Shown one piece after another: positions 1 through 27,292 of a stretch of DNA of 27,292 nt. Both the position numbers and the translations under genes were made by a program. Below the pieces are notes generated by a model, which saw only the letters and a list, made by a program, of their open reading frames with translations, was not told the origin of the DNA and did no database searches. Source of the DNA: a virus; the IMG/VR virus record IMGVR_UViG_3300050015_000136, positions 1-27,292 of that record. One strand, given 5' to 3'. Position 1 is the first letter of the stretch, and each line of letters starts with the position of its first letter.

Positions 1-158
1 TCAATATCATCAGGATCTGGATCTAAAGGATAAAATTTGTGTCCTTTATATGTTGTAATCCAACTTCCTTTTTTATAACTACCAGAATCTTGTCTATGGT
101 GGGCGCTTACTTCACGTTCATAAAGTGCTTGTCCAGTTAAATTTTCAATTTGTTCCAT
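1..158 (-). CDS. HD-type phosphohydrolase, N-terminal part (runs off the window)
   Basis: The ATG at 158 opens a frame that continues past the left edge, so only about 52 residues are visible. The stretch around WITTYKGHKFYPLDPDPDD matches the N-terminus I know from phage HD-domain nucleotidases, where a 'G-x-x-F-x-P-L-D-P-x-x-x-D-I' motif precedes the metal-binding HD helices (YfbR-like 5'-nucleotidases). The HD residues themselves would lie outside the window, so the enzymatic call rests on family resemblance. The start follows the stop of the upstream gene by one nucleotide, suggesting coupled translation with the dNTP-pyrophosphohydrolase-like gene; both would act in nucleotide metabolism. 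Confidence 0.55.
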   Translation of the reverse strand, partial: MEQIENLTGQALYEREVSAHHRQDSGSYKKGSWITTYKGHKFYPLDPDPDDI

Positions 159-159
159 C

Positions 160-606
160 TCAAACCTTTTTCTTCAATATTTCATGAAGATATCCAAAAG
201 TATTGAATAATATGGCACACAAAGCCGTTTCTAAATCAACAGGCTTTCCAGTCTTATCATCAAATACTTTATATCCTCGGTGTAATTTCCAAACATGTAA
301 AGTATGTCTCATTAAAGACTTCATGAAAGAAGTAATGGGAATACCTTTTTGCCAATTATCATCTTCACGTCTCCCACCATCTGGTAGAAAACTACATTCT
401 AACATGTATTGAGAATATCTCTCAAATGCTAAAGGACAAAAACACGCTTCAGGATCAATCTTATTATGATCCAAATCTCTTGTGGCTCCAGTTTCAAAAA
501 CTCTCATTACTGGTGGGTCATTAGCACCAATGAATTCATCAATATTTTTTTGCCTTATTATTTCAGTTGTAGGCCAAATAATTTTTTCTTGTGGTATTGT
601 TTGCAT
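160..606 (-). CDS. dATP/dGTP diphosphohydrolase-like protein (DUF5664/MazZ N-terminal family)
   Basis: This 148-aa protein has the pattern of the phage DUF5664 family (dATP/dGTP pyrophosphohydrolase N-terminal domain). It has GATRD near residue 40, a proline-rich step before 'FERYSQYM', then REDDNWQKGIP, and an 'SLMRH' helix followed by a C-terminal helix with an Asn (ILFNTFGYLHE). Family members are linked to hydrolysis of purine dNTPs to dNMP and pyrophosphate in the cytoplasm, in some phages to modified-base metabolism. No base-modification genes were seen here, so ordinary dNTP-pool control is as likely. It starts three bases after the polymerase C-terminal ORF stops (TAG, then ATG) and abuts the HD-protein gene, so the three are probably co-transcribed. 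There is no clear Shine-Dalgarno sequence. Confidence 0.7.
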   Translation of the reverse strand: MQTIPQEKIIWPTTEIIRQKNIDEFIGANDPPVMRVFETGATRDLDHNKIDPEACFCPLAFERYSQYMLECSFLPDGGRREDDNWQKGIPITSFMKSLMRHTLHVWKLHRGYKVFDDKTGKPVDLETALCAILFNTFGYLHEILKKKV

Positions 607-608
607 AT

Positions 609-1658
609 CTAATTAAAAAATTTATCCATATCATAAGTCTTTTCTGTTGTCCATCCAATAGGATCTAAAATCTTTTCAAGTGGTTTAATCATCGTGGCTT
701 CAAACATTTGATTATAATCCACATACTTATGAAGTTTGAATTCTTTTGGAAATACACCATTAAAAGCTATGACCTTATCTTGTAGTGGGTTGGGTTGTTT
801 TAAATGAACAAACTTAATTTTCTCGGAAGATGCAATAGGCGCATACTTCGATTGTAAATTCAATTTTTTCAGATAATCGTTATATAATAAAACCGCTTTT
901 ACTTGTATGGGAGTCTTTTTAATATAAAGTTCATCAGCTTCACCTGACTCCCATTTATCCAAATCATTTGCGGATCTAGGAAATGCTATTTCTTCAACTG
1001 GCAACTTCATAAACTTATTACGGGTTTCTTCAATAAATTCAGCCAATTGTTCCTGTGTTCCTGTCATCACAATATTAACAGCTTTCCTCATTGCGTCTTT
1101 CACAACTTGAGGTAAGCTAGATTTTACCATATCAAAGCCCATAATCTTCAATTTGGTAACACGTTTAGTATTTTTACTTTTACAATCATTACATGGTGGA
1201 GGCACTTCTGAATATCCTGAAAACTTACTATGACAATCTGAGCACTCAAAATAATTATCACCCTCTGAATTCCATACTTGTAAAATATAATGCTTCTTAG
1301 AACCAAATATACTTCTGTCGGCAATTACTTCACGTTTCATACTGAGAATTGGATTCTCAGCTTGCATACCATTAATATATTCACTTGTTATTTCTGCTAG
1401 AATTCTATCAATTTCAGGAATAAGTTTTTCTTTACATACCTTATTCATAAATTGAATTATCTTTACTGTATCTAATTGTTTTGTTTTCGTTACATGTTTA
1501 ACAATCTTATCCAATGATACATATACTGAATTATGTAATAAGATATCATTACCGAAAAAATTATGAGTGTCTTTTACTTCGATATCAAAGACCTCTAATT
1601 GTTTTTTACCTAAAGATTGTATGGTAAAATTTGAAGTTTTATTTAATAGTTCTTTCAC
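609..1658 (-). CDS. 43: DNA polymerase gp43B, C-terminal piece preceded by a C-intein
   Basis: This is the last piece of the broken polymerase gene (349 aa, GTG start). Residues 1-43 are an intein C-fragment: VFDIEVKDTHNFF is block F, and it ends in HN at the splice junction. Ser44 is the C-extein nucleophile, and SVYVSLDK completes motif C of a family B polymerase. Residues 44-349 are palm and thumb, with SKKHYILQV and LKIMGFDMVKSS as conserved palm motifs. C139, C142, C156 and C159 form an inserted zinc-ribbon-like knuckle absent from T4 gp43. The C-terminus MDKFFN resembles the short aromatic clamp-binding tail of T4 gp43. No in-frame start exists upstream of the GTG before a TAA, and no clear Shine-Dalgarno is visible. 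It overlaps the endonuclease gene end by 20 nt. Protein trans-splicing with the 2697-3607 product is inferred. Confidence 0.85.
   Translation of the reverse strand: MKELLNKTSNFTIQSLGKKQLEVFDIEVKDTHNFFGNDILLHNSVYVSLDKIVKHVTKTKQLDTVKIIQFMNKVCKEKLIPEIDRILAEITSEYINGMQAENPILSMKREVIADRSIFGSKKHYILQVWNSEGDNYFECSDCHSKFSGYSEVPPPCNDCKSKNTKRVTKLKIMGFDMVKSSLPQVVKDAMRKAVNIVMTGTQEQLAEFIEETRNKFMKLPVEEIAFPRSANDLDKWESGEADELYIKKTPIQVKAVLLYNDYLKKLNLQSKYAPIASSEKIKFVHLKQPNPLQDKVIAFNGVFPKEFKLHKYVDYNQMFEATMIKPLEKILDPIGWTTEKTYDMDKFFN
1182..1244 (-). other. Zinc-ribbon-like insertion in the polymerase palm
   Basis: Within the C-extein, the segment from C139 to C159 has the arrangement C-x2-C-x13-C-x2-C, with three prolines before the second pair. 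It lies between the motifs KKHY and KIMG, which in T4-type polymerases are separated by only a short linker. Zinc binding is inferred from the cysteine spacing alone. Confidence 0.6.
1530..1658 (-). other. C-terminal fragment of a split intein (43 residues)
   Basis: These codons encode the intein C-half that begins the 609-1658 ORF. Diagnostic features are block F (VFDIEVKDTHNFF) and block G (ILLHN followed by Ser). The penultimate His, terminal Asn and +1 Ser are all present, so the cleavage chemistry looks intact. It has its own start codon (GTG) and is separated from the N-half by a stop codon and a complete endonuclease gene, so splicing can only occur in trans. Confidence 0.88.
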
Positions 1659-2712
1659 GGTTTTTTATTTTCTGTAAAATATTTTTTAAAACAAAAGTAG
1701 GATTATCAGCCCAATCTGATCCCCAAATATGAATTGTATCAAAACCTTTATTACGAATTAAATTATCCTTATAAAAATCTATTCCCCATTTATCTTCTGC
1801 TAATGTTTTAGTCATGCCCCAACCTTTTAAAAAGTCTTTAGGACTATAAATTCTAGGATTACCATGATAATGATCCCCATCAAATTCAATAACTAATTTT
1901 AAATCCAAAATAACGAAATCAAATTTTTTATATGTTTTATGGATTTCATCATAAACGCCATATTCATTATTGAGTTCAGCAAAATAAATTTTGGTATATT
2001 TTTTCTTTATTTTTTGCCATATTTTCCAAAAAATAATTTGAGATATTTTAGAATATCCTGATGATACTCTAGAAATCATAATTTCAAATTTTTCTTTTCC
2101 TTTTTCTTCTCCATATTTACGTATAAAATTATCTAAGGTGAGAGCTTTTTTATTACAAACATTTTTATAAATTTTTTGTCCTTCATTTTCACCATATTTC
2201 TCTATAAAATATTTTAAAGTACATCCGGCGTCTTTTTGTTTTTGGCAATAAATTAAAAATTTATTTTTACCTTCTTTTTTACCATATTTTTTAATTAAAT
2301 TACTTTCAGTTGTAGCTCTTGAAAAATTGTATTTTTCAAATTCTTTATAGGTCATTCCATATTTTTTATTTTTATATTCAAAAGTATTCGTTATGGACTG
2401 TTTTTGTTTATAAGTTTCCCATCTTTTCTTACCTTCATTTTCACCATACATTAAAATACATTTTTCCAATGTAACCGTATTAGGTAGATTTTTTATGGAT
2501 TTAGATCTTTCATACCAATCACCTTCAACATTAAATTTTACAAAATCTAAAAGATGTATTCTATACCTTTGAGGTAATGATTTAATTCCATATTTTAACA
2601 TTTTAGAAAAGAAATCTAAACACTTCTTTTCCTGTATTTCTGTTAATTCTATTTTATTACAAGTTTTCCAAGAAAACAAATATTCTATAGGAGTTGTTAA
2701 TTTTTTAGGCAT
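1639..2712 (-). CDS. Free-standing Vsr-like (EDxHD family) homing endonuclease inside the split intein
   Basis: This 357-aa ORF lies between the two intein halves, overlapping the N-half ORF by 16 nt and the C-half ORF by 20 nt. The N-terminal two thirds carry about four copies of a 'YG-x-x-x-G-K/Q' repeat (MYGENEGKKRWE, KKYGKKEGKNKF, EKYGENEGQKIY, RKYGEEKGKEKF), a likely DNA-recognition array. The C-terminal third has FDFVILDLKLVIEFDGDHYH and then GIDFYKDNLIRNKGFD with an IHIWGSDW strand. This is the layout of the Vsr-related homing endonucleases described from fractured phage genes with split inteins. It would cut intein-less polymerase alleles and drive spread of the element. The gene is even richer in A+T and Lys/Asn codons than its neighbours, consistent with separate ancestry. 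The catalytic residue assignment is by eye. Confidence 0.82.
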   Translation of the reverse strand: MPKKLTTPIEYLFSWKTCNKIELTEIQEKKCLDFFSKMLKYGIKSLPQRYRIHLLDFVKFNVEGDWYERSKSIKNLPNTVTLEKCILMYGENEGKKRWETYKQKQSITNTFEYKNKKYGMTYKEFEKYNFSRATTESNLIKKYGKKEGKNKFLIYCQKQKDAGCTLKYFIEKYGENEGQKIYKNVCNKKALTLDNFIRKYGEEKGKEKFEIMISRVSSGYSKISQIIFWKIWQKIKKKYTKIYFAELNNEYGVYDEIHKTYKKFDFVILDLKLVIEFDGDHYHGNPRIYSPKDFLKGWGMTKTLAEDKWGIDFYKDNLIRNKGFDTIHIWGSDWADNPTFVLKNILQKIKNRERTIK

Positions 2713-3607
2713 AATTCAGACGTTTCTATTGGTGTCTGAATATATTTATAAATTAACTTATCTTGAGGCAAAACATTCTTTGGTTTAACAGGAATAATTT
2801 GTCCATCCCTTTCAATCATGAGTCCATGGTCCTCAGTAATTATAACACTTTTACCATCAACAAAAATTTGAAACATTTCTTTTTCAATACTATGTTTCAT
2901 AACATATTCGATAGGTTTTGAAATTATTAAATCATTTTCAAAAGTTTTTGTGTATGTATCTATAACTTTTTTAACAAATTTATTTTCACCATATTCCAAT
3001 ATTTCTGAAGAATAAGAATTATAAAATTCCTCTATAGTTATATTTTTTCCGTTCACATCAATTATGGTATCTCCAGTTGTAGAATCCGTATCAGAATAAA
3101 TTACGAAATCTTCTTTTTCTGTACCATATAATTTATTAAAAAAGATATTGATTTTTTTCTGGATTTGTTGAATTACAAATTGTCCTGTTTGAGTTACCGC
3201 AATTGCATTATCCAAATCGTACCATCTAAACCATTGGGAACCAAAAGCACCATACCATAACTACTTTCGTTTTCACGAACCACAATATGTGTTGTAGTCT
3301 GGACTATACCATCTTCTTTTAAGAAGGAGTAATTATAGTCTCTGAACCTTCCAAGAATTATTTTTTGGCTTGGCTGCTGATTGTCCAATCCATTTCATTG
3401 TCACACTTTGGTAGAAATGGCTCTAAGGAGTTTCCAGCAATTTATACTCTTTTCAACTTATAGTTTCCCATAAGTGCCCCATATTTTTAGGGAATTCATT
3501 AAAATTTTAGTTGATTTTTGTTTTATATCATATGCTGAAATATTACTTACTAATTGTTTTCTCTTTTCTTCTAATTCACGAATTGATAATTTTGAATAAT
3601 CTATCAA
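2697..3607 (-). CDS. 43: DNA polymerase gp43B, N-terminal piece with intron, fused to an N-intein (exons 3489-3607 and 2697-3255)
   Basis: Removal of the 233-nt intron joins two exons in frame. The product has 97 polymerase residues followed by 128 intein residues. The polymerase part opens with DYSKLSIRELEEK, then KILMNSL/YGAFGS (motif B, junction at the slash), WYDLDNA, and YSDTD, the first part of motif C. The proposed start is TTG at 3607, because AAAGGA lies 7 nt upstream and an in-frame ATG is absent. The preceding ATG at 3612 hits a stop after two codons. The total with gp43A and the C-extein is 508+97+306 = 911 aa, close to T4/RB69 gp43. The frame ends at a TAA inside the intein, so the second half must be supplied by the 609-1658 product. 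The start codon and the relation to gp43A are the uncertain points. Confidence 0.8.
2700..3083 (-). other. N-terminal fragment of a split intein (128 residues)
   Basis: The intein begins at Ser1 (STTGDTII, block A) directly after YSDTD of polymerase motif C. Block B is visible as SVIITEDHGLM, with the expected T-x-x-H. The site corresponds to the archaeal 'pol-c' position (DTD/S), where known inteins also begin with Ser and are followed by Ser. The frame ends at TAA just after the start of the endonuclease gene. The N-half is longer than a minimal one, with about 50 residues between blocks A and B that look helical and Lys-rich. Confidence 0.87.
3256..3488 (-). ncRNA. Group I intron (T4-like IA class), no ORF
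   Basis: Polymerase motif B is interrupted exactly between NSL and YG, and removing these 233 nt restores the frame. Core elements resemble the T4 td/sunY introns: a P-like element AAATTGCTGGAAACTCC, a Q-like GACAATCAGCAGCC, an R-like GTTCAGAGACTA and an S-like AAGATGGTATAGTCC. GCTG of P can pair with CAGC of Q (P4), and ACTA of R with TAGT of S (P7). The 5' exon ends CCCT, which pairs with GGGG nine nt inside the intron, leaving the usual U-G wobble at the splice site. The last intron base is G. There is no room for an endonuclease ORF, so mobility would need help in trans. Confidence 0.88.
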
Positions 3608-3672
3608 AACATTTTCCTTTCGTTTGTTCTATTTCTTTATCCGAAAATCTTATTAATTTATATACATTTTCT
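3608..3672 (-). other. Gap between gp43A and gp43B reading frames
   Basis: After the gp43A stop (TAA at 3673-3675), 65 nt precede the proposed TTG start of gp43B. The third frame is open across the gap and encodes a Lys-rich peptide (roughly ENVYKLIRFSDKEIEQ). The gp43B frame itself has several stops here. The gap carries the AAAGGA ribosome-binding site for gp43B. It corresponds to the fingertip region of RB69 gp43, the same general place where Aeromonas T4-like phages have gene 43 split into 43A and 43B. Confidence 0.6.
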
Positions 3673-5199
3673 TTAGCTTGGTTTGTTTATACGTTTTTGT
3701 ATTTCCAAATCAATTTTTTCAATTTCAATTTTCGTATCTTTAACTTCCTTTTGATATTTTTTTCGTTTACTAAACAAAACTTCTACCATTCTAGAATAAA
3801 AACTTTGTTTGTCCTTTGTATAAAAAACACCATTACAAGCTAAAGTACATTTAGATTTTAATGCCACTTCGTATGAATCTTGCCATGACTCACTCTGGTA
3901 TAAAACATCATCAGAATTTAATTTATGTTTTAACTTAACTTGTTTTGTTTCTGGACCAATATTCAAAACTCTAATCAAATTTGGATACAATGAAGCTAAA
4001 TCGAATGAGGCAACATTATAATACATACCAGGAATAGGATCTTTAACATATGCACCAACAAACTGTTCATGTTTTTCCTGATGTTCTTTTTGTGGGATAA
4101 CAATCTTCTCTTGTTTCAACCAATTGTAGATTAATATATCCCATGTTCTAGTTTGCGCTAATACATCAATATAATTAACTTTTGCGAGATACGCAACTGA
4201 TACAATCAGTTCTATCATTTTCAATTTTTGTTCTAATAAATCAGGAAGATGAACGTCTTGGATGTTATATTCAACGAATAATTGGAAATTTTTTTGATAG
4301 AATTCCTTCATTGATTCATACTTATCATGCCAATCAATTTTACCTTCACCTTTTAATTCTACTTTTGCGATGTAATCTAATTTATAATTTTCACGCGGCT
4401 CCAATTGAATTTTTCGATAAATTTGGATATAATCCAAAATTGATATACCACTTAATTCATAACATTCATGGTCAAAATTCATGAAATTAACTGTAGTAGA
4501 TTGAACGCTTCCCCAAGGAGAAAGTTTCCTTGCCGTATCTTCATCAAACAATAAAACTATCCTGTTATAAATTTGTGGGATATCAAAAAATAGACAATTC
4601 CATCCGGTTACAATATCAGGATCTAATTTTCTCCAAACACTCAAAAACCCCAATAACATTTCTTTTTCAGATTCATATTCAAAATGTGTTACATTTTTTG
4701 CGGGTTTATATCTGTTACCTTCATGATAGATTTCATCATCTATAAATGTGAAAACATAATATTCATCTTTATTGAAATCTTTTAACGTAATTACATTGAT
4801 ACGATTTTTAGCTATCTTTTCAGCATCATTAGTAAATCCATCTTCACTTTCACATTCGATATCCATTGTGAGAATTAAAAGATCTTTTAGATTATATTGG
4901 ATTTCATGTTCTGGATATTCATCTGAAATAAAAGCATATTGATATTGTGTATTTCCATACAGAGGATAATTGGTTACACCTTCATTAGATTTAACAAATT
5001 CTCTTGCCTCTTTTATAGAATCAAACTTTAAAGGCTCAACAGGTTCACCAGTTAATGTATGCCAGGTGCTCTTGTCATTACCAGGAACATACAGAGTAGG
5101 TTTGTATGGAATCTTCCTGCGCTTTCTTTTACCATTATCAATTTCTTTTAGTAATATGTTATTGCCTGAAACTTGGGAATTTGTATAGAATTTAGACAT
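3673..5199 (-). CDS. 43A: DNA polymerase gp43A: N-terminal, exonuclease and first palm/fingers part
   Basis: This is a 508-aa family B polymerase fragment. Proofreading motifs are DIE (D113, E115), NCLFFD (exo II, to D206) and YNIQD (Y311, D315). Motif A is FDLASLYPN with D400, almost the spacing of RB69 gp43 (D114, E116, D327, D411). After the first fingers helix (SKRKKYQKEVKD...) the frame ends with KRINKPS and a stop. Motifs B and C are in the next ORF, so this piece cannot polymerise alone and should pair with gp43B to form the replicative enzyme. The ATG at 5199 has no Shine-Dalgarno, but a perfect sigma70-type promoter lies 18-46 nt upstream. The divergent lysozyme gene begins on the other strand. 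Alternatives to a true gene split are two +1 frame changes or assembly errors. Confidence 0.88.
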   Translation of the reverse strand: MSKFYTNSQVSGNNILLKEIDNGKRKRRKIPYKPTLYVPGNDKSTWHTLTGEPVEPLKFDSIKEAREFVKSNEGVTNYPLYGNTQYQYAFISDEYPEHEIQYNLKDLLILTMDIECESEDGFTNDAEKIAKNRINVITLKDFNKDEYYVFTFIDDEIYHEGNRYKPAKNVTHFEYESEKEMLLGFLSVWRKLDPDIVTGWNCLFFDIPQIYNRIVLLFDEDTARKLSPWGSVQSTTVNFMNFDHECYELSGISILDYIQIYRKIQLEPRENYKLDYIAKVELKGEGKIDWHDKYESMKEFYQKNFQLFVEYNIQDVHLPDLLEQKLKMIELIVSVAYLAKVNYIDVLAQTRTWDILIYNWLKQEKIVIPQKEHQEKHEQFVGAYVKDPIPGMYYNVASFDLASLYPNLIRVLNIGPETKQVKLKHKLNSDDVLYQSESWQDSYEVALKSKCTLACNGVFYTKDKQSFYSRMVEVLFSKRKKYQKEVKDTKIEIEKIDLEIQKRINKPS

Positions 5200-5216
5200 G
5201 TATGATATTTGTTTAT

Positions 5217-5245
5217 ATTATATCAGATTTAATACGTTTTGTCAA
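5217..5245 (-). promoter_or_regulatory. Sigma70-type early promoter for gp43A
   Basis: On the minus strand, TTGACA (5240-5245) and TATAAT (5217-5222) are separated by exactly 17 nt. The predicted start near 5210 leaves an 11-nt leader with no Shine-Dalgarno before the ATG at 5199. Confidence 0.82.
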
Positions 5246-5253
5246 TATAAATA
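5246..5253 (+). promoter_or_regulatory. T4-type late promoter for the lysozyme gene
   Basis: TATAAATA, the exact T4 late-promoter core, lies immediately next to the divergent early promoter. With T4 spacing (box at -13 to -6) transcription would begin at 5259, which is the A of the lysozyme ATG, so the message may be leaderless. Confidence 0.6.
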
Positions 5254-5258
5254 TTTGT

Positions 5259-5699
5259 ATGAATACATCACCAAATGGAATTAAATTAATACAACAGTCT
5301 GAAGGATTTGTGAATCATTGTTACCCTGATGCGGGTGGATTTTCTATCGGATTCGGGACACACTTAGATACACCTGAATTATTATCACAATATAAAAATG
5401 AAATTGTAACTGTGGAACAAGCCACAATATTAATGCAACCAAAAATTACGTTATCTGAAAAAACAATAAATCAGTATGTAACTGTTACATTAACACAAAA
5501 TCAATTTGATGCTCTTGTAGATTTCACTTACAATTTAGGTTCTGGAGCATTAATTAGCTCAACGCTCTTGACACTATTAAATAAAGGGTTGTTTGAGGAA
5601 GCCGCTAATGAATTTCCAAAATGGAACCATAGTGGTGGAAAAGTTATACCTGGTCTAACACGTAGACGAGAAACAGAAAAACTCTTATTTCTTTCTTAA
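5259..5699 (+). CDS. Phage lysozyme/endolysin, GH24 family
   Basis: The 146-aa protein is a T4-lysozyme-type muramidase that would cleave the MurNAc-GlcNAc bond of peptidoglycan during lysis. The catalytic Glu is E15 in QQSEGF, with D24 in YPDAGGFSIGFGTH, the same nine-residue spacing as T4 E11/D20; the usual Thr is replaced by Ser29. NQFDALVDFTYNLG and PGLTRRRETE are the conserved C-terminal motifs. I chose ATG 5259 because it begins just before the catalytic helix as in T4. An in-frame ATG at 5202 would add a hydrophobic but charged 19-aa N-extension, which is unlikely to be a signal-arrest-release anchor. No typical Shine-Dalgarno is visible. It is the only clear plus-strand gene, opposing the dUTPase operon end. 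Confidence 0.9.
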   Translation: MNTSPNGIKLIQQSEGFVNHCYPDAGGFSIGFGTHLDTPELLSQYKNEIVTVEQATILMQPKITLSEKTINQYVTVTLTQNQFDALVDFTYNLGSGALISSTLLTLLNKGLFEEAANEFPKWNHSGGKVIPGLTRRRETEKLLFLS

Positions 5700-5812
5700 C
5701 CCAAAATACCTGAATTGACGCAATTATCTAAAATATATTCAACCATATCCAAAGTAACTGATTCTGAGGGTATATTTTGTTGGAGTTTATATTGATTAAT
5801 AAACTCCAACAA
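5696..5812 (-). CDS. Small hypothetical protein (38 aa, TTG start)
   Basis: After the 58-aa gene, a 38-codon frame opens at TTG and ends with a TAA that overlaps the lysozyme stop on the other strand. The peptide (NIPSESVTLDMVEYILDNC) looks like a short helical phage protein rather than random sequence. The start codon is weak and there is no strong Shine-Dalgarno, and a large hairpin covers the first codons. The call is therefore tentative. Confidence 0.35.
   Translation of the reverse strand: MLEFINQYKLQQNIPSESVTLDMVEYILDNCVNSGILG
5777..5812. repeat. 14-bp perfect inverted repeat between convergent genes
   Basis: TTGTTGGAGTTTAT and its exact complement flank an 8-nt loop. It lies between the end of the lysozyme gene (plus) and the dUTPase operon (minus). 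Neither strand has a U-tract after the stem, so it is not a canonical intrinsic terminator. A transcript-end or stability hairpin serving both strands is possible. Confidence 0.7.
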
Positions 5813-5821
5813 TGTTACCGC

Positions 5822-5998
5822 TTACTTTGCAACTGGAGGAACTAAACTAATTACTAGCCAACTGCTACTATTTAAACAATTTGTGACCTCTTTACCAGTA
5901 TAAAATAAAACTACACCATTATCTCGGACAGTATAAGAATCTGCATGAAGGATAACGGGAATATATGTTCCATTTACTTGAACATTATATGTATTCAT
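5822..5998 (-). CDS. Small hypothetical protein (58 aa)
   Basis: The ATG overlaps the dUTPase TAA by one base (TAATG), a typical coupled arrangement. The predicted protein is rich in beta-branched residues (VQVNGTYIPVILHADSYTV) and probably a small beta protein, with one Cys. I do not recognise a family. It is likely co-translated with dut. Confidence 0.6.
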   Translation of the reverse strand: MNTYNVQVNGTYIPVILHADSYTVRDNGVVLFYTGKEVTNCLNSSSWLVISLVPPVAK

Positions 5999-6519
5999 TA
6001 CTTTACTCCTGTACTATTAAATCCACCTTGACGTGTTGTTTTTTGCTGCGGAGGATTATCTAACTCTTTTCCACAAAAATCATTAACTTTTTCCAACATA
6101 GCTTGGGCTAATCGCTCTCCATTTTCAATGAGAATATTCGTTTTTGTAGCATTTAAAATCACAATAAAAAGTTCATTAACATAATCAGAATCTATGATAC
6201 CTGTAGAATTTGCAAGTAGTATACCACGTTTAGTTGCTGTACCTCCGCGAATATTTACATTCACTTTATATCCTTCAGGAATATCTAAAATTAATCCGGT
6301 TGGAATAATATAGCGATATCCTGGAAGAACAAAAAGTTTATTATCAGGTGCAACATCAACTAAAAGTTCCTCATTATAATCTGAATATGCTTTAATTGCC
6401 GTACCATCAAAGAATGCTTTCAAATCAAATGCTGCCGATCCTTCAGTAGCATATCTAGGAAGTTCTACTCGTTCACTAAGACGGTAAAACCCCAATTTAA
6501 CATTATTTTCTTGCGACAC
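5998..6519 (-). CDS. dut: dUTPase (trimeric)
   Basis: The 173-aa protein hydrolyses dUTP to dUMP and pyrophosphate, keeping uracil out of phage DNA and feeding dTMP synthesis. The five trimeric-dUTPase motifs are in order: SAAFDLKA (I), IRGGTA (II, where PRSGLA is usual), STGIIDSDYVNEL (III), GERLAQAM (IV) and RQGGFNSTG (V, the C-terminal P-loop-like arm). The start is GTG, overlapping the Lys-rich gene upstream by 17 nt. The RGG in motif II in place of RSG is a small deviation, and an insertion of about 15 residues follows motif I. All catalytic positions I can judge are kept. Confidence 0.92.
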   Translation of the reverse strand: MSQENNVKLGFYRLSERVELPRYATEGSAAFDLKAFFDGTAIKAYSDYNEELLVDVAPDNKLFVLPGYRYIIPTGLILDIPEGYKVNVNIRGGTATKRGILLANSTGIIDSDYVNELFIVILNATKTNILIENGERLAQAMLEKVNDFCGKELDNPPQQKTTRQGGFNSTGVK

Positions 6520-6859
6520 TTTTCTTTTTAACCTCTTTATTTTTCTTTACTTTTGACTTCTTCTTTTCAGATGCCGCAATCATTTTAGCATCCCAATCTG
6601 CGATGGCTTTTTGAACTGCTATCTTGGCACAATAGAGGCTTACATAAGCCCCAAATTCTTCACCATCAATCTCAACTTCCCAAATAAAATTAACATCACC
6701 ATCATCCTCACTATAAGGTGTTGAGATTACAGACACTACTTTATAATCTTCATCTACAAGAGTATGACATTTGGAACTTATTTTTTCCCAATGTGTTTGT
6801 TCTAGCATAGGTTTGCCTTTATTTGAAAGTGGGACAAAACCATTGTTAAGTGTCGTCAT
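6503..6859 (-). CDS. Hypothetical protein with Lys-rich tail
   Basis: This 118-aa protein is acidic to neutral over the first 90 residues (VDEDYKVVSVISTPYSEDDG, an alpha/beta pattern) and ends in a basic tail of Lys, Val and Ser (KKKSKVKKNKEVKKKS). The tail resembles those that bind nucleic acid, but no domain is recognised. A GGGG element upstream can serve as ribosome-binding site, and a late-promoter-like AATAAATA lies about 20 nt upstream. It overlaps dut. Confidence 0.65.
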   Translation of the reverse strand: MTTLNNGFVPLSNKGKPMLEQTHWEKISSKCHTLVDEDYKVVSVISTPYSEDDGDVNFIWEVEIDGEEFGAYVSLYCAKIAVQKAIADWDAKMIAASEKKKSKVKKNKEVKKKSVARK

Positions 6860-6878
6860 TCAAAACCCCATATTTAAA

Positions 6879-6886
6879 TATTTATT
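6879..6886 (-). promoter_or_regulatory. Possible late promoter (AATAAATA)
   Basis: One mismatch to the T4 late core TATAAATA. It would start transcription near 6873, about 14 nt before the ATG at 6859. AT-rich context makes chance matches likely. Confidence 0.3.
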
Positions 6887-6899
6887 AAAAATCATTCTA

Positions 6900-7670
6900 C
6901 TATTTCTTAGAAGATATGGATTGCACTATCGCAATCGGTATAGATGCTGGACTTAAACGACTGTATATTAAAGATCCATTAACAGCTATACCTAACACTC
7001 TATCATACCAATGCGGCTGCGTTAATTTCTTAAAATTATCAGTAATTCCTGCAAAATTTGTTACTGACTGATTAAACCCGGTCATGAGTACCGGGAACCC
7101 ATTATTAAATGTTTTTGACGCCTCACTCAAATCTCTACCAGTAAACCTAAAATTGGTCATTACATCTGTTGCTAAATTCTGCCAACATAAACCATTATGT
7201 TCGCAATCTGTCTGCTTATTAAACCTCAAAGATACTTCCTGAGGAATAACCTTATATGCATCTGTTAAATCAGAAATGGAACTATTTAAAGTTGTTTCCT
7301 GACTATTCATATTTGTATTGAATGTTCCTAATTGGGTATTTACATTCGTATTCAATACTCCTAATTGGCTTGCTAATGTTGCATTTAAATTCCCTACCTC
7401 TGTCCCTGCTAATTTAAATGCATTTTTTTCAATAGAACTGACACGAACGTTAGTTTTATCAAAGAGATCTGTAGCAAACGATTGTAGACTATCGGCCCGC
7501 TTGTTAACAAGCGCTGTAGTATCTGTTCTAATAGCATTTAACTGTATCTTAGCATCATTTCTTAGGGCTGTCAATTGATAGTCGATAACAATGGGAACAG
7601 ATATCAATGTAAAACCTAGGCAAAGAAACATAATACTTTTCGCCAATATTAGGAATGTTGTTGCACTCAT
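6900..7670 (-). CDS. Membrane-anchored coiled-coil protein
   Basis: The 256-aa protein begins with a hydrophobic segment (about residues 5-30, ILAKSIMFLCLGFTLISVP), probably a single transmembrane helix. A long heptad-like region follows (about 35-145) containing an internal repeat 'L-G-x-x-N-T-N-x-N-x-Q' (QLGVLNTNVNTQLGTFNTNM). The last 40 residues include a second moderately hydrophobic stretch (IPIAIVQSI). I do not recognise a family. An envelope protein with a periplasmic or cytoplasmic rod, possibly in lysis or superinfection exclusion, would fit but is inference. It overlaps the thioredoxin-like gene by 4 nt (ATGA). Confidence 0.7.
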   Translation of the reverse strand: MSATTFLILAKSIMFLCLGFTLISVPIVIDYQLTALRNDAKIQLNAIRTDTTALVNKRADSLQSFATDLFDKTNVRVSSIEKNAFKLAGTEVGNLNATLASQLGVLNTNVNTQLGTFNTNMNSQETTLNSSISDLTDAYKVIPQEVSLRFNKQTDCEHNGLCWQNLATDVMTNFRFTGRDLSEASKTFNNGFPVLMTGFNQSVTNFAGITDNFKKLTQPHWYDRVLGIAVNGSLIYSRLSPASIPIAIVQSISSKK

Positions 7671-7969
7671 TTAAATGTTCCTCGTATCGTGTCTAATTGC
7701 GTTTGGTTCTCACACGTTTGTCCTATAAATGTTGTATTTCCATTAAAGATTCCTATTACCGTAGGCAATTCTCTAACTGAGAATTGATTGTCCAATTCTC
7801 TTTCAGAGTCATAATCAACAGAAAATATTTTAGTATTTAGGTTTGTTGATCGTAGGAAATTAGCAGTTTTAATAGCAGGTTGGCACCACAGAGCAGTAAA
7901 TAATAAAATTACAGATCCTGGATAATTTTGTACTTCAGATTGGTATTGTGAATTAGTTAATGGCTTCAT
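7667..7969 (-). CDS. Thioredoxin-fold protein with a single active-site Cys
   Basis: The 100-aa protein follows the thioredoxin pattern: a strand ILLFTALW, the active-site helix start WCQPAIK, a second strand KIFSVDYD and the cis-proline loop RELPTV. The active site reads C29-Q-P-A32, so the second Cys of the CGPC motif is replaced by Ala. It therefore cannot perform the normal dithiol cycle; a monothiol, glutaredoxin-like or structural role is more likely. T4 phages carry a thioredoxin (NrdC) for ribonucleotide reductase, but this one may not replace it. It overlaps its neighbours on both sides by 4 nt, so it lies in a tight operon. Confidence 0.75.
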   Translation of the reverse strand: MKPLTNSQYQSEVQNYPGSVILLFTALWCQPAIKTANFLRSTNLNTKIFSVDYDSERELDNQFSVRELPTVIGIFNGNTTFIGQTCENQTQLDTIRGTFK

Positions 7970-8433
7970 GCAAACCTAGAGATATTTGTAATAATTTCGG
8001 CCACAAATTCATTATAATCTGAATATGGAGTTTTTCCATATCGGCTCATGGTTACTTCAACATTTGTATATCTAAAGAAATTAGCAGGACAATAAACTAC
8101 CACATTTTTATTAGATCCTAAACATTGTCCTAATTCCAATAAACTTATAGGACTTTTAGTTGCTGGATCAAAATAGAATACCACTAAATCAGAAATTGAA
8201 ATTCCCTCTTGTTCCCAAACAATTTGTTTTTTAAGTTCTCTACCATCTAAATCAGGATTCCAATTTCGTCTACGTGGATTCAAAATAACTATATTATCAA
8301 ATCTATCCAGAGTTTCAGATAATTTACTTTGCCAATCTTCAGCTTTTCCATTTTCAATAGAACCAGCAAGAAAGATGTTATATAAGATTGATTCCGGATC
8401 AAAATTATGTGGTGCTTCTTTAATTGTTGCCAT
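7966..8433 (-). CDS. Nucleoside 2-deoxyribosyltransferase-like protein
   Basis: This 155-aa protein has the fold pattern of the phage and bacterial Nuc_deoxyri_tr2 family. IFLAGSIENG is the first strand and loop, VILNPRR the second, and QIVWEQEGI a conserved helix. SDLVVFYFD and SPISLLELG follow, where the Glu would be the catalytic nucleophile of this superfamily. Members exchange or hydrolyse the base of deoxyribonucleosides or nucleotides, which suits the neighbouring dUTPase in nucleotide salvage. Actual substrates of the phage members are unknown to me. A GATAAATA box lies just upstream of the ATG. Confidence 0.78.
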   Translation of the reverse strand: MATIKEAPHNFDPESILYNIFLAGSIENGKAEDWQSKLSETLDRFDNIVILNPRRRNWNPDLDGRELKKQIVWEQEGISISDLVVFYFDPATKSPISLLELGQCLGSNKNVVVYCPANFFRYTNVEVTMSRYGKTPYSDYNEFVAEIITNISRFA

Positions 8434-8440
8434 ATAAGAT

Positions 8441-8448
8441 TATTTATC
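8441..8448 (-). promoter_or_regulatory. Possible late promoter (GATAAATA)
   Basis: One mismatch to TATAAATA. With T4 spacing it would start transcription two nt before the ATG at 8433. Confidence 0.3.
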
Positions 8449-8499
8449 TATCATCTGATAATCAGTTATAAACCAAAAATATACTTTTCATAATTTAAA

Positions 8500-8575
8500 T
8501 GGCAGGAGCGGTGAGATTCGGACTCACTAATACTGGGTTTGGAGTCCAGTGCTCTTCCAATCGAGCCTCGCTCCT
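8500..8575 (-). tRNA. tRNA-Trp (CCA)
   Basis: A 76-nt cloverleaf with a 7-bp acceptor stem (AGGAGCG/CGCTCCT), anticodon loop CTCCAAA, T-loop TCCGAAT and encoded CCA. It closely resembles the enterobacterial tRNA-Trp. The stop codon of the upstream small gene uses its first two bases. Confidence 0.95.
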
Positions 8576-8720
8576 ATTTATTTTCCTTAATAGATGCTTT
8601 TACAATATTTTCTTTAGGAAGATTGTCAACAAAATTACACGCTTCCTCGTAGGAGTCAAATGATTTAATTTTCTCTTTACCTTCAAAAAGAATGAACTGT
8701 TTATCTTTTACCTTTTCCAT
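8574..8720 (-). CDS. Small hypothetical protein (48 aa)
   Basis: ATG at 8720 gives a 48-residue Lys/Glu-rich protein (FILFEGKEKIKSFDSYEEAC). The strand-helix pattern 'F-x-S-Y-E-E-A' resembles short phage proteins of unknown function. Its TAG stop is formed by a T plus the first two bases of tRNA-Trp, so the CDS and tRNA overlap by 2 nt. Confidence 0.6.
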   Translation of the reverse strand: MEKVKDKQFILFEGKEKIKSFDSYEEACNFVDNLPKENIVKASIKENK

Positions 8721-8722
8721 AA

Positions 8723-9184
8723 TTATCGCTTCAAAATATTAATTTCAATTTGTCCAGTAGAATTAAACTTTTCGGCGTAACGAACTGTTGTCAATGTGCC
8801 ACTTCTAATAACTCTAGTGTCACTTTTAGGTGCTGCAATTAGAACTTTCTTACCAGGATAAGATTTTAAATGCTTCACCATTTCCATATCACGCATTAAA
8901 GGTGGTAAAGGCTGATATAATTCATCACATTCAAATGTTTTATCATTCGCTTCAAAACAATCTACTCTAGTTTTCTTATACGTTGAAGGATGCAAATGTC
9001 CATATTTGTTATATTTTCTAACAATACCATCAAATTCTACATCCGCACCTTCACAACAGCCATGATGCCATTCAATTTCATAACTTGAATTGTGCCATCT
9101 ATCTAAAACTTGGCACAATTCAAGTTTTTGATTTAATGACATACCTTTCCGCGTGCCTGTAAAGACAACTACAACTTTATTCAT
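8723..9184 (-). CDS. SLOG/DprA-like Rossmann-fold protein
   Basis: The 153-aa protein starts with a strand and a Gly-rich loop (VVVFTGTRKGM). HHGCCEGADVEFDGIVRK follows, the counterpart of the 'H-G-x-x-x-G-A-D' nucleotide-binding motif of the SLOG superfamily. VLIAAPKSD and RSGTLTTVRYAEK follow, matching the 'R-S-G-T-x-x-T-x-R-Y-A' motif of that group. SLOG proteins bind nucleotides or nucleotide-derived ligands; the phage members' function is not established. It starts three bases upstream of the 48-aa gene and is in the same orientation as the nucleotide-metabolism genes. Confidence 0.75.
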   Translation of the reverse strand: MNKVVVVFTGTRKGMSLNQKLELCQVLDRWHNSSYEIEWHHGCCEGADVEFDGIVRKYNKYGHLHPSTYKKTRVDCFEANDKTFECDELYQPLPPLMRDMEMVKHLKSYPGKKVLIAAPKSDTRVIRSGTLTTVRYAEKFNSTGQIEINILKR

Positions 9185-9213
9185 AATACGATTAGAATAA
9201 AGGGAATGTCAAA

Positions 9214-10032
9214 TTAGAATAAATTTAAAGCGGTACCACATTTAGGACAAAAACTTGTATCTGATGTACTTTTTTTACCACATGAAGTACATTGTTTTCT
9301 GGTTTTTACTGTTAAAGGTTTTACTACTTTAATTTGCTTTGTTCCACCAGATAACTTAATAATAAGAACTTCACTTTGTTCATGAACTGGAAACCACGAA
9401 GATTGTATAAACTTTTGGTTACTTTGGCTTCCTGCTACTGTAATTCCATTTTCTGTTGTAGATAAGTCGCACTCATTAATTGAAATACCAGGTGACGTTA
9501 CAGATTGCGTAGAAATTGTATTACAACAATAATTGGTGTCCACAGCATCAATTGATTTAAATCCTGTGGATGATGAATGTAAGTAGCCAGTACTATAGTA
9601 ATTATTCGGTAACCAATTTGGATACACATATTGTGTATCTATTGGTATCCATATGTTTGTTGAAACTACTATAGGATTAATTTTTTCGGTAAAATATTCT
9701 ATTCGGATTAATCCATCATCAGATTTAATACCTCTAAATTCCTCAACGGCTTCAGATCTTTCAATAAATTTAAATTTATTTCCAGTACTGAAATTACCAT
9801 TCTTAATAAATCTTTCCAACTCAACTTCTGAATTGGCTGGAATTACAATTTGAGTGCCATCAAATGCATCTGTTCCATCAATAGATACCTTAATTAAGAC
9901 TTTTTGTGATTTTAGATTTTTAATAAGAATTGAATATTCCGATCCAAAAGGAATATAAACTGTTTCTTGGTTTTCTCTGAGGACTTTTCCATCTACTTTA
10001 ACTACGGCAACTAAACCACTATGATACATCAT
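9214..10032 (-). CDS. Conserved phage protein with C-terminal zinc ribbon
   Basis: The 272-aa protein has an N-terminal beta-rich domain (VVKVDGKVLRENQETVYIPF..., with EVELERF near residue 70). A Ser/Thr/Asn-rich middle follows, including CDLSTTENGITVAGSQSNQ. The C-terminus is a rubredoxin-like ribbon, CTSCGKKSTSDTSFCPKCG, with four Cys. I know proteins of this layout from other phages and some bacteria, annotated as zinc-ribbon proteins of unknown role; the N-terminal part may be a beta sandwich. A strong Shine-Dalgarno (TAGGAGA) precedes the ATG pair. The start at 10032 and the one at 10029 (second Met) are both possible. Confidence 0.7.
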   Translation of the reverse strand: MMYHSGLVAVVKVDGKVLRENQETVYIPFGSEYSILIKNLKSQKVLIKVSIDGTDAFDGTQIVIPANSEVELERFIKNGNFSTGNKFKFIERSEAVEEFRGIKSDDGLIRIEYFTEKINPIVVSTNIWIPIDTQYVYPNWLPNNYYSTGYLHSSSTGFKSIDAVDTNYCCNTISTQSVTSPGISINECDLSTTENGITVAGSQSNQKFIQSSWFPVHEQSEVLIIKLSGGTKQIKVVKPLTVKTRKQCTSCGKKSTSDTSFCPKCGTALNLF

Positions 10033-10104
10033 TCTTTCTCCTAACAGTCCATCGACTAAGGACTCTTTTTAAAGTCGATTGAATCTACTACACAACTATT
10101 TATT
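10033..10104 (-). promoter_or_regulatory. Leader with late-promoter-like box and alternative hairpins
   Basis: AATAAATA (10097-10104) would start a leader of about 59 nt ending in the TAGGAG site of the zinc-ribbon gene. The leader contains ATCGACT...AGTCGAT (7 bp), which overlaps AGTCC...GGACT (5 bp). The two stems are mutually exclusive, and the second lies just ahead of the ribosome-binding site. Regulation is inferred only from this overlap. Confidence 0.35.
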
Positions 10105-10146
10105 TAAATTATATTCCTGTGGAGGCCTAAATAAAACGCTAGGATC

Positions 10147-10221
10147 TGGAGCGGGATAAGGGAATCGAGCCCTTCTCTATGGATTGGAAATCCATGGCAC
10201 CACCAGTTATACCTATCCCGC
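10147..10221 (-). tRNA. tRNA-Gly (TCC)
   Basis: 75-nt cloverleaf with perfect acceptor GCGGGAT/ATCCCGC, anticodon loop TTTCCAA and an encoded CCA after discriminator T. Bases 1-9 are also the end of the upstream CDS. Confidence 0.95.
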
Positions 10222-10416
10222 AATTTTAAATAACAAAAATCTATCTGTAAGTTTTTCGGATAATTCAATAATACCAACAGTAACATCTGTGTCTGGACTT
10301 AAACCATCATATTTATATGCCAATTCAGCATCTTGTAAAGCATTTGTAATATTTCCTACTGCAAGATGGTCTCTTAATAGGAAAAAGAAAAAATAATCCA
10401 ATAATTTATCATTCAT
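10213..10416 (-). CDS. Hypothetical protein (67 aa)
   Basis: The protein begins MNDKLLDYFFFFLLRDHLAV and continues with two predicted helices (NALQDAELAYKYDG and IIELSEKLTDRFLLF), a layout resembling small helical phage proteins. No family is recognised. The stop TAG lies within the first nine bases of tRNA-Gly, so translation and tRNA processing of this transcript compete. It is separated from the next upstream CDS by three bases. Confidence 0.65.
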   Translation of the reverse strand: MNDKLLDYFFFFLLRDHLAVGNITNALQDAELAYKYDGLSPDTDVTVGIIELSEKLTDRFLLFKIAG

Positions 10417-10419
10417 ATT

Positions 10420-10578
10420 TTATACTCCAGGACTAGAAGAAGAACCATTATCTTCCTCAGGTTCATAAATCCTTTGTTTCGCTAATTTCTCTTGAGCTAA
10501 ATCAGACCGTTCTTGCCAGTTTTCAGATTCATCTTTAGATTTTTCAATATCATCTTTTAATTCTTGTAATGTTTTCAT
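10420..10578 (-). CDS. Small acidic coiled-coil-like protein (52 aa)
   Basis: MKTLQELKDDIEKSKDESEN and the following QERSDLAQEKLAKQR are strongly charged helix, ending in an acidic Ser-rich tail. No family is recognised. Stop and start of the next gene are three bases apart, consistent with an operon. Confidence 0.6.
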   Translation of the reverse strand: MKTLQELKDDIEKSKDESENWQERSDLAQEKLAKQRIYEPEEDNGSSSSPGV

Positions 10579-10664
10579 TTATCTAATCTCTTCAAATCGC
10601 ACAATATTTCTTTTATAAATATCATTCATGTATTCACGGAATCTTTTAGAAAATTGTTTTGAGG
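10579..10664 (-). pseudogene. AT-rich coding remnant next to a GC-rich insertion
   Basis: Downstream of the GC-rich ORF, a frame reads KQFSKRFREYMNDIYKRNIV and ends at a TAA just before the 52-aa gene. It has native codon usage but no start codon except an internal ATG at 10629. It may be the C-terminal remainder of a phage gene whose 5' part was replaced by the GC-rich cassette. A 16-aa mini-gene from that ATG is the alternative. Confidence 0.35.
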
Positions 10665-10675
10665 GGGCTGCTCAT
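10665..10675. repeat. 11-bp direct repeat, copy 1 (GGGCTGCTCAT)
   Basis: Identical to 10883-10893, bracketing the GC-rich ORF 218 bp apart. Confidence 0.8.
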
Positions 10676-10893
10676 GGTTGAGCCTCGAACCACCAGCGAA
10701 TCATCACCATATCCATGAACGCGCGCCCCGTCGCACGCCACGAGTCAAACGCCCCGATGCAACGTCCCACAACGCAGACGACAGCCCAAACCGGGGCGCC
10801 GAACAGACCCGCGGAAAGCCAGAAACAGAACAGTAAAAGGCCCGCAAGCGCATATTTGAAGGCATGTGCCAGGGATTTGTAAGGGCTGCTCAT
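10672..10893 (-). CDS. GC-rich small membrane protein (73 aa), probably acquired
   Basis: The protein is hydrophobic (KYALAGLLLFCFWLSAGLFG, then APVWAVVCVVGRCIGAF), with two likely membrane-spanning segments and a Trp-rich end. Base composition and third-position GC are far higher than in the flanking genes. Its ATG overlaps the previous gene's stop (ATGA). The 11-bp start sequence ATGAGCAGCCC is repeated at its stop, suggesting that it came with a donor operon in which genes overlap. Small size and two helices would allow a holin-like role, but nothing specific supports it. Confidence 0.6.
   Translation of the reverse strand: MSSPYKSLAHAFKYALAGLLLFCFWLSAGLFGAPVWAVVCVVGRCIGAFDSWRATGRAFMDMVMIRWWFEAQP
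10883..10893. repeat. 11-bp direct repeat, copy 2 (GGGCTGCTCAT)
   Basis: Identical to 10665-10675. On the minus strand each copy reads ATGAGCAGCCC, a start-codon sequence. Confidence 0.8.
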
Positions 10894-11024
10894 AATTTCC
10901 CCGTCTCCATTGCTTTCGTCATTGCCTGTCTAATTTTCCAACCATTCTCAGTTGTAATAGGTTGAAATCTATGCTTTATCGTTTTCTCTGTAAGAGATTC
11001 TTTATCTTTGATATCATAATTCAT
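10890..11024 (-). CDS. Small hypothetical protein (44 aa)
   Basis: ATG at 11024 lies two bases after the DNA ligase stop. The protein is MNYDIKDKESLTEKTIKHRF followed by a basic helix (WKIRQAMTKAMETGKL). The last third has higher GC than the first part, as if the junction with the acquired cassette lies inside the gene. The stop overlaps the next ATG (ATGA). Confidence 0.55.
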   Translation of the reverse strand: MNYDIKDKESLTEKTIKHRFQPITTENGWKIRQAMTKAMETGKL

Positions 11025-11026
11025 AA

Positions 11027-12154
11027 TTAATCCATATCAATAGGATCTCTGAATCCTACACTTCTTCCGAATCTCGGTTTTCCATCAACTGTGTAATTTT
11101 GAAATACAACTTTCAGCCATTTTCCAATATATTTCTTACCATCTTTATACAATTTCTGTTTCATTTCCATTGTAGTCTTAGGATTAACTTCAAATTCTAT
11201 ACCATCTTTTGTAGTGCAAATCCATTTTACCGCATTCAAATGGCTTCCTTTACCGTGAGTGAAACCAACAATTTTAAATTCGGCATCTTGCGATGATTTA
11301 ACTTTTAGGAGGTCTTTAGAACGATGTCCAAAAAGATATGTACCTTTCTTTTCACGAACAATCGCACCTTCATATCCATCTTGAATATACGCATCTTCCG
11401 ATGAAAGAATTTCTTTTTCTGTAGTTGCAATTACCGTGGGAACACAAACTACTTTTTGTAATTTAGATGCATTAACAACAAAAAAATGTTGCAAATTCCA
11501 ACAACGTTTTTCCCAAGTTTCATTAGCACCTTTTTCATTTATAGGCATATCAAAAACATGATATTCTAATTGTGGTGTTTCAATATGTTTCTTTTTTGCC
11601 CATGACGTTAACGATTCAAAATCAACTTCATGAATATATAATTCGCCATCAAGTACCATTTCTTGTGGCATCACCACTTCAAGTTCTTTGATGATATGTG
11701 TTGGTGCTGTCCACTCTTTTCCACCACGGGTACCCAACACAATTCGTCCATCTTCCCAATAAGCCATGGCGCGTACACCATCTAGTTTAGGCTGAACATC
11801 TATCGGGTATTGAATATTTCCTTTTGCTTTATCTGTGAGTTTTTTGAAATCATGGGCAAGCATAGGAAGAAATATTTCTTCTTGAGCCTCTTCTAAGGTT
11901 TCACTATACTTACGTTCCACCTTATTTGTCCACATTGCTTTGGCTTCCAAAATCGCCTGTTTTTCCGGAGTGGTTTCATTAGATTTGCCAATGTTTTTAC
12001 CGGTGCATTGCACACCAGGAGTCAATTGGAGTTTTCCCCCAATTTGTCCATGACGGACATAAATTGTATCACCTTCAGTCCAGATATCCCACTGAACTAC
12101 GGCACCAGTTTTACCTTTGTGATACAACGTTGGTAATTCAAATTTCTTTTTCAT
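11027..12154 (-). CDS. ATP-dependent DNA ligase with N-terminal WGR-like domain
   Basis: The 375-aa enzyme seals nicks during replication and repair. Nucleotidyltransferase motifs are QPKLDGVR (I, adenylated K123), VLDGELY (III), YHVFDMP (IIIa), YEGAIVR (IV) and LLKVKS (V). An OB-fold follows, from FKIVGFTHGKGS to the end, with GKWLKVVFQ. Residues 8-85 (WDIWTEGDTIYVRHGQIGGK) look like a WGR domain, a DNA-binding module found in some phage and bacterial ligases and in PARPs. It is shorter than T4 gp30 (487 aa) and of a different subtype. A TTGACA/GATAAT promoter lies directly upstream and its predicted start is the A of the ATG, so the mRNA may be leaderless; no Shine-Dalgarno is seen. Confidence 0.92.
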   Translation of the reverse strand: MKKKFELPTLYHKGKTGAVVQWDIWTEGDTIYVRHGQIGGKLQLTPGVQCTGKNIGKSNETTPEKQAILEAKAMWTNKVERKYSETLEEAQEEIFLPMLAHDFKKLTDKAKGNIQYPIDVQPKLDGVRAMAYWEDGRIVLGTRGGKEWTAPTHIIKELEVVMPQEMVLDGELYIHEVDFESLTSWAKKKHIETPQLEYHVFDMPINEKGANETWEKRCWNLQHFFVVNASKLQKVVCVPTVIATTEKEILSSEDAYIQDGYEGAIVREKKGTYLFGHRSKDLLKVKSSQDAEFKIVGFTHGKGSHLNAVKWICTTKDGIEFEVNPKTTMEMKQKLYKDGKKYIGKWLKVVFQNYTVDGKPRFGRSVGFRDPIDMD

Positions 12155-12160
12155 AATATG

Positions 12161-12189
12161 ATTATCTCACAATACTCTAATGGTGTCAA
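12161..12189 (-). promoter_or_regulatory. Sigma70-type promoter for DNA ligase
   Basis: TTGACA (12184-12189) and GATAAT (12161-12166) with 17-nt spacing, preceded by TTGTGA at the extended -10 position. It overlaps no gene and lies just downstream of tRNA-Thr. Confidence 0.75.
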
Positions 12190-12199
12190 GATTAAAATA

Positions 12200-12287
12200 T
12201 GGAGCCGCGAGTTGGATTTGAACCAACGTGGACTTTCGTCGTCGGTTTACAATACCGATCCTATCAACCAGGCTAAGGGACCGCGGC
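12200..12287 (-). tRNA. tRNA-Thr (TGT) with long variable arm
   Basis: 88 nt, acceptor GCCGCGG/TCGCGGC (last pair G-T), anticodon stem TCGGT/ACCGA with loop ATTGTAA, T-arm GTTGG/CCAAC, encoded CCA. The variable region is 14 nt and can form GAC-GAAA-GTC, a class II feature normally seen in Leu, Ser and bacterial Tyr tRNAs. The D-stem has only three pairs. Shifting the loop to read GTA (Tyr) would destroy the anticodon stem, so TGT is preferred, but amino-acid identity is uncertain. Confidence 0.8.
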
Positions 12288-12293
12288 AATAAT

Positions 12294-12385
12294 ATTTGAG
12301 TGGACAGGAGATTATATTCGGAGAGAATTCCGACACTCTTCCAAAACGCCTACTACCGGTCGGTTACGCGGTTATCCACTCAAAT
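12294..12385 (-). ncRNA. Structured tRNA-like RNA, identity unknown
   Basis: A perfect 11-bp inverted repeat (ATTTGAGTGGA/TCCACTCAAAT) closes a 92-nt segment between tRNA-Thr and a small gene. Inside are ACCG...CGGT and TCGGA...TCCGA hairpins, giving a three-way junction. It sits in the tRNA cluster and has tRNA size, and GCGTT-TTGGAAG-AGTGT could form a wobble-rich anticodon arm (GGA, Ser). A normal T-arm is missing and no CCA is encoded at the expected place. It may be a decayed class II tRNA or a different small RNA. Confidence 0.4.
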
Positions 12386-12536
12386 CCTTTAAGTACTTTT
12401 CAACACTTCTAATCCATACTAATAAATCTGCTGCTTGGTTTACTGTCAATTTTACAACTTTATCATATGCATAAGAATTTTCTAACATCTTAATAGCCAA
12501 TTCAGCATGAGCCGTTCTTTGGATAATCATTGACAT
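12372..12536 (-). CDS. Small helical protein (54 aa)
   Basis: The frame begins with MSMIIQRTAHAELAIKMLEN and continues as amphipathic helix to KYLKDLSG. AAAGGA lies just upstream of the first of two close ATGs. It overlaps the end of the zinc-ribbon gene by 35 nt in another frame, and its last four codons form part of the 11-bp stem of the tRNA-like RNA. No family is recognised. Confidence 0.55.
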   Translation of the reverse strand: MSMIIQRTAHAELAIKMLENSYAYDKVVKLTVNQAADLLVWIRSVEKYLKDLSG

Positions 12537-12717
12537 AAAATCCTTTACCTACAAAACGTAGCGAAGGTACGGAAATTAGCCGCTCAACAGGTCCATGGCA
12601 ATAAGCAAATTTTGAATTATTTACATGTACTCTTTCCACTAAAGGTTCTTCATCCATATGTTGAAATACTTCAAATTTAGATCCACATGTAACACAAGAA
12701 TAATCATAATACGGCAT
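12502..12717 (-). CDS. FmdB-type zinc ribbon protein
   Basis: A 71-aa protein that begins MPYYDYSCVTCGSKFEVFQH, the typical FmdB/putative regulatory protein start with a C-x2-C pair. A single later Cys near residue 39 (FAYCHGP) replaces the usual second pair, and one more Cys is terminal, so zinc may be bound incompletely. 'RLISVPSLRFVGKGFYVNDY' is the conserved C-terminal part (phenylalanine-Gly-Phe-Tyr motif). FmdB-like small ribbons occur widely in phages; a nucleic-acid role is presumed. It overlaps both neighbours. Confidence 0.75.
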   Translation of the reverse strand: MPYYDYSCVTCGSKFEVFQHMDEEPLVERVHVNNSKFAYCHGPVERLISVPSLRFVGKGFYVNDYPKNGSC

Positions 12718-12961
12718 GTTTATCCTTCAATTCTATTCCGTGAATTTCAGGAGCACCAAATTTATTATATTGAAGCTCTTTAGCTCTATATGAATCCACA
12801 TCATGTTGTTTAAAGGGTAAATTTTGACATCTGAACAAAACACCAACAACTTTTCCTTGATAAGTTTCTATATCCAAGGAATAACCACCATGAATAGTTC
12901 CACCATCTCCATAATATCTATGTCCTAATTGTTTAAATAATTTATTAATTTTTTCCCACAT
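12704..12961 (-). CDS. Hypothetical protein (85 aa)
   Basis: Begins with a basic helix (MWEKINKLFKQLGHRYYGDG), followed by beta-rich sequence (YSLDIETYQGKVVGVLFRCQ). It overlaps the FmdB-like gene by 14 nt. No recognised family. A TATAAATA box lies about 58 nt upstream. Confidence 0.6.
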   Translation of the reverse strand: MWEKINKLFKQLGHRYYGDGGTIHGGYSLDIETYQGKVVGVLFRCQNLPFKQHDVDSYRAKELQYNKFGAPEIHGIELKDKHAVL

Positions 12962-12998
12962 GTTGATAGATTTCAGTTTCAGATTTCATAATATTAAA

Positions 12999-13073
12999 TT
13001 AAGGCTTCAGTCTATAACTATTTATATGTTTGGGCTTTCTCTTACCAGATGATATAGAGGTTATCCTATACAT
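12999..13073 (-). CDS. Possible very small basic protein (24 aa)
   Basis: ATG at 13073 preceded by AAAAAGG gives MYRITSISSGKRKPKHINSY plus four residues, strongly basic. It is short enough to be chance, and the late promoter box lies inside it. Confidence 0.3.
   Translation of the reverse strand: MYRITSISSGKRKPKHINSYRLKP
13019..13026 (-). promoter_or_regulatory. T4-type late promoter (TATAAATA)
   Basis: Exact late core; the predicted start near 13013 gives a leader of about 52 nt for the 85-aa gene and the FmdB-like gene. Confidence 0.5.
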
Positions 13074-13105
13074 CTACCTTTTTAAAATGGGATTTATATA
13101 CTTAA

Positions 13106-13384
13106 CTACACCGGGTTGATCGAAACACTCACGGACTGGTTCGCCCCAGCCTTCGTGTCCCAATCACTGAATCCCATGTGCCCATAGGCGATTACGGCCA
13201 CAGTTCTTGCCGGGTCAAACGTTGCTAGGCACTGGTCAATACTGTCACGCAGCATTTCGACAGTGCGTCGTTCACCGTCATCGTTGAGTCCGGCTGGTTT
13301 TTCCGCAAGCGGACCTTTGAACTGCTCATCAAGACGGCCTCGAACCTCTGCCTGGGTTCCCGTCGCACTTACACTCCAACTCAT
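13106..13384 (-). CDS. GC-rich hypothetical protein (92 aa), probably acquired
   Basis: Sequence MSWSVSATGTQAEVRGRLDE and later TVEMLRDSIDQCLATFDP, then VAVIAYGHMGF and a beta end. Base composition is visibly far higher in GC than the neighbours, with many G/C third positions. AAAAGGAG precedes the start at about 12 nt. A 12-codon ORF (13384-13419) overlaps the start (ATGA) and may be a leader peptide. The family is not recognised, though small proteins with this N-terminus are common in high-GC phages in my experience. Confidence 0.65.
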   Translation of the reverse strand: MSWSVSATGTQAEVRGRLDEQFKGPLAEKPAGLNDDGERRTVEMLRDSIDQCLATFDPARTVAVIAYGHMGFSDWDTKAGANQSVSVSINPV

Positions 13385-13441
13385 TTGTTTTCAATCTCCT
13401 TTTCTGTTTGTGTAGTCATGTATTATAATTACCTTTAAAAT

Positions 13442-13528
13442 TGGTGGCTAAGGAGAGACTTGAACTCTCACGCCCCGAAGGACAACGGATTTTGAGTCCG
13501 CACGGTCTGCCAATTCCACCACTTAGCC
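13442..13528 (-). tRNA. tRNA-Leu (CAA)
   Basis: 87-nt class II tRNA with acceptor GGCTAAG/CTTAGCC, anticodon loop CTCAAAA, variable arm with a CTTCGG loop and encoded CCA after A73. Confidence 0.93.
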
Positions 13529-13540
13529 AAAATCATAGCT

Positions 13541-13708
13541 TTACAGGATGTCTGGCTCAAGAAGTTCCAAATCGGAGACGCTGGCAATGTCCGCAGCGGT
13601 TGACAAATACGAGTTTTCGTATTCTTCCGGCCAGCCTTTCTCACGGCACTCAGCCGCGTGTTGGAGGCATTTTGCACCAAACGCCCGGACCTGTTCTACT
13701 GTACTCAT
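13541..13708 (-). CDS. GC-rich small protein (55 aa), probably acquired
   Basis: MSTVEQVRAFGAKCLQHAAE followed by CREKGWPEEYENSYLSTAAD, two helices with two Cys. I chose ATG 13708 because AAAGGGA lies 9 nt upstream. An upstream in-frame ATG at 13744 directly follows the TAG of the preceding mini-gene. Codon usage matches the other GC-rich cassettes. Confidence 0.6.
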   Translation of the reverse strand: MSTVEQVRAFGAKCLQHAAECREKGWPEEYENSYLSTAADIASVSDLELLEPDIL

Positions 13709-13744
13709 GATATAATTCCCTTTTGAATCGGTCGCTATACTCAT

Positions 13745-13813
13745 CTATAGAATTCCCAATTCAAGCGGCCCATCGTCGCCGTCGTATTCTGGCTCTTCTG
13801 ACTCCCTTGTCAC
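13745..13813 (-). CDS. GC-rich mini-gene (22 aa, GTG start)
   Basis: The GTG overlaps the stop of the gene before it (GTGA) and a GGAGG element lies upstream. The product is acidic (TRESEEPEYDGDDGPLELG). It shares the GC-rich composition of its neighbours and could be a small regulatory peptide, but also a chance ORF. Confidence 0.4.
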   Translation of the reverse strand: MTRESEEPEYDGDDGPLELGIL

Positions 13814-14007
13814 TTCTTCAAACCTCCATCAATCAATGAGCCCCTTGTGGGCGTATGCCTTTCCAGGGCGGTGGACAAATACCTAAGCATTGGGTCGCCG
13901 TCGATTTGCAGTTGAGTGTATTGACGGAGGACTTCTTTAATCCCCTCATCGTCCCGAGGCATCGCTATTGCGCCCAATGCCTGAGATACAGGTTGATCGT
14001 AGTTCAT
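13810..14007 (-). CDS. GC-rich small protein (65 aa), probably acquired
   Basis: MNYDQPVSQALGAIAMPRDD then EVLRQYTQLQIDGDPMLRYL, one helical domain. GGAGAG, located in the end of the upstream coiled-coil gene, sits 5 nt before ATG 14007; an in-frame ATG at 14019 is less well placed. Composition changes sharply at this gene's start. Confidence 0.6.
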   Translation of the reverse strand: MNYDQPVSQALGAIAMPRDDEGIKEVLRQYTQLQIDGDPMLRYLSTALERHTPTRGSLIDGGLKK

Positions 14008-14008
14008 A

Positions 14009-14398
14009 TTACTCTCCAAACTGTTCGGCGCTCAATTCATCGCAGAGGATATCTTCTACTTTAGAAATTAATACATCTACTTCATCCTTCACACGATCTA
14101 AAATATTCGATAATGCTGCATCCAATTTTTCAGAAACATCATCATTCTTTTGGGTTGCATCTTCTTCCAACCGATCAATTGTTTCTTCTAAATCCTTGTT
14201 TTCATCTTCCAAAGATTGCACTCGTTCCTCTAAATCAGCAACATCGGTAGCTTCATCTTCAGAATTCTCACCATAATCTAACCGTTCCTGCAACTCAACG
14301 GATTGTTTCTTTTCTGCAAGCAATTCTGCCTTTACTTTACGAAGTTCCGCACGTAAATTGGCGTTATCATATTTATATTCTTCATTCGTCTTTGTCAT
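14009..14398 (-). CDS. Coiled-coil protein (129 aa)
   Basis: MTKTNEEYKYDNANLRAELR followed by a long uninterrupted heptad pattern of Leu, Glu and Lys to about residue 100 (VADLEERVQSLEDENKDLEE), then ILDRVKDEVDVLISKVEDIL. Acidic overall. Probably an oligomeric rod; function unknown. Start ATG 14398 is preferred over the upstream in-frame GTG/ATG codons because it follows GAGAATAAAG. Confidence 0.65.
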   Translation of the reverse strand: MTKTNEEYKYDNANLRAELRKVKAELLAEKKQSVELQERLDYGENSEDEATDVADLEERVQSLEDENKDLEETIDRLEEDATQKNDDVSEKLDAALSNILDRVKDEVDVLISKVEDILCDELSAEQFGE

Positions 14399-14419
14399 CT
14401 TTATTCTCACTTTCAAGTT

Positions 14420-14498
14420 TGGAGCAGTAGAGTGGATTTGAACCGCTGGTTTTAGGTTTTGCAGACCTAAGCCTTTGACCGGACTTGGCGACTACTGC
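14420..14498 (-). tRNA. tRNA-Cys (GCA)
   Basis: 79 nt, acceptor GCAGTAG/CTACTGC, anticodon stem TAGGT/ACCTA with loop CTGCAAA, T-arm with one mismatch, discriminator T, encoded CCA. The D-loop is somewhat long. Confidence 0.9.
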
Positions 14499-14511
14499 AA
14501 TTTAAAATTTA

Positions 14512-14592
14512 TGGTGGACCACTAGGGATTTGAACCCTACTGAAATTCTCCGTGCAAGGGAGACGGCCACCCCCCAAGCAGCCCCGCAGCCC
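14512..14592 (-). tRNA. tRNA-Ala (TGC)
   Basis: 81 nt. Anticodon stem TCTCC/GGAGA with loop CTTGCAC, T-arm TAGGG/CCCTA, acceptor GGGCTGC/GTGGTCC with three wobble pairs, including G3-U70, the tRNA-Ala identity element. D-stem GGCT/GGCC, encoded CCA. Confidence 0.88.
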
Positions 14593-14599
14593 TTAAATT

Positions 14600-14676
14600 T
14601 GGTAGCCGATCCCAGACTCGAACTGGGTACCTAATCCATGTAACGGATTCTCTCTACCAACTGAGATTAATCGGCT
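14600..14676 (-). tRNA. tRNA-Val (TAC)
   Basis: 77 nt, acceptor AGCCGAT/ATCGGCT, anticodon stem AATCC/GGATT with loop GTTACAT, T-arm CCCAG/CTGGG, discriminator A, encoded CCA. Its first two bases complete the stop codon of the upstream CDS. Confidence 0.93.
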
Positions 14677-14893
14677 AAATTGGTACCTTTCTAGGCTCAT
14701 GCAAATAACGCATTGCCTTCGACATCCATTCACGACTTGGTTTTGCTCGGAGTGTATGTTCTCCTTTTTCCGTTCCTTTACGTATTTCATCCCTATGATG
14801 TTCTGGAATTGCAAACCAACTCTTAACACAAAACAAATTTCGTCCTGATGCTTTGCTATCACATTCAAAATCCGCACAGTTATGTAATGCCAT
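14675..14893 (-). CDS. Hypothetical protein (72 aa)
   Basis: MALHNCADFECDSKASGRNL, FCVKSWFAIPEHHRDEIRKG and LRAKPSREWMSKAMRYL. The first 25 residues carry three Cys and may bind a metal. The 'REW-x-x-K-A-M-R-Y-L' helix reminds me of small phage proteins with unknown function. Its TAG is T plus the first two bases of tRNA-Val. The other frame here is read as a shadow. Confidence 0.6.
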   Translation of the reverse strand: MALHNCADFECDSKASGRNLFCVKSWFAIPEHHRDEIRKGTEKGEHTLRAKPSREWMSKAMRYLHEPRKVPI

Positions 14894-14905
14894 TAATATT
14901 TTCCT

Positions 14906-15130
14906 TTACTTAAATGAAAGAATTTCACCAGTCAAAAATGCATGTTGTTCCTGGGTCAACCTATAATGACCGGGAGGTACAATTTTTCTATCAGCATCTT
15001 TAACTTTTCCAGCTTCTACTTGTTCCGCCCAATTAATAATGGTTGGTTTAGGTAGATATTTGGAAAACACTTCTTCATCCATAGCAAAAAACTTTGCTAA
15101 GATCTGTAATGAACGATTTAAATTTAACAT
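14906..15130 (-). CDS. Hypothetical protein (74 aa)
   Basis: MLNLNRSLQILAKFFAMDEE then KYLPKPTIINWAEQVEAGKV, mostly helical and neutral. It lies 12 nt upstream of the 72-aa gene and directly after the promoter at 15154-15182, so it is the first gene of a short unit that continues into tRNA-Val, -Ala and -Cys. Confidence 0.6.
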   Translation of the reverse strand: MLNLNRSLQILAKFFAMDEEVFSKYLPKPTIINWAEQVEAGKVKDADRKIVPPGHYRLTQEQHAFLTGEILSFK

Positions 15131-15153
15131 AATCTAATTAAACTCTTTCTTCA

Positions 15154-15182
15154 ATTATAACACAAATTTTTAAATATGTCAA
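15154..15182 (-). promoter_or_regulatory. Sigma70-type promoter upstream of the 74-aa gene and tRNAs
   Basis: TTGACA (15177-15182) and TATAAT (15154-15159) with 17-nt spacing; TTGTGT precedes the -10. It overlaps the end of the nucleotidyltransferase gene by 4 nt. Confidence 0.8.
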
Positions 15183-15931
15183 CTAATACCCCTTACTAAA
15201 GACATACAAATTTCATTTACTAATTCTCTATTTGGCTTTTCAGGTAAATATCCGATTGCTTTTTGGTTTTCTGCTTTCATTAAAAGATAATCTACCATTT
15301 TTAACCAAGTATCCAGAGATAATTTACCATTACGAATTTCTAATAATTCATCTTTATCAAATTCACGATAAACATTTAATATATTAGTATCAAAAAATTC
15401 TAATCCCATTCGTAAAATACGGATAGTATGACTAGCGTATTTTACATCATAGCCATATTTCTTAACTAATTCTTTACGTTTTAATCCCAACTTACCAGTA
15501 TCACCATCAACCACAGCTTTTCTTTGTGCTCTGGCATATCCTATCATTGTATCATATGCACGGCGACTGGTAAATGCTTCACGATTATTAATTAATATGT
15601 TTCCTCGAAAATCAACCACTTCATAATCTTCAGGACGTAAATACAATAAAGGAATTACATTAGGATTAAAATTCAAACACAAATTTAAAAATTTACGCAA
15701 TTCAAATACAGATAATTCAGCATTGTGTGTTTCTTTTCTATCAACTTTAATTGAACCACTAGTACCCCAGGAATCCAATCCTGTATAACATGATAAAGGT
15801 GCAATAGCAACACCCATAAAATCATCATCAGATTCTGGAGTACTAGTTCCATATGATTTAGAACCCAATTGGCCTATCAGGATATAATCGGCCGGATATC
15901 TATCGAGTTCAAAAATCTTTAGAGGGTACAT
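15179..15931 (-). CDS. RlaP-like nucleotidyltransferase (PF10127)
   Basis: The 250-aa protein has the DNA polymerase beta-type pattern GSKSYGTSTPESDDDFMGV (about residues 23-41), the signature of the predicted nucleotidyltransferase family named RlaP from its genomic link to RNA repair genes. The two Asp of the DDD cluster would bind metal. The middle (YARAQRKAVVDGDTGKLGLK) and C-terminal helical parts also fit that family. In this window it lies with a ligase (18706-19692) and many tRNAs, which favours a role in RNA end repair or tRNA maintenance. Enzymatic function of phage members is not proven. Confidence 0.75.
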   Translation of the reverse strand: MYPLKIFELDRYPADYILIGQLGSKSYGTSTPESDDDFMGVAIAPLSCYTGLDSWGTSGSIKVDRKETHNAELSVFELRKFLNLCLNFNPNVIPLLYLRPEDYEVVDFRGNILINNREAFTSRRAYDTMIGYARAQRKAVVDGDTGKLGLKRKELVKKYGYDVKYASHTIRILRMGLEFFDTNILNVYREFDKDELLEIRNGKLSLDTWLKMVDYLLMKAENQKAIGYLPEKPNRELVNEICMSLVRGIS

Positions 15932-15938
15932 ATTTCCT

Positions 15939-16277
15939 TTACCTACTATAATATCCTGCCATTACCTGTCGGACTTCAGTTTCGTTATATCCATCGTACA
16001 ACATTTTTTCTGTTGCCCGGTGCAAAGAAAGCAATCTTCCTGTTTCTTTCTTATAATGATCCGAAGGGTGAGTATAAGATGTTCCAAAAAATTCATTTGC
16101 AGGAACATTCATTTCATTAACTCCAATACTAACCGCACAATCGGTACTTCCTTGTGTGTATCGGATGCTATTTAGAGTTGATACCAAAGAATTATTTGGT
16201 GTCACGTTAACATTAGGTAAGTTATGCCGGAATCTAATGACAACCTTGCCTAAATTTTTCGTTTCAAATTTAATCAT
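15939..16277 (-). CDS. Hypothetical protein (112 aa)
   Basis: Starts MIKFETKNLGKVVIRFRHNL, an extended beta region with PNVNVTPNNSLVSTLNSI, and ends in helix with SLHRATEKMLYDGYNET. It lies 8 nt upstream of the nucleotidyltransferase gene. No family recognised. Confidence 0.65.
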   Translation of the reverse strand: MIKFETKNLGKVVIRFRHNLPNVNVTPNNSLVSTLNSIRYTQGSTDCAVSIGVNEMNVPANEFFGTSYTHPSDHYKKETGRLLSLHRATEKMLYDGYNETEVRQVMAGYYSR

Positions 16278-16315
16278 ATAATTTTCTTCCGTTTATTTGG
16301 ATTTACTACAATAGA

Positions 16316-16333
16316 ACCATGGAATTCCATGGT
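16316..16333. repeat. 18-bp perfect palindrome downstream of tRNA-Lys
   Basis: ACCATGGAATTCCATGGT is fully self-complementary and extends to TAGA...TCTA with one bulged base. It begins 11 nt beyond the tRNA-Lys CCA. As RNA it would make a hairpin with no U-tract, suited to 3' processing or a barrier between the tRNA and the next gene. As DNA it could be a dimer-binding site. Confidence 0.7.
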
Positions 16334-16343
16334 CTAAACTTTT

Positions 16344-16419
16344 TGGTGACCCGGGCGGGACTTGAACCCGCGACCCTGTGCTTAAAAGGCACATGCTCTA
16401 CCACCTGAGCTACCAGGTC
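16344..16419 (-). tRNA. tRNA-Lys (TTT)
   Basis: 76 nt, acceptor GACCTGG/CCGGGTC (one G-T pair), anticodon stem TGTGC/GCACA with loop CTTTTAA, T-arm GCGGG/CCCGC, encoded CCA. Confidence 0.95.
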
Positions 16420-16549
16420 AATCTTGTTTAATATGTTTCGGACAATACCCAGGAAAACGGTATAAACAATTTTTTACAGGACAAAATTTCTCTGGATGTT
16501 TTTCCTTTTCTTTTCGTATTCTTTGGGCTACTTGGTTATGTGAAGTCAT
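16418..16549 (-). CDS. Small zinc-knuckle protein (43 aa)
   Basis: MTSHNQVAQRIRKEKEKHPE then FCPVKNCLYRFPGYCPKH. The C-x4-C...C-x2-H set could bind one zinc ion. I recognise this arrangement from small phage proteins in tRNA regions. The TGA stop is T plus the first two bases of tRNA-Lys. Confidence 0.6.
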   Translation of the reverse strand: MTSHNQVAQRIRKEKEKHPEKFCPVKNCLYRFPGYCPKHIKQD

Positions 16550-16587
16550 AATAATAAAATTATATCAATCTATACGTAATGTAAATT

Positions 16588-16666
16588 TGGTGGACCCAGA
16601 TGGATTTGAACCATCGACCTAGACCTTATAAGGATCCCGCTCTATACCGGACTGAGCTATGGGTCC
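16588..16666 (-). tRNA. tRNA-Ile (TAT)
   Basis: 79 nt, acceptor GGACCCA/TGGGTCC, anticodon loop CTTATAA, T-arm GATGG/CCATC, encoded CCA. The anticodon stem contains two wobble pairs (GGATC/GGTCT). Anticodon TAT reads AUA, a codon used often in this AT-rich genome. Confidence 0.88.
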
Positions 16667-16672
16667 CATAAT

Positions 16673-16921
16673 CTAGACAGTCACATGAATACTTTTAACT
16701 AGTTTAAAATTATAAACCGGACAAATTTGAGAACACCATGAATTTCCTAAATTTCTTGCCGGCCAATGGTCCTGATCTAGAGATAAAATAACATCATCAA
16801 ATTTATAAAATAATTTATCTTCATATGTCTTGATATTACCAGTAAACATAGTACCATTTGGAATTTTTGCACATAAAGTAACTTCTGCCTTTTTAGGTTC
16901 TTCTTCAATTGTAACGTACAT
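16673..16921 (-). CDS. Small beta protein (82 aa), family shared with two others
   Basis: Central pattern IPNGTMFTGNIKTYEDKLFY is followed by VILSLDQDHW. Genes at 18452-18709 and 23831-24097 share 'G-T/V-x-F-x-x-x-I' followed by a strand pair and an L-D or V-I-D-L turn. The three are probably members of one phage family of unknown function. Two Cys follow near the end. Confidence 0.6.
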   Translation of the reverse strand: MYVTIEEEPKKAEVTLCAKIPNGTMFTGNIKTYEDKLFYKFDDVILSLDQDHWPARNLGNSWCSQICPVYNFKLVKSIHVTV

Positions 16922-16934
16922 ATTATTTTACCTT

Positions 16935-17354
16935 TTAAGCTAATTTAGATCTATTTAACAATTCTGCTAAATATACATCAAATTCTGTACCAATTTTACC
17001 TGAAATGAAATCTTGACGGTCCTCAGATTCTTTAAATTTTTCAGGTAACAATATACCTACACAAGTTAACATACCATTTAAAGATTCTTTATCCTCATAA
17101 AATGCTGACCATGGATACGATCCAACATTAGCAGCATTAGTAAAAATACGGTCATAAATGGTAGTTAAACTATCATTATTTCCACCATTCAAAACAATAA
17201 TAGTTTTATCTAATATACCCCAATCCATAACATCGCAGGCCAATTCACCAAAACGATGTTGGTACCATGTATGTAATTCACTAACCATGTGAGCAGTCTG
17301 GATTCCTTTTTGAATCTGACTCAAATAATTATTAACAAAAGAATATAGTATCAT
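16935..17354 (-). CDS. PTH2-like (peptidyl-tRNA hydrolase type 2 fold) protein
   Basis: The 139-aa protein begins MILYSFVNNYLSQIQKGIQT and continues with AHMVSEL, matching the 'S-x-G-K-x-A-A-Q-x-x-H' helix of PTH2 proteins. KTIIVLNGGN and SLNGMLTCVGILLPE occupy the positions of the central and last strands. The catalytic Lys is present only approximately and the Asp of the PTH2 active site is unclear, so a hydrolase function is doubtful. Related phage proteins are often near tRNA genes; this one sits between tRNA-Arg and tRNA-Ile. Confidence 0.5.
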   Translation of the reverse strand: MILYSFVNNYLSQIQKGIQTAHMVSELHTWYQHRFGELACDVMDWGILDKTIIVLNGGNNDSLTTIYDRIFTNAANVGSYPWSAFYEDKESLNGMLTCVGILLPEKFKESEDRQDFISGKIGTEFDVYLAELLNRSKLA

Positions 17355-17368
17355 TATAATATACCAAA

Positions 17369-17445
17369 TGGTAGCCCCGGCTGGACTCGAACCGGCGACC
17401 TAAAGTTTAGAAAACTTTTGCTCTATCCATCTGAGCTACGGGGCC
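17369..17445 (-). tRNA. tRNA-Arg (TCT)
   Basis: 77 nt, acceptor GGCCCCG/CGGGGCT with a G1-U72 wobble, anticodon stem AAAGT/ACTTT with loop TTTCTAA, T-loop TTCGAGT, discriminator A, encoded CCA. Confidence 0.93.
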
Positions 17446-17452
17446 ATGAAGC

Positions 17453-17815
17453 TTACTTCTTTTTCTTTGCCTTTACTTTTACCTTTTTCTTAGGAGCCGC
17501 AACTTTCTTTACAGGCTTCTTAACTACTTTCTTTACCTTAGGTGCCTTCTTTTCCTTCTTAGTCTTTTTTGGCTGTTCTGTAATAATTTCAGACAATTGT
17601 AATTGAGTATCTACCTCATAAATATGATCCTGAAATTTCTCATTAGCTCCAGTTTCAATTGTCTTTTTATTTCCATATGCATCGGTAACTTCAATTACAG
17701 GATAAGTAACTCCAGTTAATGAACTAGGTTTAAGTTCATTAATTACATAAAAGTTAGTGTTACCTAAAATCTTATCACCAACCGCTAATTCATGCGCTTT
17801 CTTCTTTACAATCAT
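17453..17815 (-). CDS. Protein with histone-H1-like Lys/Ala/Pro tail (120 aa)
   Basis: Residues 1-70 are a small beta domain (KKAHELAVGDKILGNTNFYV). The tail from about residue 80 is nearly all Lys, Val, Ala and Pro (KKVVKKPVKKVAAPKKKVKV). This tail suggests nonspecific DNA or RNA binding, like bacterial histone-H1-type proteins. It ends 7 nt before tRNA-Arg. Confidence 0.65.
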   Translation of the reverse strand: MIVKKKAHELAVGDKILGNTNFYVINELKPSSLTGVTYPVIEVTDAYGNKKTIETGANEKFQDHIYEVDTQLQLSEIITEQPKKTKKEKKAPKVKKVVKKPVKKVAAPKKKVKVKAKKKK

Positions 17816-17825
17816 AACACTCTTT

Positions 17826-18092
17826 CTATTCGTTTGTCAACAAATTTAAACCTTCCTCTTGGATAATCTCAAGTGGAGTTTTATTACGTTCTTTAGATAA
17901 AGATAATATAAAATTGGCCATTTCAGTTGAAATTCTCTCATGTATAATCAACTGTTGGATTTGTTCTTTGGTACTCAAATGACTTATGAATTCCTCGCGG
18001 CCTTTAATACATGTTTTAGGATCACTATTATGTCCGTACTTATCAGTGCCTAAAGCACAAGATTTACAAATATGTTTTTGTTCTTGTATCAT
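17826..18092 (-). CDS. Hypothetical protein with N-terminal Cys cluster (88 aa)
   Basis: HICKSCALGTDKYGHNSDPK followed by TCIKGREEF forms C-x2-C with a later Cys, possibly a metal site. The rest is helical (STKEQIQQLIIHERISTEMA). No family recognised. The promoter at 18099-18128 places the predicted transcription start on its ATG. Confidence 0.6.
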   Translation of the reverse strand: MIQEQKHICKSCALGTDKYGHNSDPKTCIKGREEFISHLSTKEQIQQLIIHERISTEMANFILSLSKERNKTPLEIIQEEGLNLLTNE

Positions 18093-18098
18093 ACTCTA

Positions 18099-18128
18099 AT
18101 TATGACACAATGACATACTTAATGTCAA
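18099..18128 (-). promoter_or_regulatory. Sigma70-type promoter for the 88-aa gene
   Basis: TTGACA (18123-18128) and CATAAT (18099-18104) with 18-nt spacing and TTGTGT upstream of the -10. It lies inside the end of the upstream gene. Confidence 0.65.
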
Positions 18129-18447
18129 TCGGAAAATTCTTTTTAGACTTCCAGTGATTTCTTTCCTCTTCAGTCATAGGAATCAAATTTCGGTCAAATA
18201 CATATTCAGCTAATCCTCGCATATCATTAGGTTTTTTCATATACTTGGAAGTACCTAATAGACGCGAAAGTTGATTAAATTCCTCATCTTCTTTAATAAT
18301 CATTACAACTTGGCCCTTTTCATCTTTTATTTTTCCAAAAAATGATGAAATTCCATTAGGAATATAAGTACCGGAAACTTCAAATGTCCATTGACGGATT
18401 TTAGATTTTATTGCATCAAGTTTTTCTTTTGCATATTTGGTAGGCAT
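18100..18447 (-). CDS. Hypothetical protein (115 aa)
   Basis: MPTKYAKEKLDAIKSKIRQW, then FEVSGTYIPNGISSFFGKIK and a helical C-terminus (MTEEERNHWKSKKNF). I chose ATG 18447, 4 nt after the upstream gene's stop; a second in-frame ATG at 18468 overlaps that gene. No family recognised. Confidence 0.6.
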   Translation of the reverse strand: MPTKYAKEKLDAIKSKIRQWTFEVSGTYIPNGISSFFGKIKDEKGQVVMIIKEDEEFNQLSRLLGTSKYMKKPNDMRGLAEYVFDRNLIPMTEEERNHWKSKKNFPIDIKYVIVS

Positions 18448-18451
18448 AAAA

Positions 18452-18709
18452 TTATTTAGATTTAACATCAATTTCTACATCAACTTCGTAATAGTCTTGA
18501 GCAACTTTATAAGGACCATTAATATTTTTTAGGATACTATATCCTACTCCGGTCATTAAATCAATTACACTATAGAAACTACCATCAGTTCTCGTCATCA
18601 TATATAATGAGGTATTTTCTGCAATACAAGCCGCAAATGTTACGCCTACTCCTATCGTTCCTAAACTCTTTTCAGAAATTGGGGTTTTTGAATTTTTAAT
18701 TGAAATCAT
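18452..18709 (-). CDS. Small beta protein (85 aa), family shared with two others
   Basis: The pattern SLGTIGVGVTFAACIAENTS then YMMTRTDGSFYSVIDLMTG is the same 'G-x-x-F...D...L' design as the genes at 16673-16921 and 23831-24097. The ATG overlaps the ligase stop by 4 nt. Function unknown. Confidence 0.6.
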   Translation of the reverse strand: MISIKNSKTPISEKSLGTIGVGVTFAACIAENTSLYMMTRTDGSFYSVIDLMTGVGYSILKNINGPYKVAQDYYEVDVEIDVKSK

Positions 18710-19692
18710 TTCTTTTTACCTGACAAATAATCAATTGAGACGAATTTTAAATTTAATCTACCACGTAAACGCTCACTATATCTTTCCACCACTGGTTTAA
18801 CCACAATTCCTTCCCGAATATGGTTGTCTCCTGATAGAACTGAAGGACCAGAAACAAATTTATTCATAACTTCATCAGAATATGGACCACGGTAGAGTAC
18901 GGGGACAAGAAAATCAGAACTCGCATTACCAAGAGCATAATCATAGTCCAAAAATTTTCCGTTAGCAAACACATCGAAAGCACGGAACTGGTAAGGATTA
19001 TTCGTAGTTGAGCCATAATTATAATCTTTTTGTACTGCACCAAAAATTTCACCATATAAAATAACATTTGGATTTAAATGACAGAATGCCTGAACCCAGG
19101 GGTAAAATTTTAAAATATTCCAAAATAAATTATTTCCTTCTTTTACCCAATGATAATGCGATCCACAATACATTTGTCCTTGTTGGAATGTATATCTTGA
19201 ATTGCAACCATGAATCTTTTCGGTGATAACAACTTCTTCACCATCTATAAATTCATTTTTGAATTTTTGCCATGGCTCAATATCATAAGTAACACCAATA
19301 ATTGGTGGAGGAGATTCAAATGAACCTTGAGCATCTTTAATCATTTGTGATAATTCTGGCTCATAATGCTGAATATTCATTATTTCTGCTAGATCATCAC
19401 CAATTTCTCCAGCGCGCCCATTATCAGGAACAGGAACCAACATACCATAACTAGATACACCACGTAATTTTTTGGCTTTAATTCTTAAATGTCCTTCGAG
19501 GAATTTAAATTCATCTGTATCTGGTACAACTGAATCTGGAGGTATATAAACACCTTTATCTACTCCAATCCAATCTTGTGTTCTTACGCAAACTTCATAA
19601 CCATCAAAAACTTTAACTATACTTAAACTATCTGCATTAGGATGGTTCTGGAGAACTACTGGTACAACTTCACATTTATGGGTACTTGACAT
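18706..19692 (-). CDS. RNA ligase with N-terminal OB-like domain (Rnl5/DraRnl type)
   Basis: The 328-aa enzyme would join RNA ends (3'-OH with 5'-phosphate) through an adenylated lysine. Nucleotidyltransferase motifs: EKIHGCNSR (I, K159), VILYGEIFG (III), YQFRAFDVF (IIIa), REGIVVKP (IV) and LKFVS (V). Residues 5-90 (VVLQNHPNADSLSIVKVFDG... to LRGVSSYGMLVP) form the OB-fold-like N-terminal domain of the Deinococcus-type RNA ligases. It is neither T4 RnlA nor RnlB in architecture. The nearby RlaP-like protein and tRNA cluster suggest repair of host-cleaved tRNAs. A promoter lies upstream. Confidence 0.85.
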   Translation of the reverse strand: MSSTHKCEVVPVVLQNHPNADSLSIVKVFDGYEVCVRTQDWIGVDKGVYIPPDSVVPDTDEFKFLEGHLRIKAKKLRGVSSYGMLVPVPDNGRAGEIGDDLAEIMNIQHYEPELSQMIKDAQGSFESPPPIIGVTYDIEPWQKFKNEFIDGEEVVITEKIHGCNSRYTFQQGQMYCGSHYHWVKEGNNLFWNILKFYPWVQAFCHLNPNVILYGEIFGAVQKDYNYGSTTNNPYQFRAFDVFANGKFLDYDYALGNASSDFLVPVLYRGPYSDEVMNKFVSGPSVLSGDNHIREGIVVKPVVERYSERLRGRLNLKFVSIDYLSGKKK

Positions 19693-19719
19693 AATTTATA
19701 GTTCTTTCTTTTCATAATA

Positions 19720-19748
19720 ATTATAGCACAACGATACAAGTTAATCAA
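19720..19748 (-). promoter_or_regulatory. Sigma70-type promoter for the RNA ligase
   Basis: TTGATT (19743-19748) and TATAAT (19720-19725), 17-nt spacing, TTGTGC before the -10. It begins just after the lipoprotein gene. Confidence 0.65.
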
Positions 19749-19904
19749 CTATTTCTTAGGATAATCATCAAATGTAAGGTTTGGATCTAAATGAACCGTT
19801 CCTTTCTGTATTAAGTGGTGAACCGGAATATGGGAAACCACTCTAGGTTTATGAACGCATGAAATCAATAAAAAACTAATAAAAATTGCAATTATGTATT
19901 TCAT
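19749..19904 (-). CDS. Small lipoprotein (51 aa)
   Basis: MKYIIAIFISFLLISC is a short signal peptide ending in a lipobox-like LISC. A basic, proline-containing mature part follows (VHKPRVVSHIPVHHL). Length and layout resemble outer-membrane spanin subunits, but no inner-membrane partner is adjacent, so this is only a possibility. An in-frame ATG at 19916 (MVNKMKYI) is the alternative start. Confidence 0.6.
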   Translation of the reverse strand: MKYIIAIFISFLLISCVHKPRVVSHIPVHHLIQKGTVHLDPNLTFDDYPKK

Positions 19905-19938
19905 CTTATTTACCATTCTTTGTACAACATAATATTCC

Positions 19939-20142
19939 TCAAAATAAAACATTTTCAATTGTTAGTGTTAGAGTTTCTAATTCTGAATCAATTTCATCAA
20001 CTGCCATTTTACCAATTGATTCTGCTCCTAAAAAGTATTCTCTCCTAATACGTGCAATTTCTGCCTTAAGTAAATAAAAAGTTTCACGATAGGTATTATT
20101 TTCATCTACTACTTCAAGTGATTCCGTTAATTCTCTTGCCAT
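19939..20142 (-). CDS. Small helical protein (67 aa)
   Basis: MARELTESLEVVDENNTYRE, then a helix AEIARIRREYFLGAESIGK and an acidic end. I chose ATG 20142, one base after the stop of the upstream gene, with AGGCAG about 10 nt upstream. Function unknown. Confidence 0.6.
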   Translation of the reverse strand: MARELTESLEVVDENNTYRETFYLLKAEIARIRREYFLGAESIGKMAVDEIDSELETLTLTIENVLF

Positions 20143-20143
20143 G

Positions 20144-20794
20144 TTAATATTTCTGCCTAAAATTTTCAAACCAACATTTATATTCTACCGGTGGTCGATT
20201 ACTTAGTTCTACCAAAGTTTCTTTATTAGTACCAGTTTTTAATTTTGGTAAAACATTATGTTTAAATTCTTTCTTAGAAAGTTGCCGTTTGTGTATTATA
20301 TTCCTAGTAAATGTTTTTGTCCGATAAAACAAATTTTTTTCATCAACATTTAAAAGGTAAGGATATGTATCCTCTTTTTGTTCTATTGACAAATGAAACC
20401 AACAACCATCAGTTTTCTCATAATATGAGTTATCATCCAAAGGAATTAAATCAACATTACTTTCTGGAACTGTAATATCATTCCAATAAGTGTTTCTAGT
20501 TCGTGGATTATTACAAATCAATCCAGTATCAGGATTAACATATAACCCATTTACCAGATAATATTTCCAAATATGACAATAATTAGTATATGGTTTACCA
20601 TCTTTCATCACAACATTATCAATTTCAATATACCACTTAATTCTCCGGCGCAACTCATTACCTAACTTAGTTCTAATATCAGCCAAGGAACAAAGTTCTG
20701 AATAAACTTTATTCCAAGGTTGTCCTACTCTAGATTCTATAAATTTGGCTAATGATTTTCCTAAATAATCTTTCACAGTCTTATGGTTTTGCAT
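20144..20794 (-). CDS. Conserved hypothetical protein (216 aa)
   Basis: SLAKFIESRVGQPWNKVYSE and the following LRRRIKWYIEIDNVV resemble a conserved protein of unknown function, seen in diverse bacteria and phages, with the signature 'R-V-G-x-P-W-x-K-V-Y-S-E'. A later YVNPDTGLICNNP segment fits the same family. Mostly beta with a basic C-terminus (TFTRNIIHKRQLSKKEFKHN). No catalytic motif is evident. Confidence 0.65.
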   Translation of the reverse strand: MQNHKTVKDYLGKSLAKFIESRVGQPWNKVYSELCSLADIRTKLGNELRRRIKWYIEIDNVVMKDGKPYTNYCHIWKYYLVNGLYVNPDTGLICNNPRTRNTYWNDITVPESNVDLIPLDDNSYYEKTDGCWFHLSIEQKEDTYPYLLNVDEKNLFYRTKTFTRNIIHKRQLSKKEFKHNVLPKLKTGTNKETLVELSNRPPVEYKCWFENFRQKY

Positions 20795-20805
20795 AAAATT
20801 ACCAC

Positions 20806-20967
20806 CTATGATAGAATGCGTTTTAACTTATTAAATTCTCTCCAGGTAGGCCCACGCCCACGCCTAATAATTTTTCTTAATAAATCTCTGGCTTCAATAT
20901 GTTCCTCACAACCAAATCGCAATTGTGCTCCAGAATAAAAAATCTGAACGGCTCTTTCAAGATTCAT
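20806..20967 (-). CDS. Small hypothetical protein (53 aa)
   Basis: MNLERAVQIFYSGAQLRFGC, then EEHIEARDLLRKIIRRGRGP and WREFNKLKRILS, two basic helices. The start is one base from the predicted transcription start of the promoter at 20975-21003, so it may be leaderless. It ends 11 nt before the 216-aa gene. Confidence 0.6.
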   Translation of the reverse strand: MNLERAVQIFYSGAQLRFGCEEHIEARDLLRKIIRRGRGPTWREFNKLKRILS

Positions 20968-20974
20968 ATTTTTA

Positions 20975-21003
20975 ATATTACACTATACAGTTTCGGTTGT
21001 CAA
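20975..21003 (-). promoter_or_regulatory. Sigma70-type promoter
   Basis: TTGACA (20998-21003) and TAATAT (20975-20980) with 17-nt spacing, within the last codons of the upstream gene. Confidence 0.6.
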
Positions 21004-21276
21004 CTCTTTTCGTAATGTCCAACCAGTTGACTTTTTATCATAAATTTTATCATCAGACATTTTAACAGTTTGTTCCGTTTGAATACCATCTAAAAATGCT
21101 TGGGCTCTTTGAGATAAAAATTTCTTATATGAAATCTGTTTAGGATGTCTAATCTTAGGTCCAGGATTATCTTCCTTAGCTTCTTTGACCATCTGGAAAA
21201 CTTCAGAACTAGGAGGAACCAAAGGAGCGCATACTCCTACAGATTCTCCACTTAATATATTTGTTTCGTTCACCAT
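20983..21276 (-). CDS. Hypothetical protein (97 aa)
   Basis: MVNETNILSGESVGVCAPLV, then a Pro-rich segment and a basic helix (KKFLSQRAQAFLDGIQTEQT). Two bases after the RegA stop, so part of the replication operon. No family recognised. Confidence 0.6.
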   Translation of the reverse strand: MVNETNILSGESVGVCAPLVPPSSEVFQMVKEAKEDNPGPKIRHPKQISYKKFLSQRAQAFLDGIQTEQTVKMSDDKIYDKKSTGWTLRKELTTETV

Positions 21277-21278
21277 AA

Positions 21279-21686
21279 TTATACCTGTACCTTCGGACGT
21301 CCTATATTATACTTAGGAATAAGAATCCACTTATCTTTATCTTTAAATGAAATAATCTTAATAGTATTAATAGGTGTAAGTGGCGACTTAGATTTCTCTG
21401 GATCTACCAATTCTACCAATCCCCATTCACATAATAAATTAGCAATTGTATTTCTTCTTCCTTTATCTTCCTCACTAAAATTCGTTCCTTTTCCATCTAA
21501 TGCGAAAAGTTCTTTAAAATGAAGTACGAAATAATGTCCTTGTTTATGCAAAATATGACAAGATTGGAATAGTTTCGGTTCTTTCCTAGATGCTATACCT
21601 ATACGTGTGAGGGTTTCGCGTACCTTTAAAAAATCATCAGCTTCATTTAATTTGACTTCAATCAATTCACTAATTGATAAACTCAT
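21279..21686 (-). CDS. regA: RegA translational repressor
   Basis: The 135-aa protein aligns by eye with T4 RegA over its whole length: DDFLKVRETLTRIGIA, LFQSCHILHKQGHYFVLHF, EEDKGRRNTIANLL and PKYNIGRPK match DFLKVKETLTRMGIA, LYQSCHILQKKG, EEDEVRRDSIAWLL and PKYTIGN. RegA binds AU-rich translation initiation regions of early mRNAs such as gene 44, 45 and 62 and its own, repressing them. I chose ATG 21686 since AAGGAG, inside the end of gene 62, lies 8 nt upstream; a TTG at 21692 overlapping the gene 62 stop is the alternative. The N-terminal six residues are additional to T4. Confidence 0.95.
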   Translation of the reverse strand: MSLSISELIEVKLNEADDFLKVRETLTRIGIASRKEPKLFQSCHILHKQGHYFVLHFKELFALDGKGTNFSEEDKGRRNTIANLLCEWGLVELVDPEKSKSPLTPINTIKIISFKDKDKWILIPKYNIGRPKVQV

Positions 21687-21688
21687 TA

Positions 21689-22111
21689 TCAATTCTCCTT
21701 AGTTTTCTTTTTGCTGATTCCACCTTTGTTGAATCTAGCCTTAATATATTCTATATCTTCAGGAGAAAGTATACCTAAGGCCTTTTGAGCCTTTTTAGTA
21801 TTATAACCATAATACTGCTTCACTATCTCCAAATGCTCTGGATTTTCCATTTTCATACCCTTTGCATACCTAGACCTTTGCGGTATACCATTAAGATAAA
21901 ACAAATATTGAGGTTTACCATCTAAGGAAGACCTCATATTCATTTCCTGGGAAAAGAAAATTGTATCAGGAAAATAACTTAAGCATCTGTTTATTATATA
22001 TGCTAATTTCTTAGCGTCTTTTTCCACTATTTGTGGATCGGTTTCAGGATCCTTAAATAGATTATTCTTATTCTTATGTATTGAATTTAAAAATTGTCCC
22101 AAATCAGGCAT
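21689..22111 (-). CDS. 62: Clamp loader small subunit (gp62)
   Basis: A 140-aa counterpart of T4 gp62 (187 aa), smaller and diverged. KLAYIINRCLSYFPDTIFFS matches the 'A-L-S-Q-F-P' region of the T4 protein; QYLFYLNGIPQRSRYAKGMK matches the 'Y-L-x-x-x-x-P-R-G-K-R-Y-G-K' loop. EHLEIVKQYYGYNTKKAQKA and a basic tail end the protein. With gp44 it forms the 4:1 clamp loader that opens gp45. Position between gene 44 and regA is as in T4. The frame overlaps the 64-aa gene start by 8 nt. Confidence 0.85.
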   Translation of the reverse strand: MPDLGQFLNSIHKNKNNLFKDPETDPQIVEKDAKKLAYIINRCLSYFPDTIFFSQEMNMRSSLDGKPQYLFYLNGIPQRSRYAKGMKMENPEHLEIVKQYYGYNTKKAQKALGILSPEDIEYIKARFNKGGISKKKTKEN

Positions 22112-22298
22112 TGTATTGATACTTACCGTCTTTGGTTAAAACTAGAGTGCCATCAAGATAAGGAATTTCAATTTGAGGAACATTACTATCACCTGTATTT
22201 GGATCATATCTATGTCCGTAAACAGTAAATTCAAGTTCCTCTCTTAACATATGTTCAATCAAAGCCAAAAAACTATCCTTTTCTTTTTTAATACTCAT
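22104..22298 (-). CDS. Hypothetical protein (64 aa)
   Basis: A Lys-rich helix (KEKDSFLALIEHMLREELEF) followed by beta sequence ending in VLTKDGKYQYNA. Inserted between genes 44 and 62 relative to the T4 order. No family recognised. Confidence 0.6.
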   Translation of the reverse strand: MSIKKEKDSFLALIEHMLREELEFTVYGHRYDPNTGDSNVPQIEIPYLDGTLVLTKDGKYQYNA

Positions 22299-22307
22299 AA
22301 TATTCTC

Positions 22308-22490
22308 CTATTGTTCTGTCCACGAAATTGCATCGGCCCGACCACGAAATACTTCCCAGGCATCTTTAAGTCTTATGAATGAAAATAAAGAACCCTTATT
22401 AAATGGTATGGGTCTGCAAGGTACATATTTACCTTTAATACAAGCACCATTATGCAGCGCTATTTCCATTACATCTTCTACTCTATACAT
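22308..22490 (-). CDS. Hypothetical protein (60 aa)
   Basis: MYRVEDVMEIALHNGACIKG with a 'C-I-K-G...C-R-P-I-P' section and a C-terminal helix (KDAWEVFRGRADAISW). It starts 13 nt inside the 36-aa ORF. Function unknown. Confidence 0.6.
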   Translation of the reverse strand: MYRVEDVMEIALHNGACIKGKYVPCRPIPFNKGSLFSFIRLKDAWEVFRGRADAISWTEQ

Positions 22491-22588
22491 TTAAAATTTC
22501 CTCGAAATTTCTTATATGCCGGTCCCAAAACAACTAAAAATCCAAATTTTTGGTTCGTTATATCTTTAACGTGTTTGGTTAAGATCAT
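22478..22588 (-). CDS. 36-aa ORF resembling the start of an AP2/HNH-type endonuclease domain
   Basis: ATG overlaps the gene 44 stop (ATGA). HVKDITNQKFGFLVVLGPAY recalls the 'D-L-T-G-Q-x-F-G-R-L-x-V' motif that opens many phage HNH/AP2 homing endonucleases, and the frame soon ends at 'NFKCIE'. It may be a truncated remnant or a small independent protein. Confidence 0.4.
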   Translation of the reverse strand: MILTKHVKDITNQKFGFLVVLGPAYKKFRGNFKCIE

Positions 22589-23532
22589 AGAAATTTTATA
22601 TCCTCGGCCATTAATCTAGTTAAAAAACACAATAGACAAATTTCCTGATCTAGACTTCTTCCCGCTTGGTCAATCGCATCACCAAGATATAAAACAAATT
22701 CGGGAATATTTTCTTTTAAAATAATTCCATGCATTGCATCAAATAATTGTCTGTAAATTCTAGTTGGTTCATTATCTGTATTATCTGCTACCCACCGGCG
22801 TACCTTAGTGAAATCCTTTACCTTCATCGCTTCAATTAAAGATTTAATAGGAACTTCAGATAGGTTTTCTAAAATACCACTATCAATTTTACCGACAATA
22901 GCATATTTCTGTAAAGTGCCTAACGTTTCTCTAAAATCTGGAAAAAACTTAATAATAATTTGTGCTAACACTTTTTCATCAAATGGTATATTTTCCTTCT
23001 TTAAGATTTCAGATACTCTCTTGTGCATCTTTTTCGCCATTATTGGTTTGTCTTCCTTAGTAGGTTTAAATTCAATAATGGGACATCTAGAATGTAGCGC
23101 TTCAATAATTTGATTCTTAAAATTACATGTTAATATAAAAGAACAATTGCTAGAAAATTCTTCAATAAAACCTCGTAATGCCTGTTGTGTGGTAGATGTT
23201 AATCCATCAGCCTCGTCTAAGATGGCAACTTTTCTACCACCTGTCATGGACACTGTAGATGCGAATGTCCTAATATCAGTTCTCAAGGTATCAATATTAC
23301 CATTTTCAGAACAATTAACATAAAACCAATCAGCATCTAATTCCTCTGATAAGGCTTTAGCAATCGTTGTTTTTCCAATACCAGGACCACCTGATAATGT
23401 CATATTTGGCAATACAGATTTATCAACATAAGATTGAAAAATTTTCCCTAAATTTTCAGGGAGAACACAATCTTTAACAGTATGTGGTCTGTATTTCTCC
23501 ACCCAAATAATTTGGTCTCGTATCACTCGCAT
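22585..23532 (-). CDS. 44: Clamp loader AAA+ subunit (gp44)
   Basis: The 315-aa protein has WVEKYRPHTVKDCVLP near the N-terminus as in T4 gp44, Walker A GGPGIGKTT (48-56), Walker B ILDEADGL with DEAD at 106-109, and the sensor/arginine finger SRC (148-150). It hydrolyses ATP in the gp44/62 complex that loads gp45. GAGGA sits one base before the ATG at 23532 but 7 nt before a GTG two codons further in, so translation may begin at 23526 instead. Its own RegA control is expected from T4 but not shown here. Confidence 0.95.
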   Translation of the reverse strand: MRVIRDQIIWVEKYRPHTVKDCVLPENLGKIFQSYVDKSVLPNMTLSGGPGIGKTTIAKALSEELDADWFYVNCSENGNIDTLRTDIRTFASTVSMTGGRKVAILDEADGLTSTTQQALRGFIEEFSSNCSFILTCNFKNQIIEALHSRCPIIEFKPTKEDKPIMAKKMHKRVSEILKKENIPFDEKVLAQIIIKFFPDFRETLGTLQKYAIVGKIDSGILENLSEVPIKSLIEAMKVKDFTKVRRWVADNTDNEPTRIYRQLFDAMHGIILKENIPEFVLYLGDAIDQAGRSLDQEICLLCFLTRLMAEDIKFL

Positions 23533-23568
23533 TTCCTCAATTTATAATTCACGAATCATATTCACCTT

Positions 23569-23844
23569 TTATTGCGGAATAACTTCTAATTTTGTGCCTC
23601 TATTTTGACCACTGTAAAATGTACGCTGTAAACAGGTCCCACAAGTAGCAGCGTAATACTTTGGTAATCTTACCATCTGCTGACTATGGATCAATTCAAG
23701 AAACTTACGTATATCAAATGGATACACATTATTCTTATCATCTTTTTGTTCTGTATTGATTGCAAGAAAATTAATCATCTTTCGTGGTTTAGCACAATGT
23801 TGACAATGTAATTTGGTATGCGGCCTATTATTAGACTTTGGCAT
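23569..23844 (-). CDS. Zinc-binding hypothetical protein (91 aa)
   Basis: C-x2-C (LHCQHCAK) near residue 14 and a second C-x2-C (ATCGTCLQR) near residue 69 form a likely split zinc ribbon. The middle (IRKFLELIHSQQMVRLPKYY) is helical. Overlaps the next upstream gene by 14 nt, inside the clamp operon. Confidence 0.6.
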   Translation of the reverse strand: MPKSNNRPHTKLHCQHCAKPRKMINFLAINTEQKDDKNNVYPFDIRKFLELIHSQQMVRLPKYYAATCGTCLQRTFYSGQNRGTKLEVIPQ

Positions 23845-24097
23845 TTTCCACCGTTAATGTAGCTTTAAGTTCTATAAAGTTTTCTACATTATCAAAATTA
23901 TTGTCAGATACTCTATTACAAAATGGAACTGGGTTTTCAACTAGTCCACCATCTAAACGAAACGTACCAACACAAGTTATAATAAATATTCCATTTATAC
24001 CTTTAAGTATTCCAGAAAATACTGTTCCGTATTTAACCGAACCTAAATTTTGAGTTGGAAAACCCCTTTTCCCAGTTTTAAACTTAATTTCAATCAT
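23831..24097 (-). CDS. Small beta protein (88 aa), family shared with two others
   Basis: NLGSVKYGTVFSGILKGING and FIITCVGTFRLDGGL give the clearest version of the 'G-T-x-F-x-G-I' pattern shared with 16673-16921 and 18452-18709. Two bases downstream of the clamp gene. Function unknown. Confidence 0.65.
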   Translation of the reverse strand: MIEIKFKTGKRGFPTQNLGSVKYGTVFSGILKGINGIFIITCVGTFRLDGGLVENPVPFCNRVSDNNFDNVENFIELKATLTVENAKV

Positions 24098-24099
24098 AA

Positions 24100-24825
24100 T
24101 TAATCTCCATATTTAGATGAATTAGCTTCTAAAACAATATGATATGTAATGGGTGAATCCATATGTTTAAAACGGCTCAATCCCGCCTTACATACAGAAA
24201 CATCATAATTACCAGGAATCAACTTCAAATATTCAATCTTCCATACAAATGAAAATGGTGTTTTATCTGGTGCCTCACCGATTGGTAAACTTGTTGTATT
24301 TGTACTTGAATTCTTACTATCCATTGTCACTAAGGTTAATTGTTTACCGTCACTTTCTAATGCTAACTCTGGAGTACCTAATGTACGTGCCATGTTAGTG
24401 ATTTGACGGAAAGATGCCTCAGTTAATTTTAAATTAACTTCAGTACTTGGTAATTCAACCTTCTTAGTGGGATCTGGAACATATGCTAATGCTTCATCAC
24501 CATAATGATACTTAACAGATAAACCACCTTCTGCGTTAGAAATTCTAACATAATCATCAGATTCATCAAAAACCAATTCAGGCTTCTCTAACTGAGTCAA
24601 TACTGCCAAGAATGGGTTAAGATCATAGATAGTAAATCTTTTTGGAAATGATTCTGCAACTCCAGCTTCCAAATATGTATGCTTTTTAACAGAACGTGTA
24701 ATAAGTGTACTACCTTGTGGGAATAAGAGAGTTTGATTGATTAATGCCGCATTCTTTAGAATATCAAGTGTCGCTGGACTAATCGTTGTTTTTGTTGCCT
24801 TCGCCTTAGCTTCTTTAGCTTTCAT
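24100..24825 (-). CDS. 45: Sliding clamp (gp45)
   Basis: The 241-aa protein matches T4 gp45 (228 aa) in order: SPATLDILKNAALIN at the N-terminus, RFTIYDLNPFLAVL (T4 VAIYDLNGFLGIL), QITNMARTLG, EYLKLIPGNYDVSVCKAG (T4 MKMQPGNYKLLLWAKG) and YHIVLEANS at the end. It forms the trimeric ring that tethers the polymerase and activates T4 late transcription with gp33/gp55. A basic N-terminal extension of about a dozen residues (KAKEAKAKATK) is not in T4. Confidence 0.95.
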   Translation of the reverse strand: MKAKEAKAKATKTTISPATLDILKNAALINQTLLFPQGSTLITRSVKKHTYLEAGVAESFPKRFTIYDLNPFLAVLTQLEKPELVFDESDDYVRISNAEGGLSVKYHYGDEALAYVPDPTKKVELPSTEVNLKLTEASFRQITNMARTLGTPELALESDGKQLTLVTMDSKNSSTNTTSLPIGEAPDKTPFSFVWKIEYLKLIPGNYDVSVCKAGLSRFKHMDSPITYHIVLEANSSKYGD

Positions 24826-24838
24826 TATTATTTTTCCT

Positions 24839-25279
24839 TTATGGTACTATAATATTAGATTTAGAAACAGAATTTTCTAATTCATTCTGTCTCTCTAATA
24901 AAAATCTCATTTTTAATGCACTATCTAAAATAGTTACATAAATTTGTGTCAAACCACTTTTGAATATTTCAGAATCCTGAGTAACTACCTTAGTTTTCTG
25001 TTCGTGTTCATAAACGGCTTGCCTTGCATAAACTACTCCATCTAATAATTCCTCATATGCGTCTTTAATGGCATTTCTACCATTGAAAGGCTGCAAACGA
25101 ACCTTATATTTTTCAAACCCAAATGTATCGCGGGCTCTTATATCTGAAATTAAAAGATTATGAATTTTTTCTTGTAATGGATGAATGATCTTTGGATGTT
25201 CAATATCTTGAAGGACTAAATCCCATACAGCAGGATACTCACTCGGCGTAGGATCCGGTTCTTTTTCCCAACTACTCAT
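24839..25279 (-). CDS. Conserved hypothetical helical protein (146 aa)
   Basis: IRARDTFGFEKYKVRLQPFN and AIKDAYEELLDGVVYARQAV resemble a widespread protein type with 'F-G-x-x-K-Y-G-x-x-L-Q-P-x-N-G-R-x-A' and 'D-A-Y-E-E-L-L-D-x-x-V-Y-x-R', possibly related to MazG-like NTP pyrophosphohydrolases by its E-x-x-x-D helix, though this is not certain. AGAGGTG precedes the ATG and a strong promoter lies 35-63 nt upstream. Confidence 0.65.
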   Translation of the reverse strand: MSSWEKEPDPTPSEYPAVWDLVLQDIEHPKIIHPLQEKIHNLLISDIRARDTFGFEKYKVRLQPFNGRNAIKDAYEELLDGVVYARQAVYEHEQKTKVVTQDSEIFKSGLTQIYVTILDSALKMRFLLERQNELENSVSKSNIIVP

Positions 25280-25313
25280 TAATTATTTCACCTCTGAAAT
25301 TGTGTATAATTCT

Positions 25314-25342
25314 ATTATAACATAAAATCATACAATTGTCAA
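25314..25342 (-). promoter_or_regulatory. Sigma70-type promoter for the clamp operon
   Basis: TTGACA (25337-25342) and TATAAT (25314-25319) with 17-nt spacing. It drives the 146-aa gene and probably genes 45, 44, 62 and regA. Confidence 0.85.
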
Positions 25343-26257
25343 CTACCATGGAACTTTATTAGTTTTGGTTGCCTGTTGTTCTGCCGGATGTTCGTCTGAT
25401 CCGTCTACGGCATTATCATCAATTTTCAAATATACATCCAAAAAACTAGCTTGAGTATTAATATCAAACCCACCAATATTATCCTTGATAGCTTTTACTC
25501 GGTTTCTACCAAAAATTGCGTATGTTTTAACAATATAAACTAATTTACCCGTACTGATAGTTTCATCTACCCCACCACCAGCTTTTGTTTTTCTAATATT
25601 TTCAGCCCATTGACATAACTTCTCCACAAAATCTGGAGATTCAATGTTTAAAAGTTTTAGATTTTTCTTAAGGATTAATTCTTCAGTTTTCTTATCTGGA
25701 TAATCTTGAGTATATGTTATTGGAAAGCGTTCTAACATGGCACCATTTAATAAATTAGCACCTTTATACTTACCTTCATCATCACCACGGCCTTTTGTAT
25801 TTGCTGTGGCAATAATATTAAATCCTTTATTAGGTTTAACCCATCTATTAATTTTCTTAATATAGATGCCAGTTCCCTCTAATATAGGTTGCAGACATAG
25901 GACTTTATCTGATGCTAGATCCAATTCATCTAATAGTAATTTTGCACCACTAGGATCTTCAGCGGCTTTAATAACAGGACCATCTTCCCAGATTGTATTT
26001 CCATCAATCAACTTATATGAGCCTAAAAGGTCACTTTCATCAGTCTCAACTGTAATATTAACTCTATATAAATTTTTACCTAACTCTGCACATATCTGTT
26101 GAGGTATTAATGTTTTTCCTGATCTAGATGGTCCTGTTAAAAATATGGGTAAAAATACCCCACTTTCCATAATTGTCTTAACATCAGAATATGAACCATA
26201 AGGAACAAAAGTTTCATCCTTCAAAGGTATCATACCTAAATTTTGTTCCTTTTTCAT
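25343..26257 (-). CDS. MoxR/CobS-like AAA+ ATPase
   Basis: The 304-aa protein has Walker A GPSRSGKT (42-49), Walker B AKLLLDELDLA (DELD 110-113), NIIATANTKGRGD (sensor 1) and GAMLERFPITY with the arginine. These features are those of the AAA_5/CobS group, which usually works with a vWA partner to remodel protein complexes. The vWA-like protein at the right window edge is the likely partner, with two small genes in between. Phage homologues are common in T4-like genomes but their target is unknown. Confidence 0.85.
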   Translation of the reverse strand: MKKEQNLGMIPLKDETFVPYGSYSDVKTIMESGVFLPIFLTGPSRSGKTLIPQQICAELGKNLYRVNITVETDESDLLGSYKLIDGNTIWEDGPVIKAAEDPSGAKLLLDELDLASDKVLCLQPILEGTGIYIKKINRWVKPNKGFNIIATANTKGRGDDEGKYKGANLLNGAMLERFPITYTQDYPDKKTEELILKKNLKLLNIESPDFVEKLCQWAENIRKTKAGGGVDETISTGKLVYIVKTYAIFGRNRVKAIKDNIGGFDINTQASFLDVYLKIDDNAVDGSDEHPAEQQATKTNKVPW

Positions 26258-26259
26258 GA

Positions 26260-26643
26260 TTATTTAATACTAAAAGTTTCATCTACCTTCTGGATTATTT
26301 CTTGAATGTTAACGGTCTCATTTGGAGTAAGTATAGGTAATGACACCTTAACACCTTTTTTCTTTTTCTTAGTTTTTACCTTTTCCTTAAAAGCTACAAC
26401 AGGTAATTTAATTAATGAACTGAGATCATAACGTCCACGCTTATTCTTATTGCGAAGCTTTAAGTTACGTAAAATCCAACAAGGTAAATAGGCTCTATTG
26501 GAAATTTCTTCCCCAACAGCCGTCAGTTCCGACAATTTAATATTTGTAGGATCTTCAAACTTTGCTACTAATTGATCCAAGAATAATTTTTGGTCAGTTG
26601 TAAGACTTCTTGGTTGGTTTGGGTTTTCCGGTGTTTTCGACAT
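26260..26643 (-). CDS. Hypothetical protein with Lys-rich region (127 aa)
   Basis: LTTDQKLFLDQLVAKFEDPT, then LPCWILRNLKLRNKNKRGRY and a patch of Lys (KVKTKKKKKGVK) before an IQEIIQKVDETF helix. A nucleic-acid binding role is conceivable from the basic central third. It shares one base with the next gene. Confidence 0.65.
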   Translation of the reverse strand: MSKTPENPNQPRSLTTDQKLFLDQLVAKFEDPTNIKLSELTAVGEEISNRAYLPCWILRNLKLRNKNKRGRYDLSSLIKLPVVAFKEKVKTKKKKKGVKVSLPILTPNETVNIQEIIQKVDETFSIK

Positions 26644-26852
26644 TAATTACCTTTCTTAGGAGCATTTGGAACAAAAGCCATACTAAGTTTTCCTTTAGCC
26701 ACTTCTACAATTTTGACTTGAATTACTACGTCATCTTCGTCAAGTTCAAACTGATTTAAATCACAATAACAAGTAATATAATATCCATCAGGCATTTTAC
26801 TTTCCAAATCAACTGCTCTCACATAATACGTTCGTTCTTTTTTAGTTGCCAT
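26643..26852 (-). CDS. Hypothetical protein (69 aa)
   Basis: MATKKERTYYVRAVDLESKM with beta-rich continuation (DDVVIQVKIVEVAKGKLSM). I chose ATG 26852, preceded by AGAGAG. First gene behind the promoter at 26871-26899. Confidence 0.65.
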   Translation of the reverse strand: MATKKERTYYVRAVDLESKMPDGYYITCYCDLNQFELDEDDVVIQVKIVEVAKGKLSMAFVPNAPKKGN

Positions 26853-26870
26853 AATTTTCTCTCTATTTTT

Positions 26871-26899
26871 ATTATACAATATAATTCTTTTGTTGTCAA
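26871..26899 (-). promoter_or_regulatory. Sigma70-type promoter for the AAA+ operon
   Basis: TTGACA (26894-26899) and TATAAT (26871-26876) with 17-nt spacing, immediately behind the vWA-like gene's stop. Confidence 0.82.
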
Positions 26900-27292
26900 G
26901 ATATCAACTTTATAAATCTTGTTAGCATTACTCTCTGTTTCTTTTGTTGTAATCCATATTCCGTCATTGTGGTTACCATCATATTATTAGTCATTGGTGT
27001 ATTTAGATCTGGTTTATCTAAATGAATCTTTAATTTTCTTCCACCAGGAATAATATAAAATTCATCATATCCTCGATCTGTATATAAAATATAACCATTT
27101 TTCTTTATTTCTATTTCTTCCTCTTTGTTAGGTTTGTTAACAACAAAGAAACCAACAATATTGATATTTGTTTTGTTTTTTAGAATATTTAAAAATTGAG
27201 TTGTATTTTCCAATTTACTACCAGTTAATTGGTAATCTAAATGATTAACAGAATCTCTCAAATATACATCTTCTTTTCCGTAATCAATGAAA
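26896..27292 (-). CDS. C-terminal part of a CobT-like vWA-domain protein (runs off the window)
   Basis: The frame stays open to the right edge, so the start lies outside. Visible are LDYQLTGSKLENTTQFLNIL and NINIVGFFVVNKP, the pattern of a vWA domain, then a segment with YDEFYIIPGGRKL and a final basic helix (KKQRVMLTRFIKLIS) that is typical for phage vWA partners of CobS-like AAA+ proteins. MIDAS residues are probably upstream and not visible. The adjacent AAA+ gene supports the call. Confidence 0.5.
   Translation of the reverse strand, partial: FIDYGKEDVYLRDSVNHLDYQLTGSKLENTTQFLNILKNKTNINIVGFFVVNKPNKEEEIEIKKNGYILYTDRGYDEFYIIPGGRKLKIHLDKPDLNTPMTNNMMVTTMTEYGLQQKKQRVMLTRFIKLIS

What the first reader, a model, noticed from the sequence alone, without database searches (positions are those of the whole stretch)
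609..5199. DNA polymerase gene broken three ways: split gene, group I intron and split intein with its own endonuclease
The same family B polymerase is encoded as gp43A (3673-5199), an intron-containing N-part of gp43B ending in an N-intein (2697-3607), and a C-intein plus C-part (609-1658), with an endonuclease gene between the intein halves. Interruptions fall in the fingertip, motif B and motif C, the most conserved catalytic coding sequence. Assembly gives 508+97+306 = 911 residues, the size of T4/RB69 gp43, so all pieces are accounted for. Each type of interruption is known singly (Aeromonas phages for 43A/43B, fractured genes with split inteins); I know of no case combining all three in one polymerase gene.
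Basis: partly seen in the sequence, partly recalled or inferred. Interest (0 to 1): 0.95.

Follow-up and report, generated by a model that had tools for sequence, protein, structure and literature searches.

The report
Phage DNA polymerase gene interrupted three ways
A virus of bacteria carries its DNA-copying enzyme gene as three separately translated pieces, one of which also holds a self-splicing RNA intron; this is real, but the same combination is already on record in several Aeromonas viruses, so the gene is a further, partly independent case and not a first.

Summary
The minus strand carries gp43A (508 aa), a 65-nt spacer, then gp43B cut by a 233-nt group I intron (Rfam RF00028, 65.8 bits) and by a split intein at motif C. 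A Vsr-like endonuclease gene lies between the intein halves. The extein parts (508+97+306 = 911 aa) align with RB69/T4 gp43. A second contig is identical over 9.3 kb. Close relatives have an uninterrupted gene; one (L009) has the break and the intron but no intein.

The novelty claim fails. At least six Aeromonas phages (Aes508, Aes512, Aes516, Aes517, Aes144, AS-gz) combine a 43A/43B break, a group I intron and a split intein in gene 43; Aes508's GenBank record says so in its notes. What is new is modest: the intron lies 11 nt upstream of the Aes508 intron site and does not match the Aeromonas introns by DNA search, in a gp43A only about 32% identical to theirs. So the triple arrangement arose at least twice as far as the intron is concerned. 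The break-plus-intron segment also looks exchanged between relatives. Verdict: new member of a known kind.

The parts
3673..5199 (-). gp43A, N-terminal half of a T4-type family B DNA polymerase (508 aa), ending on the first fingers helix
   Evidence: Pfam DNA_pol_B_exo1 E 4e-23 and DNA_pol_B E 1e-15; phrog_2062/phrog_262; model matches RB69 gp43, Foldseek E 3.5e-35; helix 467-504 runs almost to its C-terminus
3608..3672 (-). 65-nt intercistronic spacer separating 43A from 43B
   Evidence: stop codons in the sequence; uninterrupted gene in relatives
3489..3607 (-). gp43B exon 1 (TTG start), ending at NS-CT in motif B
   Evidence: start context
3256..3488 (-). group I intron, 233 nt, without a homing endonuclease gene of its own
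   Evidence: RF00028 65.8 bits; P1 CCCU/GGGG and P10 GUAU/AUAU, last P10 pair U-A here and C-G in L009; folding z-score -2.7
3084..3255 (-). gp43B exon 2, N-extein up to YSDTD (motif C)
2697..3083 (-). N-intein (128 aa plus stop), Ser1, block B TEDH
   Evidence: TIGR01445 E 3e-6; 9hth alignment; alignment with Aes123, CP21, L031
1639..2712 (-). Vsr-like (EDxHD type) putative homing endonuclease, 357 aa, overlapping both intein halves
   Evidence: phrog_22677 E 3e-69; C-terminal domain of the model matches Vsr 1cw0 (Z 10.4, rmsd 3.5, 119 aligned) and I-Bth0305I catalytic domain 3r3p (Z 10.0, rmsd 2.5, 93 aligned); homologue at the same place in Aeromonas phages
1530..1658 (-). C-intein (43 aa, GTG start), ending LLHN with Ser at +1
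   Evidence: TIGR01443 E 4.5e-7
609..1529 (-). gp43B C-extein (306 aa plus stop): rest of palm, and thumb
   Evidence: phrog_262 E 2e-78

Best explanation
This is gene 43, the replicative DNA polymerase gene of a T4-type phage, carrying three mobile or formerly mobile interruptions. The steps, all inferred from sequence here: (1) 43A and 43B are translated as separate proteins that join at the fingers to form one enzyme; (2) the group I intron removes itself from the 43B transcript so that motif B is read through; (3) the N- and C-intein halves, translated from overlapping cistrons on either side of the endonuclease gene, bind and ligate the two 43B parts at motif C (DTD|S); (4) the Vsr-like endonuclease cuts intein-less alleles and spreads the intein cassette. 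Steps 1 and 3 are reported for relatives (phage 25 43A/43B co-purify with activity, PMC2988022; the Aes123 PolB1 intein trans-splices, PMC11923092). The arrangement is of the same kind as in Aeromonas phage Aes508 and others, but with an intron gained independently at a site 11 nt away.
For: Pieces align end to end with RB69/T4 gp43. Intron model match and consistent P1/P10 with a compensatory pair in L009. Intein splice residues present (Ser1, TxxH, final HN, Ser+1). Vsr/I-Bth0305I fold of the endonuclease. Empty sites for all three interruptions in L008, L010-L022, L044. Intermediate L009 with break and intron only. Same triple in six Aeromonas phages; intron after nucleotide 8 of the NSLYG codons here and 19 in Aes508. 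Identical second contig.
Against: No RNA or protein data. The intein halves lack the opposite charges of the Aes123 halves (net -6 and -1 here, +8 and -11 there), so fast association is not assured. 43B starts with TTG. Window and L009 are not resolved as sisters in the tree, so the order of gains is inferred.
Confidence: 0.88

Rival explanations
1. The three interruptions are assembly or sequencing artefacts and the real gene is intact.
For: Metagenome contig; no isolate.
Against: Identical second contig over 9.3 kb; each interruption is a complete, functional-looking element with precise borders; the same layout exists in named isolates.
Confidence: 0.02
2. The gene is decaying: the split intein or the intron no longer works and the phage depends on another polymerase.
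For: Charge segregation of the intein halves is missing; only 27 kb of the genome is held, so another polymerase cannot be excluded.
Against: All extein reading frames are open and the assembled protein keeps the conserved polymerase motifs; intein catalytic residues intact; guide sequence and exon covary at P10 between two phages.
Confidence: 0.07
3. Collaborative mobility, an addition to the best explanation: the intein's endonuclease also carries along the neighbouring ORF-less intron and the 43A/43B break, so that the three interruptions can move as one cassette.
For: The intron has no endonuclease gene and lies 172 nt from the intein site; the break-to-intron stretch (residues 481-547) is 64-79% identical to L009 but only 35-59% to L008/L010, while residues 1-300 are nearer to L008; the intron is 89% identical to that of L009 against 72-84% for coding DNA. 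Collaborative homing is described for other phages (PMC10448857).
Against: L009 has break and intron but no intein or endonuclease, so these two can occur without it; structural constraint could also keep the intron similar.
Confidence: 0.2

Closest known systems
Gene 43 of Aeromonas phages Aes508, Aes512, Aes517, Aes144, AS-gz
   Same: 43A/43B break at the fingertip, group I intron in 43B next to motif B, split intein at motif C, VSR-like endonuclease gene overlapping both intein halves by about 16-20 nt
   Different: Intron site 11 nt further downstream in Aes508 and no DNA match between the introns; gp43A only about 32% identical; some carry an additional GIY-YIG endonuclease between 43A and 43B
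Gene 43 of Aeromonas phage Aes516
   Same: 43A/43B break, intron and split intein
   Different: No endonuclease gene between the intein halves
Aes123 PolB1 split intein (PMC11923092; PDB 9hth)
   Same: Same insertion site, Ser1/Ser+1, overlapping VSR gene; IntN 41% and IntC 61% identical
   Different: Opposite charges of the halves in Aes123 not found here; one Cys in the N-intein tail here
Gene 43 of phages 25 and 44RR (Petrov, Ratnayaka and Karam 2010, read through PMC2988022 and PMC2993671)
   Same: 43A/43B break (in 44RR by an untranslated spacer); phage 25 also has a group I intron in 43B without its own endonuclease gene
   Different: No intein mentioned in the passages read

Membership tests
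Group I intron | Conserved core matching the family covariance model | tested here: met
   RF00028 65.8 bits, gathering score 50, full model 1-253
Group I intron | 5' exon ends in U paired to G of the internal guide; intron ends in G; P10 with the 3' exon | tested here: met
   CCCU/GGGG, last base G, P10 GUAU/AUAU; the L009 P10 differs by a compensatory pair
Group I intron | Self-splicing | not testable with these tools
   needs in vitro transcription or RT-PCR
Split intein at PolB motif C | Nucleophile at position 1, TxxH in block B, HN at the end, nucleophile at +1 | tested here: met
   S1, TEDH, LLHN, S+1; TIGR01445, TIGR01443
Split intein at PolB motif C | Halves on separate reading frames | tested here: met
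   stop at 2697, GTG start at 1658, endonuclease in another frame between
Split intein at PolB motif C | Trans-splicing activity | not testable with these tools
   needs co-expression; the charge pattern of Aes123 (not a defining feature) is absent here
Vsr-like / EDxHD homing endonuclease | Vsr-type nuclease fold | tested here: met
   Z 10.4 to Vsr 1cw0 and 10.0 to I-Bth0305I 3r3p, on a model of modest confidence (pLDDT 58.5 overall, 77-89 near the C-terminus); Pfam MTES_1575 E 5e-6 but below its cut-off
Vsr-like / EDxHD homing endonuclease | Cleaves the intein-less allele | not testable with these tools
   needs protein and substrate
T4-type gp43 polymerase, 43A/43B form | Two gene products that together cover gp43, meeting at the fingers | tested here: met

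The most novel reading that the evidence does not exclude
A second, independent assembly of the same triple interruption, in which one intein-borne Vsr-like endonuclease mobilises the neighbouring ORF-less intron and the gene break together with the intein.
Probability: 0.2. Interest if true: 0.55.

Novelty: new member of a known kind. Interest (0 to 1): 0.36.

Why it matters
It shows that the gene 43 layout of Aeromonas phages is not a single accident: a distant T4-type phage has the same kinds of interruption in the same three neighbourhoods of the polymerase, with an intron gained at a different nucleotide. Close relatives with no interruption, or with break and intron only, offer a natural series for working out how such interruptions accumulate. 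It also adds a new Ser1/Ser+1 split intein.

Tried and rejected
The default Rfam scans of the whole window and of L009 missed the intron; scans of short stretches found it (versus 6, 65). A sequence search of the endonuclease against solved structures gave only chance matches; the fold comparison was informative. A DNA search with the intron found only core matches in unrelated phages, none in Aeromonas phages. Scans with the endonuclease and with an intron core pattern found only this phage's second contig and L009 in IMG/VR. Joining of 43A and 43B by frameshifting was rejected for the window (65-nt spacer with stops); for L009, where 43A ends within ATGTTTTTGA, a slip or a miscounted T run cannot be excluded. 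Dassa 2009 (fractured genes) and Petrov 2010 are not held in the library. The gp43 tree did not resolve window and L009 as sisters.

Full report
What is there. On the minus strand lie five open stretches: 43A (5199-3673), a short 43B exon 1 (3607-3489), a second exon fused to an N-intein (3255-2697), an endonuclease gene (2712-1639), and a C-intein fused to the rest of the polymerase (1658-609). Joining exon 1 and exon 2 at CCCT|GTATGG restores NSLYGAFGSQWFRWYDLDNA, the motif B region; removing the intein restores YSDTD-SVYVSL, motif C. The extein total is 508+97+306 = 911 residues. That protein matches RB69 gp43 at E 6e-124 and T4 gp43 along residues 1-910. Uninterrupted close relatives are 885-892 residues; the surplus sits at the fingertip, where the window and L009 share about 30 extra residues.

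The intron. Rfam's group I model matches at 65.8 bits over its full length. The borders follow from the guide sequence: the last four exon bases CCCU pair with GGGG, and the first four of the next exon, GUAU, with AUAU. In L009 the fourth pair of P10 is C-G instead of U-A, a compensatory change that leaves the tyrosine codon synonymous. The L009 intron scores 63.4 bits and sits at the same position. The intron is too short for an endonuclease gene.

The intein. The N-half begins at Ser (STTGDT), the C-half ends LLHN before Ser+1; block B has TEDH. Both halves pass the NCBIfam splicing-region models, and the joined halves match the solved Aes123 PolB1 intein at E 6e-30. The endonuclease gene overlaps the N-half by 16 nt and the C-half by 20 nt, nearly as in Aes123 (16 and 17 nt). 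The endonuclease's C-terminal domain resembles Vsr and the catalytic domain of the homing endonuclease I-Bth0305I (Z about 10), on a model of modest confidence. One difference from Aes123: its halves carry opposite charges (+8, -11), those here do not (-6, -1).

The break. 43A ends on a long helix (467-504 in the model) that corresponds to the first fingers helix of RB69 gp43 (model match), and 43B begins just before the second; both have extended tips. That these helices pair and hold the two chains together is my inference.

Is it real. A second contig is identical over 9,324 bases. Related phages, most of them 61-75% identical, have one continuous gene (L008, L010-L022, L044); L009 has the break and the intron and a continuous motif C.

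Is it new. No. Aeromonas phage Aes508 (JN377894) is annotated with split polymerase gp43A, a GIY-YIG endonuclease, gp43B-1 'including group I intron and N-intein', a VSR-domain protein and gp43B-2 with C-intein. Aes516, Aes512, Aes517, Aes144 and AS-gz have the same three interruptions, differing in the endonucleases; Rfam confirms the intron in each. Aes123 and Aes509 lack the intron. Reviews of 2010 already describe the 43A/43B break of phages 25 and 44RR, the activity of the phage 25 pair, and the intron of phage 25 gene 43B (PMC2988022; PMC2993671). Trans-splicing of the Aes123 PolB1 intein is measured in PMC11923092.

What differs. Counted from the Asn codon of NSLYG, the intron follows nucleotide 8 here and nucleotide 19 in Aes508, 11 nt apart, and a DNA search with this intron did not list the Aeromonas introns. 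I conclude that the introns were gained independently. The split inteins and their endonucleases are homologous, so those share an origin or moved between lineages. Along gp43 the window is closer to the uninterrupted L008 over residues 1-300, but closer to L009 at 481-547, and the introns are 89% identical against 72-84% for coding DNA. This fits exchange of the break-plus-intron segment between relatives with co-conversion of flanking coding DNA; structural constraint is an alternative for the intron itself. The tree does not decide.

Verdict.

Noticed in passing
window about 1247-1170 (-): A zinc-ribbon-like insert (ECSDCHSKF...PPPCNDCKSKN) in the C-part of gp43, absent from the aligned RB69 sequence; the residues around its end recur in close relatives L008-L016 and L009.
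   Followed up: partly
L042:155-2249: A RecA/KaiC-like ATPase gene that ends in an N-intein, followed by a relative of the same endonuclease (982-2103) and a C-intein match: the same kind of cassette in another gene; a second C-intein match lies at 5986-6075.
   Followed up: no
L009:5460-5490: The 43A stop overlaps the 43B start in ATGTTTTTGA; the break in L009 depends on the length of one T run, and a -1 slip there would fuse the two.
   Followed up: partly
window 2697 to 1658 (-): N-intein and C-intein lie in the same reading frame (1041 nt apart) with the endonuclease in another frame; the same holds in Aes123 by its annotated coordinates (1032 nt).
   Followed up: partly
window 8503-19692 (-): Nine tRNA genes, with an RlaP-like gene (15179-15931) and an RNA ligase (18706-19692) nearby: a possible tRNA repair set.
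   Followed up: no
L023, L024, L025: gp43 with a 43A/43B frame break and a split intein, but a 1.6-kb insert without similarity to this endonuclease between the halves.
   Followed up: no
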